Shown: in pieces, positions 1-64,000 of the stretch | How the letters are laid out: every line of letters starts with the position of its first letter | Position numbering within the stretch: the stretch's first letter is position 1 | From: Pseudooceanicola spongiae | GTDB taxonomy: Bacteria > Pseudomonadota > Alphaproteobacteria > Rhodobacterales > Rhodobacteraceae | Reading direction: 5' to 3' | Assembly (NCBI RefSeq): GCF_014899185.1 | Contig: NZ_CP045201.1 | Coordinates: 2,340,501 to 2,404,500, forward strand | Length of the DNA: 64,000 bases | Program-made: the position numbers and the translations under genes | Notes under the pieces: generated by a model | What the model was told of the DNA's origin: nothing | The model's input: the letters and a program-made list of their open reading frames with translations, nothing else | Database searches by the model: none

Positions 1-3
1 CCG

Positions 4-690
4 CTAGTCTGCCACGTGCTGCAGGCGCACAGCCTCGGCGCGGGCGATCAGGGTGTCCGGCGGAGCCTCAAGCGGCTCGCAGGGCTGGCGCGACAGCACC
101 TCGGCCTCTGCGTGGGGCACCCCGAGCAGGCGCAGAAGTGCGGCCACGGCGGCCGCGCGATCCGTCTCAAGCCCGCTGAGTTCGCGTTGCAGAACCGCCA
201 TGACGCCCGCGTGCAGGAAGTAGCAGGCGAGGTAGTTGGGCATCGCACAGAACCGCCCCGTCGACACGCCCCAGTCCAGCAGCATGGGGGCGATATCCTC
301 GATCGCTGCCCCCGGACCACCGGCTTCGATCCCGCCAACCTGCACCACGAACTGGCCGAGCAGCGGGTAGCGATGAAAGGTCGCCATGAAGCGCAGGATA
401 TCCAGCGCGACGGCGGCGGCGGGATCTTCGGTCTTGTGACCGCCTGGCAGAAGAAGGCCGAGCATCTCGTCCCGCAGGGCGATCTTTGCGGCCAGCAGCA
501 CGTCGGGCACGGTCGAGAAGTACTTGTAGAACGTCCCGCGTGAGACCCCTGCCTCGGCAATGATATCGTCGATCACCGCCCCCGCCGGGCCTTTGGCGGC
601 GATCACGAAGACCGTCGCCTCGACCAGGCGCCTGTGCATTTTCTCACGTCTCTGGGCGGCGACCGCGATGCGGTGATCAGGCTTGTTCAT
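4..690 (-). CDS. TetR/AcrR family transcriptional regulator
   Basis: A 228-residue protein with an N-terminal TetR helix-turn-helix at about residues 35-70 (core IIAEAGVSRGTFYKYF), followed by a helical ligand-binding domain without a recognisable subfamily signature. It is the last gene of the leftward efflux operon: its ATG overlaps the stop of the RND permease by 4 bp (ATGA), so it is probably co-transcribed with the pump it controls. The likely operator is the TGACA/TGTCA array near 5967-5991, upstream of the operon. Being last in the operon suggests negative autoregulation: inducer binding would release repressor and raise both pump and repressor. The family call is firm; ligand and operator are inferred from position. 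Confidence 0.9.
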   Translation of the reverse strand: MNKPDHRIAVAAQRREKMHRRLVEATVFVIAAKGPAGAVIDDIIAEAGVSRGTFYKYFSTVPDVLLAAKIALRDEMLGLLLPGGHKTEDPAAAVALDILRFMATFHRYPLLGQFVVQVGGIEAGGPGAAIEDIAPMLLDWGVSTGRFCAMPNYLACYFLHAGVMAVLQRELSGLETDRAAAVAALLRLLGVPHAEAEVLSRQPCEPLEAPPDTLIARAEAVRLQHVAD

Positions 691-3600
691 GCGGGGGATG
701 TCTCGGCTGGCTTGTCCTCACCCTCTTTCGGGGGGCGGACGCCGAAGACCGCGCAATAGAGCGCTGGCGCGAACAGCAGCGTGATCACGGTGCCCGCGAT
801 GATGCCGCCCATCATGGCATAGGCCATCGGCCCCCAGAACACCTGCCGCGAGATCGGGATCAGCGCCAGACTGGCCGCAGCTGCCGTCAGCAGGATCGGG
901 CGGGCACGGCTGTCGGTCGCGTTATAGACCGCATCCCATTTGCTCGCCCCGGCCAGCAGCAGGTCCTTCACCTCCTGGAACAGGATGATCGAGTTGCGGA
1001 TCAGGATGCCGATCAGGGCCAGCACGCCCAGGATCGCGACAAAGCCCAGCGGCGCACCCGAGGGCAGCAGGGCCGCGACGACCCCGATCATGCCAAGGGG
1101 CGCCACCGCCAGCACGACGAACATCAGCCGGAAGCTCTGCATCTGGACCATCACCAGCGTGAGCATGATCAGCAGCATGATCGGCACCACCGCGATGATC
1201 GGCGCCTGACTTTCGGCACTGGATTCCGCCGAGCCGCCGACCTCGATCATGTAGCCCGCTGGCAAGGACTGGCGGAACTCGTCGACCTTGGAGGCCAGAT
1301 CGTTGACCAGAGTGTCGGGCTGATCGCCGCCAAGAATGGCGGCCTTGACCGTGATCGTCGGCACCCGGTTGCGCTGATAGATCACCGGCTGCTCGGTCGT
1401 CCATTCCAGCCGTGCGAAGGAGGACAGCGGAATAGGCTGCCCCTGCGCATTGCCGAACTGCAGGTTCTCAAGCACGTCGAGCGAGGTGCGGTCTTCGCGC
1501 ACGCCACGCGCCAGCACTTCGACCAGCTTGTCGCCATCGCGCAGGTTGGTGACGCTGGAGCCGACAAACAGCTGATAGAGCGATTTGGCGACGTCCGATT
1601 GCGTCAGACCCAGCTGGCGCAGCTTGGCCTGATCCAGCACGACACGCACGACGCGGGCAGGTTCGCTCCAGTCCAGACTGATCGCCGTGAGGCGGGTATC
1701 CGAGGAGATCGCCGCCGCGAGGCCGCGCGCAGTGTCGCGCAGCACGTCCGGCTCGGGGCCAGAGATGCGGTATTGCACGGGCTTGCCGACCGGCGGGCCG
1801 AGTTCGATGTATTTCGGAAAGAACTCCGCGCCGACGGTCTGGGCGTCATAGGTGCGGATTTTGTCAGCCAGCGCATCGCGGGCCGCCAGATCCGGCGTCA
1901 TGATCACCAGTTGCCCGATGTTGGGCGTTGCGGTCAGGGAATCCAGCGTCAGGATGAAGCGTGGCGAGCCGCGACCGACATAGGTCGACCAGAAGGAGGT
2001 TTCGCTCTGCTGGCCAAGCCAGTCCTCGAAATCCTTGATGGCGACATTGGTTGCCTCGAAATCGGCGTTCTGGCGCAGGGTCACATCGACCAGAATTTCA
2101 GGCCGGTCCGAAGTCGGGAAGAACTGCTTTTCGACACTGCCCAGCCCGACAATCGAGATCGCGAAGATCGCGACGGTGATGATGATGGTCACCCATTTGT
2201 AATGCATCGCCCCGCGCAGCACGACATGGAACATACGGCGGATGCGGCCCGCCTTCTGATGCTCATGGTGCTTCATCTTCTTGGACAGGAAGGTCGAGCC
2301 CAGCACCGGCGCGAACAGCACCGCCACCACCCAGCTGAGCACCAGCGAGATCGCGATGACGTAGAACAGGGAGCGGGTGTATTCGCCCGCCTGACTGCTG
2401 TTCAGACCGATGGGGATAAAGCCCGCGACGGTCACCACCGTGCCGGTCAGCATCGGAAAGGCAATCGATGTCCAGGCGTAGGAGGCCGCCTTGCCGAGGC
2501 TTTCGCCCAGTTCAAGCCGCGCGATCATCGTCTCGATCGTGATCATCGCGTCATCGACCAGCAGGCCAAGCGCAATGATCAGCGCCCCCAGCGAGATCCG
2601 CTGCAGCGTGATCCCCATGGCGTCCAGAATGACGAAGGTCATCGCCAGCACCAGCGGGATCGACAGCGACACCACCATACCGGCCCGGAACCCCAGCGAC
2701 ACAAAGCTGACGGCCAGCACGATCACCACAGCCTCGATCAGCGAGCGGATGAAGTGTCCGACGGATTCGTCCACCACATCGGGCTGATCGGCGACGCGGT
2801 GCATCTCGATCCCCACGGGCAGCTCGGCGGCGATCTTGGTCATCATCTCGTTCAGCTTTTCCCCGAAATCGAGGATGTTGCCGCCGGAACGCATGCCGAT
2901 GTTCAGGCCGATTGCCTCCTTGCCGTCATAGCGGAACAGCTCGGAGGGGGGGTCTTCGTAGCCGTCGGTGACATCGGCGACATCGGCGAGGGTGAAGAAG
3001 GTCTTGTCACTGCGCAGCGGCGCATAGGCGAGCTCGTCCGCGGATTTGAACTGGCCGGTGACCCGCACGAGGATCTGCTCGGCGCCGGTGTGGATGATGC
3101 CGGAGGGCACAATGGCGTTCTGCGCCGCCAGCGTGTCCAGCACGGTCTGGCGATCAAGGCCAAGCGCAGCAAGGCGGCTGTTGGAGAATTCGATATGCAC
3201 GATCGGGTCGCGCACGCCCATCAGCTCGACCTTGCCGGCCTCGTCAAGTTGCAGCACCGAGGTGCGGATCTTTTCGACCCGCTGCTCCATCTCGCGCGGG
3301 GAAAAGCCGTCGGAGGTAAAGGCGTAGATGCTGCCATAGACGTCGCCAAAGTCGTCGTTGAAGAAGAAACCGCCGAATTCATCCGGGAAATCGCCGCGAA
3401 TGTCGCTCATCATGTCGCGCACCTTGCTCCAGGTGCCGGACACGGCATCGGGCTTGGTATCAGCGCGCAGCTCGACATAGACGACCGCCGCACCGGGGTA
3501 GGTGACCGAGCGGGTATAGTCGAGCTGGTCCAGCTCCTGCAGTTTCTTCTCGATCCGGTTGGTGACCTGCGTCACCGTCTCTTCGGCGGTGGCACCGGGC

Positions 3601-3776
3601 AGCGTGGCGCTGACCACCATCGTCTTGATGGCAAAGGTCGGATCTTCCTCGCGGCCCATCGACACATAGGCGATGGCGCCGGCAAACAGCGAGATGATCA
3701 TCAGGAACCACACGAAAGAGCGGTGATGCAGCGCCCAATCCGACAGGTTGAAACCCGTTTTCGCTCTGTCGTTCAT
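687..3776 (-). CDS. RND efflux transporter permease (HAE1/AcrB-like family)
   Basis: A 1029-residue inner-membrane proton-driven drug/solute exporter of usual RND length. A first membrane helix near residues 20-40 is followed by the GREEDP motif, a large periplasmic porter domain, the TM4 motif GLLVDDAMITIETM carrying the paired Asp residues of the proton relay, a second periplasmic domain and a C-terminal TM bundle. It overlaps the downstream tetR and the upstream adaptor by 4 bp each. With two adaptor genes and no outer-membrane factor in the operon, the layout resembles TriABC-type pumps, which need two different adaptors and borrow a TolC-like channel encoded elsewhere. Substrate unknown. 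Confidence 0.93.
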   Translation of the reverse strand: MNDRAKTGFNLSDWALHHRSFVWFLMIISLFAGAIAYVSMGREEDPTFAIKTMVVSATLPGATAEETVTQVTNRIEKKLQELDQLDYTRSVTYPGAAVVYVELRADTKPDAVSGTWSKVRDMMSDIRGDFPDEFGGFFFNDDFGDVYGSIYAFTSDGFSPREMEQRVEKIRTSVLQLDEAGKVELMGVRDPIVHIEFSNSRLAALGLDRQTVLDTLAAQNAIVPSGIIHTGAEQILVRVTGQFKSADELAYAPLRSDKTFFTLADVADVTDGYEDPPSELFRYDGKEAIGLNIGMRSGGNILDFGEKLNEMMTKIAAELPVGIEMHRVADQPDVVDESVGHFIRSLIEAVVIVLAVSFVSLGFRAGMVVSLSIPLVLAMTFVILDAMGITLQRISLGALIIALGLLVDDAMITIETMIARLELGESLGKAASYAWTSIAFPMLTGTVVTVAGFIPIGLNSSQAGEYTRSLFYVIAISLVLSWVVAVLFAPVLGSTFLSKKMKHHEHQKAGRIRRMFHVVLRGAMHYKWVTIIITVAIFAISIVGLGSVEKQFFPTSDRPEILVDVTLRQNADFEATNVAIKDFEDWLGQQSETSFWSTYVGRGSPRFILTLDSLTATPNIGQLVIMTPDLAARDALADKIRTYDAQTVGAEFFPKYIELGPPVGKPVQYRISGPEPDVLRDTARGLAAAISSDTRLTAISLDWSEPARVVRVVLDQAKLRQLGLTQSDVAKSLYQLFVGSSVTNLRDGDKLVEVLARGVREDRTSLDVLENLQFGNAQGQPIPLSSFARLEWTTEQPVIYQRNRVPTITVKAAILGGDQPDTLVNDLASKVDEFRQSLPAGYMIEVGGSAESSAESQAPIIAVVPIMLLIMLTLVMVQMQSFRLMFVVLAVAPLGMIGVVAALLPSGAPLGFVAILGVLALIGILIRNSIILFQEVKDLLLAGASKWDAVYNATDSRARPILLTAAAASLALIPISRQVFWGPMAYAMMGGIIAGTVITLLFAPALYCAVFGVRPPKEGEDKPAETSPA

Positions 3777-4834
3777 TCTGCGCGCTCCCCGACGCTCTGG
3801 CCATCCTCAAGCGAGTTGGCCCCCTTGACTATGATCTCGTCTCCGACCGAAACGCCGCTGATGACTTCTATCCTGTTGCCGATGACCGCCCCGAGGGTGA
3901 CAGGCTGGCCTGTCACGCTGCGGGTGTCGGGCAGAACGCGCCAGACCATCGGCTTGTCCTTGGGGCCGGTGATCGCGCTTTGCGGCAGGGTGATGATCTC
4001 GTCCCCGGCGGCGGCATAGGTCGCACTGACCAGACTGCCGATGCGGAAACGGTCCGCGTCATCGTCGATGGCAAGGCGCAGGCGGCGCCCGCGCAGGGTG
4101 TCATCGGCCACCGGTTCGATCAGGCGCAGCTTGGCCATCACCGGATCATCGACGCCTTCGTGCCCGCTCAGCCGGAACTGCGCATCCGGCGCGAGCAGCG
4201 CCAGAAATTCAGTCGGCACATCGATCACGGCCTCGCGCCCTTTCACATCAGCCAGCGTCACCACTGTGGTGCCCGCCGAGACGACCATGCCCTGTTCGAC
4301 CGGCGCATCCAGCACCACCCCGGCTTCGGGGGCGGAGAGGCTGCCATAGCTCAGCGCCTCGTTTGCACTGGCAAGATCGGCCTCAGCCGCAACGACCTGC
4401 GCGGCAGAGGCATTGCGGTTGGCCTCGGCCTGTTCGACATCGGCCTTGGTCGCAATGTCACGATCCGACAGGGCGCGGGTGCGGCTGTAGGATTGTTCGG
4501 CAAACGCCGATGCCGCGCGCGCCGAAGACAGCGCCGCCTCTGCCGAGGTCACGTCTTCCTGCAGCGAGACCCTGTCCAGCGTCGCCAGCACCTGCCCGGC
4601 CTCGACCAGATCACCGGGATCGGCGTTCAGCGTCGCGATCCGCCCGATGGTCTGGAAGGCAAGGTCGGTTTCATGCGCCGCCTCGATCACACCGGGGAAC
4701 ATCCGTTCGCGGGTCGGATCGGCGGTGACGATTTCGGTCACGACCGGGCGAGGGCCGGTGGCCTCAACCGCAGCCTCTTCGGCCAGCGCGAACGCGGGCA
4801 TCAGCAGTGCGGCACAGAGCAACAGACGGTTCAT
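3773..4834 (-). CDS. RND efflux periplasmic adaptor subunit (second adaptor of the pair)
   Basis: A 353-residue membrane fusion protein with an N-terminal Sec signal peptide (MNRLLLCAALLMPAFALA), a lipoyl/barrel-sandwich half-motif around residues 60-75 (ATLNADPGDLVEAGQVLATL), an alpha-helical hairpin of about 60 residues rich in Ala and charged residues, the second lipoyl half (LSAPEAGVVLDAP), and C-terminal beta-barrel and membrane-proximal domains. No lipobox Cys is visible, so it is probably held by the signal anchor or soluble in the periplasm. It overlaps both the permease and the upstream adaptor gene by 4 bp. It should bridge the RND permease to an outer-membrane channel. Confidence 0.9.
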   Translation of the reverse strand: MNRLLLCAALLMPAFALAEEAAVEATGPRPVVTEIVTADPTRERMFPGVIEAAHETDLAFQTIGRIATLNADPGDLVEAGQVLATLDRVSLQEDVTSAEAALSSARAASAFAEQSYSRTRALSDRDIATKADVEQAEANRNASAAQVVAAEADLASANEALSYGSLSAPEAGVVLDAPVEQGMVVSAGTTVVTLADVKGREAVIDVPTEFLALLAPDAQFRLSGHEGVDDPVMAKLRLIEPVADDTLRGRRLRLAIDDDADRFRIGSLVSATYAAAGDEIITLPQSAITGPKDKPMVWRVLPDTRSVTGQPVTLGAVIGNRIEVISGVSVGDEIIVKGANSLEDGQSVGERAE

Positions 4835-5907
4835 TGCTGCGCTTCCTTCACATAAACGAAACGGCCGGGAAAAAGCGCCTGCGACCCATCGGTCACCACA
4901 AGATCGCCATCTTTCAGCCCGTCAGAAATTTCCACCTGATCGTTGGAATAGGCTTCGATCGTGACCGGGGTCAGGCGGACGTGCATATCGTCCTTGCGCA
5001 CGGTCCAGACTGCGGGGCCGTCACCAAGTGCGTTGAGCGCGGTCCATGGCACGCTGATCACCGGGTCGCCCTCGATGGTCATCTCGCCGATCACCGGCTC
5101 TCCGATGGTGAAGGCCTGTGCCGCTTCGCCCGCGATCGCGGCCTTGGCGGTGACGGTGCCATTGTCGGACACCACCGGCGAAATCTCGGACACCGGCACG
5201 ACGATTGTCTCGCCATCCTCCAGCGGGGTCAGGCGGATCGGCTGGCCCAGAAACTCATTCAGATCGGGCAGATCGGGGGTCAGGAAAACCGCCTCACGCC
5301 CGGCGGAACTGGCGAGGCTGACAATGGCCTGACCGGCGCCGACGACCTGCCCCGGCTCGGCAGAGCGATCGGTCACGACGGCATCGTCGACGGCGCGCAG
5401 CACGGTATCTTCTGAGGCGCGCTTGGCCGAGGCCAGCTGCGCCTGCGCCTGATCGCGCGACGCCTTGGCCTTGAGGTAGCTTTCGGTCGCGGAATCGAGG
5501 TCGGACTGGGTGCCGGAGCCACGCTCCAGCAGACTGGTGGCGCGGTCGCGCGCCTGTTCGGCCTGCACCAGCGCGGCGGCGGCAGCGTCCAGCGAGGCCT
5601 GCGCCGCACGCAGCGAGGCATCGGTTTGGGCCGGGTCGACCTGCGCGATCTCATCGCCCGCGCGCAGGATATCCCCGACGTCGACGCTGACCGAGATCAC
5701 CCGCCCGCCGTCGCGGAACCCAGCGGTATAGCTGTCTTTCGCGGCAATCGTGCCGGTGAGGTGAAAATTGCGGCTGCGCGGAGCAAAGGTGGCCGTGACA
5801 ATGTGCACTGGCAAGGCGGCCTCGGTCGTCTCTGCCGCCAGCGCGGCCCCAGACCCACCCGACAGCGCCAGAGCGCCCAGTGTCATCAGAAATGCAAAGT
5901 GCCTCAT
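4831..5907 (-). CDS. RND efflux periplasmic adaptor subunit (first adaptor of the pair)
   Basis: First gene of the leftward operon, 358 residues, with a signal peptide (hydrophobic stretch FLMTLGALALSGGSG, cleavage near LAAE), then the lipoyl, helical hairpin and beta-barrel order typical of HlyD-like adaptors (first lipoyl half around VISVSVDVGDILRAGDEIAQV). It differs clearly in sequence from the next adaptor, so the two are not a recent tandem duplication and may form a mixed adaptor ring, as described for TriA/TriB. The promoter and operator should lie in the divergent region just upstream. Confidence 0.9.
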   Translation of the reverse strand: MRHFAFLMTLGALALSGGSGAALAAETTEAALPVHIVTATFAPRSRNFHLTGTIAAKDSYTAGFRDGGRVISVSVDVGDILRAGDEIAQVDPAQTDASLRAAQASLDAAAAALVQAEQARDRATSLLERGSGTQSDLDSATESYLKAKASRDQAQAQLASAKRASEDTVLRAVDDAVVTDRSAEPGQVVGAGQAIVSLASSAGREAVFLTPDLPDLNEFLGQPIRLTPLEDGETIVVPVSEISPVVSDNGTVTAKAAIAGEAAQAFTIGEPVIGEMTIEGDPVISVPWTALNALGDGPAVWTVRKDDMHVRLTPVTIEAYSNDQVEISDGLKDGDLVVTDGSQALFPGRFVYVKEAQQ

Positions 5908-6226
5908 CTCGCCTCCCGCAGCGCTGTCATGCCAGTGTGGTCAATTGTTATCGCCTGATCGTGAATAATGACAGTAATGTCAATGTGACAATGCATTCAA
6001 TATGAACACTTGGCTAAACCTGAGGCATCCCGAAGGCCTTGGCGCTGTCAGAACCGTCGACAGCCCGCCGGATTTTCAGTATCGCAGGCCCAAGCACGTG
6101 CCATCAGCCAGCATCAGGGACACAGCCCGCGGAACATGAGCCCCCTCGATTCGGGCGGTTCGGACTTTTTCCGACGGAAGCCGCCAGCTCAGCCGTAGCA
6201 GCATCAAGAGTTTAGGGAGATCCTGT
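5908..6226. other. Divergent intergenic region between two RND operons
   Basis: These 319 bases separate the two divergently transcribed pump operons. The left third is AT-rich and holds the alternating TGACA/TGTCA repeats; the right part is GC-rich and leads to the ribosome-binding sequence (AGGGAGA, about 6213-6219) of the rightward adaptor. Short open frames here show no protein-like features. It most likely contains both promoters. Confidence 0.6.
5967..5991. promoter_or_regulatory. Probable TetR operator: alternating TGACA/TGTCA half-sites
   Basis: TGACA (5969-5973), TGTCA (5978-5982) and TGACA (5986-5990) form two overlapping inverted repeats with 4- and 3-base spacers. They sit 62-84 bases upstream of the leftward adaptor start in the region shared by both pump operons. 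Symmetric half-sites like this are typical of TetR-family operators, and a TetR gene ends the leftward operon. Assignment to that protein is inference. Confidence 0.55.
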
Positions 6227-7744
6227 ATGCGGGTGATTTCGCGTCTGGCCGTCGTGCTGGTTCTGACATGTCTGGCGGGCTGGCTGGCCCTGACCGAGGG
6301 GCTGCGGCTGTATCAGCACATGAGCGCCGGGTCCTCGGCGCAACCGGGGAGCGGCATGCCGCGCCCGGGCGGCTTTCGCGCGCCCGAGGTGGCGGTGGCC
6401 CGCACCCGCACCAGTACCGTGCACCCTCTGATCGAAGCCTATGGCCGTCTTGCCAGCCGGGCCGAAGTGACCCTGCGTGTGCCCGATGCCGGCACCGTGG
6501 CGAAGGTCAGTCCGGATCTGGCGGACGGGGCAGAGGTGCGCGCAGGCGCGGTCCTGATCCAGCTTGACGACACCGACGCCCGCGCTGCCCTTGCGCTGGC
6601 CGAGGCGGATCTGGCGCGCGCCGAACTGGCACTGCGCGACACCGCCCGTCAGGCCTCGACCCGGGCGGCCGACGGCGCGCTGCTGCAACAGGTCCGCGAC
6701 ATCCGGCAAGAGGAAGTCGACCGGATCACCGGCCTTGTCGAAAAGGGGCGCGGCCTGAAGACCGACCTCGACAGTGCCAAGTTGTCGCTGATTTCCGCGC
6801 AGCAATCGCTCGCCACCAACCAGAGCGATCTGGACGATCTGACGGCGCTTCAGGATCAGGAAAAACTGGACATCGAAGACGCCCGGCGGCAAGTGGCCAG
6901 CGCCGCGCGCATTGTCGCGGATCAACAGATCAGGGCCGGGATCACCGGGACCTATCACGGCACCGTTCCCGTGGTGGGGGAGCGGCTGGCCGGCGGCGCG
7001 GAGCCGGGGACGATCACCGATCTGACCTCGCTTTCGGTGCACCTTGATCTGACGGCGCAGGAGATCGCGCGCATCAGCGCATCGCAGGGCGGGCTCTTGC
7101 CTTTGCAGGTCAGCCTTGCCGCGCCGGGCAGTGACAAGACGTTCGCAGCGACGCTCAATCACATTTCGCTGACGCCGTCAGAGGCGACAGGCAGCCTGCG
7201 GCAGGTGGTGGCCTTCGTCGATCCGGCCTCCTGCCCCTGCCTTTTGCCGGGGGATTTCGTTGCCGCGACGATCCACGAACCGGCGCTGGAGGGCGTTGCC
7301 CTGCTGCCCGCCGAAGCGATGAGCTTTGACGGCAAGCTGCTGGTTCTCGCCTCGGGCGACGTGCTGGAGGAGCGCCAGATGCAGGTGTTGCGCCGTCTCG
7401 GCGATCAGGTCGTGGTGACACCGCCCGACGCCCCGCTCGACTATGTGGTCAAACGCACACCCCAGCTCGGGTCCGGGCTGGTGATCGCGCCACAACGCGG
7501 CGGCGCGGCCCCAGAAGCGGCGCCGCAAGTCACGCCCCCGCAGGCCAATGCAGGGCGCCCGCGCGGACCGATCCCGCAGGACGGTCCCGTGATTGCGCTG
7601 AGCCCTGAGCGGCGCGCGGCGCTGATCGCACAGGTCGAAGGCTCGGGCCAGATGCCGCAACGCGCGCGCGACCGGATGGTGCAGATGCTGCAGGGCGAGA
7701 CCGTCCCCGAGGCGCTGATCAACCGTCTTGAGGCACAGAACTAA
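6227..7744 (+). CDS. RND efflux periplasmic adaptor subunit with long C-terminal extension
   Basis: A 505-residue HlyD-like adaptor. It starts with a membrane anchor (VVLVLTCLAGWLALTEGL, residues 9-26), then a Pro/Gly/Ser-rich linker, the first lipoyl half (LRVPDAGTVAKVSPDLADGA), an alpha-helical hairpin (about 125-220), the second lipoyl half and a beta-barrel. Unusually, the last roughly 90 residues after the adaptor fold form a Pro/Ala-rich linker and a short helical segment (sequence around RRAALIAQVEGSGQMP to the end), making it much longer than the usual 350-400. It begins the rightward operon; the partner permease starts 3 bases after its stop. Confidence 0.9.
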   Translation: MRVISRLAVVLVLTCLAGWLALTEGLRLYQHMSAGSSAQPGSGMPRPGGFRAPEVAVARTRTSTVHPLIEAYGRLASRAEVTLRVPDAGTVAKVSPDLADGAEVRAGAVLIQLDDTDARAALALAEADLARAELALRDTARQASTRAADGALLQQVRDIRQEEVDRITGLVEKGRGLKTDLDSAKLSLISAQQSLATNQSDLDDLTALQDQEKLDIEDARRQVASAARIVADQQIRAGITGTYHGTVPVVGERLAGGAEPGTITDLTSLSVHLDLTAQEIARISASQGGLLPLQVSLAAPGSDKTFAATLNHISLTPSEATGSLRQVVAFVDPASCPCLLPGDFVAATIHEPALEGVALLPAEAMSFDGKLLVLASGDVLEERQMQVLRRLGDQVVVTPPDAPLDYVVKRTPQLGSGLVIAPQRGGAAPEAAPQVTPPQANAGRPRGPIPQDGPVIALSPERRAALIAQVEGSGQMPQRARDRMVQMLQGETVPEALINRLEAQN

Positions 7745-7747
7745 GCC

Positions 7748-10700
7748 ATGGGCATCTTGCGCTTTTTCACCCGTCACGGCACGGCGGCAAACCTGCTTCT
7801 GGTCGGCATCCTTGCCTTCGGCCTCTATGCCGCGACGCAGATCCGCACGCAGTACATGCCCGATGTCGTGGTCGAGGCGATCACCGTTTCCGTGCAATGG
7901 GACGACGCCGCGCCCGAGGATATCGACAAGAGCATCCTCGCCGTTGCGAGCCCGCCGCTGCTGGCGGTCGAGGGCGTGACAGAGCTGTCGGCCGTCGCGC
8001 GCGAAGGCCGCGCCCGCATCGAGCTGGAGTTTGAGCCGGGCTGGAAGCTTGATCGTGCGCTGAGGGATGTCGAGACCGCGATGCCGGGGGCGTCATCGCT
8101 GCCCGAGGGGGCCGAGACACCCCAGATCAGCCGCAGCGCCTGGCGCGATCAGGTGCTGGACGTGGTGCTGTCGGGCGACCTTGACCGCCCGCAGATGGAG
8201 CGTCTGGGCGAGCAGCTGGAGAGCGCGCTGCAACGCGCCGGGGTCACGCGCGCCAGTCTGCGCGGGCTGACCGCACCGCGCATCGCGGTGATCGCCGATC
8301 AGGGCGCGCTGGCGGAATACGGGCTGACCCTTTCGGACCTCGCTTCTGCCGTCGGCAGCGAGGCGAGCCAGGTCTCCTCGGGGCAGCTCGACAGCTCATC
8401 AGCGCGGCTGCGGGCAGGCACCGAACGGCGCGACGCCGATGCCATTCGCAAGATCGAGATCGAGACCCTGCAGGGCCCGGTCCCCCTCGACCAGCTGGCC
8501 CGGATCGAGGTCGACTCCGCAGGCAGTGGTCGGGCCTATTTCCTTGAGGGTCGCCCTGCCGTGTCGATCGGGGTTGAGCGCGGCGTGGGCGGCGATGCCC
8601 TGCGCATCCAGTCGACGGTGAAAGAGGTCGCCGACAGCTTTCTGGCGACCGCGCCGGACGGGCTGAAGATCGACCTGATCCGCAACCGGGCCGCCGAGAT
8701 CGGCGACCGGCTGGCACTTCTGGTCGACAACGGGGTCTTCGGGCTGCTGCTGGTGCTCGGCCTGCTCTATCTGTTCCTGTCGCCCTCGGCGGCGATCTGG
8801 GTGGCGGCGGGGATACCTGTGTCGGTTGCGGCGGGCATCGGGCTGATGTGGGTCTCGGGGCAGTCGCTGAACATGATCTCGCTGTTTGCGCTGATCCTCT
8901 GTCTGGGCATCATCGTCGACGATGCCATTGTGATTGCAGAACATACCGAGCACCGCCACCGCACCCTTGGCGAGGCGCGCCCCCGCGCAGCGGAACGCGC
9001 GGCGGTGCGAATGCTGGGGCCGGTTCTCGCCTCGACCGTGACGACCATCGTGGCGTTTTTGTCGCTGACTTTTGTCGGCGGGCATTTCGGCGCGTTCATC
9101 GGCACGATCCCCTTTGTGGTGGCCGCCGTCCTGATGGCCTCGCTGGCCGAGTGTTTTCTGGTGTTGCCGCATCACATGGCGCATGGGCTGAACCGGCTCG
9201 ATAGCAGCTGGGTCGGGGCTCCGGCCCGGCTGGTCACGCGCGGCTTTGACTGGATGCGGCACGCCCTGTTTGCCCCCGCGCTGCGGGGCGTGATCCGGCT
9301 GCGCTATGCGGTGGTATTGCTGGCGCTGGCGGCGGTGTTCCAGTCCCTCCTGATGGTCACCGACCGGCAGGTGCAGTGGCGCTTTTTCTCCGCCCCCTCG
9401 ACCCCGACGATTTCGGCCAATATCGCCATGCGTGACGGCGCCACCCGCGCCGATACCACCGCCATGCTGGAGGAGCTGAACCGTGCCGCCGGGGTTGTCC
9501 GGGCTCAGCTGAAGGATCAGTACGGCACTGATCCTGTTGTCTTTATCCTGAGCGAGATCGGCGGCTCTGCCGGGCGGGGTCTGGCCACCTCTGACGACAA
9601 GGACCCCGATCTGATCGCCGCCATCACCATGGAACTGGTCGAGGAAGATCGCCGCCCCTACGGCGCGGATGTCTTCATTCAGGCGCTGGAGGCCGAGCTG
9701 AAACGCCCCGATGCGCTGGAGGTGTTTTCCTTCCGCGGTGGCCGCTTCGGCCCCGGTGGCGACAGTCTGGACGTGGTGTTCTACGGGCAGGATCTGGAGC
9801 AGCTGAAGGCGGCCTCGCTGGCGCTGCAATCCGCGATGGAGACGGTGCCGGAGGTGACGGGGGTCGAGGACAACCTGAGCTTCTCGGGCTTCGATCACGC
9901 GCTGACGCTGAACGGCTATGGGCGTGCCTTGGGCTTTTCGGCGCAGTCCCTCGCGTCCGAGCTGAAGGCGCGGATTTCGGGGATCACCGCGCTCAGCTAT
10001 CTGGATGGCACCCGCGATGCGACGATCGAGGTGGAACTGCCCGAGGGTAGCATCACCGCCGCCTATCTGGACGAAATCCGGCTGGAGGCCCCCACCGGCG
10101 AATGGGTGCGGCTGGGCGAGGTCGTGGAGGTTGGCGCCTCCCCTGCCGTCAGCAGCCTGCGCCGGGAGGCCGGTCTGAACCTGATCCGCGTCACCGGCGA
10201 GGTGTCGGACGCAGACGCCACCCGCGCCGAAGATATCATGACCGAACTGCAGCAGGTCACCCTGCCGCGCATCGCCCAGACCTATGGCGTCAGCTATCGG
10301 CTGGACGGGCTTGCCGCGCAGGAGGAGGACTTTCTCAGCCAGGCGGCGCTCGGGTATGCGATCTGTCTGCTGGGCATCTACATGGCGCTGGCGCTGGTGC
10401 TGGGCAGCTGGACGCAGCCGTTCACCATCATGGCCGTGGTGCCCTTTGGCGTGACCGGCGTGATCTGGGGGCACTATCTGTGGGATCTGCCGATGTCGAT
10501 TTTCTCGGTCGTCGGGCTGATCGGGATGAGCGGGATTATCGTCAACGATTCCATCGTGCTGGTCAGCGCCTGCGCCGAGAAACTGCCGCGTCGCGCCACC
10601 ATACCGGCGGTGATCGAGGCGACCTCGGAACGGCTGCGCCCGGTGCTGCTGACGACGCTGACAACGGTGCTTGGCCTCGCGCCGCTGCTGTTTGAGCGCA

Positions 10701-10882
10701 GCTCTCAGGCGGCGTTCCTGAAGCCGATGGTGGTGACGCTGTGCTATGGGCTGGGGGTCGGGTTCTTCGTGGTGCTGCTGATCGTGCCCTCGCTGGTGGT
10801 GATCCAGCATGACCTCGCCCGCGCCTTTACAACCACGCGGCGGATGCTGAAGCACCGCTTCGCGCGGCGGGTGACCCGCTAG
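7748..10882 (+). CDS. RND efflux transporter permease
   Basis: A 1044-residue RND exporter. The first TM helix (ANLLLVGILAFGLYAATQI) is followed by two periplasmic porter domains and two TM bundles; the TM4 motif LGIIVDDAIVIAEH carries the conserved Asp pair. The usual GREEDP-like loop is replaced by RTQYMPD, which marks a different subfamily from the leftward permease. It forms a two-gene operon with the preceding adaptor (3-base gap) and a probable terminator follows at 10914-10939. No outer-membrane factor is encoded nearby. Substrate unknown. Confidence 0.92.
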   Translation: MGILRFFTRHGTAANLLLVGILAFGLYAATQIRTQYMPDVVVEAITVSVQWDDAAPEDIDKSILAVASPPLLAVEGVTELSAVAREGRARIELEFEPGWKLDRALRDVETAMPGASSLPEGAETPQISRSAWRDQVLDVVLSGDLDRPQMERLGEQLESALQRAGVTRASLRGLTAPRIAVIADQGALAEYGLTLSDLASAVGSEASQVSSGQLDSSSARLRAGTERRDADAIRKIEIETLQGPVPLDQLARIEVDSAGSGRAYFLEGRPAVSIGVERGVGGDALRIQSTVKEVADSFLATAPDGLKIDLIRNRAAEIGDRLALLVDNGVFGLLLVLGLLYLFLSPSAAIWVAAGIPVSVAAGIGLMWVSGQSLNMISLFALILCLGIIVDDAIVIAEHTEHRHRTLGEARPRAAERAAVRMLGPVLASTVTTIVAFLSLTFVGGHFGAFIGTIPFVVAAVLMASLAECFLVLPHHMAHGLNRLDSSWVGAPARLVTRGFDWMRHALFAPALRGVIRLRYAVVLLALAAVFQSLLMVTDRQVQWRFFSAPSTPTISANIAMRDGATRADTTAMLEELNRAAGVVRAQLKDQYGTDPVVFILSEIGGSAGRGLATSDDKDPDLIAAITMELVEEDRRPYGADVFIQALEAELKRPDALEVFSFRGGRFGPGGDSLDVVFYGQDLEQLKAASLALQSAMETVPEVTGVEDNLSFSGFDHALTLNGYGRALGFSAQSLASELKARISGITALSYLDGTRDATIEVELPEGSITAAYLDEIRLEAPTGEWVRLGEVVEVGASPAVSSLRREAGLNLIRVTGEVSDADATRAEDIMTELQQVTLPRIAQTYGVSYRLDGLAAQEEDFLSQAALGYAICLLGIYMALALVLGSWTQPFTIMAVVPFGVTGVIWGHYLWDLPMSIFSVVGLIGMSGIIVNDSIVLVSACAEKLPRRATIPAVIEATSERLRPVLLTTLTTVLGLAPLLFERSSQAAFLKPMVVTLCYGLGVGFFVVLLIVPSLVVIQHDLARAFTTTRRMLKHRFARRVTR

Positions 10883-10913
10883 CCCATTGTTTGCGCAAGG
10901 CCTGTCCTGCACG

Positions 10914-10939
10914 TGCGCCCTTCCCTGCGGGAGGGCGCA
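10914..10939 (+). terminator. Hairpin after the second RND operon
   Basis: TGCGCCCTTCCC (10914-10925) pairs with GGGAGGGCGCA (10929-10939) around a TGC loop, with one bulged base. The following sequence (AAATTGTTG) is only weakly T-rich, so this is a probable intrinsic terminator or 3' stabilising hairpin. Confidence 0.6.
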
Positions 10940-10957
10940 AAATTGTTGCGACTCTCG

Positions 10958-11008
10958 TCGTGATGCAATATAGAACATGTAGTTCTTTATTGAACACATC
11001 GATCACGA
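10958..11008. promoter_or_regulatory. Nested inverted repeats upstream of the flavin monooxygenase gene
   Basis: An outer 7-bp inverted repeat (TCGTGAT 10958-10964, ATCACGA 11002-11008) encloses alternating half-sites GAAC (10973-10976), GTTC (10982-10985) and GAAC (10992-10995). The 12-mer at 10984-10995, read on the minus strand as GTTCAATAAAGA, recurs at 47643-47654 upstream of the Rieske operon. These are likely promoter and IclR-type binding sequences for the gene starting at 11022, whose ribosome-binding site GGAGG lies just ahead of it. Confidence 0.5.
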
Positions 11009-11021
11009 GACGGAGGATGAC

Positions 11022-12149
11022 ATGCTGAAGATTGGGATCTGCGGCGGCGGCGTTGGCGGCCTGGTTGCGGCGATTGCCCTGCTGAAACAGGGGCATGACG
11101 TCACCGTCTTTGAACGCGCCCGCCAGTTCGGCCGCATTGGTGCCGATATCAACCTGACACCGAACGCGGTGCATGCCCTCGACGGTCTCGGCATCGGCGC
11201 GGCCCTCCGCGAAACCGCTGCGCGCCCGCACTACCGCATCAGCCGCACCTGGGACACGGGCGAGGAAACCTCGCGTCTGGAAATGCAGGGCGGTCGCTAT
11301 GACGCTCCGCAGCTGACGATCCACCGTGCCGACCTGATCACCGCTTTGTCGACGGCCCTACCCGAAGGTGTTCTGCGCCTCGGTTCCAGCATCGAAAAGG
11401 TTGAACCGGTTGAGAGCGGCGCGACAGTCACCCTCGCCGATGGCCGTAAACAAAGCTTTGATCTGGTGATCGGTGCCGATGGCATCCACTCCGAAGTGCG
11501 CCGTGTGCTGTTTGGTGAGGACGATCCGAAATACACCGGCCTCGTGTCCTATCGTGCTGTCTTCCCGCGGGAACGGGCGGTCGATATTCCCAATCTCGAC
11601 AGTTTCACCAAGTGGTGGGGCGCCAGTGCCGATCACCAGCTGGTGGTCTTTCCGCTGCTGCGCGGCGAGGAGGTGTTCGTCTTTGCCACCACTCCGCAGG
11701 AAGCCTGGTCCGAAGAGGGCTGGACCCTGCCCGGCGACATCGACGAGCTGCGCGCGATCTACGCCGGCTTCCACCCCGAGGCCCGCGCCATTCTGGACTG
11801 CTGCACCGAGGTCACCCGCTCGGCCCTGCATGTGCGCGAACCGATGGAGCGCTGGTCCAAGGGCCATGTGACGATCCTTGGCGACGCGGCGCACCCGATG
11901 GTGCCCTTCATGGCGCAGGGCGCGACGATGGCGATTGAGGACGGCGTCGTTCTGGCGCTGGCACTGGCCGGTACGGATGTCGCAGGCGTGCCCGCCGCGC
12001 TGGCGCGATACGAGGACGCCCGCCGTGACCGCACCGCCCGTGTGCAGCGCGGATCGCTGGCGAACGAATGGCTGAAGAAACCGGAAAACGCTGACTGGGT
12101 CTATGCTTACAAGGCCTGGGACGTGTTCGCGGACGACGCCGTGGCCTGA
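11022..12149 (+). CDS. FAD-dependent aromatic monooxygenase, NicC-like
   Basis: A 375-residue class A flavoprotein hydroxylase, cytosolic, expected to use NAD(P)H and O2 to hydroxylate a hydroxyaromatic ring. Visible motifs are the Rossmann fold GGGVGGLVAAIALLKQGHDV near the N-terminus, the DG motif region LVIGADGIHSEVRR, and the second FAD motif GDAAHPMVPFMAQGATMAIE. The closest family I recognise is 6-hydroxynicotinate 3-monooxygenase (NicC), from the KWW segment, the QEAW segment and the WVYAY C-terminus; salicylate-type hydroxylases are the alternative. Neighbours are two IclR regulators and a bicupin that could cleave the hydroxylated ring, but no other nicotinate-pathway gene is present. 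The monooxygenase call is firm, the substrate is not. Confidence 0.85.
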   Translation: MLKIGICGGGVGGLVAAIALLKQGHDVTVFERARQFGRIGADINLTPNAVHALDGLGIGAALRETAARPHYRISRTWDTGEETSRLEMQGGRYDAPQLTIHRADLITALSTALPEGVLRLGSSIEKVEPVESGATVTLADGRKQSFDLVIGADGIHSEVRRVLFGEDDPKYTGLVSYRAVFPRERAVDIPNLDSFTKWWGASADHQLVVFPLLRGEEVFVFATTPQEAWSEEGWTLPGDIDELRAIYAGFHPEARAILDCCTEVTRSALHVREPMERWSKGHVTILGDAAHPMVPFMAQGATMAIEDGVVLALALAGTDVAGVPAALARYEDARRDRTARVQRGSLANEWLKKPENADWVYAYKAWDVFADDAVA

Positions 12150-12179
12150 CCGGCTGCAAGAGGTTACCTCCCCGACTGG

Positions 12180-12212
12180 CCCCGGCACCTTGCGTGTCGG
12201 GGTCTTCTTTTT
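12180..12212 (+). terminator. Rho-independent terminator after the monooxygenase gene
   Basis: CCCCGGCAC (12180-12188) pairs with GTGTCGGGG (12194-12202), with one G-T pair, around a 5-base loop. TCTTCTTTTT follows directly, a canonical intrinsic terminator 30 bases after the stop codon. Confidence 0.85.
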
Positions 12213-12306
12213 GCACGGCCCCTTGGTTGCAACCGGTGCTTTCGGCGCAACTTTTCCGCGGGACCGCCGCCGGAACCTGCCTCGCCCCTTGCTATCGCAG
12301 GTGGGG

Positions 12307-12333
12307 CTGTTCAAAATATTAACGACTGTTCAT
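12307..12333. promoter_or_regulatory. Repeated CTGTTCA half-sites upstream of iclR
   Basis: CTGTTCAA (12307-12314) and CTGTTCAT (12326-12333) are direct repeats 19 bases apart, just upstream of the inferred start of the IclR gene. The same TGTTCA element occurs near 10990 (other strand) and at 47630 and 47642, so this may be an IclR autoregulatory site. Confidence 0.4.
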
Positions 12334-12360
12334 ATCTTGCCAGAAAGCGGAGCCGGTCCC

Positions 12361-13155
12361 ATCGAAGACGTTGCCGAACAAAAGACTGCCTACGACGTGC
12401 CGCCGGTGACACGGGCGTTCAACCTGCTGCGCTATATCGCGGCGGGCAATCGCTGTCGCAACATGTCGCGCGCGGCGGCGGATCTGAGCATCAATCGCAC
12501 CACGCTGATCCGTCTGCTGCACACGCTGCAACGCGAACAGATGATCGAGCTGGACCCCAAGGGCACCGGCTATTCGCTGTCCTACGGGGTGCTGGAGCTG
12601 GCCTCCAACCTGTTGTCGAGCCGCGATATTGTCCGGGTGTCGCGCCCGGTGCTGAGCCATCTTGCGGCCCAGACCGGGCTGTCGGCGCATCTGGGGGTGC
12701 TCTCGGGCACGGACGTGATCGTGCTGGTGCGCGAGACGCCGGATGTGCAGCTGGTCAGCAATATCCGCGAGGGCAGCCGCCTGCCCGCCCATGCCACGGT
12801 GATGGGGCGGATGATCCTGGCCAACATGCCGCGCGCCGAGGTCGAGGCGCTGCTGAAAGACTATAACTTCTCGGCCATTACCGAGAAAACAGCGACTACG
12901 ATGGAGAGCCTGGGGCGGCAGCTTGATGCGGATCTGGCCAGCGGTCTGGCGTGGTCTGTGGCGTTTTTCGAGCAGGGCATCGGGTCCTGCGCCGGGGTTG
13001 TGCGCGACCATGAGGGCACGCCGATTGCGGCGATCAGCGTCTCTGGCCAGCAGGCGGTGTTTGACGAGGACGCGCCGGAGCGTGGCTTGATCGCTGACGC
13101 GGTGCGCCTCGCGGCAGAGCGGCTGTCCTCGATCATGGGGCATATCGCGGTCTGA
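12361..13155 (+). CDS. IclR family transcriptional regulator, probable ATC start
   Basis: An IclR protein with an N-terminal winged HTH (PPVTRAFNLL to INRTTLIRLLHTLQRE) and a C-terminal effector-binding domain (LSAHLGVLSGTDVIVLVRET, SRLPAHATVMGRM). No ATG lies between the upstream gene and the HTH. Frame and alignment with the paralogue at 32929-33726, which begins 13 residues before VPPVTRA, point to the ATC at 12361, preceded by AGCGGAG (12346-12352) with 8 bases spacing. TTG at 12337 and GTG at 12301 are alternatives, but the latter lies inside the repeated TGTTCA region. It probably controls the adjacent monooxygenase and, through shared motifs, perhaps the Rieske operon. Family certain; start uncertain. 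Confidence 0.85.
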   Translation: MEDVAEQKTAYDVPPVTRAFNLLRYIAAGNRCRNMSRAAADLSINRTTLIRLLHTLQREQMIELDPKGTGYSLSYGVLELASNLLSSRDIVRVSRPVLSHLAAQTGLSAHLGVLSGTDVIVLVRETPDVQLVSNIREGSRLPAHATVMGRMILANMPRAEVEALLKDYNFSAITEKTATTMESLGRQLDADLASGLAWSVAFFEQGIGSCAGVVRDHEGTPIAAISVSGQQAVFDEDAPERGLIADAVRLAAERLSSIMGHIAV

Positions 13156-13935
13156 TCAGGCAGCGCCATCCCAGCCCAGCAGGGTCGAGATGCGCCGCGC
13201 CGTGGCGATCAGGTCGTCGCGCAGGGTGCCTGTGATCATCCTCTGAGTCTCGCTCGACTGTGGGGCGGTGACGTTGATAGCGGCGACGACGCGCCCTGTC
13301 ATGTCGCGCAGAGGGGCGGCAGCTGAGACGATACCGGCCTCGAAATCCCCTGTATGAACAACCGCTTGGGCATGGGAATCCTCAGCTGCCTGGCGCAGGA
13401 TACCGGGCAGCGACGGCCCTTTGCCACGGGTCCCGTCAGAGCGGAACAGGGCGACCAGCTCCTCCTCTGACAGATCTGCCAGCAGGACGCGGCCCATGGT
13501 GGTGGCGCGGGCGGGCAAGCGGCTGCCGACCTGCACGATCGAGGTGTCGCGCTGCGGCCCCGGCACCCGCAGGACATAGAGCACCGAGCTCCCCTCCAGC
13601 ACGCCCAGATGCGCCGACCAGCCGATGCGGTCGCGCATCCGCTCCAGCTCAGGCTGAGCGATTTCAACGACTTCGCGGGTGGCGACATAGCCATAGGTCA
13701 AGCGCAGCACACCGGGGCCGAGGGAATAGAGCTGGCTGCGCTGGTCATGCAGCAGGCAGCCCGCTTCGTTCAGCGTGTAGACGGTGCGGAAGGCGGCAGA
13801 GCGGGTGATGCCCAGAGCAGCAGCAATATCGCTGAGCGACAGGGCTGAGCGATCCGGCGTGAACAATTTCAGCACCCCGAGGCCGCGCATCAGCCCGGGC
13901 ACCAAATATCTGTCTTCGCTGCGATTTTCGACCAT
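13156..13935 (-). CDS. IclR family transcriptional regulator
   Basis: A 259-residue IclR regulator: winged HTH at about 12-75 (LSLSDIAAALGITRSAAFRT) and effector domain (IGWSAHLGVLEGSSVLYVLR, SRLPARATTMGRVLLADL). It is less similar to the other two IclR proteins of the window than those are to each other. It is convergent with the preceding iclR (stops nearly adjacent) and divergent from the bicupin gene at 14080, its most likely target; the palindrome ACATGCCATGT at 14003-14013 lies between them. Confidence 0.9.
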   Translation of the reverse strand: MVENRSEDRYLVPGLMRGLGVLKLFTPDRSALSLSDIAAALGITRSAAFRTVYTLNEAGCLLHDQRSQLYSLGPGVLRLTYGYVATREVVEIAQPELERMRDRIGWSAHLGVLEGSSVLYVLRVPGPQRDTSIVQVGSRLPARATTMGRVLLADLSEEELVALFRSDGTRGKGPSLPGILRQAAEDSHAQAVVHTGDFEAGIVSAAAPLRDMTGRVVAAINVTAPQSSETQRMITGTLRDDLIATARRISTLLGWDGAA

Positions 13936-14002
13936 TCTGCCCGTCTCCCGTCGTGCCGCGGCATAGGGATTCGGGACCGCAGCGTTTCACCAGTAAAACA
14001 CG

Positions 14003-14013
14003 ACATGCCATGT
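14003..14013. promoter_or_regulatory. Palindrome in the iclR-bicupin intergenic region
   Basis: ACATG-C-CATGT is a perfect 11-base dyad located 67 bases from each divergent start codon (13935 minus strand, 14080 plus strand). Position and symmetry suggest an IclR operator. No other copy was noticed. Confidence 0.4.
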
Positions 14014-14079
14014 AAAACGCAAGACGCGTAGTTTGGGATCAGAGCGAAAACAGACTGCAACATCGAAGAGGATGGCATC

Positions 14080-15027
14080 ATGACGGTTCAGGATACTGCA
14101 TTCAAAACCCTTAAGGACGCGTTGAAGGCCCATACGGGGCGCTTTGTCGACAAGACCTTCGACTGGCATGCCTTCCCCTCGAACGAAGGCTTTGACGATC
14201 TGTCGCGCGCGCAGATGCGCTATATCGGTGCCGGTGGCTCGCCCAAGGTCGGCGACACCAGCACGCTGAAACCGGATCATTTCACCGTCTCGCTGATCTA
14301 CAAGGAGCCGGGCAAATACGCCGCCTGCCACAGCCACGAGATCGAGGAGTCCTTCCTGATCATCGACGGCGCGCTGATCGTCGGCTGGGAAAAGGACGGC
14401 GAAGTCGTCGAGGTCAACCTTGGCCCGAAAGACATGATCCTGAACGCCCGCGAAATCGGCCACGGTTTCCGCGTTGACGGGGTTGAGCCGGTGATGATGT
14501 CGATCAGCGTCGATGTCGGCAAACCGCTGCCCCCGGTCTACCACTACCACCCCAAGGAACACGCGCCGGAGCTGGCGCGCGCCTTTGGGGCCGAGCCGGG
14601 CAAGACCTTGAAATTCGACGCAAATGGCGATCACCCGCTGCAAAAGCTGATGGGCAACTACGTCGTGCGCCACAGTGAGCTTGAGACCCGCTGGGACGAC
14701 GCTGGCTTTACCCGCAAGATCTATTGCGGCCCCGGTGGCGTCGAGACCGACACCTGCCGCAAGGAGATGCTGGGCATCCCCAGCCGCGTTGGCGTGAAGC
14801 CCTTCGTGCGCGACGTGGAAGACGCGTTCATGGTGCTGGAAGGGTCGCTGATTGTCGGCTGGGAAGAGGACGGCGAAACCGTCGAGACCGAGCTTGGGCC
14901 GCGCGATCTGGTCAAGACCCCCGCCGGGCGCAAGCACTGGTTCCGCAACAATGGCGCACAGGCTGCGACCGTCTGGTACCTGATCGGCTCGGCCGAGCCG
15001 GAACTGGTGAAGTTCGAAGCCGCATAA
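14080..15027 (+). CDS. Bicupin, possible aromatic-ring dioxygenase
   Basis: A 315-residue protein with two cupin domains. The N-terminal cupin (about 70-145) carries the metal-ligand pattern HSHEIEESF with a distal GHGF histidine; the C-terminal cupin (about 215-300) has DAFMVLEGSLIVGWEEDGE and RKHWF, and its first histidines are replaced, so it is probably structural. The parallel segments LIVGWEKDGEVVEVNLGPKD and LIVGWEEDGETVETELGPRD show internal duplication. Bicupins of this size include gentisate and salicylate ring-cleavage dioxygenases; the neighbouring NicC-like hydroxylase fits cleavage of a hydroxylated ring, but that is inference. A strong terminator follows. Confidence 0.75.
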   Translation: MTVQDTAFKTLKDALKAHTGRFVDKTFDWHAFPSNEGFDDLSRAQMRYIGAGGSPKVGDTSTLKPDHFTVSLIYKEPGKYAACHSHEIEESFLIIDGALIVGWEKDGEVVEVNLGPKDMILNAREIGHGFRVDGVEPVMMSISVDVGKPLPPVYHYHPKEHAPELARAFGAEPGKTLKFDANGDHPLQKLMGNYVVRHSELETRWDDAGFTRKIYCGPGGVETDTCRKEMLGIPSRVGVKPFVRDVEDAFMVLEGSLIVGWEEDGETVETELGPRDLVKTPAGRKHWFRNNGAQAATVWYLIGSAEPELVKFEAA

Positions 15028-15047
15028 GCAAACCCACTCACGGGCTG

Positions 15048-15080
15048 GGCCGCTCCTCGGGGATGGGGGGCGGCCTTTTT
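15048..15080 (+). terminator. Rho-independent terminator after the bicupin gene
   Basis: GGCCGC (15048-15053) pairs with GCGGCC (15070-15075), extendable inward by three more pairs including a G-T, followed by TTTTT (15076-15080). It lies 20 bases after the stop codon. Confidence 0.85.
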
Positions 15081-15165
15081 GCGTTCTGGGGAGGTGTCGG
15101 TGGGGTTTGCGGCGAAATGGGCCGCGACTCAGGGGTTAACTGAGGAAAACGGCGATTCCGCACGT

Positions 15166-15194
15166 CGGTATCCGGTCGGTATCAGAACGGTATC
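15166..15194. repeat. Three CGGTATC heptamers with an 11-bp period
   Basis: CGGTATC occurs at 15166-15172, 15177-15183 and 15188-15194, each start exactly 11 bases after the last. They lie between convergent genes (bicupin stop 15027, CHAP gene stop 15315), beyond the bicupin terminator. Two GGTTAAC copies flank them (15134-15140, 15225-15231). No gene was found in this 287-base stretch. Confidence 0.6.
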
Positions 15195-15314
15195 TGAACA
15201 GTGCGAAAATGCGGCTGGCGCATTGGTTAACGCGCCGTCCTGCACCCTGCAGAAAATGCCCTGATCGGGCGTGTTCTGGCGGAGCAGAGGCGCGCGGCCC
15301 CTGCCCTCAGCAGA

Positions 15315-15866
15315 TCACTTCTTGGCCGGGGCGGGCAGGATGAAGCCATGCGTCGGGTAGACGCTGCCGAACTGGTTGGGATTGCTTTCAAGGCGCACCT
15401 TGGTCCAGTCATTCTTTTCGGACACATCGATCACGTCCATGGCGACCGAAATCTCGTTGCGCTCCCAGTTGGCGTGGTCGATCAGGATCTCGCGGTTCGA
15501 CTTGATGCCGGAGACGACAGCGACATGGCCCAGCGGCATCGAACGGGTTGCCTGAAAGGCCATCACGGCGCCGACTTTCGGCTGTTGTGCCTGCACGAAC
15601 TTGTCGCGGGCCTGATCCCACCAGGTCTTGGCATCGCCGTAAAGCTCGATCCCGCTGACGTTGCGCGCAAAGGGCACACACCAGACGCGTCGGCCCGCGG
15701 CCTTGAGGCTCTGAACCTCGGCGAAGGCCATGGCCTCGCGGTCGGGGTCCAGACCAGACGACATGGTCTGGGAAGAGGGGGTTTGCGAACAGGCCGCAGC
15801 GGTCAGAAGGAGTGCGCAGAGTATTGGCAGCTTGAGCCAAGGCGCACGGGCGTATTTAACGCTCAT
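15315..15866 (-). CDS. CHAP domain lipoprotein, putative peptidoglycan amidase/endopeptidase
   Basis: A 183-residue protein with an N-terminal signal (ILCALLLTAAAC) ending in a plausible lipobox Cys26. The mature part is a CHAP (NlpC/P60-like) domain: catalytic Cys63 in WCVPFARNVSG, His114 in PLGHVAVV, and a polar third residue around His131-Asn133. CHAP enzymes cut peptidoglycan peptides or amide bonds; a lipoprotein form would act on the wall from the periplasm. It is a single gene with no functional link to its neighbours, probably housekeeping. Confidence 0.8.
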   Translation of the reverse strand: MSVKYARAPWLKLPILCALLLTAAACSQTPSSQTMSSGLDPDREAMAFAEVQSLKAAGRRVWCVPFARNVSGIELYGDAKTWWDQARDKFVQAQQPKVGAVMAFQATRSMPLGHVAVVSGIKSNREILIDHANWERNEISVAMDVIDVSEKNDWTKVRLESNPNQFGSVYPTHGFILPAPAKK

Positions 15867-16212
15867 TCGATCTCTCTAGGTCTAGGTATGCAAACAGGCC
15901 CCTGTCCCGAGCGGCCCTGCCAGACCATCGGAAATTTCATGGTAAATTCAAAGTGCGCAATTGGTGAACGGCGGGTTTTCGCCGCCCCTTTCTGCGCCAG
16001 CGCACAACGCCTACGCAGTTTCGTATAGGTTTACTGAGGAAAGCCTTATTTTATTGGCCAGCGGCCAGCCGCCGAGCGGCGGTTTCCGGGGCCTTCCGGC
16101 GCAATTTCTGGGGAGTTTTGGGCGGTTTCGCCTCATCACGTGGTTAATATCGCGCGTGATGAGGCGGATTCGTGGTGAACTTTTTCGTGCGTGGCGCGTT
16201 AGCTGAGGTTGA
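15867..16212. other. Intergenic region with a 12-bp perfect inverted repeat
   Basis: These 346 bases carry no convincing gene. The part near 15867-16060 should contain the CHAP gene promoter and is locally AT-richer. At 16129-16140 and 16155-16166 a perfect 12-base inverted repeat (CGCCTCATCACG and its complement) encloses a 14-base loop TGGTTAATATCGCG; no T-run follows. A smaller hairpin CCGCC-GAGC-GGCGG lies at 16069-16082. Confidence 0.5.
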
Positions 16213-17697
16213 TCACACCAGTTTGCGCCCGCCCGCGTCGAGGAACCATTCATCCGGGTAGGGATACCACCAGTCGTGGCGTTTGGGTGTGTGATCGAGG
16301 ATCACCATCTTCGAGCGGCGGAACGCATCCAACCCCTGACGCCCCAGTTCGCGGCCCATGCCGGAGGCTTTCCAGCCACCAAACGGCAGCGCGTCGTTGT
16401 CGATCATCGGGTTGTTGATCCAGACCATTCCAGCCTCAAGCCGTTCCGATGCCTCATGTGCTTCGGCGAGGTCGGTGGTGAAGATTGCAGCGCCAAGGCC
16501 GAAGGGACTGTCGTTGGCGGCGCTGATGGCGGCGTCGAAGTCGGGAACGCGGCAGATGGCGGCGACGGGGCCGAAGCATTCCTCGTGCAGGATATCCATT
16601 TGCGGGGTGCAGTCGGTGAGGATGGTGGGGGCATAGAACCAGCCCGGGCCGTAATCGCCGCGCGTGCCGCCGGTGATCAGGGTCGCACCCTTGGCCAGCG
16701 CATCGGCGACGAGGCGTTCGACCTTGGCGCGCGCGGGCTCACTGACAAGGGGGCCGATTTCGGATTTGGCGAGGCCGTTGCCGATGCGCAGGGCTTCGGT
16801 CTGGGATTTGAACTTGGCCACGAAGGCGTCGTGGATTTCGTCGACGACATAGAGGCGCTCGGTGGAGGTGCAGACCTGCCCGGTGAGGTGGAAGGCGCCG
16901 GTGACGGCCCCGGCGGCCGCGATCTCGACAGGGGCGGAGGCGGTGATGATCATCGGGTCGGAGCCGCCCGCCTCGATCACCGCCGGTTTCATCTGCGCGC
17001 CCGCGGCGGCGGCGACGGCGCGGCCTGCGGCGACGGAGCCGGTGAAGGCGACGGCGTGGGTCTGCGGGCTTTCGACCAGAGCCTTGCCGGTGGCGGCCCC
17101 GCCGGGCAGGCAGGCGACGAGGCCCTCGGGGAGGTCATCGAAGACGCGGCAGAAGTCGAGGGTCGAGAGGGTGGTGGCTTCGGCGGGTTTGATGATGCAG
17201 CCGTTGCCTGCGGCCAGCGACGCCGCGACCGTCCAGCACATCAGCAGGACCGGAAAGTTGAAGGGCATGATGTGGACCGACACGCCGAGCGGTTCGTAGC
17301 GGGCGTATTGCAGCGAGCCTGATTGCGTGGTCCCGGCGATCTTGCCCGCGTCGTCGCGCGCCATTTCGGCGTAGTAGCGGAAGACCGGCGCGACGTTGGC
17401 CAGCTCGCCTATCGCCTCGGGGTAGGGTTTGCCCATCTCGCGGCTCATCAGGATGGCGCAGTCGGTGAAATCACTGGACTCGATGCGGTTGGCGAGGCGG
17501 TGCAGGATCTGCGCGCGACTCTTGGCATCGACCTTTTTCCAGAGGGCCTGAGCGGCGTTGACGCGGGTGATCGTGTCGGTGAGTTCGGTTTCCGTCACCT
17601 CGACCCGGTGGCCGACGGTGTCGAGCGTGGCGGGGTCGATGACGGGGTGCTTTTGGCCTGCGGAGGGGCGCAGGCCGGGGGAGAGGTAATAGGTCAT
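16213..17697 (-). CDS. NAD(P)-dependent aldehyde dehydrogenase
   Basis: A 494-residue ALDH-superfamily enzyme oxidising an aldehyde to the acid. Catalytic Cys276 lies in TGQVCTSTERLYV, the general base Glu242 in IEAGGSDPMI (the usual ELGGK is altered to EAGGS), and the oxyanion Asn147 in MPFNFP. It ends the leftward potDBCA-GT-cupin-cupin operon, overlapping the second cupin by 4 bp. Context suggests an amino- or semialdehyde derived from the imported compound. The family is firm and the substrate unknown; the EAGGS change may mark a subfamily. Confidence 0.9.
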   Translation of the reverse strand: MTYYLSPGLRPSAGQKHPVIDPATLDTVGHRVEVTETELTDTITRVNAAQALWKKVDAKSRAQILHRLANRIESSDFTDCAILMSREMGKPYPEAIGELANVAPVFRYYAEMARDDAGKIAGTTQSGSLQYARYEPLGVSVHIMPFNFPVLLMCWTVAASLAAGNGCIIKPAEATTLSTLDFCRVFDDLPEGLVACLPGGAATGKALVESPQTHAVAFTGSVAAGRAVAAAAGAQMKPAVIEAGGSDPMIITASAPVEIAAAGAVTGAFHLTGQVCTSTERLYVVDEIHDAFVAKFKSQTEALRIGNGLAKSEIGPLVSEPARAKVERLVADALAKGATLITGGTRGDYGPGWFYAPTILTDCTPQMDILHEECFGPVAAICRVPDFDAAISAANDSPFGLGAAIFTTDLAEAHEASERLEAGMVWINNPMIDNDALPFGGWKASGMGRELGRQGLDAFRRSKMVILDHTPKRHDWWYPYPDEWFLDAGGRKLV

Positions 17698-18038
17698 CGG
17701 ATCATGTAGACCTTCTTGATCGTCTCATGCACGGTGCAGGTGCCGCGCCAGTCCTGCGGGAAGAAGGCGGCGGTGTCGGGCGTGATCTCGATCACCTCGC
17801 CGTCCTCGTGGACGTAGGTCGCGCGGCCTTGCAGGAAGTGGCAGAATTCGTCCTTCGTCACGTGGCAGGCCCATTTGCCGGGGGTGCAGATCCAGAGGCC
17901 GCATTCGTTTTCGCCATTGGGGCCCTTGTGGAGAAGCTTGCCGGAGGTGTGGCTTTCGCCCTCCAGCATGGTCGGGATGATGCCCCAGTCGACAGTGTCG
18001 GTGATGGCGAGGGGGGAGGTCATGACGGGGGTTTTCAT
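17694..18038 (-). CDS. Small cupin protein (DUF861/cupin_3 type)
   Basis: A 114-residue single cupin domain. I start it at the ATG at 18038, 5 bases after the upstream cupin; a longer reading back to 18101 would overlap that gene without adding a domain. Features include ECGLWICTPGKWACHV, DEFCHFLQGRATYVHEDGE and the terminal VHETIKKVYMIR. This resembles ureidoglycine-hydrolase-like cupin_3 proteins. It overlaps the aldehyde dehydrogenase by 4 bp and is clearly paralogous to the next cupin. Function unknown; metal binding or hydrolysis of a small metabolite is possible. Confidence 0.75.
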   Translation of the reverse strand: MKTPVMTSPLAITDTVDWGIIPTMLEGESHTSGKLLHKGPNGENECGLWICTPGKWACHVTKDEFCHFLQGRATYVHEDGEVIEITPDTAAFFPQDWRGTCTVHETIKKVYMIR

Positions 18039-18043
18039 ATGTG

Positions 18044-18400
18044 TCAGCTCAGCATGTAAATGTTGCGGATGGTCTGGTGGATGGTGGCTTCGCCGCTCCA
18101 CCCCGCGGGGAAGAGGACGCAGGTGCCGGGGGTGACCTCGGTCACCTCGCCGTCGTCGCGGGTGTAGGTGGCGCGGCCGGCGACGAAATGGCAGAATTCG
18201 TCGCGAGGGATCGACAGACGCCAGCGGCCCGGGGTGCAGACCCAGATGCCGGTTTCGGGGCTGTTGTCCGGGCCCTTGAACAGCAGGCGGCCGGTGTTGT
18301 GGGACTGGCCGTCGATCATGCCGGGCTGGTCGCCCCAGTCGACGAGGTCGTCGTAGGTGCTGGCGGCGTGGATATGCGGGGCGGTGGAGTTCAGCGTCAT
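18044..18400 (-). CDS. Small cupin protein, paralogue of its neighbour (DUF861/cupin_3 type)
   Basis: A 118-residue cupin. The ATG at 18400 overlaps the glycosyltransferase stop by 4 bp, fixing the start. Motifs run parallel to the adjacent cupin: GIWVCTPGRWRLSIPRDEFC against GLWICTPGKWACHVTKDEFC, and IHQTIRNIYML against VHETIKKVYMI. The pair therefore arose by tandem duplication and may form a heterodimer or act on successive intermediates. No function can be assigned from sequence alone. Confidence 0.75.
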   Translation of the reverse strand: MTLNSTAPHIHAASTYDDLVDWGDQPGMIDGQSHNTGRLLFKGPDNSPETGIWVCTPGRWRLSIPRDEFCHFVAGRATYTRDDGEVTEVTPGTCVLFPAGWSGEATIHQTIRNIYMLS

Positions 18401-19674
18401 TCGGTCAGGCCTACGAGGATCTTGGCGGCCTTTTCCTGACCGTTCTGGCTTTGCATATGGGCGGAGGTGGTGGCGAGTTTCGCCGCCATGTCCGCATCGG
18501 TCAGGCAGGCTTCGATCTTGGCGATAAGCTCCTCGTCGGTCCACTCGTAGCGGTCCGAGCGGAAGCCGTGGCCGGTTTCCTGCACGCGCATGGCGTTGTC
18601 GTGGCCATCCCAGACATAGGACATGATGATCGCCGGTTTGCCGAAGTAGAGGCATTCGGTGAAGGAGTTGTTGCCGCCGTGGTGGATGACCGCGTCGACC
18701 TGCGGAATGACGGAAGGTTGCGGGTACCAGCTGTCGATGAGGACGTTGTCGGGCAGGTCGGCGTACTGGTCCTTGTAGTCGCCGACGTTGACCAGCGCAC
18801 GGTAGCGGGTGGTGCCGATCAGGGTGATCAGGCGCTTCAGAAGGTCCGTGTCCCCTGCCCCGAGGCTGCCGAAAGAGATGTAGAGCAGCGGGCCGTCGGT
18901 GTTGGCCTTGAAGGTCGGCACCTCGTAGGGCGCATCCTGACGCACGCAGCCCTCAAGGTACTGGAATTGCGCGGGGTTCAGCGGCTCGGGGCGGTGGTAT
19001 TTCACCTGCTCGGGGTAGAGCAGGAGGTTCATGAAGGGGCTGGGTTCGAAGAACTGGCCGAGGGGGTATGGGTCTTCGCCGGTGGTCTTCAGGAATTCGT
19101 TGTAGTCGTCGTGGATCGGCTTGATGACTTCGTGGAACTTGGCGCGGAAGGCGGCGTGGCCTGCGGTATCGGTTTCGCTCATGCCCGAGAGGTGCGGCGG
19201 GATCGCGTCATCCTCGATCTCGTTCTCCGAACAGGAGATGATGCGCACCCATGGCTTGCCGTATTGCTTGATGGCGGGGAAGAGGATCACGTTGTCGACG
19301 GAAATCACGTCGGGCTTGATCGCGGCCAGCACCGACGGCAGGTCCTTTTCGGCCCATTTGGCGGAGTCCACGATCGCCTCCCAGCATTCCTTGACGTAGT
19401 TATCCAGCTGGTCGATGGGGGCTTTGCGGAAGTTCGGGATGTGGCCGTTGATGAAATCCTCCCAGAACTTCGCCATCTGTTCGGGCGGCATGGGGGCGGA
19501 GAGGTTCACGGCGTGGGCCTCGAACCCGTAGCCCTTGTAGACATCGACGAAGCCGGGGTCCGAGAGGAACACGGCCTTGTGGCCCATGCGTTCGACCGCC
19601 TGCGCGATGCCGACGGAATTGAGGGCGGGGCCAAAGGCGGCTTCGGGGAAGAAGGCGAAGGTTTTCGGGGTCAT
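18397..19674 (-). CDS. UGT-type (GT family 1, GT-B) glycosyltransferase
   Basis: A 425-residue GT-B glycosyltransferase with no signal peptide, so cytosolic. The N-terminal acceptor domain begins FAFFPEAAFGPALNSVGIAQ; the C-terminal nucleotide-sugar domain has LLYISFGSLG and the HHGGNNSFTE motif (331-340), followed by WDGHDNAMR, as in UDP-glycosyltransferases. I chose the ATG at 19674, preceded by AGGAGA; a more upstream start has no such signal. It follows potA by 52 bases and overlaps the first cupin by 4 bp. A paralogue sits at 24644-25912 on the divergent arm. Its presence in an uptake/oxidation operon is unusual. Confidence 0.88.
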   Translation of the reverse strand: MTPKTFAFFPEAAFGPALNSVGIAQAVERMGHKAVFLSDPGFVDVYKGYGFEAHAVNLSAPMPPEQMAKFWEDFINGHIPNFRKAPIDQLDNYVKECWEAIVDSAKWAEKDLPSVLAAIKPDVISVDNVILFPAIKQYGKPWVRIISCSENEIEDDAIPPHLSGMSETDTAGHAAFRAKFHEVIKPIHDDYNEFLKTTGEDPYPLGQFFEPSPFMNLLLYPEQVKYHRPEPLNPAQFQYLEGCVRQDAPYEVPTFKANTDGPLLYISFGSLGAGDTDLLKRLITLIGTTRYRALVNVGDYKDQYADLPDNVLIDSWYPQPSVIPQVDAVIHHGGNNSFTECLYFGKPAIIMSYVWDGHDNAMRVQETGHGFRSDRYEWTDEELIAKIEACLTDADMAAKLATTSAHMQSQNGQEKAAKILVGLTE

Positions 19675-19726
19675 GGGGTGGCTCTCCTGTTGTCGTGGGG
19701 CCCTCTGGCGGGGCATTGGGTCGGGG

Positions 19727-20779
19727 TCAGGCGGCAAAGACGCGGGTGTCGCGGGCGCTCCAGCCGAGGGTGACGGGATCGCCGGGGCTCAGCGCATGGG
19801 CTTCGGCCTGATCGGCGGTCAGGCGGATCGTGACGGGCTGGGGGGCCAACGGCGTTTCGACATGCAGCAGCAGATCGAGGCCGTGATAGGCCAGCGCCAT
19901 GACGCGCCCGGTCAGGATATTGTCGCAGCCAGTCACCTCAAGGCGCAGGCGTTCGGGGCGCACGGCGGCGACGGCGGCGCCGGTCAGCCCGTCGGGGATC
20001 GTGGCGCGGATCAGGGTGCCTTTGCCGGTGCGCAGGGCACCGCCGTCGCAGTGCACCGGAAAGAAGTTCATCACACCGATGAAGTCGGCGGCAAAGCGGC
20101 TGGTGGGGTGTTCGTAGATGTCGTGCGGGGTGCCGACCTGCAGCAGCGCGCCGTCCTTCAGGATCGCGATGCGGTCGGCCATGACCAGCGCTTCCTCCTG
20201 ATCATGGGTGACGACGATGAAGGTGATGCCGAAGTCGGCCTGAATGCGCTTGAGTTCGAGCTGCATTTCGCCGCGCAGCTTCTTGTCGAGCGCCCCGAGG
20301 GGTTCGTCGAGCAGCAAGAGGCGGGGGCGTTTGACCAAAGCGCGGGCGAGCGCGACGCGCTGACGCTGGCCACCGGAGAGCTGGTCAGGCTTGCGGTTGG
20401 CGAGGGCGGAAAGCTGGATGGTTTCCAGGATCTCGCCGACGCGGGATGTGATCTCAGACTTCGGGAGCTTCTCCATCTCCAGCCCGTAGGCGATGTTTTT
20501 GGCGACGCTCATATGCGGGAACAGAGCGTAGCTTTGGAACATCAGGTTGACGGGGCGCTTGTTGGGCGGGGTCTGGGCGATGTCGCGGCCATCCAGCAGG
20601 ATCTGGCCGGCGCTGGGCAGCTCAAACCCCGCGAGCATCCGCAGCAGGGTGGTCTTGCCGCTGCCGGAGGCGCCGAGCAGGGCGAAGAATTCATTCTCGG
20701 CAATATCAAGCGAGACGCCGTTGACGGCGCGCATCTTGCCGAAGTCTTTTTGCAGGGAAAGCAGGGAAAGCAGGGTCAT
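19727..20779 (-). CDS. ABC transporter ATP-binding protein, PotA-like
   Basis: A 350-residue importer ATPase of the spermidine/putrescine (PotA) family: Walker A GASGSGKTT, signature LSGGQRQRVALARAL, Walker B LLLLDEPLGALD, H-loop VTHDQEEAL, and a C-terminal TOBE domain (about 270-345). It energises the two permeases encoded upstream and overlaps the PotC-like gene by 4 bp. PotA-type systems import polyamines, but related ones carry other amines or sugars. Confidence 0.92.
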   Translation of the reverse strand: MTLLSLLSLQKDFGKMRAVNGVSLDIAENEFFALLGASGSGKTTLLRMLAGFELPSAGQILLDGRDIAQTPPNKRPVNLMFQSYALFPHMSVAKNIAYGLEMEKLPKSEITSRVGEILETIQLSALANRKPDQLSGGQRQRVALARALVKRPRLLLLDEPLGALDKKLRGEMQLELKRIQADFGITFIVVTHDQEEALVMADRIAILKDGALLQVGTPHDIYEHPTSRFAADFIGVMNFFPVHCDGGALRTGKGTLIRATIPDGLTGAAVAAVRPERLRLEVTGCDNILTGRVMALAYHGLDLLLHVETPLAPQPVTIRLTADQAEAHALSPGDPVTLGWSARDTRVFAA

Positions 20780-21564
20780 TGGCCGGGAAGTCCGCCGCGA
20801 TTGAGGCGTTGCGACAGGGTGAGGGCGAGGACCGAGATCCCCATCACGATGGTCGCAAGCGCGTTGATTTCCGGGGTCACGCCAAAGCGGATCATGGCGT
20901 AGATCTGCATCGGCAGCGTGGTCGAGGCGCGCCCTGCCCCGGCGGTGAAGAAGGCGATGACGAATTCATCAACCGACAGGGTGAAGGCCAGCAGCGCCCC
21001 GGCGATGATCGCGGGGCTGAGGACGGGGATGATGACGCGGCGCAGGGTGGTGAAGGTCGGCGCGCCGAGGTCGGTGGACGCCTCGACAATCGACCAGTCG
21101 AAGGTTTTCAGGCGGGCCCGCACGACCGAGCAGACGAAGGCGAGGTTGAAGACGACATGGGCCAGAATGATCGTGTGCAGGCCCATCGTCACGCCGAGCA
21201 GCGAGAAGAACGACAGCAGGGCGATGGCCAGCACGATGTCGGGGATGATCATCGGGGCGAAGATGAGGGTTTCGAGGAACCGCCCCTTGCGGCGGCGGAT
21301 CTCGACCCCGACGGCCAGCAAGGTGCCGAAGAGGGTGGCGAGGATCGTCGAGATGACGGCGACGATCAGGGTGTTCAGCGCCGCGCCCATGATGTCGGCA
21401 TTGGCGAACAATGCGCCGTACCATTTGGTGGAAAAGCCGGTCCAGGCGGTGGGCAGGCCACCGTCGTTGAACGACAGCGCGACCAGCACCGAAATCGGCA
21501 GGTAGAGGAAGGCGAAGACGCCCGCGAGGATGGCCAGCATCAGCGGGAGGGGTGCGTTACGCAT
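20776..21564 (-). CDS. ABC transporter permease, PotC-like
   Basis: A 262-residue inner-membrane permease with about six TM helices. The first is LMLAILAGVFAFLYLPISVL, and the cytoplasmic coupling (EAA) loop reads EASTDLGAPTFTTLRRVIIP. Its start overlaps the end of the PotB-like gene by 8 bp. It forms the channel with the preceding permease. Confidence 0.92.
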   Translation of the reverse strand: MRNAPLPLMLAILAGVFAFLYLPISVLVALSFNDGGLPTAWTGFSTKWYGALFANADIMGAALNTLIVAVISTILATLFGTLLAVGVEIRRRKGRFLETLIFAPMIIPDIVLAIALLSFFSLLGVTMGLHTIILAHVVFNLAFVCSVVRARLKTFDWSIVEASTDLGAPTFTTLRRVIIPVLSPAIIAGALLAFTLSVDEFVIAFFTAGAGRASTTLPMQIYAMIRFGVTPEINALATIVMGISVLALTLSQRLNRGGLPGQ

Positions 21565-22405
21565 TGCGGCCTCCGGATGCTTTTTCCGACGCGAAGGTCT
21601 GCAGCGTCAGCAGGCCCATCATGATGGCGATCAGAAAGATCGACAGCGCCGCGCCGAAGGGCCAGTCATTCGCGGTCAGGAACTGCGCATAGACGAGGTT
21701 GCCGATCATCTGGAATTGCCCGCCGCCCAGCAGCGCCGGGGTGACGAAATTGCCGATCGAGAGGACAAAGACGAAGGTGAAGCCGGTGGCGATGCCGGGC
21801 ACGGTCATCGGCAGCACGACACGGCGGAAGGTGGTCCAGGGGCTGGCGCCGAGGTCGCGGGACGCCTCCGTCACCTCGGGGTTGAGGCGCGACAGGGGCG
21901 CGTAGCAGGCGAGGATGACGAAGGGCAGGTAGTTGTAGACCAGCCCGATGACGACAGCGGTTTCGGTATAGAGCATGCGGGGCAGCTCTCCCTCAAACCC
22001 CAGCAGCCGGGCGAGGTGAACGATCAGACCTTCGCGGTTCAGCAGCACGATCCAGGCGTAGGTGCGCACCAGGTAGTTCGACCAGAACGGCAGCACGGCG
22101 AAGAACAGCAGCAGCGGCTGGTGGCGCCGCGGCATGGCGGCGATGGCATAGGCGGCGGCGTAGCCGAGGATCACCGCGATCAGCGCCGACAGCCCGGCGA
22201 TCCAGGCGGATTTCAGGAAGATCCCGGCATAGAGCGGGTCGAACACCAGCGCGATATTCTCCCACGTCAGGGTATAGTCGATGCCGCCGTAAAGGCCCCG
22301 CCGGAAGAAGGCGAGCGCGAGGATCAGCAGGCAGGGCACCACCATGAAGGCGGTCAGCCAGGCCAGCGCCGGGGTCATCAGGAAAAGCGGTCTGCGGTCA
22401 CGCAT
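21557..22405 (-). CDS. ABC transporter permease, PotB-like
   Basis: A permease of about 282 residues with six predicted TM helices (first LMTPALAWLTAFMVVPCLLI) and the coupling loop EASRDLGASPWTTFRRVVLP. Two adjacent ATGs (22408 and 22405) are possible; AAAGG upstream is better spaced for 22405. It lies 60 bases downstream of the solute-binding protein gene. Confidence 0.9.
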   Translation of the reverse strand: MRDRRPLFLMTPALAWLTAFMVVPCLLILALAFFRRGLYGGIDYTLTWENIALVFDPLYAGIFLKSAWIAGLSALIAVILGYAAAYAIAAMPRRHQPLLLFFAVLPFWSNYLVRTYAWIVLLNREGLIVHLARLLGFEGELPRMLYTETAVVIGLVYNYLPFVILACYAPLSRLNPEVTEASRDLGASPWTTFRRVVLPMTVPGIATGFTFVFVLSIGNFVTPALLGGGQFQMIGNLVYAQFLTANDWPFGAALSIFLIAIMMGLLTLQTFASEKASGGRNA

Positions 22406-22465
22406 CATTGCACCTTTGCGCCGCCCCACTGGGGTGCAGGGCGGCAAAGAGCCTCAGGGACGGGG

Positions 22466-23503
22466 TCAGTCGGCCGCCTTGATCTCGGAGACGATGCGGG
22501 AATAAGCTCGCTGCGCCTCGCCGACGTCGAGCAGTTGCTCGTAACCCAGCAGTTCCTCGGGAGAGATGGCCATGTTGGGGTATTGCGCCAGCAGGGCGGG
22601 GTCGAGGCCGTCCATCGCTGCCTTGTTCGGCACCTTGTAGAGGATGTTTTCCGCCGCCCAGCGGTGATGTTCGGCGTCCAGCATCCAGTTGACGAAGGCA
22701 TAGGCCGCGTCTTTATGCGCGGAGTTTTTCAGGATCACCATGGTGTCGACCCAAAGGTCAGAGCCTTCCTCGGGGATGACGTACTGGATGTCGGCATTTT
22801 CGGCGATGCCGTAGTTGCACCAGCCATCCCAAGCCTGCACAAGGTCCGCCTCGCCCGAGACGAGCTTGGCGTAGAAGGTGGTGTCGTCATAGGCCAGCAG
22901 GGTGCGCTTGGCCGAGATCAGGTCGTTCTTGACCTTGTCGAGCTCAATCGGGTCGGTGGTGTTGACGGAATAGCCGTTCGCCAGCTGCGCCGCGGCCAGC
23001 AGCCAGCGGTCGGTCGCCAGCATGGTGATCTTGTCCTTCAGCTCGTCCGAGGGGGTCAGCAGATCCCACCAGCTGTCGGGCGTTTCGTCAATCAGATCAG
23101 AGCGATAGCAAAGCCCCGTGGTGCCCCAGGCATAGGGCACGGAAAAGGCGTTGCCGGGATCATGCTTCAGCTGCGTCGCGGCGTCGTAGAGATTGGCGAG
23201 GTTGGGCAGCTTGGCGTGATCCAGCGTTTCCGCGATGCCGAGCTTGTTGAGCACCTCAGCAAAGGGCGAGGAGACGAAGACCACGTCATAGCCCGCGCCC
23301 TTGGAGGCGATCAGCTTGCCCATGATCTCCTCATTCGTGCCGTGCAACACAAGTTCGGCGCTGTTGGAGGTATCGGTGTTGAAGGCGTCGATCGCGTCGG
23401 GGGCCATGTAGCCATCCCAGTTCGAGATGACGAGATCTTCGGCACTGGCGGCGCTGGTCAGCGCGGCGATCAGGGCGAGACCGGTGAGCGGGGTGCGGAA
23501 CAT
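22466..23503 (-). CDS. Extracellular solute-binding protein, PotD-like
   Basis: A 345-residue periplasmic binding protein with a Sec signal peptide (TGLALIAALTSAASA, cleavage before EDLVIS). The mature start LVISNWDGYMAPDAIDAF and the segments YAWGTTGLCYRSD and LAYDDTTFYAKL fit the PotD/PotF polyamine-binding family. First gene of the leftward operon, divergent from the GntR regulator. Ligand preference cannot be read from the sequence; polyamine or a related amine is the default. Confidence 0.9.
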   Translation of the reverse strand: MFRTPLTGLALIAALTSAASAEDLVISNWDGYMAPDAIDAFNTDTSNSAELVLHGTNEEIMGKLIASKGAGYDVVFVSSPFAEVLNKLGIAETLDHAKLPNLANLYDAATQLKHDPGNAFSVPYAWGTTGLCYRSDLIDETPDSWWDLLTPSDELKDKITMLATDRWLLAAAQLANGYSVNTTDPIELDKVKNDLISAKRTLLAYDDTTFYAKLVSGEADLVQAWDGWCNYGIAENADIQYVIPEEGSDLWVDTMVILKNSAHKDAAYAFVNWMLDAEHHRWAAENILYKVPNKAAMDGLDPALLAQYPNMAISPEELLGYEQLLDVGEAQRAYSRIVSEIKAAD

Positions 23504-23660
23504 GGGATGTCCTCCTGTTGGCTCTGTTGGGGTGCGCCCGGGATCGGGGGCGCTTATTTTTGGGCTTTGCAGCTGCGGTTCTTGATGACCGTCGTGATTT
23601 CAGTATTGTTGAGGTGAAAAATACGTCAACTTGTATTCGCTGTCCTTTGGGTTTTCAGGC

Positions 23661-23690
23661 CCTGAGCGGGCGGCAGTACCGCCCCTCAGG
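23661..23690. promoter_or_regulatory. Near-perfect inverted repeat overlapping the gntR ribosome-binding site
   Basis: CCTGAG (23661-23666) and GGGCGG (23668-23673) pair with CCGCCC (23679-23684) and CTCAGG (23685-23690) around CAGTA, a 12-bp stem with one bulged C. The right arm contains the AGGA-type ribosome-binding sequence of the ATG at 23700. It could be a protein operator (autoregulation) or an RNA hairpin hiding the translation start. A weaker dyad, GTTGA (23608-23612) with TCAAC (23626-23630), lies upstream in the same divergent region. Confidence 0.55.
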
Positions 23691-23699
23691 ATCGTTTCC

Positions 23700-24647
23700 A
23701 TGGCAGAGCTTCGCAGAAACGCGCGCCAGAACCATCTGACCCTGGCCAAGCAGGTGATCAGCATCGCGCTGGAACGCGGGCTGCAACCGGGCGAGCATCT
23801 GCCAGAGCAGGCCTTTTCCGAGGCCTGCGGCGTGTCGCGCACCCCGATGCGGGCGGCCTTCAAGATACTGGAAGAGAACGAAATTCTAAGCTGGCGTGAG
23901 GAAGAGGGCTACTTCCTTGAGACCGGCCCGCAGGATGGTCTGACCGAGGCCGCTCAGCTGTTGGAGGAGATGGAGGATTCGCTGGCCACCCGCATCCTGT
24001 CCGACAGGGCGGCCCGGCGCATCAGTGATGTGCAATCCGTCAGCGCCCTTGTGCGAAGATATGGCAGGTCGCGCAGTACAGTCCTAAATGCGCTAAAAAT
24101 ACTGGCGCGCGACGGGATCGTGACGCAATTGCCCGGACGCTCCTGGGCGTTTCAGCCGATTCTGGACACGCCCCGCAGTATCGAGGAGAGCCTGCAGTTC
24201 CGTCTGATCCTGGAACCGCAGGCGATCACCGCCCCGGGGTTTCAGCTGGATGCGCAAAAGGCGGGCCTGTTGCGTGCGCAGATGCAGGCGCATCTGCAGA
24301 CCCGTCAGGGGCGCATCGGCTCGGCCAGTTTCATGCGGATCGACACGGAGTTCCATGGGTTTATCGCCGAATGCTCCGGCAACCGGTTCGCGCGCGGCGC
24401 GCTGCTGGCACATCACCGGCTGCGGCGGGCGACGCAAAAGGATCTCTCGATCCCCGATTTTCGCCTGCGTCAGTCGCTGGAGGAGCATCTGGATATCCTC
24501 GACAGCCTTGAACAGTTGCAGTTCGATGTCGCCGCCGACCTGATGACGCTGCATCTGCGCCGCTCACGCATCCGCCGCCCCGAAGCGGCGAACCGGGGTA
24601 TCGTGCCCCTGACACGGGGACCTCTGACACGGGGGCCCAGCGCATGA
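23700..24647 (+). CDS. GntR-type regulator with two winged-helix domains and an FCD-like domain
   Basis: A protein of about 315 residues. I use the ATG at 23700 (AGGA spaced 7-8 bases) because the sequence before it adds no domain. The first GntR HTH (about 10-75) has LPEQAFSEACGVSRTPMRAA; a second winged-helix segment (about 92-150) has VSALVRRYGRSRSTVLNALK; an FCD-like all-helical domain follows with FMRIDTEFHGFIAECSGN. The tail contains a small LTRGP duplication. It is divergent from potD and overlaps the second glycosyltransferase by 4 bp, so it probably controls both arms. Two DNA-binding domains in one chain is unusual for this family. Confidence 0.82.
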   Translation: MAELRRNARQNHLTLAKQVISIALERGLQPGEHLPEQAFSEACGVSRTPMRAAFKILEENEILSWREEEGYFLETGPQDGLTEAAQLLEEMEDSLATRILSDRAARRISDVQSVSALVRRYGRSRSTVLNALKILARDGIVTQLPGRSWAFQPILDTPRSIEESLQFRLILEPQAITAPGFQLDAQKAGLLRAQMQAHLQTRQGRIGSASFMRIDTEFHGFIAECSGNRFARGALLAHHRLRRATQKDLSIPDFRLRQSLEEHLDILDSLEQLQFDVAADLMTLHLRRSRIRRPEAANRGIVPLTRGPLTRGPSA

Positions 24648-25912
24648 AACGCCGCAACGCGGCGCCGGTCATCGCCTTCTTCCCCGAGGCGAGCTTTGGC
24701 GCCGCGCTGAACTGCATCGGTATCGCGCAGGAGCTGACCCGCATGGGGGCGGTGCCGGTGTTCATCTGCCATCCGGGCTTTACCGGCGTCTTCGCCGACT
24801 ATGGCTTCAAGGAATACCACCTGCCGGGGGGCGGCGCGCAGGCCAGCGCCGAGGATTGGCAGGGCTTCATCAACACCCATATGCCGCATTTCAACCTCGA
24901 CGCCGCGGCGCAGCTGGAGCCCTATGTCGCCCCGACCTGGGAGGCGATCGTCGACACCGCCATCCATGCCGAAGCCGGGCTGAGCGCGCTGCTGGAACAG
25001 ATCCGCCCCGACGGCATCGTGCTGGACAACGTGATCATGTTCCCCGCCATCGCGCGCGCCGGGTGCGCTTGGGTGCGCATCGTCTCCTGTGCGGAAACCG
25101 AATTGCCGGACGCCCATGTGCCACCCTATCTGTCGGGCCTTGCCGCCGATGATCCTGCGCGTGCGGGGTTCGAGAAGGCCTATCTGCGCGCCACGCGCAG
25201 TGCTCACCGGCGCTATAACGAGTTCCGCCGTCTGCATGGCATGGCCCCCCTGCCCGCTGGCGTGTTTCTGGAACCCGGCGATCTGACGCTGCTGCTGTCG
25301 CCCGAGGCGGTGCGCTATGACCGCGCCACGCCCTTGCCCGAGGATCGCTTTGGCTATCTGAATGGATGCGTGCGCAGTGAGAGCCGCTTTGATTTGCCGC
25401 GCCTGCCGGTCGAGGACGGGCCGCTGGTCTATCTGGGCTTCGGCAGTCTGGGGGCCATCGACACCGACCTGATCACCCGGATGATCGATGTGTTCGCCAC
25501 CCTGCCCGCACGCTTTGTGGTCAATGTGGGCGGCTACCTCGACGCTTATACCCATGTGCCGGACAATGTGTATCTGGGGGACTGGTTCCCCCAGCCCTCG
25601 GTCGTGGAGCAGAGCGCGCTGTTCATCCACCACGGCGGCAACAATTCTTTCTGCGAGGCGCTGTATCATGGGGTGCCGTCGCTGGTGATGCCCTATTGCT
25701 GGGACGGCCACGACAATGCTCAGCGCGCCGAGGCGACCGGCACCGGGGTGCGTATCGGGCGCCGGGACTGGACCCCCGACAGCCTGCGCCGTGCCATTTT
25801 GCAGCTGCTGGGGGATGCGCCGATGCGGGCGCGTCTGGCCGCGATCTCGGAAAAGATGCAGGCCAGCCCCGGCACCCGCCGCGCCGCCGAGGCGATCCTG
25901 CGCCTGCTCTAG
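24644..25912 (+). CDS. UGT-type glycosyltransferase, paralogue of the 18397-19674 enzyme
   Basis: A 422-residue GT-B enzyme. N-terminus IAFFPEASFGAALNCIGIAQ, sugar-nucleotide domain LVYLGFGSLGAIDTDL, HHGGNNSFCEAL (329-340) and WDGHDNAQR. It aligns along its full length with the glycosyltransferase of the opposite arm; both keep the HHGGNNS and WDGHDNA segments, so both are probably active. It overlaps the regulator gene by 4 bp (ATGA). One enzyme in each arm of a divergent regulon suggests different acceptors or a mixed dimer; no acceptor can be deduced. Confidence 0.87.
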   Translation: MKRRNAAPVIAFFPEASFGAALNCIGIAQELTRMGAVPVFICHPGFTGVFADYGFKEYHLPGGGAQASAEDWQGFINTHMPHFNLDAAAQLEPYVAPTWEAIVDTAIHAEAGLSALLEQIRPDGIVLDNVIMFPAIARAGCAWVRIVSCAETELPDAHVPPYLSGLAADDPARAGFEKAYLRATRSAHRRYNEFRRLHGMAPLPAGVFLEPGDLTLLLSPEAVRYDRATPLPEDRFGYLNGCVRSESRFDLPRLPVEDGPLVYLGFGSLGAIDTDLITRMIDVFATLPARFVVNVGGYLDAYTHVPDNVYLGDWFPQPSVVEQSALFIHHGGNNSFCEALYHGVPSLVMPYCWDGHDNAQRAEATGTGVRIGRRDWTPDSLRRAILQLLGDAPMRARLAAISEKMQASPGTRRAAEAILRLL

Positions 25913-26148
25913 GCCGCGCGGGGGTTTGACTGAGGCAGAAAGATCGGCCAGCGTTATCAGTTTGCTAAGCCTGCCCCCCTATCGTCGCACCTCGGGGCTG
26001 TGTGCCTGCGCCACCGGTGCGACAGCGCAGTCCGCATCACAGAAGACCAGAGCCGTTGCGCACCGCAGCACAAGGATCGCCAGCCGATGAGCGCCGACAT
26101 GTCAAAGCTGTTTTCGGGACACGCTGCACATGCTATAGCTGTGCTCAG

Positions 26149-26182
26149 GATCGGACGGGCCTCAGCCTCGCCCGATCTCTTT
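26149..26182 (+). promoter_or_regulatory. Terminator-like leader hairpin upstream of the hybrid histidine kinase
   Basis: In the 301-base gene-free stretch 25913-26213, GATCGG (26149-26154) pairs with CCGATC (26172-26177), with CGGGC/GCCCG as an inner or alternative stem, followed by TCTTTG. A TATAGC element near 26134 could be a -10 box, placing the hairpin in the 5' leader about 35 bases before the ATG at 26214. It may be an attenuator, a terminator of upstream transcription, or a very short RNA. Nothing else was recognised in the stretch. Confidence 0.4.
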
Positions 26183-26213
26183 GTGTACAGATGTGACGAT
26201 ATGGCGAGGGTAT

Positions 26214-28118
26214 ATGCCAATGGACAGTGAGCAAAACGGCACCGTGTCCGGGTTTCGCACCCTGCTGGCGAAAGTGCTGCAGGACAATGTGATGCGCGTC
26301 ACCATCCTGATTGTCGCCCTGTGCTGCATGCTGGCCATTCCGGGCCTGAACTTCATCGGAAAATCCCGCCAGAGCGAGGCTCAGGTCGCGGCCAATGAAC
26401 TACCGGTCGCCCTGCATCAGCTGGAACGCGAGCTGGGGTATTCCGGTTTTATCCATAATTTCAAGAACATGATCATGCGCCCGGACGAAGGCCGTTACTA
26501 TCAGGCCGCCGTCACCGATTATGACAACGCCCTGAAGACGCTGAACCAGATCGAGGCCATGGGCCGCACCATCGGGCGCAGCTTTGACTTCACCGCTCTG
26601 CGGGACACGCTGGCGACCTACCGCGACAACCTGGACGTCGCGCAGCGCGCCGCCGCGAATGGGCGCAGCATTGCGCAGGTCGATGCGCTGGTGCGGATTT
26701 CGGACGACGATGCCACGATGAACCTGCAGTCCCTGCATGATGAGGTGCGCACCGCGCTGCGCGACTGGCTGGACAAGGATCTGGCGCGCTCTCATCTGCA
26801 GCTGGCAGGGCTGTCGGTGATGTTCTTTGCCATCGCCGCCGTGCTGATGCTGGTCGTGATGATCAGTTACCTCGGCAAGCGCGAACGCGAACGCGAATCT
26901 CAGGAACTGCACAGCCGTCTCGCCTCGCTCGGGCAGCTGACGTCGGGCGTGGCGCATGATGTGAACAACCTGCTGGCGACGATCTATTACGCCGTCGACC
27001 TGACGCTGGGCGAAAAGATCCCCGACACCTCGCGCCGGTTCCTGAATTCGGCGCAGCGCGCCATCGAGCGGGGGCAGGATCTGACCTCGCGGCTGCTGTC
27101 CTTTGCGCGCCCGCAGCCCGGCAATGCCACGACCCTGATGGTCAGCGAGATCTTCCAGAACGTCCGCGAACTGGCGCTGCCCAACCTAGGCGACAAGATC
27201 AACCTGCGGATCAGCGAAGAACGCCCCGGCCTGACCGTGCATTGCGATCAGTCGCAACTGGAAAATGCCATTCTGAACATGGTGCTGAACAGCCGCGATG
27301 CGCTGGAAATGTCGGGCACCGGGCAGAATATCGTGCTCCACGCCCGCCTGCATGGGCCCGATTTCGTGGTGGAAGACGGCAAGGCCACGACGACCGTGCA
27401 CCCCGCGCGCGTCAATGAGGCCTCTGGCGCGCCGCGCATGCTGGCGGCCAACGATCCCACAGCCTGCGTCCTGGTCTCTGTCATTGACGACGGCCCGGGC
27501 ATGTCGGACGAGGTGCGCAAACGCGCGCTTGAGCCGTTCTTTACCACCAAAGCGGCGCATTCGGGCACCGGGCTGGGCCTGTCCATCGTCTATGGCTTTG
27601 CCCAGAGCGCGGGCGGCGATGTGCAGATCATCTCCTCTCCCGGCAAAGGCACCTCGATCCAGCTGCTGCTGCCCCGCGGAGTCGAGAAATCTCACCACGA
27701 CGCGCTGGAGGTGACACGCAACCTGGCCCCAGGAAAGGGTCGGCGGGTGCTGTTTGCCGAAGATGAGGCGGGCCTGCGCGAACTGCTGGGCGTGACCCTG
27801 CAACAGATGGGCTATGACGTGCTGGCGGCCGAAAACGGTCAGGCGGCGCTGGACCTGATGGCCAAGGGCGAAGAGTTCGACCTGTTGCTGAGCGATATCG
27901 TCATGCCGGGCAAGATCGACGGATATGAGCTGGCGCGCAGGGTCCGCGAACAGCGCCCTGACGTGCCCGTGCTCTACCTGACGGGCCACGCCGGGCCTGT
28001 TCTGGACAAGAATATCGCCGTCAAAGCACCGGTGTTACGCAAGCCCTGCCCGCCCGACCGCCTGTCCGAGGCGATTGCCGCCGCGCTGAGCCCGGCCTCG
28101 GCCCCCAGTGTCTGCTAA
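26214..28118 (+). CDS. Hybrid sensor histidine kinase/response regulator
   Basis: About 634 residues. TM helices at 29-47 and 196-220 enclose a helical periplasmic sensor of roughly 150 residues. The cytoplasmic part has the dimerisation/H box with His248 (SGVAHDVNNLLATI), N box (NAILNMVLNSRDAL), G1 (DDGPGM), F box (PFFTTK), G2 (GTGLGLSIVYGF) and a C-terminal receiver domain (509-634) with Asp561 in LLLSDIVMPG and Lys610. The VAHDVNNLLA box is typical of hybrid kinases without a built-in output. ATG 26214 follows GCGAGG; ATG 26220 is also possible. The separate receiver at 28196-28615 may be its partner. Confidence 0.9.
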   Translation: MPMDSEQNGTVSGFRTLLAKVLQDNVMRVTILIVALCCMLAIPGLNFIGKSRQSEAQVAANELPVALHQLERELGYSGFIHNFKNMIMRPDEGRYYQAAVTDYDNALKTLNQIEAMGRTIGRSFDFTALRDTLATYRDNLDVAQRAAANGRSIAQVDALVRISDDDATMNLQSLHDEVRTALRDWLDKDLARSHLQLAGLSVMFFAIAAVLMLVVMISYLGKRERERESQELHSRLASLGQLTSGVAHDVNNLLATIYYAVDLTLGEKIPDTSRRFLNSAQRAIERGQDLTSRLLSFARPQPGNATTLMVSEIFQNVRELALPNLGDKINLRISEERPGLTVHCDQSQLENAILNMVLNSRDALEMSGTGQNIVLHARLHGPDFVVEDGKATTTVHPARVNEASGAPRMLAANDPTACVLVSVIDDGPGMSDEVRKRALEPFFTTKAAHSGTGLGLSIVYGFAQSAGGDVQIISSPGKGTSIQLLLPRGVEKSHHDALEVTRNLAPGKGRRVLFAEDEAGLRELLGVTLQQMGYDVLAAENGQAALDLMAKGEEFDLLLSDIVMPGKIDGYELARRVREQRPDVPVLYLTGHAGPVLDKNIAVKAPVLRKPCPPDRLSEAIAAALSPASAPSVC

Positions 28119-28195
28119 ATGCAGCGCCTGCTAAGGTATAGGATAAATCGCGTTAACCGAAGGGCGGACCGGCGAGAGCAGCTCAGCAGAGGGGG

Positions 28196-28615
28196 TTAGC
28201 CCTTCAGCGCCAGAAGCTCGCTGATCACATCGCTCAGGTGTGAGGCGCTGACGGGTTTTTCCAGGCGACGGTTGGCGCCGGCACCCTCCGCCATCTTCAG
28301 GAAATGGCTGTCCGTCGGCCCCCCCATCACACCCGACATGGCAATGATCGGCACATCGAAGGCCGTCGCCTCAGGCCCGGTGCGCGCTCCATTCCTGACA
28401 TAGCCGATCAGGCGCAGCCCGCCGTCAGAGACCAGAACACCCTTCTGGCGCACGAAAAGATCGCTGACCACAAGATCAAAGTGCTCGCGGCCAATGCGCT
28501 CTATCGCGGAAGTGGCATCGCAGGTCACAGTGACCTCGTGCCCTTCGCGCATCAGGATCAGAGCCAGCAGCTCTGCCTGATCCTGGTCATCTTCCATCAG
28601 CAGGATCTTGGCCAT
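28196..28615 (-). CDS. Single-domain response regulator (receiver only)
   Basis: A 139-residue receiver domain with no output domain: acidic pair EDD at 8-10, phospho-acceptor Asp52 in LVVSDLFV, Thr/Ser switch region in AMSGV and Lys120 in RLEKP. I start it at the ATG at 28615; longer reading upstream is not domain-like. It carries a loop insertion (around RQKGVLVSDGG) after the phosphorylation site. It is convergent with the hybrid kinase and may act in a phosphorelay with it. Confidence 0.85.
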   Translation of the reverse strand: MAKILLMEDDQDQAELLALILMREGHEVTVTCDATSAIERIGREHFDLVVSDLFVRQKGVLVSDGGLRLIGYVRNGARTGPEATAFDVPIIAMSGVMGGPTDSHFLKMAEGAGANRRLEKPVSASHLSDVISELLALKG

Positions 28616-28778
28616 GGGCGCCCTCGTCTTGCGTCGATCATGCCCCGAACATAACGCGCAGGTTGCGTCGAGCGCAACGGCTTCCCGTCTAAAATCGACG
28701 TCATTCTGAGCGCCATACCGCGCATCTGAGCCCCGGATCAGCCGGCAGAAGATGATGTGACGCCAATGCCTTGCCCCC

Positions 28779-29831
28779 TCAGACGGCGCGGCCGAGCATG
28801 CCGAACAGATCGCGCGGATCATCGGGATCGGCCAGCAGGTCCAGCGGCTGGCTGAAGCCTGTGCCCGCCACCCGGTCCGCAACAAACCGCAGCGCCGAGA
28901 AATCCTCGATCGCGAAGCCGACGCTGTCGAACAGGGTGATTTGCGACGGCGTGCTGCGCCCCGCGACCTCGCCGCGCATCACCTGCCACAGCTCGGTGAC
29001 GGCGTGATCGGGGTCGAGCTGCTGGATCTCGCCCTCAACCCGCGTCTGGGGCGGGTATTCGACGAAGATCTCGGCGCGCGTCAGGATATCGCGGTGCAGC
29101 TCGGTCTTGCCGGGGCAGTCGCCGCCGATGGCATTGATATGCACGCCCGCGCCGACCATGTTGTCGGTCAGAACCGTGGCGTACTGCTTGTCGGCGGTGC
29201 AGGTGGTGATGATCTGCGCGCCCTCGACCGCCTGCATGCCGCTGTCACAGGCGACCACCTCGAACCCCTGCGCGGTCAGGTTGCGCATGGCCTTTTCCGT
29301 CGCCGCTGGGTCGATATCATAGAGCCGCAGGCGGTTGATGCCGCAGAGCGCACGAAACGCCATCGCCTGAAATTCGCACTGCGCGCCGTTGCCGATCATC
29401 GCCATGACCTGCGCGTCCTTGGGGGCGAGGTATTTCGCCACCAGCGCCGAGGTCGCCGCCGTGCGCAGCGCCGTCAGCACCGTCATCTCGCTCAGCAAGA
29501 TCGGATAGCCATTGGCGACCGAGGAGAGCACGCCGAAGGCCGTCACCGTCTGATAGCCTTGGCGCATGTTCGCGGGGTGGCCGTTGACGTATTTGAAACC
29601 GTAATTCTCGGCATCGGCGGTCGGCATCAGCTCGATCACGCCGTCCTTGCTGTGGCTGGCGACGCGGGGGGTCTTGTCGAACTCGGGCCAGCGCAGAAAG
29701 TCGGCCTCGATATAGCCGGCGAGGCCGCGCAGGAAATCCTCGACGCCCGTCGCATTGACGAGGCGCATCATGTTGTCGACGCTGACAAAGGGCACATAGG
29801 CCAAGGCAGAGGGTTCAGGACGGTCGGTCAT
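28779..29831 (-). CDS. Ornithine cyclodeaminase family protein
   Basis: A 350-residue NAD-dependent enzyme of the ornithine cyclodeaminase/mu-crystallin family, expected to convert L-ornithine to L-proline and ammonia. Visible are the substrate-site segment YGFKYVNGHPANMRQG, the TALRTAATSAL motif, the Rossmann segment MAMIGNGAQCEFQ and INAIGGDCPGKTEL. The ATG at 29831 follows GAGG; a TTG at 29846 overlapping the arginase stop is an alternative start. Directly downstream of arginase, it completes the arginine-ornithine-proline route. Confidence 0.92.
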   Translation of the reverse strand: MTDRPEPSALAYVPFVSVDNMMRLVNATGVEDFLRGLAGYIEADFLRWPEFDKTPRVASHSKDGVIELMPTADAENYGFKYVNGHPANMRQGYQTVTAFGVLSSVANGYPILLSEMTVLTALRTAATSALVAKYLAPKDAQVMAMIGNGAQCEFQAMAFRALCGINRLRLYDIDPAATEKAMRNLTAQGFEVVACDSGMQAVEGAQIITTCTADKQYATVLTDNMVGAGVHINAIGGDCPGKTELHRDILTRAEIFVEYPPQTRVEGEIQQLDPDHAVTELWQVMRGEVAGRSTPSQITLFDSVGFAIEDFSALRFVADRVAGTGFSQPLDLLADPDDPRDLFGMLGRAV

Positions 29832-29842
29832 GGCGTTGATCC

Positions 29843-30769
29843 TCAATAGCTTTTTGTCTGACGGTCGAGCACGCGGCGGCCGAACAGGCTGGCGGTCAGA
29901 TCGCGCAGCAGTTTGGCGGTACGGCCGAATTCGTCCAGAAACGGGTTCAGCTCCACAAGGTCGAGCGAGGTGACAAGGCCGCTGTCGCAGAGCGTTTCCA
30001 TGATCAGATGCGCCTCGCGGAAGGTCATGCCGCCGGGGACGGTGGTGCCGACCGCAGGCGCGATCTCGGGGTCGAGGAAATCAACGTCGAAGCTGACGTG
30101 CAGCAGGCCGTTGGCGGCTTTCACGCGTTCCAGGAAGGCGCGCAGGGGGGCGAGGATGCCCAGCTCGTCGATGGTGCGCATGTCGTTCACGTCGATGCCG
30201 AGGTCGTCGATCTTTTGCGCCTCGGCCCCGTCGACCGAGCGGATGCCCATCAGGCAGATGTTTTCGGGATCGACGGCATGGGCCAGCGGCGGATAGGCGT
30301 CACAGCCCGGCTGGCCGGTGAAATAGGCCATCGGCGTGCCATGAAGATTGCCGCTCTCGGTGCTTTCGGGCGTGTGCAGATCGGGGTGGGAATCGAGCCA
30401 GAGCACGAACAGCGGGCGGTTCTGTTCCGCCGCATGGCGCGCAACGCCGGGCACGGTGCCAGCGGCCATCGAGTGATCGCCGCCCATGAAAATCGGCAGA
30501 TCGTGATCGCGCGCGGCGGCGTAGGCAGCCTGCTCCAGCACCTCGATCCAGGCGCAGGTTTCGGCCAAGTGGTGCAGCGCGGGGTTGGCGTGGGGCATCG
30601 GCTCTTGCGGGGCGATGGTCAGGTCGCCGAGGTCTGTGACTTTCCAGCCGAGACGCTGCAACGTTTCATGCAGGCCGGCGGTGCGCAGGCTGTCGGGGCC
30701 CATAATGCAGCCGCGTTGCGAGGCGCCGGTTTCAATCGGGGCGCCGAGGAGGGCAGTCGTGCGGGTCAT
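29843..30769 (-). CDS. rocF: Arginase
   Basis: A 308-residue ureohydrolase converting L-arginine to ornithine and urea. Manganese-binding motifs are GGDHS (96-100), DSHPD (126-130) and SFDVDFLDP (226-234); the second motif has Ser and Pro where DAHAD is common, but all metal-binding Asp and His residues remain. It precedes the cyclodeaminase gene and is divergent from an Lrp-type regulator 128 bases away, a typical arginine-inducible arrangement. Confidence 0.93.
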   Translation of the reverse strand: MTRTTALLGAPIETGASQRGCIMGPDSLRTAGLHETLQRLGWKVTDLGDLTIAPQEPMPHANPALHHLAETCAWIEVLEQAAYAAARDHDLPIFMGGDHSMAAGTVPGVARHAAEQNRPLFVLWLDSHPDLHTPESTESGNLHGTPMAYFTGQPGCDAYPPLAHAVDPENICLMGIRSVDGAEAQKIDDLGIDVNDMRTIDELGILAPLRAFLERVKAANGLLHVSFDVDFLDPEIAPAVGTTVPGGMTFREAHLIMETLCDSGLVTSLDLVELNPFLDEFGRTAKLLRDLTASLFGRRVLDRQTKSY

Positions 30770-30897
30770 GGTCTGCTCCGTCTGTTATGAATGGGAATAC
30801 TGTTGTGGGCATCATGGCAGTGGAAGCTGTCAAACTCACATGCTATCTTGATCAATATGGCGTTATTTCTGATCATTTCGAAAGCTAATCCGACAAA

Positions 30898-31332
30898 ATG
30901 GCAAAACCAGAGCTGTCCGACACCGACCGTGCGCTGATTGCCGCCCTGCGCGCCGATGCCCGTGCCTCGATCACCGAGCTTGCGCAGATGCTGGGCGTCT
31001 CTCGCACCACGGTCAAGGCGCGTCTGGATGCGCTGCTGGCCGAGGGGCGGATCCGGCGGTTCACCATCGAGACGGACGTGGACGTCGAAGGACAGGTCCG
31101 CGCGATTACGATGGTAGAGCTGCAGGGCCGTATGTCACGCACTGTGACGCGCACGCTGGCGCGCATTCCGGAGGTCGCGACGATCCATTCGACCAATGGC
31201 GCCTGGGATCTGGTTGTGGAAATCCGCGCCGAGAGTCTGGCCAGTTTCGACCGGGTGCTGCGCGACATCCGCGAGGTGCCCGGCGTGCTGAACAGCGAAA
31301 GCAGTCTGCTGCTCAGCCACGTGTCCGGTTAG
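30898..31332 (+). CDS. Lrp/AsnC family transcriptional regulator
   Basis: A 144-residue regulator: N-terminal HTH (ADARASITELAQMLGVSRTT) and a C-terminal ligand-binding (RAM) domain. Divergent from arginase, it is likely the arginine- or ornithine-responsive activator of rocF and the cyclodeaminase gene. The intervening region holds TTGATCAA, a short dyad that may be part of its site. Its stop overlaps that of the convergent aldehyde dehydrogenase gene. Confidence 0.92.
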   Translation: MAKPELSDTDRALIAALRADARASITELAQMLGVSRTTVKARLDALLAEGRIRRFTIETDVDVEGQVRAITMVELQGRMSRTVTRTLARIPEVATIHSTNGAWDLVVEIRAESLASFDRVLRDIREVPGVLNSESSLLLSHVSG

Positions 31333-32771
31333 CGCCACTCTTCCGGCAGGCTGAGCGTCTTGATCTCGACGAATTCGTCCAGCCCATGAGCGCCGCCCTC
31401 GCGGCCCTTGCCCGACAAGCCGTAGCCGCCGAAGGGGCTGCCCCAGCCCATGCCCTGCCCGTTCACATGCACCATGCCAGCCCTCAGCGCGCCACAGAGC
31501 CGCAGCGCCCGCGCCCGGTCGCCAGTCTGGACATAGGCGGCAAGGCCGTAGTCGGTGTCATTGGCGAGGGTGATCGCCTCGGCCTCATCCGCGAAGGGTG
31601 TGATCGCCAGAACGGGGCCGAAGACTTCCTCGCGCCAGATTGCCATCTCTTGGGTCACGTCGGCAAAGACCGTGGGGCGCGCGAAATGGCCGCGCTCCTG
31701 CCCGTCGGGGATGCCCTCGCCGCCCGCCAGCAGGCGCGCGCGATCTTCGATGGCGCAGGCGATATGGCCCTGCACACGCTGCCATTGCACACCGCTGGCC
31801 AGCGGCCCGAGGTGATCACCGGGCAGGGAGGGATCGCCGACCTGCGTGGCTTCGGCTTCGGCCTGCGCGATGTCGCAGACGCGGTCGTACACGCTGGCCT
31901 CGACCAGCATCCGGGTCGGCGCGTCGCAGGATTGGCCAGTGTTGTGGAAGCATTCGGCGACCGAGGCGCGCACCCGCTCTTCCAGCGCATCGCCGCAATC
32001 GGCGAAGATCAGGTTGGGGGATTTGCCGCCCAGCTCCAGCGCGACGCGCTTGACGCTGGGGGCTGCGGCCTGCGTCACCTCGACGCCCGCGCGGGTCGAT
32101 CCGGTGAAGGAGATCAGGCGCACGTCAGGGTGGCGCGACAGGGTTGCGCCCGCCACAGGTCCGGTGCCGTTGATCAGATTGAAGACGCCCGCCGGCACGC
32201 CCGCCTCCGCCAGCAGCTCGGCATAGAGCATGGCCGACAGCGGTGTCAGTTCGGAGGGTTTCAGCACGCAGGTGCAGCCCGCCGCAAGGGCTGGCAGCAC
32301 CTTCAGCGTGATCTGGTTCAGCGGCCAGTTCCACGGCGTGACAAGGGCGCAGACACCGACGGGTTCCTTGACGACCGTGTCGCCATTGGGCAGCGCCTCG
32401 CTCCACTGGTAGGTCTCAAGCGCCTCAAGGAAGCCCTCAAGATGCCCGGTGCCGACCGACGCCTGATCCGCGCGCGCCATGGAGATCGGCGCGCCCATCT
32501 CGGCGCTGATCACGGCGGCAAGGTCATCAAGGCGCGCTTCGGTCACGGACAGCAGGCGTTTCAGGATCGCGATGCGCGCGGCCACGGGTGTCGCTGCCCA
32601 GCCCGGGCCTGCGGCCTTGGCGGCGGCGACGGCGGCGTTGACGTCATCCCGGCTGGCGAGGGTGATTTCGGCAATGACCTCTTCGGTTGCCGGGTTCTCG
32701 ACCGCAAGCCGCTCAGCCGATGCGGGAGCAACCCATTGGCCACCAATGTAGAATTGACTGCGGTCCTGCAT
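31329..32771 (-). CDS. Aldehyde dehydrogenase family protein
   Basis: A 480-residue NAD(P)-dependent aldehyde dehydrogenase: Cys282 in NTGQSCDAPTRM, Glu246 in LELGGKSPNL, Asn148 in TPWNWP. I chose ATG 32771 (AAGG upstream) over a GTG at 32789. It is monocistronic on the minus strand, separated by 157 bases from the IclR gene upstream. It could supply 2-oxoglutarate semialdehyde or aminoaldehyde oxidation, but nothing in the sequence shows the substrate. Confidence 0.9.
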   Translation of the reverse strand: MQDRSQFYIGGQWVAPASAERLAVENPATEEVIAEITLASRDDVNAAVAAAKAAGPGWAATPVAARIAILKRLLSVTEARLDDLAAVISAEMGAPISMARADQASVGTGHLEGFLEALETYQWSEALPNGDTVVKEPVGVCALVTPWNWPLNQITLKVLPALAAGCTCVLKPSELTPLSAMLYAELLAEAGVPAGVFNLINGTGPVAGATLSRHPDVRLISFTGSTRAGVEVTQAAAPSVKRVALELGGKSPNLIFADCGDALEERVRASVAECFHNTGQSCDAPTRMLVEASVYDRVCDIAQAEAEATQVGDPSLPGDHLGPLASGVQWQRVQGHIACAIEDRARLLAGGEGIPDGQERGHFARPTVFADVTQEMAIWREEVFGPVLAITPFADEAEAITLANDTDYGLAAYVQTGDRARALRLCGALRAGMVHVNGQGMGWGSPFGGYGLSGKGREGGAHGLDEFVEIKTLSLPEEWR

Positions 32772-32928
32772 ACTTCGGCCTTCCTTCACAGCCGGCCTGT
32801 CGCGGAGAATTGCGCGGCCCGGTCTTTCGCACCAGAGTAGGGGCCGCGACGCGGCGCGTCAAAGATAACGTCGGTGACGTCGCGGTCGGCAAAGTTATGC
32901 CTGCGCGAGAGGCTTTGGGGAGGGCGGA

Positions 32929-33726
32929 TTAGGGCGCGCGCCAGCCGAGCGCTTCGGAGATTTCCACCGCGCAGGCACGGATCGCGGCGGCGTTCTGTTC
33001 GGCCTGCTCGCTTCCACGGCTGAATTCGGCATTGGGCCCGGAGAGGTTGATCGAGGCGATGACCTTGCCCGCGTGATCGCGCACCGGACAGGCACAGGAG
33101 CCGATCATCGGCTCGAAGTTCTCATCGCTCCAGACGATGCCACGGGCGCGGTCTTCCAGCAGCTGGCGGTGCAGGTCTTCGGGCGACGTGGCGGTCACGG
33201 CGGAATATTCCGGCATCGCCTTGCCCGCATAGAGGGCGAACAGCTCGGCCTCGGAAAGGTGCGCCAGCAGCATCCGCCCCATGGTCGTGGCATGGGCTGG
33301 CAGTCGGGTGCCTTCGCGCACATTGCTGACCAGACGCGCCTCGGGCACCTCGCGCAGCAGATAGACCACCTCGCGCCCGTCCAGCACACCGAGGTGCGCG
33401 GACAGATGCGTGCGCTTCGCCAGCGCCGCCAGCCGGGGCCGGGCGGCGCGCAGGATGTCGCGGTTCGACAGCGCCTCGGCTGCCAGCCCCAGCAGGCCGA
33501 CGCCAAGGGCATAGCCGCGCGTATCATCCACCCATTCGATCATCCGCTCTTCCGCCAGCGTTTTCAGCAGGCGGATCAGCGTGGTGCGGTTGATCTCGAG
33601 CGTTTTTGAGGTCTGGCTGATGTTGATACAGCCATGCCCGGCCCCGACATGACGCAGCACCTTGATGGCGCGCGTCACCGGCGGCACCGTATAGAGCGTT
33701 GTTTTCTCTTCTGTTTCGTCGCTCAT
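32929..33726 (-). CDS. IclR family transcriptional regulator at the end of the Rieske operon
   Basis: A 265-residue IclR protein: winged HTH (VPPVTRAIKVL, INRTTLIRLLKTL) and effector domain (LSAHLGVLDGREVVYLLREV, TRLPAHATTMGRMLLAHL). It is closely related to the IclR protein at 12361-13155; both share PPVTRA, INRTTLIRLL and LVSN-REG-RLPAHAT. It lies 29 bases downstream of the flavodoxin gene, so it is probably the last gene of the 16-gene operon and its regulator. Confidence 0.92.
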   Translation of the reverse strand: MSDETEEKTTLYTVPPVTRAIKVLRHVGAGHGCINISQTSKTLEINRTTLIRLLKTLAEERMIEWVDDTRGYALGVGLLGLAAEALSNRDILRAARPRLAALAKRTHLSAHLGVLDGREVVYLLREVPEARLVSNVREGTRLPAHATTMGRMLLAHLSEAELFALYAGKAMPEYSAVTATSPEDLHRQLLEDRARGIVWSDENFEPMIGSCACPVRDHAGKVIASINLSGPNAEFSRGSEQAEQNAAAIRACAVEISEALGWRAP

Positions 33727-33755
33727 CGCCGCGCGCCTTCGGGGGTCATGGTTGC

Positions 33756-34217
33756 TCAGGTTTCTGCGAAAAGATCAGCGGCCTGGGCGATGCGTGCGTC
33801 CGCCCAAGGCAGCGCCAGATCTTCCGCCATATCGCCGCCCATCGCGTCATGGATCACCCGGTCACCGACCTGATGCGCGCCATAGGTCGCCAGCAATGCG
33901 GCCAGCTTTTCCGAGCCCTGATTGTAGGTTTCATAGCTGCTGTCACCGAGGCCGAAGATCGCGAAATGGATCGCCGACAGATCGGGTTGATCAGCCTCAA
34001 GCGCCTCTCCGAAGGGCTGCGCCGAGGCGGGCAGATCGCCGTCGCCATAGGTCGAGCAGACCACGAGGTGAAAGGTGTCGGCGGCAAGATCGGCGGGGTC
34101 GGTGTCGGCCAGATTGGCCATCTCGACCTCGTGGTCGCCCTCCAGATGCGCTTCGATGTCTTCGCAGAGCATTTCGGCATTTCCGGTCTCGGTGCCGTAG
34201 AGCAGTTTAATCTTCAT
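33756..34217 (-). CDS. Flavodoxin (MioC-like)
   Basis: A 153-residue FMN protein: phosphate loop YGTETGNAEMLCEDIE at the N-terminus, STYGDGDLPASA (first isoalloxazine loop) and FGLGDSSYETYNQG (second loop). It carries low-potential electrons. Its ATG overlaps the stop of the ferredoxin-reductase-like gene by 4 bp, so reductase and flavodoxin are translationally coupled and almost certainly partners. As no 2Fe-2S ferredoxin is encoded in the operon, it is the candidate donor for the Rieske oxygenase. Confidence 0.92.
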   Translation of the reverse strand: MKIKLLYGTETGNAEMLCEDIEAHLEGDHEVEMANLADTDPADLAADTFHLVVCSTYGDGDLPASAQPFGEALEADQPDLSAIHFAIFGLGDSSYETYNQGSEKLAALLATYGAHQVGDRVIHDAMGGDMAEDLALPWADARIAQAADLFAET

Positions 34218-35482
34218 CCCTCAGTCTCCGGTGTTGCTGAACCCGGCGCGCGTCCAGAGGCCAGGGCCAGCAGTGTCTCAAGATCGGCGACCTTTGCCCT
34301 GACCCGTCCATCAGTGCAAGCCGCCAGTTCCGCCGCGTCGATGCGCAGCCAGCCGTCGTAATCCGTCAGGTCCGGGTGCGCCGCGATCAGCGCTGCGTGT
34401 CCCGGTTTTTCCGCACCCGTGAGCGTGCCGAGATCCGCCATGATGCGGGTCGCAAGCGCTTGTGCCGCCGCGCGATTGTCGGGAATGGTGCCGCGCGGGC
34501 CGCGGCAGAACCAGCCCGCGAGGTAGAGGCCCTTGTCGACCACGCCCGTCTCGGCATCCTCGGCTCGGGCCAGCAGATCATCGCGCAGGCCGGGGATATG
34601 GCTGTCGAAGCCGATGGCGGTGATGACGCTGTCGCAGGACAGCCCCAGCTCCTCGTCGCCGCGCCGGAAGAAGGCCGCGTCGACATGCCCCTCGGTGCCG
34701 CTCAGCCGCTCGGGCGTCCAGCCGAAGCGGAAGGTGACCTCGTGGCTGGCAACAGGCACATCCTGTGGCAGGGCGGCAAGGGCTGCGACGCGGGGGTCGT
34801 CCTCGTGCCCCTCGGACAGCTCCAGCCCGTCGAGGGCAAAGCGCACATGCTCCAGCTTGGCCAGTTCCTTGACCATCACGGGATCGAACTTGGCGAGGTG
34901 CGCGGGCGAGCGGCCAAGGATGTCGATCTGTGCCACCCCTGCCCCGGTGATATGATCGGTGTGGCGCGGGTGCAGGTCCGAGCCGTCAAAGTCCGGCTCC
35001 TGCTTGGCAAGGATGCGCAGCACGTCCATCGCCACATTGCCCTGCCCCACGATCACCACGCGGTTGCCAAGGTGCGGCAGCTGGCCAGCCTCGTCCGGGT
35101 GGTCGTTCCAATGGCGGGTCACGGCGCCCGCGCCGCTCACACCGCCAAGGTCGCCGCCCGGCAGGTCCAGCGGGCGGTCTTTTGAAAGGCCGAGCGCCAG
35201 CACCACGATGTCGTAGGCCGCACGCAACGCGTCCAGGGTGACCGTCTCGCCCAGCGTCACATTGCCGATAAAGCGCACGCCCTGACGTTCAAACAGCCGC
35301 GCGAACTGGCGCGCGACGGCCTTGGTGCCCTGATGATCCGGCGCCACGCCATAGCGCACCAGCCCATAAGGCACCGGCAAACGGTCAAGGATATCGACCT
35401 CCAGCGTCTTGTCGAGCTTGAGCAGGGCTTGCGCCGCATAGCAGCCCGAAGGCCCCGCCCCGACAATGGCAATCTTAGGCAT
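34214..35482 (-). CDS. FAD-dependent ferredoxin/flavodoxin--NADP reductase (adrenodoxin-reductase-like)
   Basis: A 422-residue flavoprotein of the adrenodoxin reductase/FprA type. FAD motif VGAGPSGCYAAQALL, the family segment VPYGLVRYGVAPDHQGTK, the NADP-binding VVIVGQGNVAMDVLRIL, and the C-terminal AGWFCRGPRGTIPDNR. It would pass electrons from NADPH to a one-electron carrier, here the flavodoxin encoded next. The SDR gene lies 15 bases upstream. Confidence 0.9.
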   Translation of the reverse strand: MPKIAIVGAGPSGCYAAQALLKLDKTLEVDILDRLPVPYGLVRYGVAPDHQGTKAVARQFARLFERQGVRFIGNVTLGETVTLDALRAAYDIVVLALGLSKDRPLDLPGGDLGGVSGAGAVTRHWNDHPDEAGQLPHLGNRVVIVGQGNVAMDVLRILAKQEPDFDGSDLHPRHTDHITGAGVAQIDILGRSPAHLAKFDPVMVKELAKLEHVRFALDGLELSEGHEDDPRVAALAALPQDVPVASHEVTFRFGWTPERLSGTEGHVDAAFFRRGDEELGLSCDSVITAIGFDSHIPGLRDDLLARAEDAETGVVDKGLYLAGWFCRGPRGTIPDNRAAAQALATRIMADLGTLTGAEKPGHAALIAAHPDLTDYDGWLRIDAAELAACTDGRVRAKVADLETLLALASGRAPGSATPETEG

Positions 35483-35497
35483 GACGTGCGCCCTCCA

Positions 35498-36241
35498 TCA
35501 GTTGAACACGAAGCCGTTGTCGACGGGCATGGTCTGGCCCGTCAGCGTGATCGCCGGGGGCGAGACGAGGAAGGCGGCAACCTCGGCCACGTCGCCCGTG
35601 CCCTGTTTGCCCGGCACCGCGCGGCCCGTCTCATAGAGATCGTGGCGCGCCTGCGGGACGTATTCGGTGCTCTCGGTCGTCAGAATACCCGGCGCGATGG
35701 CCGTGACGCCGACGTGATCGGGCCCCAGCTCGCGGGCAAGGCTGCGGGTCATCGCCATGATCGCGCCCTTGGAGGAGGTATAGCTCAGCAGGTTCGGCGC
35801 GCCCCAGAGGGCAGTATCGGAGGCAAGGTTGACCACCCGGCCCGACCCCGACGCGATCAGCGCATCCGCACAGGCGCGGATCATCAGCCAGGTGCCGCGC
35901 ACGTTGACCTGCATCACCTTGTCCCAGACGGCGATGTCGATGTCGCGAAAGCCGATGCCGCCGATCCCCGTCGCAATCGCGCCGTTGTTGATCAGCCCGT
36001 GCAGCGGGCCGTCGAGGCTGGCGCCAAGTGCTGCGATCGAGGCGGGGTCCGACAGATCCGCCAGACGCAGCTCTCCGCTGCCGCCCGCCGCTGTCAGCGC
36101 GGCGAGACTCTCGGCCCCGAGGTCTGCGTTGAAGTCCGACAGGATGACATGGGCGCCCGCGCGCCCGCAGGCCAGAACGATCTCGCGCCCCAGTCCGCCA
36201 CCGGCGCCGGTGACCAGAATTGTGCGATCTTTCAGTATCAT
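35498..36241 (-). CDS. Short-chain dehydrogenase/reductase (SDR)
   Basis: A 247-residue classical SDR: cofactor motif TGAGGGLGREI, NNGA in the central strand and catalytic Tyr-Lys in YTSSKGAIM. An acidic residue after the second strand (LSDFNAD) favours NAD. Its ATG overlaps the aldehyde dehydrogenase stop by 4 bp within the Rieske operon. A dihydrodiol or alcohol dehydrogenase role is plausible. Confidence 0.9.
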   Translation of the reverse strand: MILKDRTILVTGAGGGLGREIVLACGRAGAHVILSDFNADLGAESLAALTAAGGSGELRLADLSDPASIAALGASLDGPLHGLINNGAIATGIGGIGFRDIDIAVWDKVMQVNVRGTWLMIRACADALIASGSGRVVNLASDTALWGAPNLLSYTSSKGAIMAMTRSLARELGPDHVGVTAIAPGILTTESTEYVPQARHDLYETGRAVPGKQGTGDVAEVAAFLVSPPAITLTGQTMPVDNGFVFN

Positions 36242-37740
36242 GCGGTCTCTCCAATCCGTGCCCAGGGGTGCGGTTGCCCGGTCAGGTCCGCATAAATCCC
36301 CTTTTGCCGCTGCCAGACGCGCAGGCCGTCACGGCCCTTTTCACGCCCCATGCCAGAGGCCCCGTCGCCGCCAAAGGGCGTCGCGATCGAGAATTGCTTG
36401 TAGGTGTTGATCCAGACCGTGCCCGCCCTGATCGCCTCGGCCAGACGCCAGGCGCGGGGGAAATCCCGGGTCCAGATACCACAGGCCAGGCCATAGTCAT
36501 TGTCGTTTGACATGGCGATCACATCGACTTCGTCGTCAAACGGCAGCACCACCAGAACCGGGCCAAAGATCTCTTCCCGGCAGACCTTCGCGTCGTTGTT
36601 TAGCCCCGCGATAATGGTCGGGGTCAGGTAGCTGCCGTTTGCGAAGGCCGCGCCCTCGGGCCGGGTGCCACCACAGAGGATCTCGCCGCCCTCGGCGCGC
36701 GCCATCTCGATATAGGCCTCGACGCTGTCGCGATGCTCGGCGCAGACCATCGGGGCGACCTGGGTTGCCGGGTCATCGGGCGCTCCGACGACAAGGGCCT
36801 TGGTTGCCGCGACCAGCTCGGCCACGAAATCGTCATAGATGGCGCGCTGCACGAACAGGCGCGAACCCGCGATGCAGCTTTGCCCGGAGGAGGAGAAGAT
36901 GCCGAACAGGATACCGGCGATGGCCAGCTTGCGGTCGCAATCGTCGAACACGATGGTCGGCGATTTGCCCCCCAGCTCCAGCGACACCGGCATCAGCTTT
37001 TCGCCCGCCTGTGCCGCCAGACGCCGCCCGGTGACCGTGCCGCCGGTAAAGGCGACGCGGCCGATGTCGCGGTGTTCGACCAGCAGGTTGCCGACCTCGC
37101 GCCCCGCGCCCGGAAGCACCGACAGCAGGCCCTTGGGCAGGCCCGCCGCTTCGCAGATCTCGGCCAGGACGAGGGAGACCATGGGCGACCAGCTCGACGG
37201 TTTCAGAAGCACGGCATTGCCCGCCGCCAGCGCGGGGGCGAGCTTTTGTGCGTCCGAGGCAATAGGCGAATTCCACGGCGTGATCGCCGCGACAACGCCG
37301 ATCGGTTCGTGCACGCTGGCCGTCAGCGCGGTTGCGCGCCGCGCCGTCAGCGCATCATCGGAAGTTTCCAGAACCGCCGCGAAATAGCGGAACGTGCCAA
37401 CAGCCGAGGCCGCGAGCGCCGCCGTCTCGCCGCGCGTCTTGCCGGTATCGCGGCTTTGCACATAGGAAATCCGCTCGATATTGGCCTCGATCCCGTCGGC
37501 GATCCGGTGCAGCAGCCGCGCCCGCACATGCGGCAGCATCCCGCGCCACGCCGGGTCGGCCTGCGCCGCCTTGGCCCGCGCAATCGCGCGTTCGCCGTCG
37601 GCGCGTGAGGCACCCTTCAGCACCAGGTTCAGCGATCCGTCATGCGGGTAGGTCGAGGTGATTTCGGCACCCGTGCCGACCTCCCAGTCGCCAGCAACGA
37701 AAAGGCGGCCATCGGGAAGGGCGTGTGTCATATCTTTCAT
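36238..37740 (-). CDS. Aldehyde dehydrogenase of the Rieske operon
   Basis: A 500-residue ALDH: Cys289 in SSSGQSCIAGSRLFV, Glu255 in LELGGKSPT, Asn157 in TPWNSP. ATG 37740 follows GAGG. It is 7 bases downstream of the aspartate dehydrogenase gene and overlaps the SDR by 4 bp. With a ThDP-dependent enzyme encoded two genes upstream, it may oxidise an aldehyde released by 2-oxoacid decarboxylation. Confidence 0.92.
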   Translation of the reverse strand: MKDMTHALPDGRLFVAGDWEVGTGAEITSTYPHDGSLNLVLKGASRADGERAIARAKAAQADPAWRGMLPHVRARLLHRIADGIEANIERISYVQSRDTGKTRGETAALAASAVGTFRYFAAVLETSDDALTARRATALTASVHEPIGVVAAITPWNSPIASDAQKLAPALAAGNAVLLKPSSWSPMVSLVLAEICEAAGLPKGLLSVLPGAGREVGNLLVEHRDIGRVAFTGGTVTGRRLAAQAGEKLMPVSLELGGKSPTIVFDDCDRKLAIAGILFGIFSSSGQSCIAGSRLFVQRAIYDDFVAELVAATKALVVGAPDDPATQVAPMVCAEHRDSVEAYIEMARAEGGEILCGGTRPEGAAFANGSYLTPTIIAGLNNDAKVCREEIFGPVLVVLPFDDEVDVIAMSNDNDYGLACGIWTRDFPRAWRLAEAIRAGTVWINTYKQFSIATPFGGDGASGMGREKGRDGLRVWQRQKGIYADLTGQPHPWARIGETA

Positions 37741-37747
37741 GGCATCC

Positions 37748-38551
37748 TCAAACGGTGATCAGGGCGGTCTGGTTCAGCACCGTCCGCGCCAGCGCATAAA
37801 CCGTCGACAGGGAGGTTTTCGGGTTCTCGGGCGAGGGTTTCCCCTCAAGCGTGACGGTGAAGTCGAGCGCGCCGGAGCGCAGGGTGAATTCGTGGATATT
37901 GGCCGAGACGGCGGGGTCGGCGACCATGCGCACCTCGGTCGCCTCGAACCCCGCGCCCGCCAGCGCAATGGTGGCCGCGACATTGGCGTTCTTGGGATAA
38001 TCCGTCGCCGCCGCACGCGCCGTGCCCTGATAAAAGGTGGTCGCCTCGGTCAGACTGGCGAGGTCGAGCAGATCTTCGGCAGGCGTGCCCCGCCAGGCCA
38101 TCGGCGGCTTGCGCGAGGTATAGGCGACGGAGGTGATCCCCGACAGCCGCGCGGCGGCCAGCATGTCGATGCCGCCGACGGCACCGCTGGAAAGATGCGC
38201 CTGCGTATGGCCTGCCTCGGCGGCGTCGCGCACGGCTGCTTCAAGCGTGGCATCGGCCAGCGCGCCGACCGAGACGATCAGCACCGGCAGACCCGCGCGC
38301 AGACACTCCAGCACCGAGGTTTTTACAGCCATATGGGTCGCGGCCTCGACCACCAGCGCCGGGGCGCTGGCGATGAAGGTGGCCGTGTCCTCATGCACCG
38401 TCACTACCGTTTCGCCAAAGGCGGCGCGGGCGGCATCGGCGCGACCCGGGCGCACCAAAACGTCAATACGCGAGGGCAGCGCGCCCTGTTGGCCGAGGAT
38501 CCTCGGCAGCAGGGTCGCGATATTGCCGTATCCGATCAGTCCCAGATGCAT
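37748..38551 (-). CDS. L-aspartate dehydrogenase family protein (NadX type)
   Basis: A 267-residue NAD(P)-dependent amino acid dehydrogenase. Start is the ATG at 38551, giving MHLGLIGYGNIA with the nucleotide fold; domain signatures include SSGAVGGIDMLAAA, DYPKNANVAATIALAG and the putative catalytic His220 in ANIHEF. Known enzymes reversibly convert aspartate to oxaloacetate/iminosuccinate and ammonia; close relatives may use other substrates. It is tightly packed between the ThDP enzyme (5 bases) and the ALDH (7 bases). Its role in an oxygenase operon is unexplained. Confidence 0.88.
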   Translation of the reverse strand: MHLGLIGYGNIATLLPRILGQQGALPSRIDVLVRPGRADAARAAFGETVVTVHEDTATFIASAPALVVEAATHMAVKTSVLECLRAGLPVLIVSVGALADATLEAAVRDAAEAGHTQAHLSSGAVGGIDMLAAARLSGITSVAYTSRKPPMAWRGTPAEDLLDLASLTEATTFYQGTARAAATDYPKNANVAATIALAGAGFEATEVRMVADPAVSANIHEFTLRSGALDFTVTLEGKPSPENPKTSLSTVYALARTVLNQTALITV

Positions 38552-38556
38552 CGCGT

Positions 38557-40248
38557 TCACACTGCCTTGCCGGCGGCGCCGGCGGGCGGGCCTGCGAAGG
38601 ATTGCGCATAGGGGCCGATGGCGCACATGTCGACCTCAAGCACCACGGGACCGGGGCGCGCGATGGCTGCGTCCAGCGCGGCGGCGAAATCCTCAATCTC
38701 CGACACCAGCATATGCGGCATGTTCACCGCCTCGCAGAGCTTGCCAAAGTCGGGCGTATTCAACGCGCTATAGTGACGGCGGCTGCCATATTGCGCGTCC
38801 TGGATGTTCTGGATCACGCCATAGGCCGCGTCGTTCATCAGCACGTAGACCAGCGGGGCCTCTTCCTGAACGGCGGTGATCAGCTCGGCGATGCCCAGCA
38901 TCGCGCCACCGTCGCCGACCAGCGTGATCGCCTTCGGCGCGCCGGGATGTTCGAGCGAGGCAAGTGCCGCGCCGATGCCCATGGCGATGCCCTGCCCGAT
39001 GCCGCCTCCCAGCGCATGCACACCCAGACGCGGTTCCGCGATCTGCACATAGCGGTTGCCGAAGGTCGAGTTGGTGATCGTCACGTCGCGCACCCAGGGG
39101 TGACGGCCCGGCAGAACGCGCTCCTGCAGAGCATCCGCAACCGTACGGTACGGCCCGAGCATGGCGCGCATCTCGCCCTCGGCGGTGGCCCGGGCGACGG
39201 CGATCTCATGCGCAAGGTTCGGGTCGGTGTCGAGCTTTTCGGGCAGCAGCGCCAGCAGACGCTGCAGGGTATCGGCGGCGTCGCCGTGGATCATCATGTC
39301 GACGGGATAGTTGCGCCCGCCCTGGCTGGCCTCGGCGTCGATCTGGCAGATCGGCGGCAGCGGCATCGCGTTGTCCTTGGTCTCGTTGCCGCGCAGACGC
39401 GAGCCGACGACGACCATCAAATCGCAGGTCTGGTAGAGGCGGATCGCATGTGGCGTCATGTTGAAGGCACCCAGCGTCGCCGGATGATCCTCGGGCACCA
39501 CGCCACGACCGTTGGTCGAGGTGACAGCCCCGATACCGCGATTGACCAGAGCGGTCGCGGCGGCTTCGGCGCCCTTGGCACCGCCACCGAGCCAGATCAG
39601 CGGACGTTTGGCGGTTAGGATGCGGGCAGCCAGAGCCTCAATCTCGGACTGATCCGCGATCGGTTTCACAACGGCGGGCTTGCCGATCTTGGCGCGGCCC
39701 GCGACGGGCATGCGCTGGACATCCACCGGCACTTCGATGCTGACGGGGCCAGACGGGGCCGAGAGCGCGGCACTGACAGCGGCCTTCAGCGTGCCGAGGG
39801 CGGCGTGGTTGTCCCAGATGCGGAAAACGGCCTTCGAGATGCCCTTCAGCATCTCGCGCTGTGTCGGCACGTCATGGATCGGCGCGCGGTCGCGGTCGGC
39901 GAACTTGGTGTCGACCTGCGTGGTGAGGTGCAGCACCCGGCTGCCCGCTGTCAGCGCCTCGACCTGACCACCGGCCGCGTAGCCTGCGGCGGTGCCGGTC
40001 GAGGTCATGACCACGCCGAGGCCACCGCTGACGCGGGCATAGGCATCGGCCATGTTCATCGCCCCGGCCTCGCCACGGGCAGGCACGAAACGGATGCGGC
40101 CCTGACGCGCGATGGCATCCAGGATCGGCATGTTGTGGATCGAGATCACCCCGAACAGGGTGCTCACACCGAGGTCGGCCAGCGCCTCGGCAATCAGGTC
40201 GCCGACAAATTCCGGCTCTGCGGGGGTGACAGGCTGTGCAATGACCAT
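38557..40248 (-). CDS. Thiamine diphosphate-dependent enzyme (acetolactate synthase/decarboxylase-like)
   Basis: A 563-residue ThDP enzyme with three domains: the PYR domain with catalytic Glu60 in PARGEAGAMNMADAY, a middle domain (IWLGGGAKGAEAA) and the PP domain with the GDG ThDP/Mg motif (LVGDGGAMLGIAELI) and NDAAYG. Start ATG 40248 lies one base after the stop of the upstream SDR. Possible reactions are 2-oxoacid decarboxylation, carboligation or C-C cleavage. No cofactor-independent substrate marker is visible. Confidence 0.9.
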   Translation of the reverse strand: MVIAQPVTPAEPEFVGDLIAEALADLGVSTLFGVISIHNMPILDAIARQGRIRFVPARGEAGAMNMADAYARVSGGLGVVMTSTGTAAGYAAGGQVEALTAGSRVLHLTTQVDTKFADRDRAPIHDVPTQREMLKGISKAVFRIWDNHAALGTLKAAVSAALSAPSGPVSIEVPVDVQRMPVAGRAKIGKPAVVKPIADQSEIEALAARILTAKRPLIWLGGGAKGAEAAATALVNRGIGAVTSTNGRGVVPEDHPATLGAFNMTPHAIRLYQTCDLMVVVGSRLRGNETKDNAMPLPPICQIDAEASQGGRNYPVDMMIHGDAADTLQRLLALLPEKLDTDPNLAHEIAVARATAEGEMRAMLGPYRTVADALQERVLPGRHPWVRDVTITNSTFGNRYVQIAEPRLGVHALGGGIGQGIAMGIGAALASLEHPGAPKAITLVGDGGAMLGIAELITAVQEEAPLVYVLMNDAAYGVIQNIQDAQYGSRRHYSALNTPDFGKLCEAVNMPHMLVSEIEDFAAALDAAIARPGPVVLEVDMCAIGPYAQSFAGPPAGAAGKAV

Positions 40249-40249
40249 G

Positions 40250-41041
40250 TCAGATGTATCTTGAAACGCCGCCAGAGATTTCAATTTGAGCTCCTGTGAT
40301 ATAGGACGCAGCCGGGCTGGCAAGGAAGACCAGCGCGCGGGCGGCCTCCTCGGGTTTGCCAAGACGGCCAAGTGGGATTTTCTTTTTTGCAGCAAGGGCA
40401 GCGTACCAGTCGTCACACGACTGGCTCTGATCGTCCCTTGCCTCGAAGCGGCGTTGCCACTGGTTGGAATCGACGAGACCAACGAGGATCGAGTTGACGC
40501 GGATCTTCGGTGCCAGCTCGACCGAGAGCGATTTCAGCAGGCTCTGCACACCGGCGCGCGCCGATGAGGTGCAGACCATATGCGGCTCTGGCTGATAGGC
40601 CAGCAGAGAATTGGTCGCGGCAATCGCGCCCTGCCCGCTGGCTGCCAGCATCGCCTGAAAGGCGCGGATCGGGCGGATCTGGCTGAAGTATTTCAGCTCC
40701 AGCTCATCCCGCCAGGCTTGGTCATCGGTGTCGGCAAAGGTCGACACGCGCCCCTGGCCCGCATTGTTGATCAGCGCCACTGCGCCGCCGAAACGCGCGG
40801 CCACGGCCTCGGCAAAGCCGTTCACAGCAGCCTCGTTCAGCACGTCGACGGGCTGCGCAAGGATACGCCCGGCGCCGAATTCGGCGCCAAGGTCTTCGGC
40901 CACAGCCGCCAGCCGCTCGGCCCCGCGGGCACAGAGCGCGACCTTCGCGCCCTCGCCCAGCAGTTGCCGCGCCGCCGCCAGCCCGATGCCGGAGGAGGCG
41001 CCGGTGACGATCACGGTCTTGTCTGTCAGTCCCAGATCCAT
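40250..41041 (-). CDS. Short-chain dehydrogenase/reductase (SDR)
   Basis: A 263-residue SDR: TGASSGIGLAAARQLL cofactor motif and NNAGQG. At the usual catalytic position the sequence reads VCTSSARAGVQSLLKS, where the canonical YxxxK is not obvious (Ser-Ala-Arg instead of Tyr-x3-Lys). This gives an atypical or possibly inactive active site. It lies between the VOC dioxygenase (4-base gap) and the ThDP gene (1 base). Confidence 0.85.
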   Translation of the reverse strand: MDLGLTDKTVIVTGASSGIGLAAARQLLGEGAKVALCARGAERLAAVAEDLGAEFGAGRILAQPVDVLNEAAVNGFAEAVAARFGGAVALINNAGQGRVSTFADTDDQAWRDELELKYFSQIRPIRAFQAMLAASGQGAIAATNSLLAYQPEPHMVCTSSARAGVQSLLKSLSVELAPKIRVNSILVGLVDSNQWQRRFEARDDQSQSCDDWYAALAAKKKIPLGRLGKPEEAARALVFLASPAASYITGAQIEISGGVSRYI

Positions 41042-41045
41042 CCGA

Positions 41046-41978
41046 TCACTCCGCCTTGGCGGGCGGAAAGCCCGGATCGGGGCGGCCCATCATGATGGTG
41101 CGCTGCGCCGGGGTCGGCGGGCCAGCGGTCATCCACTGGTCCATCTTCTCGGGGTTGTCGCGCGGCCAGACCTGCGGCTCATGCGTCATCTCGTCGATCT
41201 TCTGCACTTCGGAGGTGAACTCGATCACGAAGCCCGAGGGCGAGACGAAATAGGCGAAGCAGTTGTCGCCCGGCCCATGGCGGCCCGGCCCCCAGGATGG
41301 CACGGTGCCGTTCTGCCGCATCCGCCCGATCGAGCGCATGTAGGCGTTGATGCTGCCGGTCTCAAACGCGACGTGATTGACGCTGGCATAGGGCGCACGC
41401 ACTAGCGCAATGCAGTGGTGATCCGCGCCATCCGCGACGTCGGCGGCCGCGCGCAGAAAGACCATTTCGTTGGCCGAGTAATCCGAGACGCGAAAGCCCA
41501 GAACGTCGCGATACCAGGCCTCGACACCCTCCATATCCGGCGTGTTCAGCACAACATGGGTGATCTTTTGCGGATAGGCATAGCGCTCGACCGGCTCCAG
41601 CATATCCAGCTCGCAGGTAAAGCGCAGGCGGCGGAAATCGGGGTCCAGCATCTCGAAACCATAGCCGCCGATCACGTCGTCAAAGACTGCCGGGCTGCCC
41701 AGCACATGCGCGCCTTTTGCGACGACCTGCGCGTGCAGCGCTTCGATCCCAGCGCGGTCGGGCATGCCCATGTGGATATATTCGATGCCGTAGTCCTTGC
41801 CGTCCTTCAGCGCATAGATGAACGGCTCACGCCCCGTGCCGCGCAGATAGGTCAGCCCTTCGACCTGCTTGGCGACGGTCAGCCCCCAGCTGTCTTCGTA
41901 GAATTTCACGGTGCTGGTCATGTTCGGCGCGCGCATGACAATGCCGCGCAGGTTCCCGGCTCTGATGATCTCGCTCAT
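41046..41978 (-). CDS. Extradiol-type VOC dioxygenase (catechol 2,3-dioxygenase family)
   Basis: A 310-residue protein with two VOC modules. The C-terminal catalytic module has the expected Fe(II) facial triad: His141 (KITHVVLNT), His202 (SVNHVAFE) and Glu253 (SGFVIEFTSE). Such enzymes cleave catecholic rings beside the hydroxyls. It overlaps the hydrolase gene by 4 bp, the classic meta-cleavage pairing. Ring substrate unknown. Confidence 0.88.
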   Translation of the reverse strand: MSEIIRAGNLRGIVMRAPNMTSTVKFYEDSWGLTVAKQVEGLTYLRGTGREPFIYALKDGKDYGIEYIHMGMPDRAGIEALHAQVVAKGAHVLGSPAVFDDVIGGYGFEMLDPDFRRLRFTCELDMLEPVERYAYPQKITHVVLNTPDMEGVEAWYRDVLGFRVSDYSANEMVFLRAAADVADGADHHCIALVRAPYASVNHVAFETGSINAYMRSIGRMRQNGTVPSWGPGRHGPGDNCFAYFVSPSGFVIEFTSEVQKIDEMTHEPQVWPRDNPEKMDQWMTAGPPTPAQRTIMMGRPDPGFPPAKAE

Positions 41979-42814
41979 GACGTCCTCGTCTCGGTTTGGT
42001 CCAGTTCGGACAGAATTTCGATCAGCGCCCCGGCAAAAGCCTCCGGCGCCTCTGCGTGCAAGGCATGGCCCGCGTCGTGGATCACGCGCAATGGGGCGCG
42101 CCCCTGCAACGCGGTGGCCGCCCGGTCGGTCTGGGCGCGCGGGGTCACGACATCGCCTGCCCCCCAGATCAGCCCCGTTGGCACCTGCATTTCGGCAAGG
42201 CTCGCCTCCAGCGTCCCCGAGGCCAGCATCCGCACCGCCTGCCCGTAGCCGGGCATCGCCACGGCAGACATCGCGCGCTGAACCCGCGCCAGCGCCTCGG
42301 CGTGACCCACAGGATCGGCCAGCAGACGCGGCGCGCGCTTGGCGGCAAAGGCCGCAGCGCCCTCGCGCTCCAGCGCGCTCAGCCGGTCGGCGGCCGCGTC
42401 GGAGAGCTTCCCGACCGAGCCGCCATGGCCGCAGGCAGACGCGCCGAGCACCAGCGCCGCCACCCGTTCGGGGTGATCGGCAGCAAAGCGCGCCGCCATC
42501 AGCGTGCCCAGCGAATGGCCCAGCAGCGTCACACGGTTCAGCCCCAGCGCCTCCAGCAACCCCAGCAGGGCCGCCGCGTAATCCGCCTCAACCGGCCAGT
42601 CAGTGTCCAGCGGAGCCGAGGCGCCATAGCCCGGCGCGTTCCAGGCGATCACGTCCCAGTCGCGCGGCAGGTGCGGCAGCATCGGCGCGAAACTGTCGCC
42701 GCGCGATCCGATGCCGTGCAGGCAGACCAGCACCCTGCCCGGCCCCGGACGGCGCAGATAGCTAACCCCCGCCGCCATGCCGGGCTGAAAGCCGATGTCG
42801 CCCAGATCAGCCAT
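41975..42814 (-). CDS. Alpha/beta hydrolase
   Basis: About 279 residues. Oxyanion segment LVCLHGIGSRGDSFAP, nucleophile elbow GHSLGTLMAARFA, Asp in the GAGDVVTP region and catalytic His in DAGHALHAEAPEAF. It lies next to the extradiol dioxygenase gene, so C-C hydrolysis of a ring-cleavage product is the natural guess; an esterase/lactonase role is possible. ATG at 42814 or 42817; GAG upstream fits 42814 better. Its start overlaps the permease gene by 8 bp. Confidence 0.88.
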   Translation of the reverse strand: MADLGDIGFQPGMAAGVSYLRRPGPGRVLVCLHGIGSRGDSFAPMLPHLPRDWDVIAWNAPGYGASAPLDTDWPVEADYAAALLGLLEALGLNRVTLLGHSLGTLMAARFAADHPERVAALVLGASACGHGGSVGKLSDAAADRLSALEREGAAAFAAKRAPRLLADPVGHAEALARVQRAMSAVAMPGYGQAVRMLASGTLEASLAEMQVPTGLIWGAGDVVTPRAQTDRAATALQGRAPLRVIHDAGHALHAEAPEAFAGALIEILSELDQTETRTS

Positions 42815-43691
42815 CATTGCGCTCAAGGTAGTGCAGCACGCGTTTCTCGATGGCGGCGATGGCGAAATACAGCGCCACACCGATCAGGGTCAGCAGGATG
42901 ATCGCATCAAAGACCATCGCCGTATTGGCCTGCCCCTCGCCATAGGTAATCAGAAAGCCGAGGCCGGTATTGCCGCCCACCAGCTCGCCCACCGTCACAC
43001 CGATCACGGCGAGGGTCGACGAGATCCGCAGACCCGCAAACAGTTGCGGCAGCGACGAGGGCAGCTCGATCTTCAGGAACATCTTCCAGCGGCTCATCGA
43101 ATAGACACGGGCGAGGTTCATCAGGTCCTGATCCACGGTCTTCATGCTCTGCAGCACGTTCACCAGGATCGGGAAGAACACGATCAGCACCGTCACCAGC
43201 AGTTTCGGGATCGAGTTATAGCCGAACCACATAATGAACAGCGGCGCAAAGGCCACCTTGGGCGCGATTTGCAGCGCCAGAATATAGGGGGCCAGAACCC
43301 GCTCCCACAGCTTGGACATGCCCAGCAGATAGCCCGCCCCGGCGCCCAGCAGACCGCCAAGCGCAAAGCCGACGATCGAGGAAATCAGCGTCGAGACAAA
43401 GTTCGGCCCCAGGTCCTCCTGCGCCCACATGCGGGCGAATTCGGCCATGCACTGGCTGAAGGTGGGGATGATGTACCGCGGAACACCCAAAGCCGGGGGC
43501 AGGAATTCCCAGATCGCCAGAAAGACCAGGCCGAAGCCCACCATCATGCCGACCTCTAAGGTCGCGCGCGATCCATTCCCCTTCACGGGGGCAGTTGTTG
43601 TCTCGCTCACGCCGGTATCCTTTCCAGGCTTGGGGGCAGAGCGGCGCACGGGCCGCTCTACAGTCAGGGTTTTGTCCGCGGTAACAGTCAT
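42807..43691 (-). CDS. ABC transporter permease, NitT/TauT (SsuC-like) family
   Basis: A 294-residue permease with a long cytoplasmic N-terminus (about 45 residues) and six TM helices; coupling segment NLARVYSMSRWKMFLKIELP. Its ATG overlaps the binding-protein stop by one base. Part of an importer with the genes at 43691 and 44820, probably bringing in the compound degraded by this operon. Confidence 0.92.
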   Translation of the reverse strand: MTVTADKTLTVERPVRRSAPKPGKDTGVSETTTAPVKGNGSRATLEVGMMVGFGLVFLAIWEFLPPALGVPRYIIPTFSQCMAEFARMWAQEDLGPNFVSTLISSIVGFALGGLLGAGAGYLLGMSKLWERVLAPYILALQIAPKVAFAPLFIMWFGYNSIPKLLVTVLIVFFPILVNVLQSMKTVDQDLMNLARVYSMSRWKMFLKIELPSSLPQLFAGLRISSTLAVIGVTVGELVGGNTGLGFLITYGEGQANTAMVFDAIILLTLIGVALYFAIAAIEKRVLHYLERNDG

Positions 43692-44680
43692 TAGTCTGCC
43701 GTCACGAAGTCGTTGGAGAAGTAGTCGGCCGCCGGTTCGACCGAGGCGACGAGGCCCGCGTCGAGGTAGAACTTGGCGACAGCCTCCATGCGGGCTTCGT
43801 CAAAGGTGCCGAGCGTGCTCATGTCGTCGACCGCATAGACCAGCGTGTTGTAGCGGTTCATGACTTCCAGCAGGAAGGCTTCCTTGCCAGCATATTGCGG
43901 GATGCTCTCCGCCAGCAGTTTCGCGCTGCCTTCGGGGTCGGTCATGACGTCCTTCAGGCCATGCAGGGTCGCCTGAACGAAACCTCTCACGACCTCGGGC
44001 TTGTTCTTGATCGTGTCTTCCGATGTCAGAACGGCCTGCGCCATGGCGGGGAACATGTCGTTGATCGGCAGGATGCCGACCTTGACGCCCGCGCCCTCGA
44101 TCGAGGCGGCCCAGTCCGGCGTGCCCGAAATCGCATCCAGATCGCCCGAGATCATCAGCTGCACCATGCCACCGGCACCAACCGCCTGAATATCAACGTC
44201 GTCCTTGGTCATCCCGTTGGCGGCCAGCGCGGCCATCAGGTTGTAATAGGTGGTGTCCTGATAGGCGATCACGCCAACCTTCTTGCCCTTGAGGCTTTTC
44301 ACATCGGTCGCGCCGCTGTCGCTGCGAATGACCATCTGCGTCAGAGCCTTGCCGCCCATCAGCAGCACGCCCTTCACCGGCAGACCGTTGGCGCGCACGA
44401 TGATCGGCGTATCGCCGATGCCACCGCCAAGCTCGGCGTTGCCGACGGCAACCTGCTTGGCCACGTCTGCGCCGCCCTTGCCGATCACCCAGTTCACATC
44501 AAGGCCCTCGGCCTCATAATAGCCCTTGGTGCGCGCAACCTGAAACGGCGTGAAGGCCGGCAGGAAGTCAGGTGCGGGGTAGAGATAGGTCATCTTTTCC
44601 AGATCTGCAGCCTGCGCGGCAGGCACGGAGACCAGCGTGGAAAGCGCCACTGCGGCGGCTTTCAGAAAGGTCATCTTCAT
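43691..44680 (-). CDS. ABC transporter substrate-binding protein, NMT1/THI5-like
   Basis: A 329-residue periplasmic protein with a signal peptide (LKAAAVALSTLVSVPAAQA) and the NMT1/SsuA-like core (ARTKGYYEAEGLDVNWVIGK, ELGGGIGDTPIIVRA). Relatives bind pyrimidines, sulfonates, nitrate or aromatic acids. Start at 44680 preceded by GGGAG. Ligand not determinable from sequence. Confidence 0.9.
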   Translation of the reverse strand: MKMTFLKAAAVALSTLVSVPAAQAADLEKMTYLYPAPDFLPAFTPFQVARTKGYYEAEGLDVNWVIGKGGADVAKQVAVGNAELGGGIGDTPIIVRANGLPVKGVLLMGGKALTQMVIRSDSGATDVKSLKGKKVGVIAYQDTTYYNLMAALAANGMTKDDVDIQAVGAGGMVQLMISGDLDAISGTPDWAASIEGAGVKVGILPINDMFPAMAQAVLTSEDTIKNKPEVVRGFVQATLHGLKDVMTDPEGSAKLLAESIPQYAGKEAFLLEVMNRYNTLVYAVDDMSTLGTFDEARMEAVAKFYLDAGLVASVEPAADYFSNDFVTAD

Positions 44681-44771
44681 CAGTATAGCTCCCGGTTGGT
44701 ATCAGGTTTTTCAGGCTATTTTGGTGTCTTGAGAGAGGCCGACACCCGGCATCGTCACGCGCCTTTTTTCA

Positions 44772-44784
44772 GATGCGTCGCATC
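44772..44784. repeat. 13-bp palindrome between ABC ATPase and binding-protein genes
   Basis: GATGCG-T-CGCATC lies in the 139-base gap between the ATPase stop and the binding-protein start, adjoining a run of six T on the plus strand. A one-base centre is too tight for an RNA loop, so it may be a protein-binding site for an internal promoter. Nothing else was seen in this gap. Confidence 0.35.
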
Positions 44785-44819
44785 CTCAGGCGTCTTGTTG
44801 TGGGGGCAGGGAAAGGCCG

Positions 44820-45599
44820 TCAGGCCTCTTCGTTTTCCAGATGCAGGGCATCAAACAGCCGCTTCACATAGATCCCGCATTGCGGCTCAAGGCTGCGTTG
44901 CAGCGGGTCTGTGCGATGCGGAAGATCAATCGCGAATTCGTCGACCACACGGCCAGGGCGGCCCGACAGCACGACCACGCGGTCCGACATGATCACCGCT
45001 TCGTTCAGATCGTGGGTGATCAGCACGCAGGTCACGCCGGCCTCGGCGATGGTGCGGGCGAAATGACGTTGCAGCACAAGCTTGGTCTGCGCGTCGAGGG
45101 CCGAAAACGGCTCGTCCAGCAGCACCAGCTCGGGCTCGATCGCCAGCGTGCGGGCCAGCGCCGCGCGTTGCCGCATGCCGCCCGACAGCTGGTGCGGATA
45201 GTTGTCGGCGAAATCGGCCAGCTGCATGCGCTTCAGCTCAGCCAGCGCCCGCTTGCGCCGCTCGGCCTTGGAAAAGGGGCGCTCTTCCAGCCCGAACTCG
45301 ACATTCTCGACGATGCTGCGCCAGGGCAGCAGCAGATCTTTCTGCAGCATGAAGCCGACCTCGGGGCGGGTGCCCGTGACCTTCTCGCCGTCGATCAGCA
45401 CCTGCCCTTCGGTCGGCCCATAAAGGCCCGAGACCATGTTCAGGATGGTCGACTTGCCGCAGCCCGAGGGGCCGACAACCGCCACCAGCTCGCCCGGGGC
45501 GACAGAGAACGACATATCCGTCACAGCCGTGACCGAGTTGCCCGTCTTGCGGTCGGTGAACACCTTGGTGATGTTCTGAAGGTCCAGCCGTGATGTCAT
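44820..45599 (-). CDS. ABC transporter ATP-binding protein, NitT/TauT (SsuB-like) family
   Basis: A 259-residue ATPase: Walker A GPSGCGKST, Q-loop MLQKDLLLPW, signature LSGGMRQRAALARTL, Walker B LVLLDEPFSALD and H-loop ITHDLNEA. The start at 45599 fits the family; extending further upstream would add sequence that is not domain-like. It pairs with the permease at 42807. Confidence 0.92.
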   Translation of the reverse strand: MTSRLDLQNITKVFTDRKTGNSVTAVTDMSFSVAPGELVAVVGPSGCGKSTILNMVSGLYGPTEGQVLIDGEKVTGTRPEVGFMLQKDLLLPWRSIVENVEFGLEERPFSKAERRKRALAELKRMQLADFADNYPHQLSGGMRQRAALARTLAIEPELVLLDEPFSALDAQTKLVLQRHFARTIAEAGVTCVLITHDLNEAVIMSDRVVVLSGRPGRVVDEFAIDLPHRTDPLQRSLEPQCGIYVKRLFDALHLENEEA

Positions 45600-45643
45600 G
45601 TTTCTACGCCCTCGTGTTGTCTTTTGTCCGATGTCGTCCGGGC

Positions 45644-46282
45644 TTAGCCCCAGACATATCCGTAGCTGCGGATCTGGCGCGCCAGCGACGCCGCCGGGGC
45701 TGCGTTCGGCGCAGGCGGTGCCATCTGCACCCCCTTCAGCCAGGTGCGCCCGTGCACCTCCATGCCGCGCGCCGTGACCCTCGCGCCGAACTGCGCGCGA
45801 TCCGCCCACAGCCCGCCATAGGCCTCGGTCTCTTCCAGCGAGACGGTCGCGGCGAAATCTGCGCCTGCCAGCGACAGGCTGCTGAGGATCTGCATCCGGT
45901 CCATCCAGACCGGCGCATTCGCCTGCACCCGGTCCAGCACCATGGTGCCGCGTGCCTCGGCCCGGCTCAGATCCAGCTCGGCCGCAAAAACGCTGCCGTC
46001 AAAGCGCGCGTCATGGCCAAACAGCGCCCCCACGGCCGTGAACGCGCCCGCAAACTGGCAGTCGCGAAACCATGTCAGCCCGCGAAACACCGTGTCTTTG
46101 GCCGTCACCGCGCCCTCGAACCGGCTGCCGGTCATGTCGAACCCGCAGAGATCGCGGCCCGACAGATCCACTGGCCCGGTGACACGACGGCCTGTCAGAT
46201 CCAGCGCCTCGCCGGGATGGAAGGGCGCGCTCAGCGCCGCCACCAGCTCGGCCGGGGCAATATCTGTCAGACCGTCCTGCAT
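45644..46282 (-). CDS. Pentapeptide-repeat-like protein
   Basis: A 212-residue protein made mostly of degenerate five-residue repeats (for example VDLSGRDLCGFDMTGSRFEG, ARFDGSVFAAELDLSRAEAR), expected to fold as a right-handed quadrilateral beta-helix. No signal peptide or membrane segment. It overlaps the Rieske gene by one base (TGATG) and precedes the ABC ATPase, so it is embedded in the catabolic operon. No enzymatic motif is visible; a scaffold or protein-interaction role is only a guess. Confidence 0.7.
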   Translation of the reverse strand: MQDGLTDIAPAELVAALSAPFHPGEALDLTGRRVTGPVDLSGRDLCGFDMTGSRFEGAVTAKDTVFRGLTWFRDCQFAGAFTAVGALFGHDARFDGSVFAAELDLSRAEARGTMVLDRVQANAPVWMDRMQILSSLSLAGADFAATVSLEETEAYGGLWADRAQFGARVTARGMEVHGRTWLKGVQMAPPAPNAAPAASLARQIRSYGYVWG

Positions 46283-47334
46283 CAGGCGCTCTTTTGTCCG
46301 GCGTCTGCGGCGTCCAGCGCCTTGAAGTGTTCTTTCGCGCGGCGCACCATCATCTGGCGCAACCGGCTGACGCCGATGTCGTGCTGATACAGCATCTCGC
46401 GGCGGCGGCTGTCGGCGGGGATGCTCTCCAGCATGACGCGGTCCTGCTCCAGCACGTGCCAGTGGCGATCCTCAAGGAAGGCACGGTAGAGAAAGCGCCA
46501 GCTCTCCGCCGCCAGCCCGGTCACTTCGCGGCAGCGCCAGAAGAAGGAGTAGTGCGTTTCTTCGTCAATCGGCGCGGTAAAGCCGATGATGCGGAAGGGG
46601 CCACCGGGGCCCGCGCCATCCGGGTAGGGAATATCGAGGCGGAAATACATCATCCCCTCGTCCATCACGACTTCGGTATAGTCGAAGTTGACGCCCTGCT
46701 GGCTCATCCGTTCGATCTGAAAACCATGCTCGCGGCGGTCCAGCTTCATGGTGTCCTGCTTGGAGCCATAGGCCAGCGTGAAGCTGTTGGCGTGCAGATA
46801 GCTCGCGTGCATCGGATCGGCGGCGTTATCGAGGCTGAGGCGGTAGGAGCAATCCCAGCGGGTCATGCAGGGAAAGACTTCCCATTCGCCATTGGTGAAC
46901 TCCACCGGCGGCACGAAGGCAGGGGCCTCGGGGCGATCAGCAGAGGGCAGATAGATGAAGACAGCGCCGCCGGCCTCGTTGACCTCGTAGGCGGTCAGCG
47001 CCTTGCGGCCCTCAAGCGCACAATCGGGCATCGCGGGCACACGCACCACGGTGCCGGTGCCGTCGACCGTCACGCCATGATAGCGGCAGGCGATATTGCC
47101 GTCCTGCACTTCGCCAAGGCTCAGCTTGGCGCCACGGTGGGGACAGAAATCCTCGACGCAGCGGATCTTGTCGCGGCCATCGCGCCACAGCACAAGGTTT
47201 TCGCCGGCGATCTTGACGGGGTGCGGCTGGCCGACCTTGACCTGCACCGACACCGCGACCGGCATCCAGAAGCCGCGCAGACCCTGATTGATATACTCGT
47301 CGACCCGATCGCGCGTTGCGTTTGCTGCGTCCAT
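46282..47334 (-). CDS. Rieske non-heme iron oxygenase, alpha subunit (VanA/dicamba-monooxygenase-like)
   Basis: A 350-residue oxygenase. Rieske cluster ligands are Cys64-x-His66 (FCPHRGAK) and Cys83-x2-His86 (CRYHG). The catalytic domain has the mononuclear iron site with His176 and His181, and the bridging Asp173 in DNAADPMHASYLHANSF. The single-component length fits alpha3-type hydroxylases/demethylases rather than alpha-beta dioxygenases. It needs an external reductase and carrier; the only candidates here are the FAD reductase and flavodoxin at the other end of the same operon. Substrate unknown, probably aromatic. Confidence 0.92.
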   Translation of the reverse strand: MDAANATRDRVDEYINQGLRGFWMPVAVSVQVKVGQPHPVKIAGENLVLWRDGRDKIRCVEDFCPHRGAKLSLGEVQDGNIACRYHGVTVDGTGTVVRVPAMPDCALEGRKALTAYEVNEAGGAVFIYLPSADRPEAPAFVPPVEFTNGEWEVFPCMTRWDCSYRLSLDNAADPMHASYLHANSFTLAYGSKQDTMKLDRREHGFQIERMSQQGVNFDYTEVVMDEGMMYFRLDIPYPDGAGPGGPFRIIGFTAPIDEETHYSFFWRCREVTGLAAESWRFLYRAFLEDRHWHVLEQDRVMLESIPADSRRREMLYQHDIGVSRLRQMMVRRAKEHFKALDAADAGQKSA

Positions 47335-47355
47335 CTCGGTTGCTCCCCTGTTGCG

Positions 47356-47616
47356 TTACGCGCCGATGCCGTGTTCGGCATGGGCGGCGTCATGGCTGGC
47401 GTTGATCGCGCGCAGCTCGGCCTCGAACACCTCAAGCGTCCATGCGCCTGCCTCGCCCGACGGGCGCGCATCGCCGCGTGTGTTCAGCTGAGCGACCACC
47501 TGCTCGAAATCGTGGCAGCCCGTCTCGTAGATCCGCTCAAGCGCGGCGGCGAAGGTTTTCTCCGCTTCGTTCAGGGCGCGGCCCTTTGACTGAGTTCCAA
47601 GTGCTGGGTTCTGCAT
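47356..47616 (-). CDS. Small helical protein of the Rieske operon, hypothetical
   Basis: An 86-residue, mainly helical, charged protein (NEAEKTFAAALERIYETGCH, LEVFEAELRAINASHDAA) without a signal peptide. It is the first gene of the leftward operon, 21 bases before the oxygenase gene. It may belong to the short recombinase-like-helix proteins often found beside Rieske genes, but I cannot confirm that here. Coding support: in-frame, good codon use, tight spacing. Confidence 0.65.
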   Translation of the reverse strand: MQNPALGTQSKGRALNEAEKTFAAALERIYETGCHDFEQVVAQLNTRGDARPSGEAGAWTLEVFEAELRAINASHDAAHAEHGIGA

Positions 47617-47629
47617 CTCGCGCCCTCCC

Positions 47630-47654
47630 TGTTCAGCGTACTGTTCAATAAAGA
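47630..47654. promoter_or_regulatory. IclR-type repeats upstream of the Rieske operon
   Basis: TGTTCA occurs at 47630-47635 and 47642-47647, 12 bases apart, and continues as GTTCAATAAAGA (47643-47654). That exact 12-mer also lies, on the other strand, at 10984-10995 upstream of the monooxygenase gene. The region separates the 16-gene operon from the divergent genes at 47743 and 48063, so it should hold both promoters. Confidence 0.5.
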
Positions 47655-47742
47655 TCAGTGTGTTCCTATTTGAAATAAACCCGATTCACGGTAAGATATG
47701 CAAGTGTTTTCCCGACCCTGACCGCAAATAGCCGAGGCCCAG

Positions 47743-48066
47743 ATGACCGAAACCGTGATGCTTACCGTTTTCCTCAAGCACGATCAGACGAAGAATCTTG
47801 AACAAATTCAAAGCCATCTGTCCGATCAGGACTGGTGGCGCGGCTTCCCTCCAGCGGGTGCCGAAATTCTCAGCTGGAATGTGGTGATGGGGATCGGGCA
47901 GATCGTGACGCTGCGGATGCCGCCCGAAATCCTGCCAAAAGTGAACGTGGAGCTTGAGCGGCGCGCCTGGGGAGTCTTCTCGACCGAGTTCTTCCCGACG
48001 TATGATTTCATGCCCGTGCGCGACCGCCTCAGCCGCGAAGATGCTGAGAAAAAGGCCGCGCCATGA
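47743..48066 (+). CDS. Conserved small protein upstream of RidA, unknown function
   Basis: A 107-residue soluble protein with alternating strands and helices (MLTVFLKHDQTKNLEQIQSH; VELERRAWGVFSTEFFPTYD), a pattern compatible with a dimeric ferredoxin-like alpha/beta barrel, but I recognise no named family. It overlaps the RidA gene by 4 bp and is divergent from the Rieske operon, so it probably belongs to the same regulon. Confidence 0.7.
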   Translation: MTETVMLTVFLKHDQTKNLEQIQSHLSDQDWWRGFPPAGAEILSWNVVMGIGQIVTLRMPPEILPKVNVELERRAWGVFSTEFFPTYDFMPVRDRLSREDAEKKAAP

Positions 48067-48437
48067 AAGCCCTGACCGCCCCCGGCGTGCCCGACCCGGT
48101 GCCGGGCCTGTTCTCCAACGCCGTCATCGCGGATGGAATCGTCTATATTTCAGGCATGCACGCCGGAGGCGCCGGTGCGGTGCCGCCCGCAATGCTGGAT
48201 CAGGCCCGCATCGCACTGTCCCGGGTCGTCGCGCTGGCGAAGGCGGCAGGCGACGCGCGCATCACCAAGCTCACCTTCTATGTCACGGATATGTCCGAGC
48301 GCGCCGCCGTCGCCGAAGCCCGCCGCGAGGCGTTTGCGCAAGCCCCCCTGCCCGCCGCCACGCTGCTACAGGTTTCGGGCTTTATCGACCCCGCCCTCAG
48401 GATCGAGGTCGACGCCATCGCGCATCTGCCACGCTGA
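48063..48437 (+). CDS. RidA family (enamine/imine deaminase-like) protein
   Basis: A 124-residue RidA/YjgF-fold protein: LFSNAVIADGIVYISGMHAG at the N-terminus, ITKLTFYVTDM in the middle and the LRIEVDAIAHLP C-terminus with the conserved Arg. RidA proteins hydrolyse reactive 2-aminoacrylate-like enamines or imines. Divergent from an operon with aspartate dehydrogenase, whose product iminosuccinate is such a species; the link is suggestive only. Confidence 0.85.
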   Translation: MKALTAPGVPDPVPGLFSNAVIADGIVYISGMHAGGAGAVPPAMLDQARIALSRVVALAKAAGDARITKLTFYVTDMSERAAVAEARREAFAQAPLPAATLLQVSGFIDPALRIEVDAIAHLPR

Positions 48438-48439
48438 GC

Positions 48440-49255
48440 TCAGCCAAGTTCCATCGTGGCAATCGCCTGCATCCGCGCGTCGCCCTCGGGCGGTGCGCCG
48501 CGATACATCCGCGCTGTCTCGAAGGTCATCGCAAAGCCTTCGGCCTGCAACAGCGCGCGCAATTGCGCATTCGCCTCCGGCAGATCGATGGTCACCGCCG
48601 AGGCCCCGATCTCGGCGCAGGCGGCCCGGATCAGCGCCATTGCAGCGGCGGCATTCGGCGCGATCACTGGCCCGATCTTGGCGCCGCTCTGGCACAACCG
48701 GATCGTGGCAAACCCGCCGAGGTCACTGCGCACCACACTGCGCCGACTGTGCGACCGGGCCAGCCAGCCAGACAGAAAGCCGGGCCGCTCGACCCCACCC
48801 GCCGCCGCGTCCAGCGCGATCATCGCCGCGATATCGCCCGCGCGCAGCGGCCCGATGTCCGCCTCCGCCTGCCCCTTCAGCGCGCCCTCGAACCGCTGCG
48901 TCGCGCCAAGGCGGTGAAAGCCTGAGCGCGCGTAATTCTCCTGCTGCGCCGCAACCCCGTCCAGCCCGATGCTGCGCACTCCGGCATGGCTCAGCGCATG
49001 TTTCCACAGCGCAAACCCCACCCCCTGCCCGCGCCAGTCGGGGCGGCACAGGTACAGCCCCAGAAACGCCTGCTGCGGATTATGGTTCACGACCGAGATC
49101 CCCGCCACCGGCGCGCCCTCACGCTCGGCCACGAAAAAGCCTGCCGGATCGGCGGCGTAGAACGCCTGCGCATCCCCCGCACCGGGGTTCCAGCCCTCCT
49201 CAGCCGCCCAGACCAGCAGCCGCTCCAGATCCTCGGGGGTTGCGGTCCGGATCAT
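48440..49255 (-). CDS. GNAT family N-acetyltransferase with a C-terminal Acetyltransf_18-like domain
   Basis: A 271-residue protein. The N-terminal GNAT domain (1-130) has the acetyl-CoA loop RPDWRGQGVGFALW; the C-terminal half (LSGWLARSHSRRSVVRSDLG to FETARMYRGAPP) is a second GNAT-like domain. It overlaps the GntR regulator by 4 bp. Its substrate may be an amine or amino acid; this is not visible in the sequence. Confidence 0.85.
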   Translation of the reverse strand: MIRTATPEDLERLLVWAAEEGWNPGAGDAQAFYAADPAGFFVAEREGAPVAGISVVNHNPQQAFLGLYLCRPDWRGQGVGFALWKHALSHAGVRSIGLDGVAAQQENYARSGFHRLGATQRFEGALKGQAEADIGPLRAGDIAAMIALDAAAGGVERPGFLSGWLARSHSRRSVVRSDLGGFATIRLCQSGAKIGPVIAPNAAAAMALIRAACAEIGASAVTIDLPEANAQLRALLQAEGFAMTFETARMYRGAPPEGDARMQAIATMELG

Positions 49256-49965
49256 CCGCCCAGAGCCTCTTGCAGGGTGCGCGGCGCGGAGTTGACGTTG
49301 CGCAGATCCAGCGATGAGACGAGGTCGAGCAGATGGCTTTTCATCAGCTCCTCCGCCAGATCGCCATTGCCACTGGCCAGCGCGTTCAGCAGGGCATCAT
49401 GGGCATGGCTTTCGCACAGCGCCGTGCGCCGCTGCCAATAGAGCGCGATGATCAGCGACGAGCGCGCGATCAGCTGGCGGATGAAATCCTCGATCGTGTC
49501 CTGCTGCGCGATGCGCGCGATCTCGATGTGAAACAGCCCCGACAGATGCAGCGCCCGCCCCGGCTCACCCATATCAAGCGCGGCATGCTCATCCTCGATA
49601 TGGCGGCGCAGCGCGGTGATATCGGCCTCCGTGACCCGCTCAGCGGCCGAGCGCGCGGTGCGTGGCTCCAGCAGGGCGCGGGCCTCAAAGACCTCACGCG
49701 CTTCGCGCACGCTGGGTTGCGCGACATAGGCACCGCGATTGCGCCGCAGCTCGACCAGCCGGTCATGCGCCAGTTGCTGCAACGCCGCGCGCACCACGGT
49801 GCGGCTGACGCCATAAACCGCACCGACCTCGTCCTCGCTCAGCTTGGCGCCCGGTTGCAGGCGGTGTTCGTGGATGGCCAGCGCCAGCTCGGCCATCACG
49901 CGTTCACTTGCCGCGTCCTTCACGGCCTCTTTCCCGGCGGGCCGCCCGTTGCTCAGATCCATCAT
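49252..49965 (-). CDS. GntR family regulator, FCD subfamily
   Basis: About 237 residues. GntR HTH (LQPGAKLSEDEVGAVYGVSR, TVVRAALQQLAHD) and a C-terminal FCD effector domain (HLSGLFHIEIARIA, ESHAHDALLNAL). ATG at 49965 (GGCGGGA upstream) or 49962. Divergent from the ABC operon starting at 50257 and probably its regulator; co-transcribed with the GNAT gene. Confidence 0.9.
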   Translation of the reverse strand: MMDLSNGRPAGKEAVKDAASERVMAELALAIHEHRLQPGAKLSEDEVGAVYGVSRTVVRAALQQLAHDRLVELRRNRGAYVAQPSVREAREVFEARALLEPRTARSAAERVTEADITALRRHIEDEHAALDMGEPGRALHLSGLFHIEIARIAQQDTIEDFIRQLIARSSLIIALYWQRRTALCESHAHDALLNALASGNGDLAEELMKSHLLDLVSSLDLRNVNSAPRTLQEALGG

Positions 49966-50062
49966 GCGTCCCGCCTTGTTCCCTTGTCTGATTCTTCGCG
50001 CCAAGGGCCGCGAAAGGCAACAGCTCTCGCCCCGCCTCAGGCTGCCGCACAGCTGTGACAAT

Positions 50063-50109
50063 GTTGTATACGATTATGTTTCAAAAATTGTGCACATGCA
50101 GAATACAAC
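50063..50109. promoter_or_regulatory. GntR-type operator candidates between regulator and ABC operon
   Basis: TTGTATACGA (50064-50073) differs by one base from the symmetric TTGTATACAA, a form common for FCD-type GntR proteins. In addition GTTGTAT (50063-50069) and ATACAAC (50103-50109) form a 7-bp inverted repeat. This is the only AT-rich part of the 291-base divergent gap. Confidence 0.5.
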
Positions 50110-50256
50110 CGATGCAAGAACAGGCAAATCATATTTCCGGGCCCGGCGCTGCATTTTTTGCTGCACCTGCAGCACGAACCTGCCGCAGGCTGAGGCCATC
50201 CACTGCACCCCGACCGGACCAGCCGGCCCCGGGAAAAAGCGCTGAGAGGGAACGAC

Positions 50257-51231
50257 ATGCGGACAGGTCAGGATCTGGAACTCAGCCATGTGACCAAGCG
50301 CTACGGGCAGACCGTGGCGGTCAGGGACATCAACCATGTCTTTACCAATGGCACCTACGTCTGCCTGCTCGGGCCGTCGGGCTGTGGCAAATCCACAACC
50401 CTGAGGATGATCGCCGGGCACGAAACGATCAGCGACGGCTCGATCCTGCTGGACGGGACGGACGTGTCGCACCTGCCGCCCGCCAAGCGCGGCACCGCGA
50501 TGATGTTCCAGAGCTACGCGCTGTTTCCGCACCTCTCGGTACGTGACAACGTCGCCTTTTCGCTGCGCATGCAGGGGCAGGACAAGGCCCTGCGCCACAA
50601 GGCCGCCAACGAGATGCTGGAACTGGTCGACATGATCCACCTCGCCGACCGCCTGCCCGCGCAGCTCTCGGGTGGGCAGCAACAGCGCGTCGCACTGGCC
50701 CGTGCGCTGGTGACGAAACCCCGTGTGCTGCTGCTGGACGAGCCGCTTTCGGCGCTCGATCCGTTCCTGCGCATCCGGGTGCGGGGGGAACTCAAGCGCC
50801 TGCAACGCGAGCTTGGCATCTCCTTCATCCACGTCACCCATGGGCAGGACGAAGCCCTTGCGCTGGCCGATGAATGCGTCGTGATGAACAACGCCGTGAT
50901 CGAACAATCCGGCCCCGCGCGTGAGGTGTTCAGCCGCCCGCGCACCGAATTCGTCGCCCGCTTCATGGGCGGGCACAATGTCATCGACCTGAACGGTGGC
51001 CGCTACGCCCTGCGCGCCGATGGGGTGCATTTTGCCACTGCGGGCCTGCCCGCCACCGTGCGCACCATCGAATATCAGGGCAACCACGTCGCCGTCACCT
51101 CGACCACCGGGGATGACACCGAAGTGCTGGCCCTGATCCCGGAAGAGACCTTCTTTGCGAACCCGAAGAACCCAGGGGATGCCGTCGGCCTCGCCTGGGA
51201 CGAAGGGCGGCTGCACCGCCTTCAGGCCTGA
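50257..51231 (+). CDS. ABC transporter ATP-binding protein, PotA-like
   Basis: A 324-residue importer ATPase: Walker A GPSGCGKST, signature LSGGQQQRVALARAL, Walker B LLLLDEPLSALD, H-loop VTHGQDEAL (Asp of the usual HDQ is Gly) and a C-terminal TOBE domain. First gene of a five-gene operon with a binding protein, two permeases and a racemase. A different system from the potDBCA-like importer at 19.7-23.5 kb. Confidence 0.92.
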   Translation: MRTGQDLELSHVTKRYGQTVAVRDINHVFTNGTYVCLLGPSGCGKSTTLRMIAGHETISDGSILLDGTDVSHLPPAKRGTAMMFQSYALFPHLSVRDNVAFSLRMQGQDKALRHKAANEMLELVDMIHLADRLPAQLSGGQQQRVALARALVTKPRVLLLDEPLSALDPFLRIRVRGELKRLQRELGISFIHVTHGQDEALALADECVVMNNAVIEQSGPAREVFSRPRTEFVARFMGGHNVIDLNGGRYALRADGVHFATAGLPATVRTIEYQGNHVAVTSTTGDDTEVLALIPEETFFANPKNPGDAVGLAWDEGRLHRLQA

Positions 51232-51287
51232 GCCAACTGGCCTGAGCCAACTCCCCAACAAGAAACCAACAGAGAGGACCCCAAACC

Positions 51288-52553
51288 ATGAGCAAGATGC
51301 GCTATAGCCGCCGCTCGATGCTGAAAGCCGGGGGCGCTGCCCTTGCCGCATCGACCCTGTCCGCCCCGATGGTCTGGGCGCAGGACATCAAGAACATCAC
51401 CCTGCGCCAGTTCGGCACCGGCGTGTCGAACCTGAACGACGTCGGCACCAAGGTGAAGGAAGACCTCGGCTTCACGCTGGAAATGACCGCGCTGGATTCG
51501 GATTCCGTGACGCAACGCGCCGCGACGCAACCCGGCAGCTTTGACATCGCCGATATCGAATACTGGATCTGCAAGAAGGTCTGGCCGACCGGCAACCTGC
51601 AGGCGATGGATGTCTCCAGGATCGAGAACTACGACAAGATCGTCGGCATCTTCAAATCCGGCCTGCTGACGCCCGAGAGCGATATCGCCCAAGGCACCGC
51701 GCCCCACACCGTCGGCTTCATCGAAGAGCCGGGCGCCAAGACCTTCGCGTCGGAAGAAACCAACTGGATGACCCTCATCCCGACGATCTACAACGCCGAC
51801 ACGCTGGGCATCCGTCCCGACCTGATCGGCCGCCCGATCGACAGCTGGGCCGAGCTGCTGAACCCCGAATTCAAGGGCAAGGCGTCGCTGCTGGATATCT
51901 CCTCGATCGGCATCATGGACATGGCGATGGTCTGCGAGGCCATGGGCGAGATCCAGTATGGCGACAAGGGCAACATGACCAAGGACGAGATCGACAAGAC
52001 CCTCGCGATCTTCACCGAGGCCAAGAAAGCCGGCCAGTTCCGCGCCTTCTGGAAGTCATTCGACGAGAGCGTCAACCTGATGGCCTCCGGCGAGGTGGTG
52101 ATCCAGTCGATGTGGTCACCCGCCATCACCGCCGTCAAGTCGCGCGGAATCGACTGTGTCTACCAGCCGCTGAAAGAGGGCTATCGCAGCTGGGGCGGTG
52201 GCCTTGGCCTGTCGTCCTCGCTGAGCGGCATGGAGCTGGATGCGGCCTATGACTACATCAACTGGTACCTCTCGGGTTGGGTCGGCGGCTATCTGATGCG
52301 TCAGGGGTATTACTCTGCCGTGCCGGAAACCTCGAAAGACTACATGAGCGAAAACGAGTGGGGCTACTGGTTCGAGGGCAAGCCTGCCACGGGCGAGATC
52401 ACCTCGCCCACCGGGGACGTGCTGGCCAAGGCCGGTGACGTGCGCGATGGCGGTGATTTCTACGAGCGTATGGGCCGCGTGGCCTGCTGGAACTCGGTCA
52501 TGGACCAGAACCAGTACATGGTGCGCAAGTGGAACGAGTTCATCGCGGCCTGA
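51288..52553 (+). CDS. Extracellular solute-binding protein with Tat signal
   Basis: A 421-residue periplasmic binding protein, longer than classical PotD. The N-terminus YSRRSMLKAGGAALAAS has the twin-arginine motif and ends near WAQ, so it is probably exported folded. The PotD-like core includes NAPTIYN-like LIPTIYNADTLGI and LLDISSIGIMDMAM. The ligand is unknown; the racemase in the operon hints at an amino-acid-like or hydantoin-like compound. Confidence 0.88.
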   Translation: MSKMRYSRRSMLKAGGAALAASTLSAPMVWAQDIKNITLRQFGTGVSNLNDVGTKVKEDLGFTLEMTALDSDSVTQRAATQPGSFDIADIEYWICKKVWPTGNLQAMDVSRIENYDKIVGIFKSGLLTPESDIAQGTAPHTVGFIEEPGAKTFASEETNWMTLIPTIYNADTLGIRPDLIGRPIDSWAELLNPEFKGKASLLDISSIGIMDMAMVCEAMGEIQYGDKGNMTKDEIDKTLAIFTEAKKAGQFRAFWKSFDESVNLMASGEVVIQSMWSPAITAVKSRGIDCVYQPLKEGYRSWGGGLGLSSSLSGMELDAAYDYINWYLSGWVGGYLMRQGYYSAVPETSKDYMSENEWGYWFEGKPATGEITSPTGDVLAKAGDVRDGGDFYERMGRVACWNSVMDQNQYMVRKWNEFIAA

Positions 52554-52571
52554 GGGTAGCGATATGGACAC

Positions 52572-52593
52572 GTGGGGGCTGTCGGCCCCCCAC
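52572..52593 (+). terminator. Intercistronic hairpin after the binding-protein gene
   Basis: GTGGGGGC (52572-52579) pairs with GCCCCCCAC (52585-52593), one C bulged, without a T-run. Such hairpins after solute-binding genes commonly protect upstream mRNA and lower expression of downstream permeases. The remaining 52594-52702 shows nothing else. Confidence 0.55.
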
Positions 52594-52702
52594 ACCCCCC
52601 CCGAAAGTATTTCTGGCAAGATGACGGGCGCGCGTCCTGCTGCTTTGGGGGTTTGAGCGAAGTCGGTGGGGTGGCCGCCGTGCAACCGGGAGTGATGGCA
52701 AG

Positions 52703-53599
52703 ATGAGGGATAGCACTGGGAAGGCCCCGGGGTGGGGTGTGACGCTGATGCGCAATCGCCACTTTGTCGGGTGGTTGCAGGCGGCGCCGCTGAGCCTGAT
52801 CCTGATCGGGTTCCTGATCCTGCCGATCATCACCATCGTCATCGTCAGCTTTTGGCAGGCGACCGAGTTTTCCATCATTCCGGCGTTTTCGCTGGAGAAC
52901 TATGAATTCCTGTTCGGCTCGCCCGTGACCTACAAGGTGTTTGGCGCGACGTTCAAATATGCCTTTCTGACCTGGGCCTTTACCCTCTCGATCGGCTTTA
53001 CCGTCGCCTATTACCTCGCCTTTCACATTCGCAGCCAGCCGGTGCAGATCGCGCTGTTTCTGATCTGCACCATTCCGTTCTGGACTTCGAACATCATCCG
53101 CATGATCTCCTGGATCCCGTTTCTGGGCAGGAACGGCATTGCCAACCAGGCGCTGATCAGCTGGGGCGTGATCGATCAGCCGCTGGAGTGGCTGCTCTAT
53201 TCCGATTTCTCGGTCATTCTGGCCTTTGTCCATCTTTATACGCTGTTCATGGTGGTGCCGATCTTCAACACCATGATGCGGATCGACAAGTCTCTGCTGG
53301 AGGCGGCGCGCGACAATGGTGCGAGCGGGTTTCAGACGCTGGTGCATGTGATTGTTCCGCTGACCAAGCCCGGCATCATGATCGGCACGATCTTTGTGCT
53401 GACGCTGGTGATGGGGGACTTCATCACCGTGCGCTTCATGTCGGGATCGCAGCGGGCCAACGTCGGGCGGCTGATTTCCAACGACATCTCGCTGTTGCAA
53501 TATCCTTCGGCCGCCGCGACCGCCGTGGTGCTGCTGCTGACCGTGCTGATCGTCATCGGCATCCTTCTGCGCTTCGTCAACATCCGCAAGGAGCTCTGA
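52703..53599 (+). CDS. ABC transporter permease, PotB-like
   Basis: A 298-residue six-TM permease (first helix AAPLSLILIGFLILPIITIV); coupling loop EAARDNGASGFQTLVHVIVP. ATG at 52703 with GGGAG upstream; ATG 52748 is also possible. One base separates it from the next permease. Confidence 0.9.
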   Translation: MRDSTGKAPGWGVTLMRNRHFVGWLQAAPLSLILIGFLILPIITIVIVSFWQATEFSIIPAFSLENYEFLFGSPVTYKVFGATFKYAFLTWAFTLSIGFTVAYYLAFHIRSQPVQIALFLICTIPFWTSNIIRMISWIPFLGRNGIANQALISWGVIDQPLEWLLYSDFSVILAFVHLYTLFMVVPIFNTMMRIDKSLLEAARDNGASGFQTLVHVIVPLTKPGIMIGTIFVLTLVMGDFITVRFMSGSQRANVGRLISNDISLLQYPSAAATAVVLLLTVLIVIGILLRFVNIRKEL

Positions 53600-53600
53600 T

Positions 53601-54437
53601 ATGGAACCGCGTCCCCGCAGTTTTTATGTGCTGACCGCCTTCTTCGTGCTGTTCGTGCTGTTCCTCTATGGCCCGACCCTGACCATTGGCGTGCTGAGCT
53701 TTCAGGGCCCCGGCGGCGGGCTGACCTTCCCGATGCGGGGCGTCTCGCTCAATTGGTTTCGCGAGCTGTTTCAACAGCAGGCGGTGGGTGATATCTGGGG
53801 GGCCTTCCGGCGCAGTGCCGCGCTGGGGATGATGGTGATGGTCACCACGGTTGTCGTCTCCGTGATGGGGGGCCTCGCGTTTCGCAAGCGGTTTGCCGGG
53901 TCTGCCGTGCTGTTCTATCTGACCATCACCTCGCTGGTGATCCCGTCGATCCTGGTCTCGCTGGGTGTCGGGCTCATCTTCAACCAGCTGGGGTTCAAGG
54001 TGCATTGGGCGACATCGGGCTTTGGCTCGCAGCTGACCTGGACCCTACCCTTTGGCTTGCTGATCATGTTCGCCGTCTTCAACCGCTTCGACAAAAGCTA
54101 TGAGGAAGCCGCCCGCGATCAGGGCGCCTCGTCCTGGCAGACGCTCTGGCATGTGGTGCTGCCGATCATTGCGCCGTCGCTGATCGGGGTGGCGCTGTTC
54201 GGCTTTACGCTGAGCTACGACGAATTCGCCCGCACCCTGCTGACGGCGGGCAGCTACAACACCCTACCGCTGGAGATCTTCGGGATGACCACCAACGTCA
54301 CGACCCCGGTGATCTATGCCCTCGGCTCGCTGACGACGCTGTTTTCCTTCGTCATCATCGGGGTCTTCCTGCTGGTGGTCTGGAGCATGGGGCGCCGCCG
54401 CGCGCGCCTCGGCTCGGACGCGGGCAAAGGGGTCTGA
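53601..54437 (+). CDS. ABC transporter permease, PotC-like
   Basis: A 278-residue permease; first TM FYVLTAFFVLFVLFLYGPTL, coupling loop EAARDQGASSWQTLWHVVLP. It completes the importer of this operon; the racemase gene begins 5 bases later. Confidence 0.9.
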   Translation: MEPRPRSFYVLTAFFVLFVLFLYGPTLTIGVLSFQGPGGGLTFPMRGVSLNWFRELFQQQAVGDIWGAFRRSAALGMMVMVTTVVVSVMGGLAFRKRFAGSAVLFYLTITSLVIPSILVSLGVGLIFNQLGFKVHWATSGFGSQLTWTLPFGLLIMFAVFNRFDKSYEEAARDQGASSWQTLWHVVLPIIAPSLIGVALFGFTLSYDEFARTLLTAGSYNTLPLEIFGMTTNVTTPVIYALGSLTTLFSFVIIGVFLLVVWSMGRRRARLGSDAGKGV

Positions 54438-54442
54438 CGGCT

Positions 54443-55090
54443 GTGCGGCTGCTCTATATCAACCCCAATTCCACTGTGGCGATGACCGAGACCATTGTCG
54501 CCACCGCGCAGGCAACGCTGCCGGGGGCCGAGGTGATCGGCTGGACCAACCACGACGGCCCGCCCGCGATCCAAGGCCCTGAGGATGGCGCCGCCGCCCT
54601 GCCCGGTCTGCTGGCCTTGCTTCCGAAGGCGGCACAGATCAGCGCCGATGCGATTGTGATTGCCTGCTTTGACGACACGGGGCTTGAGGCGCTGCGCGCC
54701 GCCGCCCATTGCCCCGTCATCGGCATCGGACAGGCGGCGTTTCACATGGCCGCGCTGATGGGGGGGCGCTTTTCCGTCGTGACCACGCTGGCCGTCTCGG
54801 TCCCGGTGATCGCGCAAAACATTGAAACCTATGGCTTTGCGGGGATCTGCGCCTCGGTCCGCCCCAGCGGCCTGCCAGTGCTGACGGTGGAGGGGGGCGG
54901 CGAAGCCGTGCTGCAATGCCTCAGCGCCGAAATCGCCGCCGCCCACGGCGAGGGCGCGGCGTCTGTCGTTCTGGGCTGTGCGGGGATGGCGCATCTGAAA
55001 GCGGACCTCGCGGCCACCGCGCCGCTGCCGCTGATCGATGGGGTCGCCGCCTCGGCGCTGCTGGCCGAGGCGATGACCCGTCTGGGCTGA
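54443..55090 (+). CDS. Asp/Glu/hydantoin racemase family protein
   Basis: A 215-residue cofactor-independent racemase-type protein with a GTG start at 54443. N-terminal LLYINPNSTVAMTETIV is typical of the hydantoin racemase group. The two catalytic cysteines are in IACFDDTGLEAL and VLGCAGMAHL. Last gene of the ABC operon, convergent with udh (stops 3 bases apart). It probably isomerises the imported compound or a hydantoin/amino acid derived from it. Confidence 0.85.
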   Translation: MRLLYINPNSTVAMTETIVATAQATLPGAEVIGWTNHDGPPAIQGPEDGAAALPGLLALLPKAAQISADAIVIACFDDTGLEALRAAAHCPVIGIGQAAFHMAALMGGRFSVVTTLAVSVPVIAQNIETYGFAGICASVRPSGLPVLTVEGGGEAVLQCLSAEIAAAHGEGAASVVLGCAGMAHLKADLAATAPLPLIDGVAASALLAEAMTRLG

Positions 55091-55093
55091 GCC

Positions 55094-55885
55094 CTACTTG
55101 TGGATCGGCTCGGCGGTGAACAGGCCGCCATGGTACATCGATTGCGGCGCGTCCGCGTCGGGGCAGTCCGAGGCCGCTTCGATCTCGGCGCGGTAGACCT
55201 CAGAGTTGTCCTTGGGCCGCCAGCCGATCTGCTTGGCGCTCGACGTGTCCCACCAGCCGACGTCGTTGTCCGACACACCCCAGATCACCGGGCAACCCAG
55301 CATCGGCACGCGGAAGACGCATTCGATCAGGCTGATGAAATCGTCAGGTGACATCCAGGTCGCCATCATCCGCCGGTCGCGCGGTTTCTCGAAACAGGAC
55401 CCGATGCGGATCAGCGCCGTCTCCTGCCCGAACTTGGAGTGATAGAGCGAGGCCATCGCCTCGCCAAAGCACTTGGACACACCATAAAGGCCATCGGGCT
55501 TCATCGGCGCGGTGGTGTCGATCACCTGATCCTGACGATAAAAGCCGATGGTGTGGTTCGAGGTGGCGAAGAAGATGCGCGGCATGCCATGCGCCCGCGC
55601 CGCCTCGTAGAGGTTGTAGACGCCGGTGATATTGCCGGCCTCGATCAGCTTCCATTCCCGCTCGACCGAGACGCCGCCAAGGTGCAGGATGCCGTCGCAA
55701 TCCTTCACCAGCTCCATCACGGCGGCCTCGTCGGAGAGGTCGCATTGCACGACCTCCTCGTTCGCCCCGGCGGGCGCCATCTCCGAGATATCCGACAGCC
55801 GCAGCACATCGGCCAGATGCCCCAGACGGGCGCGCGCCAGTTTCCCCAGATTGCCGGCCGCCCCGGTGATCAGCAGTCGTTTCAT
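55094..55885 (-). CDS. udh: Uronate dehydrogenase
   Basis: A 263-residue NAD-dependent extended SDR that oxidises D-galacturonate or D-glucuronate to the aldaro-lactone. Cofactor loop TGAAGNLG (7-14), Ser109 in FATSNHTIGFY, and catalytic Tyr134/Lys138 in GLYGVSKCFGEA. Long identities to the Agrobacterium enzyme include NLYEAARAHG, FGQETALIRIGSC and PVIWGVSDNDVGWWD. Last gene of the dctP-dctQ-dctM-udh operon (19 bases after dctM). Confidence 0.95.
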   Translation of the reverse strand: MKRLLITGAAGNLGKLARARLGHLADVLRLSDISEMAPAGANEEVVQCDLSDEAAVMELVKDCDGILHLGGVSVEREWKLIEAGNITGVYNLYEAARAHGMPRIFFATSNHTIGFYRQDQVIDTTAPMKPDGLYGVSKCFGEAMASLYHSKFGQETALIRIGSCFEKPRDRRMMATWMSPDDFISLIECVFRVPMLGCPVIWGVSDNDVGWWDTSSAKQIGWRPKDNSEVYRAEIEAASDCPDADAPQSMYHGGLFTAEPIHK

Positions 55886-55904
55886 GAAGTTCTCCTCAGA
55901 TTCG

Positions 55905-57182
55905 TTATTTCAGCAGGCCCGGCAGGAACATCGAGATGGCGGGGATATAGGTCACCAGCATCAGCGCCAGCAGGATCGCCAGATAGAACGGCCAGATTGT
56001 CCTGACCGCCTGTTCGATCTTGATCCCGCCCACGACGCAGCCAACAAACAGGCAGGCCCCGACGGGTGGTGTACACAAACCCAGACCAAGGTTCATCATC
56101 AGGATGACACCGAATTGCACCGGGTCCATGCCGATGCCGACGACGACCGGCAGGAAGATCGGCGTGCAGATCAGGATCAGCGCCGCCATGTCCATGATCA
56201 TGCCCAACAGCAGCAGCGTCACGTTCAGCAGCAGCAGGATCACGATCGGGTTGTCCGAGATCGAGGTCATCGCCGTCGCCAGCGTCTCCGGCACGCGGTA
56301 AAGCGCCAGCAGATAGGCAAAGGACGAGGCCGTCGCGACCAGCAGCATCACCAGCGCGGTTGTCCGCACCGCCGAGATCACGGCCAGCTTGAAGCCCGGC
56401 CAGCTCATTTCCCGGTAGACCAGCAGCGTCACGACAAAGGCCCAGATCGCCCCGAACGCGCCGCTTTCCGTCACGGTCATGACGCCCGACAGCACGCCGC
56501 CGACGATGATCACCGCCGTCATAAGACCCGGCAGCGCCACGATAAAGCTGATGGCCAGCGCGCTCCAGCCCGGGAACTCTTCCCGCGGGTAGCCGCGCTT
56601 GACCGCCACGGCCCAGGCCACGACGCCAAGGCACAGGCACATCAGAATGCCCGGAATGACCCCCGCGATGAACAGTTGCGAGACCGAGACGCCCCCGGCC
56701 GCCACCGCGAACAGGATCATGTTGTGGCTCGGCGGAATGACCACGCCCGCGACCGAAGATGTCACCGTCACGTTGACGGCATAATCCGCGTCATAGCCCT
56801 TTTCCTTCATCACCGGCATCAGGATTGCACCCAAGGCCGAGGTATCGGCCACAGCCGAGCCCGAAATCCCCCCGAACAGCATCGACGAGGCGACGTTGAC
56901 CACGCCCAGCCCGCCGCGCGACCGGCCCACGGCGCTCGCCGCCAGCCGCACCAGACGGGCGGCAATCCCGCCCTGCAACATCAGCTCGCCCGCGAAGATG
57001 AAGAACGGGATCGCCAGCAGCGAAAACACCGAAATCCCCGACATGACGCGCTGAAACGCGATGAACAGCGGCAGGCCCTCGAAGGTAAAGCCCGCGACCG
57101 TGGCAAGGCCCAGCGCAAAGGCCACCGGCATCCCCGAGATCAATCCGATCGCAAAGGTGCCGAACAACAAAATCAGGCCCAT
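55905..57182 (-). CDS. dctM: TRAP transporter large permease (DctM)
   Basis: A 425-residue inner-membrane TRAP subunit with about twelve hydrophobic helices (first GLILLFGTFAIGLISGMPVA) and the family segment GGISGSAVADTSALGAILMP. Its ATG directly follows the dctQ stop (TGAATG). Forms the Na+-driven importer with DctP and DctQ; context with udh points to uronates. Confidence 0.94.
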   Translation of the reverse strand: MGLILLFGTFAIGLISGMPVAFALGLATVAGFTFEGLPLFIAFQRVMSGISVFSLLAIPFFIFAGELMLQGGIAARLVRLAASAVGRSRGGLGVVNVASSMLFGGISGSAVADTSALGAILMPVMKEKGYDADYAVNVTVTSSVAGVVIPPSHNMILFAVAAGGVSVSQLFIAGVIPGILMCLCLGVVAWAVAVKRGYPREEFPGWSALAISFIVALPGLMTAVIIVGGVLSGVMTVTESGAFGAIWAFVVTLLVYREMSWPGFKLAVISAVRTTALVMLLVATASSFAYLLALYRVPETLATAMTSISDNPIVILLLLNVTLLLLGMIMDMAALILICTPIFLPVVVGIGMDPVQFGVILMMNLGLGLCTPPVGACLFVGCVVGGIKIEQAVRTIWPFYLAILLALMLVTYIPAISMFLPGLLK

Positions 57183-57704
57183 TCAGCCCTCCGCAGGATC
57201 TTCGCCGCGAAACAGCGCAGCGAGGTGTGACAGGGAAAACAGCACGGACAGGAAGCCACAGATCGACATCGGCACGGCGCGCCAGCCCTCGGCGATGCCC
57301 AGCATCGGGATGGTGCGCTGCCAGGTTTTCTGCGCCAGCTCCATGCCGTACCAGCCAAGGTAGGCGCCGAAGATGATCACGCCGATGACGGCGACCCAGC
57401 GCAGCGGAATGCAGATCGAAGGCGGCATCATCTCGCGCACAAAATCGATCGACAGATGCGCCTTGGACCAGACCCCCGCCGCGCCGCCCAGAAAGGTGAT
57501 CCAGACCACCATCAGCAGCGCCGCCTGTTCGACCCATGTCGGCGTGTCGTTCAGCACATAGCGGCCAAAGACCAGCCAGCCGAAGATCACGATCAACGTG
57601 ACCAGCAATATGCCCGCCACGACCATGCAGACCTGTGCCAGAACCGCCAGAACCGCGTCTGCCGCCCCCGCCATCGGTGCACTCTTGCGTGAAAGATTGG
57701 ACAT
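57183..57704 (-). CDS. dctQ: TRAP transporter small permease (DctQ)
   Basis: A 173-residue four-TM protein (first helix VCMVVAGILLVTLIVIFGWL) with the family motif LNDTPTWVEQAALLMVVWI. It bridges DctP docking and the DctM channel. Located between dctP and dctM. Confidence 0.93.
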   Translation of the reverse strand: MSNLSRKSAPMAGAADAVLAVLAQVCMVVAGILLVTLIVIFGWLVFGRYVLNDTPTWVEQAALLMVVWITFLGGAAGVWSKAHLSIDFVREMMPPSICIPLRWVAVIGVIIFGAYLGWYGMELAQKTWQRTIPMLGIAEGWRAVPMSICGFLSVLFSLSHLAALFRGEDPAEG

Positions 57705-57799
57705 GCCTGTAATTCCGCCCCCTTGAATATCAGCCCGGCCCTCTCGGCCTGCCCTTTTGTCGGCGTTGATATCGGGTCCCGCCAGCCCGCGCGCCGGTT

Positions 57800-57830
57800 G
57801 GCCCGGCGCCAGAAACTCGGACGCCGGGCC
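57800..57830 (-). terminator. Intercistronic hairpin between dctP and dctQ
   Basis: In the 160-base gap after dctP, GGCCCGGCG (57800-57808) and CGCCGGGCC (57822-57830) are perfect complements around 13 bases. CAGAAA (57810-57815) can instead pair with TTTCTG (57832-57837), an overlapping alternative. It probably stabilises dctP mRNA and limits readthrough to dctQM. Confidence 0.6.
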
Positions 57831-57864
57831 ATTTCTGACCCGGCGTCTGTTGGTTGCGCTTGCT

Positions 57865-58839
57865 TTACTCGGTGGCCTGAATTTCTTTGACCAGCGATTC
57901 CAGATCCGGGTTGGACTTCAGGAACCCGGCATAGACCGGCGCCATTGCGTCCTGAAAGGCCTTGGGATCATCGACTTCGTTGATCTCGACGCCCGAGGCT
58001 TCGACCTTGGCGCGGCTCTCCATCTCCCGCTTGCTCCAAAGATCGCGCTGCAGCACAGCAGCGTCGATGGCGGCCTGCGTCACGATGGCCTTGTCCTCGT
58101 CCGAGGTCGCCTCCCAGGTGGCGGTCGACACGCAGATGCACTCGGGGATGATCAGGTGGTTGGTAATCGAATAGTACTTCGCCACCTCATAGTGGTTCGA
58201 GCTCTCGAACGACGGATAGTTGTTTTCCGCGCCGTCGATCACGCCGGTCTTCAGCGACTGGTAGACCTCGCCATAGGCCATCGGGGTGGCGTTGCCGCCC
58301 AGATCGTCAACCATCTCGACATAGAGGTCATTGCTCATCACCCGGAACTTCAGACCGTCCATATCGGCGGGAGTCTTGATCGGGCGCTTGGTGTTGTAAA
58401 AGCTGCGCGAGCCGCTGTCGAACCAGCTGAGCGCGACAAGGCCTTCCTTGGCCAGCGCATCCGAGAACTGCTGACCGACGGGGCCGTCCATCACGCGGTG
58501 CATCTGATCGACATCGCGGAAGATGAAGGGCAGCGACATCACGTTGGTCGCGGGCACGATCTGGCCCATCGGACCCATGTTGAAGTTCGCGAAGTCCAGA
58601 CCGCCGTTGCGGACCTGTTCGATCGCATCGGGCTGGTCGCCCAGTGTGCCGTTGTTGTAGACCGTGGGTTCGATCCGGCCATCGGTCTTGGCGGCGACGT
58701 CCTTGGCAAAGGACTCCAGCGCGACCGTGTTCGGATAACCCTCGGGGTGAATATTCCAACCGCGCCAATCCTCGGCAACAGCCGGAACCGCGATCAATGC
58801 AGCAAGCGCGCCAGACAGCGCAAAGCGGGTGAACGTCAT
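57865..58839 (-). CDS. dctP: TRAP transporter substrate-binding protein (DctP), probable uronate binder
   Basis: A 324-residue periplasmic protein. Signal peptide FALSGALAALIAVPAVAED; the mature protein has the DctP features GTLGDQPDAIEQVRNGGLDF, GLKFRVMSN with the carboxylate-binding Arg, and AYGEVYQSLKTGVIDGAEN. Start at ATG 58839 after GGGAGGAGAG. Neighbouring udh, kdgD and gci make D-galacturonate/D-glucuronate the likely ligand. Confidence 0.93.
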   Translation of the reverse strand: MTFTRFALSGALAALIAVPAVAEDWRGWNIHPEGYPNTVALESFAKDVAAKTDGRIEPTVYNNGTLGDQPDAIEQVRNGGLDFANFNMGPMGQIVPATNVMSLPFIFRDVDQMHRVMDGPVGQQFSDALAKEGLVALSWFDSGSRSFYNTKRPIKTPADMDGLKFRVMSNDLYVEMVDDLGGNATPMAYGEVYQSLKTGVIDGAENNYPSFESSNHYEVAKYYSITNHLIIPECICVSTATWEATSDEDKAIVTQAAIDAAVLQRDLWSKREMESRAKVEASGVEINEVDDPKAFQDAMAPVYAGFLKSNPDLESLVKEIQATE

Positions 58840-58899
58840 GGTCTCTCCTCCCAATCGTCCTTGGCGGCACCTACCGCCGACGCAAAGATGTATGGCAAG

Positions 58900-58917
58900 T
58901 TGTATGATGACCTGTCA
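58900..58917. promoter_or_regulatory. Probable GntR operator and -35 box in the dctP-gntR region
   Basis: TTGTATGATGAC (58900-58911) is repeated as its exact reverse complement at 59722-59733 upstream of kdgD. On the minus strand TTGACA (58917-58912) directly precedes the site and can serve as a -35 box for dctP, with the operator in the spacer. A second partial copy, TGTATGGC, lies at 58889-58896. Confidence 0.6.
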
Positions 58918-58991
58918 ATGAATATGATCAGCCTCGGGTTGAAATTGACTTTGCCGGGGCAATCGCCTTAATGAACCTCGAAGGAACCACC

Positions 58992-59714
58992 ATGGCACAG
59001 CAGGCAGCACCGCGCGGCAAACGCAATCTTGTGGCTTCAGTGGCCGGTTCCCTGCGCATGCGCATCAGCGAGGGGGCGTTTCAGCCCGGTGACAAACTGC
59101 CCTCCGAATCACAACTCACGGCTGAGTTCTCAGTCTCGCGCACTGTGGTCCGCGAAGCCATTGCCACCCTGCGCGCGGATCATCTGGTAGAGCCGCGTCA
59201 GGGCGCCGGGGTCTTTGTGCTGGAACCCGTGCAAGAGGTGCAGCGCCCCTTCCAGATCGTCGACAACGCCAGAATTTCCCAAATACTTGAGATGCTTGAG
59301 CTGCGCGTCGCGGTCGAGATGGAGGCTGCCTATCTCGCCGCCACCCGCCGCTCCCCCGCGCAGGAAGAAGCGATCTACGAGGCCGAAGCCGAGATCCGCC
59401 AGCGCGCCGCCCTAGGCGAGGCGACCTCCGAAGCGGATCTGACCTTTCACCTTGCGATTGCCGACGCCTCGAACAATCCGCGCTTTCGCGAGTTCCTCGA
59501 ACTGCTCGGCATTGCACTGATTCCCCGCGCCAAGCTGCAGGATGATTCCAACAGCCGCAGCCCCGAAGCCTATATCGCCATGATCAGTGGCGAACACCGC
59601 GCCATCGCCGATGCCATTGCCGCAGGTGACGCTGAAGCGGCCCGTGATGCCATGCGCCTGCACCTCAAAGGCAGTCAGGAACGCTATCGTGGGATGATTC
59701 GAGAGACCGCATAA
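58992..59714 (+). CDS. GntR family regulator (FadR/FCD), probable uronate-pathway repressor
   Basis: About 240 residues: winged HTH (GDKLPSESQLTAEFSVSRTV, VREAIATLRADHLVEPRQGA) and FCD domain (EADLTFHLAIADASNNPRF, SGEHRAIADAIAAGD). ATG 58992 follows AAGGA with 6-7 bases spacing, favoured over ATG 58971. Located between the dct-udh operon and kdgD-gci-gli; the shared 12-bp inverted element on both sides suggests it represses both, with uronate or a lactone as inducer. Confidence 0.92.
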   Translation: MAQQAAPRGKRNLVASVAGSLRMRISEGAFQPGDKLPSESQLTAEFSVSRTVVREAIATLRADHLVEPRQGAGVFVLEPVQEVQRPFQIVDNARISQILEMLELRVAVEMEAAYLAATRRSPAQEEAIYEAEAEIRQRAALGEATSEADLTFHLAIADASNNPRFREFLELLGIALIPRAKLQDDSNSRSPEAYIAMISGEHRAIADAIAAGDAEAARDAMRLHLKGSQERYRGMIRETA

Positions 59715-59721
59715 CGCGCAA

Positions 59722-60704
<983 letters not shown>

Positions 60705-60708
60705 TCCC

Positions 60709-61845
60709 ATGAAGATCGCAGCCGTCAAAACCCACCTCCTCGAACACCACCTCGACACCGCGTTCGAGAGCGCCTCGATGCGATTCGACAAGCGCGTGCA
60801 TATCCTGGTGGAGGTCATCTGCGACGATGGCACCATCGGCTGGGGCGAATGCCTTGGCCCCGCTGGCCCCAACCGCGCCGTCGTGCAGGCCTATGCCAAC
60901 TGGCTCATCGGCATGAACCCGTTGGAGACGGAAAAGATCTGGGCCGTGCTCTACAACGCCCTGCGCGATCAGGGCCAGCGCGGCCTGACCCTGACCGCCC
61001 TCTCGGGCATCGACGTGGCGCTCTGGGACATCAAGGGCAAGCACTTCGGCGTGCCCGTCTCGACCCTGCTCGGGGGCCGTTTCCGCGACACGGTGCGCGC
61101 CTACGCCACCGGCGCCTTCAAGCGCGACGGCGTGGACCGGGTCGAGGATAACGCCTCCGAGGCCGCCCGCCACCGCGCCGCCGGTTTCCACGCCATGAAG
61201 ATCAAGATCGGCTTCGGCTATGACGAGGACATGCGCGTCATCCGCGCCGTGCGCGACGCCATGGGCGAGGACATGCGCCTGATGATCGACGGCAACCACG
61301 GCTATGACACCATCGAGGCGATCAAGGTCGGCCGCGCCGCCGCCGATTATGGCATCGACTGGTTCGAGGAGCCCGTGACCCCCGAACACCTCGCCGCCTA
61401 CCGCGAGATCCGGGAAAAGCAACCGATCCCCGTCGCCGGTGGCGAAACCTGGCATTCCCGGTGGGGCATGCGCGAACCCATCGAGACCCGCTGCGTCGAT
61501 ATCCTGCAACCCGACCTCTGCGGCTGCGGCGGCTTTACCGAGATGAAGCGCATCGCCGACATGGCCGCCCTGCACAACATCCGCCTCGTTCCCCACGTCT
61601 GGGGCACCGGCGTGCAGATCGCCGCCTCGCTGCAGTTCATGGCCGCGATGATCCCCAACCCGGTCCGCCTCAACCCCATCGAGCCGATCCTTGAGTTCGA
61701 CCGCACCGACAACCCCTTCCGTCAGGCCGTCCTCACCCAGCCCATCGAGCATGTGAACGGTATCGTCACCATCCCCGACGCCCCCGGCCTCGGGATCGAG
61801 ATCAACCGCGACGCCCTGCGCGACTTTGCCCCGAAGGATTCCTGA
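60709..61845 (+). CDS. gci: D-galactarolactone cycloisomerase
   Basis: A 378-residue enolase-superfamily enzyme converting galactaro-1,4-lactone to 5-dehydro-4-deoxyglucarate lactone. KIKIGFG carries Lys164 and Lys166; metal ligands are Asp194 (MIDGNHGYD), Glu220 (WFEEP) and Glu246 (GGETWH); His296 lies in HVWGTG. Very close to the Agrobacterium enzyme (LYNALRDQGQRGL, QPDLCGCGGF). Its TGA overlaps the ATG of gli. Confidence 0.93.
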   Translation: MKIAAVKTHLLEHHLDTAFESASMRFDKRVHILVEVICDDGTIGWGECLGPAGPNRAVVQAYANWLIGMNPLETEKIWAVLYNALRDQGQRGLTLTALSGIDVALWDIKGKHFGVPVSTLLGGRFRDTVRAYATGAFKRDGVDRVEDNASEAARHRAAGFHAMKIKIGFGYDEDMRVIRAVRDAMGEDMRLMIDGNHGYDTIEAIKVGRAAADYGIDWFEEPVTPEHLAAYREIREKQPIPVAGGETWHSRWGMREPIETRCVDILQPDLCGCGGFTEMKRIADMAALHNIRLVPHVWGTGVQIAASLQFMAAMIPNPVRLNPIEPILEFDRTDNPFRQAVLTQPIEHVNGIVTIPDAPGLGIEINRDALRDFAPKDS

Positions 61846-62708
61846 TGATCACCCGCACCCTCTCCGGCCCCGCGCCGCAGATCAAACTGCCCACCGGCGC
61901 CGTCGACTGCCAGTGCCACATGTACCTGCCCGGCTTTCCCGCCCTGCCCGGCGGCCCGCCGAACCCCGGCGGCGAAACCCCGACGCCCGCGCAATACCGC
62001 CAGCTGATGCAATGGCTCGGCATTTCCCGCACCATCGTCACCCAAGGCAACGCCCAACAGGGCGACAACGAAAACCTGCTCGCCTGCCTCGCCGACATGA
62101 AAGCGGCCGGGGTCACCGCCCGTGGCGTCGCCGTCATCACGCCCGAGACGTCCGAGGCCGAGCTTCAGCGCCTCTCCGACGCCGGGGTGATCGGCGCCCG
62201 CCTGATGGACCTGCCCGGCGGCGCCATTGGCCTTTCGGCGCTGGAGGCCCTCGACGCGATCTGCGCCGCCCACGACTGGGTGCTGGCCGTGCAATTCGAC
62301 GGCTCCGACATCTTGCAGCATGAGAGCCGCCTCGCCGCCCTCAACAGCAACTGGGTCTTTGACCACCACGGCAAGTTCTTCCGCGGCGCCGCCCCTGATG
62401 GTCCTGAGATCGCCGCCACCAAGCGCCTGATCGACAAGGGCAATTGCTGGTTCAAGCTGACGGGTGGGTATGAGAGCAGCCAGACCGGCGGGCCGGAGTA
62501 CAGCGACATCGCCGCCAACACCCGCGCCCTCGCCGCCCACGCGCCCGAGCGTCTGATCTGGGGCACCAACTGGCCGCACAACCTTGCGAAGACGACGGAA
62601 GAGTACCCCAACGACGCGGCCCTCCTCGACACAGTCCTCGGCTGGCTGACACCCGAGCAACGCCAGCGCGCCCTCGTCACCACCCCCGAAACCCTCTTCC
62701 GCCTCTAA
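61845..62708 (+). CDS. gli: D-galactarolactone isomerase (amidohydrolase family)
   Basis: A 287-residue amidohydrolase-fold protein (COG3618 type): DCQCHMYLPG replaces the usual HxH start, then FDHHGKFFRG and IWGTNWPHN. In Agrobacterium the enzyme encoded next to gci interconverts galactaro-1,5- and 1,4-lactones. Gene order and start overlap (TGATG) with gci support the same role; lactonase activity is the alternative. Confidence 0.87.
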   Translation: MITRTLSGPAPQIKLPTGAVDCQCHMYLPGFPALPGGPPNPGGETPTPAQYRQLMQWLGISRTIVTQGNAQQGDNENLLACLADMKAAGVTARGVAVITPETSEAELQRLSDAGVIGARLMDLPGGAIGLSALEALDAICAAHDWVLAVQFDGSDILQHESRLAALNSNWVFDHHGKFFRGAAPDGPEIAATKRLIDKGNCWFKLTGGYESSQTGGPEYSDIAANTRALAAHAPERLIWGTNWPHNLAKTTEEYPNDAALLDTVLGWLTPEQRQRALVTTPETLFRL

Positions 62709-62777
62709 GCCAAAGCGCCCCACCGCCCCGCAAGTGCGACCGCCCCCAAAGAGCCACCCCGCCCGGCCCAAAGCCGA

Positions 62778-62824
62778 AAGCGCCGGGCGAGCGCCCGCCC
62801 GTCCCCACGGGCTGGCGCTTTTGC
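62778..62824 (+). terminator. Three-way-junction-like terminator after kdgD-gci-gli
   Basis: AAGCGCC (62778-62784) pairs with GGCGCTT (62814-62820) and is followed by TT. Inside the stem are two further perfect hairpins: GGGCG/CGCCC (62785-62789, 62792-62796) and CCCGT/ACGGG (62798-62802, 62807-62811). The 267-base gap shows no gene. Confidence 0.65.
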
Positions 62825-62975
62825 TATGTTGTGCTCCAGCGGATCTCGGGGAGGTCTCGGGCCGCCATTTAGCGCCCCCCGCACCCGCTTTGGGGCTGGA
62901 TATTGGCCGCATCAGGGAAATTTATCCAATACGGTTCGTCCTTTCAGACGCGTAGTTTCGACCCCGAAAGCATCG

Positions 62976-63794
62976 TCACTCATGCAACCAGTCCATTGCC
63001 TTATTCCAGCCATTGGCGGTACCTTGCTTTGCTCCGCTCCACATCGAACCGGATTTGGCCTTTGCACCTGCCGCCCACTCGCTCCACGGAATATCGAAAT
63101 TGCGAACATCCTCCAGCTTTGGCATCGCCTCCCTCGAGGCGCTCCAGGCTTTGCCGGGCGCGGTAGAAACTGCTTCCAACAATGCTTGCCGGCTCGGCAC
63201 GGTTATCCCGCAAACCTCTGGCTCCTCGTCGTCCTGAACTATTTCCGGATCCAGAATTTTCTGTATATTATTCATGTCTTTAGCGGTCTGACAAAGGTCG
63301 TATAACTCCCAAGAGGTTGCGGTTACGATAACAGCCGCGCCCCAAAAGGGTATCGCCTCACCCGCCATGGAGGCCGTCGCTCGGCTTGCCGTTTTCGTAG
63401 TGCGGAGGGCAACGCTTCTGCTGACAGCAGAGACTTCATCCCGTAACTTAGACCGCGATATCTTCGCCAACGCCAATTGAGAGCTGATATCATTGGCCTC
63501 TTCCAACGCCTTACGTCTGGCCTGCCGCTCTACAACCAGATTTGCATTTGCGTCTGCAATCTCAGACCTCAGACCACGATTAAGCTGCTTTTCACCGTCC
63601 AGTTCGGCAACCAGTCTAGCTCTCTCTTTCGCCAGCTTCCTGGCCGGATGATTATGCCCGGTCAAAGTGCTCATAACAGAGGTCGCAGCATTATAAAGAG
63701 TCGTGCTTGCAATCAGCGCGATATTGAAAAACAACGAAATAGTCAGAAATGAAATGAAAATGAAACGGCGAATGCCGCGAAAAAATGATCGCAT
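62976..63794 (-). CDS. Hypothetical membrane-anchored coiled-coil protein
   Basis: A 272-residue protein I do not recognise. A TM segment at about 10-32 (FIFISFLTISLFFNIALIAS), a predicted coiled coil of about 65 residues (ELDGEKQLNRGLRSEIADAN onward, to about 115), a second hydrophobic stretch (IPFWGAAVIVTATSW) and a C-terminal region with Trp-containing repeats (GKAWSASREAM, SGSMWSGAKQGTANGWNKAM). Base composition is visibly AT-richer than every neighbour, suggesting horizontal acquisition. Monocistronic on the minus strand. Confidence 0.7.
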   Translation of the reverse strand: MRSFFRGIRRFIFISFLTISLFFNIALIASTTLYNAATSVMSTLTGHNHPARKLAKERARLVAELDGEKQLNRGLRSEIADANANLVVERQARRKALEEANDISSQLALAKISRSKLRDEVSAVSRSVALRTTKTASRATASMAGEAIPFWGAAVIVTATSWELYDLCQTAKDMNNIQKILDPEIVQDDEEPEVCGITVPSRQALLEAVSTAPGKAWSASREAMPKLEDVRNFDIPWSEWAAGAKAKSGSMWSGAKQGTANGWNKAMDWLHE

Positions 63795-63873
63795 CCTTTA
63801 TCCCCAAAGAATCCCCAGTCAGTTAACTCTAATAAGCAAACCGAAGAAGCTTCCAAGTTTTTTTACTTCCCCC

Positions 63874-64000
63874 TCACCACTTCAACCCCACCTTCTCCCG
63901 CTCGAAAACCACCCTCCCGCGCTTGATCCCCAGCAACGGCACCGCGATCTCGGCCACGGCCGACGCCGCACTTCCCGCGTCGAACACCACCACATCCGCC
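63874..64000 (-). CDS. Amidohydrolase (cytosine-deaminase-like), C-terminal fragment cut by window edge
   Basis: The last 41 codons of a minus-strand gene are visible, ending in TGA at 63876-63874; the rest lies beyond the window. The translated tail contains ADVVVFDAGSAASAVAEIAV and KRGRVVFEREK, the closing beta-sandwich strands of amidohydrolases such as cytosine deaminase (the pattern ADxVxxDA...IKRGRVVF). Too short to give a substrate. Confidence 0.6.
   Translation of the reverse strand, partial: ADVVVFDAGSAASAVAEIAVPLLGIKRGRVVFEREKVGLKW

Follow-up and report, generated by a model that had tools for sequence, protein, structure and literature searches.

The question raised by this locus is why two UGT-type glycosyltransferases should share a divergent regulon with a Pot-type importer, two cupins and an aldehyde dehydrogenase (ALDH). 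The window, a 64,000-nucleotide stretch of the Pseudooceanicola spongiae genome, carries at positions 16213-25912 a minus arm running potDBCA-GT1-cupin-cupin-ALDH and, divergent from it, a plus arm of GntR-GT2 (Table 1). An earlier note on this DNA had described this gene order and a series of four-base overlaps, and all ten genes were confirmed where it placed them, with such overlaps at potC/potA, GT1/cupB, cupA/ALDH and GntR/GT2. For GT1 and cupB the longest open frames, which begin at 19737 and 18655 respectively, probably take in too much upstream sequence and, by inspection, a GntR start at 23700 is more likely than the possible TTG start at 23631. The arrangement is not a product of chance, since the same gene order recurs in relatives.

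Table 1. Features of the divergent unit and their positions in the window.
Feature	Position	Strand	Basis
ALDH, aldehyde dehydrogenase, terminal minus-arm gene	16213..17697	-	Pfam Aldedh, E 4.8e-142
cupA, Cupin_3 (DUF861/EutQ-like)	17694..18038	-	Pfam PF05899; Glu65, His60, His105
cupB, Cupin_3 paralogue of cupA	18044..18400	-	Pfam Cupin_3, E 4.1e-16 (frame from 18403)
GT1, UGT-type (GT-B family) glycosyltransferase	18397..19674	-	Pfam EryCIII-like_C and UDPGT
PotA-like ABC ATPase	19727..20779	-	TIGR01187 potA, 371.7 bits, above cut-off 355.6
PotC-like permease	20776..21564	-	PotC the top NCBIfam model, 246.5 bits, under its equivalog cut-off of 326
PotB-like permease	21557..22408	-	PotB the top NCBIfam model, 227.4 bits, under its equivalog cut-off of 348 (frame from 22414)
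PotD-like solute-binding protein, altered ligand pocket	22466..23503	-	139.1 bits with the PotD model, under its cut-off of 582
Promoter/operator-like divergent element AAAATACGTCAACTTGTATTCGCTGT, conserved	23618..23643		Sequence matches and place in relatives
GntR/FCD regulator, two winged-helix stretches	23700..24647	+	Pfam GntR and FCD (frame from 23631)
GT2, second UGT-type glycosyltransferase	24644..25912	+	Own clade; Ala20 at His site

GT1 and GT2 share 47% identity across 420 columns and both carry the HHGGNNS and WDGHDNA motifs, which bears out the paralogy that had been claimed for them, and when GT1 was used to search the genome they come from, a single contig of 4.37 Mb, these two proteins were the only matches at E ≤ 0.001. 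The C-terminal nucleotide-sugar domain of the GT1/UGT superfamily is present (Pfam UDPGT and EryCIII-like_C, above cut-offs). The histidine that follows strand 1 is the usual catalytic base in this superfamily. When the site is placed by alignment with mite UGT203A2 and Bacillus YjiC, GT1 has Pro16 there and retains Asp127. The site is Pro in 109 of 109 distinct GT1 sequences, a set that takes in distant rows and in which one sequence has Gln at the Gly357 site, and it is Ala or Ser in all 80 distinct GT2 sequences, which form a separate clade. Residue counts were made on distinct sequences because loci L032-L045 and L070-L149 overlap in their genomes (L032 and L075, for example). The nearest solved structures for both enzymes are spider-mite UGT203A2 and UGT202A2; UGT203A2 differs from GT1 in having FGH for FGP and DQ for DG. 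Macrolide-type glycosyltransferases (MGT, TIGR01426) belong to the same superfamily by sequence and have the C-terminal nucleotide-sugar motif in common with GT1 and GT2, but with scores of 92.2 and 116.2 bits, under the cut-off of 260, the pair falls outside MGT, from which they also differ in lacking the base histidine and in gene context.

UGT-type glycosyltransferases are typically conjugating enzymes and, with spider-mite UGTs as the nearest solved relatives, it may be that GT1 and GT2 provide a detoxification sink for a toxic or surplus side product (an alcohol, acid or aldehyde hydrate), the sugar then lying off the main route. The existence of GT1-cupin pairs without pot genes or an oxidase is consistent with this. 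However, the invariance of the motifs across the 109 GT1 and 80 GT2 distinct sequences, together with the presence of two dedicated enzymes, points to an obligate step, and some relatives hold donor-remaking genes in the same operon. We regard a sink as rather unlikely.

It had been set out beforehand that failure of the glycosyltransferases to be conserved with the transporter would tell against a link between them, and no such failure was seen in near relatives. Linkage was followed in 80 named loci, the best of at least 555 confirmed GT1 relatives, so that the figures describe near relatives; flank lengths vary among them. With identity thresholds applied, pot, cupA, ALDH, GntR and GT2 together accompany GT1 at 58 of the 61 of these loci with enough flank (the pot count rises to 59 if the 22-47% identical pot set of L130 is included), and at 74 of 76 the start of a cupin gene lies no more than 700 bases past GT1. 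Farther out the tie to the transporter is looser: all 12 class-level loci from outside the order have GT1 and a cupin side by side, but eight of them have no pot set, and the neighbours examined in the class sample have no common theme. The core of the module is GT1 with its cupin. The set is found in roseobacters and rhizobia and, in the phylum sample, in three genomes of another class, while GT1-cupin-ALDH lies on two haloarchaeal plasmids. The 21 kb locus of Halomonas sp. ML-15 (L090) reads GT2-GntR / GT1-cupB-cupA-AmgK-ALDH-ALDH2-GlmU domain-DAO2 with no pot match, and the enzymatic part can therefore exist without a transporter beside it. L088 also has no pot match and carries a GPH-family (glycoside-type) symporter. 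Pot-type transporters and ALDHs are common polyamine genes, which would suit plain polyamine uptake and oxidation with the glycosyltransferases as mere passengers, but persistence of GT1 and cupin where pot is absent alongside is the opposite of passenger behaviour, and we consider this reading very improbable.

The earlier note had suggested that glycosylation may tag an imported amine or its aldehyde. This idea gains independent support from sugar-1-phosphate and UDP-sugar genes linked to the glycosyltransferases in relatives, although the window itself has no linked AmgK or GlmU domain, and whole-genome searches place homologues outside it or find none. Among the best matches of at least 555 GT1 relatives, 24 of 58 loci have a second copy of an AmgK-like kinase, and 10 of the 58, all of them among those 24, have a GlmU uridylyltransferase domain that stands alone (hypergeometric P 3.8e-5, with relatedness of loci ignored). 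Phaeobacter sp. HF9A (L073) is one relative with both genes. The AmgK-like sequences score 243.4 and 207.3 bits, below the NCBIfam equivalog cut-off of 500, and the GlmU assignments are likewise below theirs. One further AmgK copy lies elsewhere in each of seven searched genomes with a cluster AmgK; the sole copy in the window's genome is outside the window, by inspection between TsaE-like and MurU-like frames. The GlmU copy of the G195 cluster lies in a 259-aa frame, and copies elsewhere are 462-499 aa (four genomes searched). Haloarchaeal loci have a ROK kinase and a GlmM-like sugar-phosphate mutase. AmgK-MurU is a route of anomeric sugar recycling in which the AmgK kinase acts at the anomeric position of an N-acetylhexosamine, and in a similar way the kinase and nucleotidyltransferase of the relatives could yield a UDP-sugar from free sugar. 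Unlike in that route, their second AmgK sits in an amine-type operon beside the glycosyltransferases, with a GlmU domain replacing MurU.

The linked C-N oxidising gene comes in three exchangeable types, DAO2, DAO3 and a saccharopine-dehydrogenase-like type (Sacdh). Across the best 80 of at least 555 loci, one such gene lies near GT1 in 53, none in 26 and two in one; DAO2 or DAO3 is found in 41 and Sacdh in 13, and 17 of the 55 with long flanks have no oxidase of the three types. At 45% identity or above no locus has two oxidases; once the threshold is lifted, L089 counts as the one locus with two, DAO2 plus a DAO3-type gene of 33% identity. There is no DAO2-type gene in the window, all matches of a genome search lying outside it (best 27-32% identical), and a whole-genome search for a Sacdh-type gene, run without a positive control, was empty.

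Homologues of PotA, B, C and D stand together in one operon, but a polyamine is a doubtful ligand because the PotD pocket lacks most of the acidic contacts of E. coli PotD. These contacts, the polyamine-binding residues, are E36, D168, E171 and D257. Mapped by hand from a pairwise alignment with the E. coli protein, D257 is kept and the other three are Gly, Thr and Trp in every one of the 87 distinct rows (of 101) at 50% identity or above, with an invariant Asp adjoining the D168 site. The 14 rows left out probably derive from the additional, second pot sets that were found in relatives. The altered pocket, the glycoside-type symporter of L088 and the Sacdh genes would all suit import of a compound that already bears a sugar (a glycosylated amine, opine-like compound or amino-sugar), from which AmgK and GlmU would recover the sugar while the glycosyltransferases trim or transfer. 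We judge this unlikely: the UDP-sugar-making GlmU domain suggests consumption of donor and not salvage alone, and a non-systematic look found no glycosidase among the identified neighbour genes.

The cupins (53% identity across 100 columns) are Cupin_3/EutQ-like by Pfam PF05899, with a fold resembling DUF861 structures; in cupA Glu65 is invariant and His60 and His105 are kept in most rows. The ALDH reaches no NCBIfam cut-off among 25 models shown (43 matched), scoring 250.6 bits against the PuuC equivalog cut-off of 850.

A parallel had also been drawn with the Puu pathway, the gamma-glutamyl-putrescine route of E. coli. The two are alike in having an importer, a conjugating enzyme, an ALDH, a dedicated regulator and the logic of a removable handle, and some relatives add a DAO-type flavin oxidase. 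They differ in that the conjugating enzyme here is a UDP-sugar glycosyltransferase and not a glutamine-synthetase-like ligase, cupins stand where a hydrolase would, and relatives carry sugar-recycling genes. The ten-gene unit has an ALDH but no PuuA-like protein or PuuB-like flavin amine oxidase, and Pfam and NCBIfam place none of its products in the glutamine-synthetase (GS) family. Some relatives hold glycosyltransferase and GS-family genes together, beside GT2 in Mesorhizobium loci and near GT1 in Natrialba magadii; in the window's genome two GS-family genes and a DAO-family gene lie together at 1.83 Mb, outside the window. The parallel holds for the logic of the handle but does not amount to a simple swap of sugar for glutamate: no kinase, GlmU domain or oxidase is linked to the unit in the window, and some relatives have gamma-glutamyl-ligase-like genes alongside the glycosyltransferases. 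A sugar-for-glutamate route, with sugar as a reusable catalytic carrier in bacteria and archaea, is one that we entertain tentatively, as possible but somewhat unlikely. The enzymes without a base histidine would N-glycosylate the amine, DAO2, DAO3 or the saccharopine-dehydrogenase-like enzyme would cut the resulting secondary amine at C-N to give an aldehyde and a glycosylamine, the cupin would hydrolyse the glycosylamine, and AmgK with the GlmU domain would return the sugar to UDP-sugar.

The GntR protein has two GntR-type stretches and one FCD domain, and may govern both arms through a single divergent site. The candidate element AAAATACGTCAACTTGTATTCGCTGT occurs once in the window when up to three mismatches are allowed, its 21-base core occurs once in the genome when up to two are, and the element holds an equivalent position in relatives and overlaps a -35-like TTGACG of the minus arm. 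Such regulators (GntR or IclR) and the linked C-N oxidising genes look catabolic, which argues against the unit making a glycosylated amine solute, such as an osmolyte or exported metabolite, in place of amine breakdown. The names of several carriers point to halophilic or marine organisms (Aidingimonas, Halomonas, Natrialba, roseobacters), and the ALDH2 of relatives scores highest against a betaine-aldehyde dehydrogenase model, though below its cut-off, but rhizobia and Mesorhizobium are carriers too; solute synthesis seems distinctly unlikely.

From the gene content, linkage, module exchange and residue conservation we infer the reactions, sugar, acceptor, direction of flux and regulator site of a broader scheme, to which we give about even credence: an amine is broken down by way of a sugar conjugate, and the donor is recycled, in a regulated unit spread by horizontal transfer. 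PotABCD would bring in an amine-type compound, and GT1, with GT2, would place a sugar on it or on an early product from a UDP-sugar, perhaps UDP-N-acetylhexosamine or UDP-hexose. In many relatives the linked DAO-type flavoprotein or saccharopine-dehydrogenase-like enzyme, with ALDH, would oxidise the conjugate or an aldehyde freed from it. The cupins would work beside the glycosyltransferase step, perhaps in conjugate hydrolysis, and freed sugar would pass to sugar-1-phosphate by the AmgK-like kinase and to UDP-sugar by the GlmU-type domain, or in haloarchaea return by way of the ROK kinase and GlmM-like mutase.

We found no description of a matching uptake-and-oxidation unit in the literature searched. 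If the scheme is correct, bacteria and haloarchaea would have in common a second strategy for processing amines while these bear a removable handle; widespread Cupin_3/glycosyltransferase pairs would gain a testable role, and UGTs without the usual histidine would become candidate enzymes for glycosylating amines or acids. Should the tag model fail, this would still be a widespread uptake-and-oxidation system, and its ligand could be sought by screening one binding protein.

The ten genes at 16213-25912 have the position and order set out in the earlier note, as gene calls and domain matches confirm: potD-potB-potC-potA, a UGT-type glycosyltransferase (GT1), cupB, cupA and an aldehyde dehydrogenase (ALDH) on the minus arm, and GntR with a second glycosyltransferase (GT2) on the plus arm. 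Four-base overlaps were found at potC/potA, GT1/cupB, cupA/ALDH and GntR/GT2, and the two glycosyltransferases are paralogous as proposed (47% identity); cupA and cupB are 53% identical. No third such glycosyltransferase was found in the genome (one contig, 4.37 Mb) with GT1 as query at E<=0.001. Elsewhere in the window lie an AcrB-type efflux pump gene (7748-10882) and an FAD-binding monooxygenase-like gene (11022-12149).

Conserved element of the divergent unit
Feature	Position	Strand	Basis
Conserved block, candidate operator	23618-23643		Sequence conservation

Allowing 3 mismatches, the candidate operator is unique in the window, and its 21-base core, allowing 2, is unique in the genome. 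An exact match to the core was found in 12 of 172 loci searched, a count that includes the window's own as well as L034 and L077, which come from the same genome; in L090, which lacks pot, the core sits between the GntR and GT1 genes. Since the block shares bases with a -35-like hexamer on the minus arm, its conservation may be due in part to promoter function.

Co-conservation of the glycosyltransferases with the transporter, the earlier note's main check, holds among near relatives and is often lacking at class level. Of the best 80 of at least 555 GT1 relatives (L070-L149), 61 have flanks of 6.7 kb or more ahead of GT1 and 4.2 kb or more behind it, and potD, B, C, A, cupA, ALDH, GntR and GT2 are all present in 58 of these at set identity thresholds, the exceptions being L088, L090 and L130. 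At order level, potDBCA, GT1, cupins, ALDH, GntR and GT2 occur in 12 of 14 loci fetched, the window excluded; L043 lacks GntR-GT2, and only GT1 and cupA are visible in L045. Six further loci from the phylum sample (L046-L051) carry the set too, L046 ending at a contig edge after GT1. In class-level loci outside the order, pot lies beside GT1 in only 4 of 12, all of one genus, although some pot-less loci sit on short contigs; two have a PotA-like ATPase directly before GT1. A cupin adjoins GT1 in all 12, and starts within 700 bases after it in 74 of 76 loci among the best 80. Because this holds even where pot is not alongside, GT1 and the cupin are the core of the unit, to which pot is usually added.

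In the order sample, 60 of 390 genomes match GT1 at E<=0.001, and only 15, the window's own counted, at 75% identity or more; 13 of the 15 also have a GT2-type second match, and the other two genomes of the same genus have no GT1 at that identity. At E<=1e-20, and again counting the window's genome, 13 of 385 class and 8 of 398 phylum genomes match. Among 72,556 plasmid records there are 15 matches: those in rhizobia, Ruegeria and two haloarchaea are 57-77% identical, and four others fall below this range. Such a patchy distribution, which takes in plasmids and two domains of life, suggests that the genes have moved horizontally. Among the matches listed, which may omit records very close to the window, Pseudooceanicola sediminis (L070; GT1 96%) comes closest of the named relatives. 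It shares the window's sensor-kinase, regulator, upstream IclR and cupin genes, and its flank stops short of the counterpart of 28779-30769, a region beside the unit where the window has an ornithine-cyclodeaminase-family gene and, by inspection, an arginase-like frame; that pair had no match near GT1 in the flanks examined of the best 80 relatives. A contig (L139) of a metagenome-assembled genome (MAG) named Syntrophomonadaceae bears a GT1 that shares 78% identity with the window's copy and is perhaps mis-binned. On a Pseudomonas frederiksbergensis plasmid (L066:10001-10998), a broken GT2-like gene lies in three matched pieces amid type VI secretion genes.

Modules are exchanged between the related loci. 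At 45% identity or more, and ignoring kinship, 24 of the best 80 carry DAO2 and 17 carry DAO3 (both DAO-type flavoprotein genes), 13 carry a saccharopine-dehydrogenase-like gene and 26 none of the three; all 17 with DAO3 also have a glutamine synthetase (GS)-like gene. Where flanks are long on both sides, 38 of 55 loci have one oxidase and 17 none, and L089 alone of the 80 has two DAO-type genes once the threshold is dropped (the second 33% identical). The DAO proteins show similarity, below cut-offs, to models of aminophosphonate oxidoreductase and pipecolate oxidase. An AmgK-like sugar kinase gene, sited between cupA and ALDH, occurs in 24 of 58 long-flank loci among the best 80; the protein has 341-356 aa in seven loci, and two match NF045698 (E 4.2e-72 and 3.9e-61), both under the equivalog cut-off. 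Each of the seven genomes searched that has AmgK in the cluster also encodes a single additional copy outside it. In 10 of the 58, all with AmgK-like genes, there is a GlmU domain; in some loci the protein ahead of DAO2 matches the uridylyltransferase half of GlmU only (E 2.7e-50 to GlmU structures; in L073, 250 aa, PRK14353 E 4.4e-87, below cut-off). The haloarchaea Natrialba magadii and Natronorubrum aibiense have a ROK-family gene and a sugar-phosphate mutase gene downstream of GT1-cupin-ALDH; the N. magadii pair score against models for glucokinase (E 1.7e-46) and for archaeal phosphoglucosamine mutase (E 1.6e-85), respectively, both below cut-off. That two unrelated putative routes for turning free sugar into sugar-1-phosphate accompany this one type of glycosyltransferase is the strongest sign that a sugar may be reused. 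Two loci differ in make-up: L088:10001-18614, from a Halieaceae MAG, reads GT1-DAO2-GPH symporter-(BetI-like regulator)-cupB-cupA-AmgK-ALDH, with ALDH 38% identical and no pot match; in L061:3438-11242 two GT1-type genes face each other, accompanied by genes for a cupin, an ALDH, a GcvT-like protein and an oxidoreductase of the old-yellow-enzyme type, a set possibly linked to N-demethylation.

In the alignment, GT1 Pro16 falls where mite UGT203A2 (FGH) and Bacillus YjiC (YGH) have a His. In this family that His is the catalytic base, with an Asp as its partner. All 109 distinct GT1 sequences have Pro at the site and all 80 distinct GT2 sequences have Ala or Ser, and the dyad-position Asp is kept in every sequence of both; GT2 forms a single clade (support 100/100, 38-row tree). 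Mite UGT202A2 reads GPGH, and in that enzyme the His may be shifted. Mite UGTs were acquired by transfer from bacteria, and a Streptomyces coeruleorubidus plasmid glycosyltransferase (L068:8947-10221; about 36% identical to GT1, with YGP and DQ) that matches two spider-mite UGT structures (E 8.9e-67 and 6.6e-60; next best 1.7e-21) may lie near their source. By pairwise alignment with E. coli PotD, and assuming the pocket roles of E36, D168, E171 and D257, the PotD homologue keeps the aromatic box and D257; E36, D168 and E171 are replaced in 87 of 87 distinct rows, an Asp adjoining the D168 site. The predicted cupA model (mean pLDDT 95.3) has DUF861 structures as its nearest matches; these include cupins with differing substrates, and the fold therefore points to no particular function.

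Under a sugar-conjugate reading, conjugation with a sugar would be followed by oxidation, release and recycling. Several points count against it. The window's unit belongs to the class with neither linked oxidase nor linked recycling genes: whole-genome searches placed its DAO2, AmgK and GlmU homologues outside the window, the single AmgK between TsaE-looking and MurU-looking frames (by inspection), and found no saccharopine-dehydrogenase-like match. No glycosidase was seen among the neighbours identified. GS-like genes stand in some relatives' clusters and are unlinked in the window's genome, where two GS-family genes and a DAO-family gene lie together at G000:C1:1831844-1836591, possibly a gamma-glutamylation operon. 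Since a haloarchaeal GS paralogue is reported to be a glutamate-putrescine ligase (PMC8394153), conjugation of both kinds may take place in N. magadii. The unit itself is not a Puu pathway. Like the earlier note, we found no described pathway with this set in the literature searched, and a term search of the main text of two polyamine papers (PMC8437039, PMC9397018) returned neither 'glycosyl' nor 'cupin'. The unit is real and conserved and, as far as its genes tell, resembles a conjugate-and-oxidise amine route.
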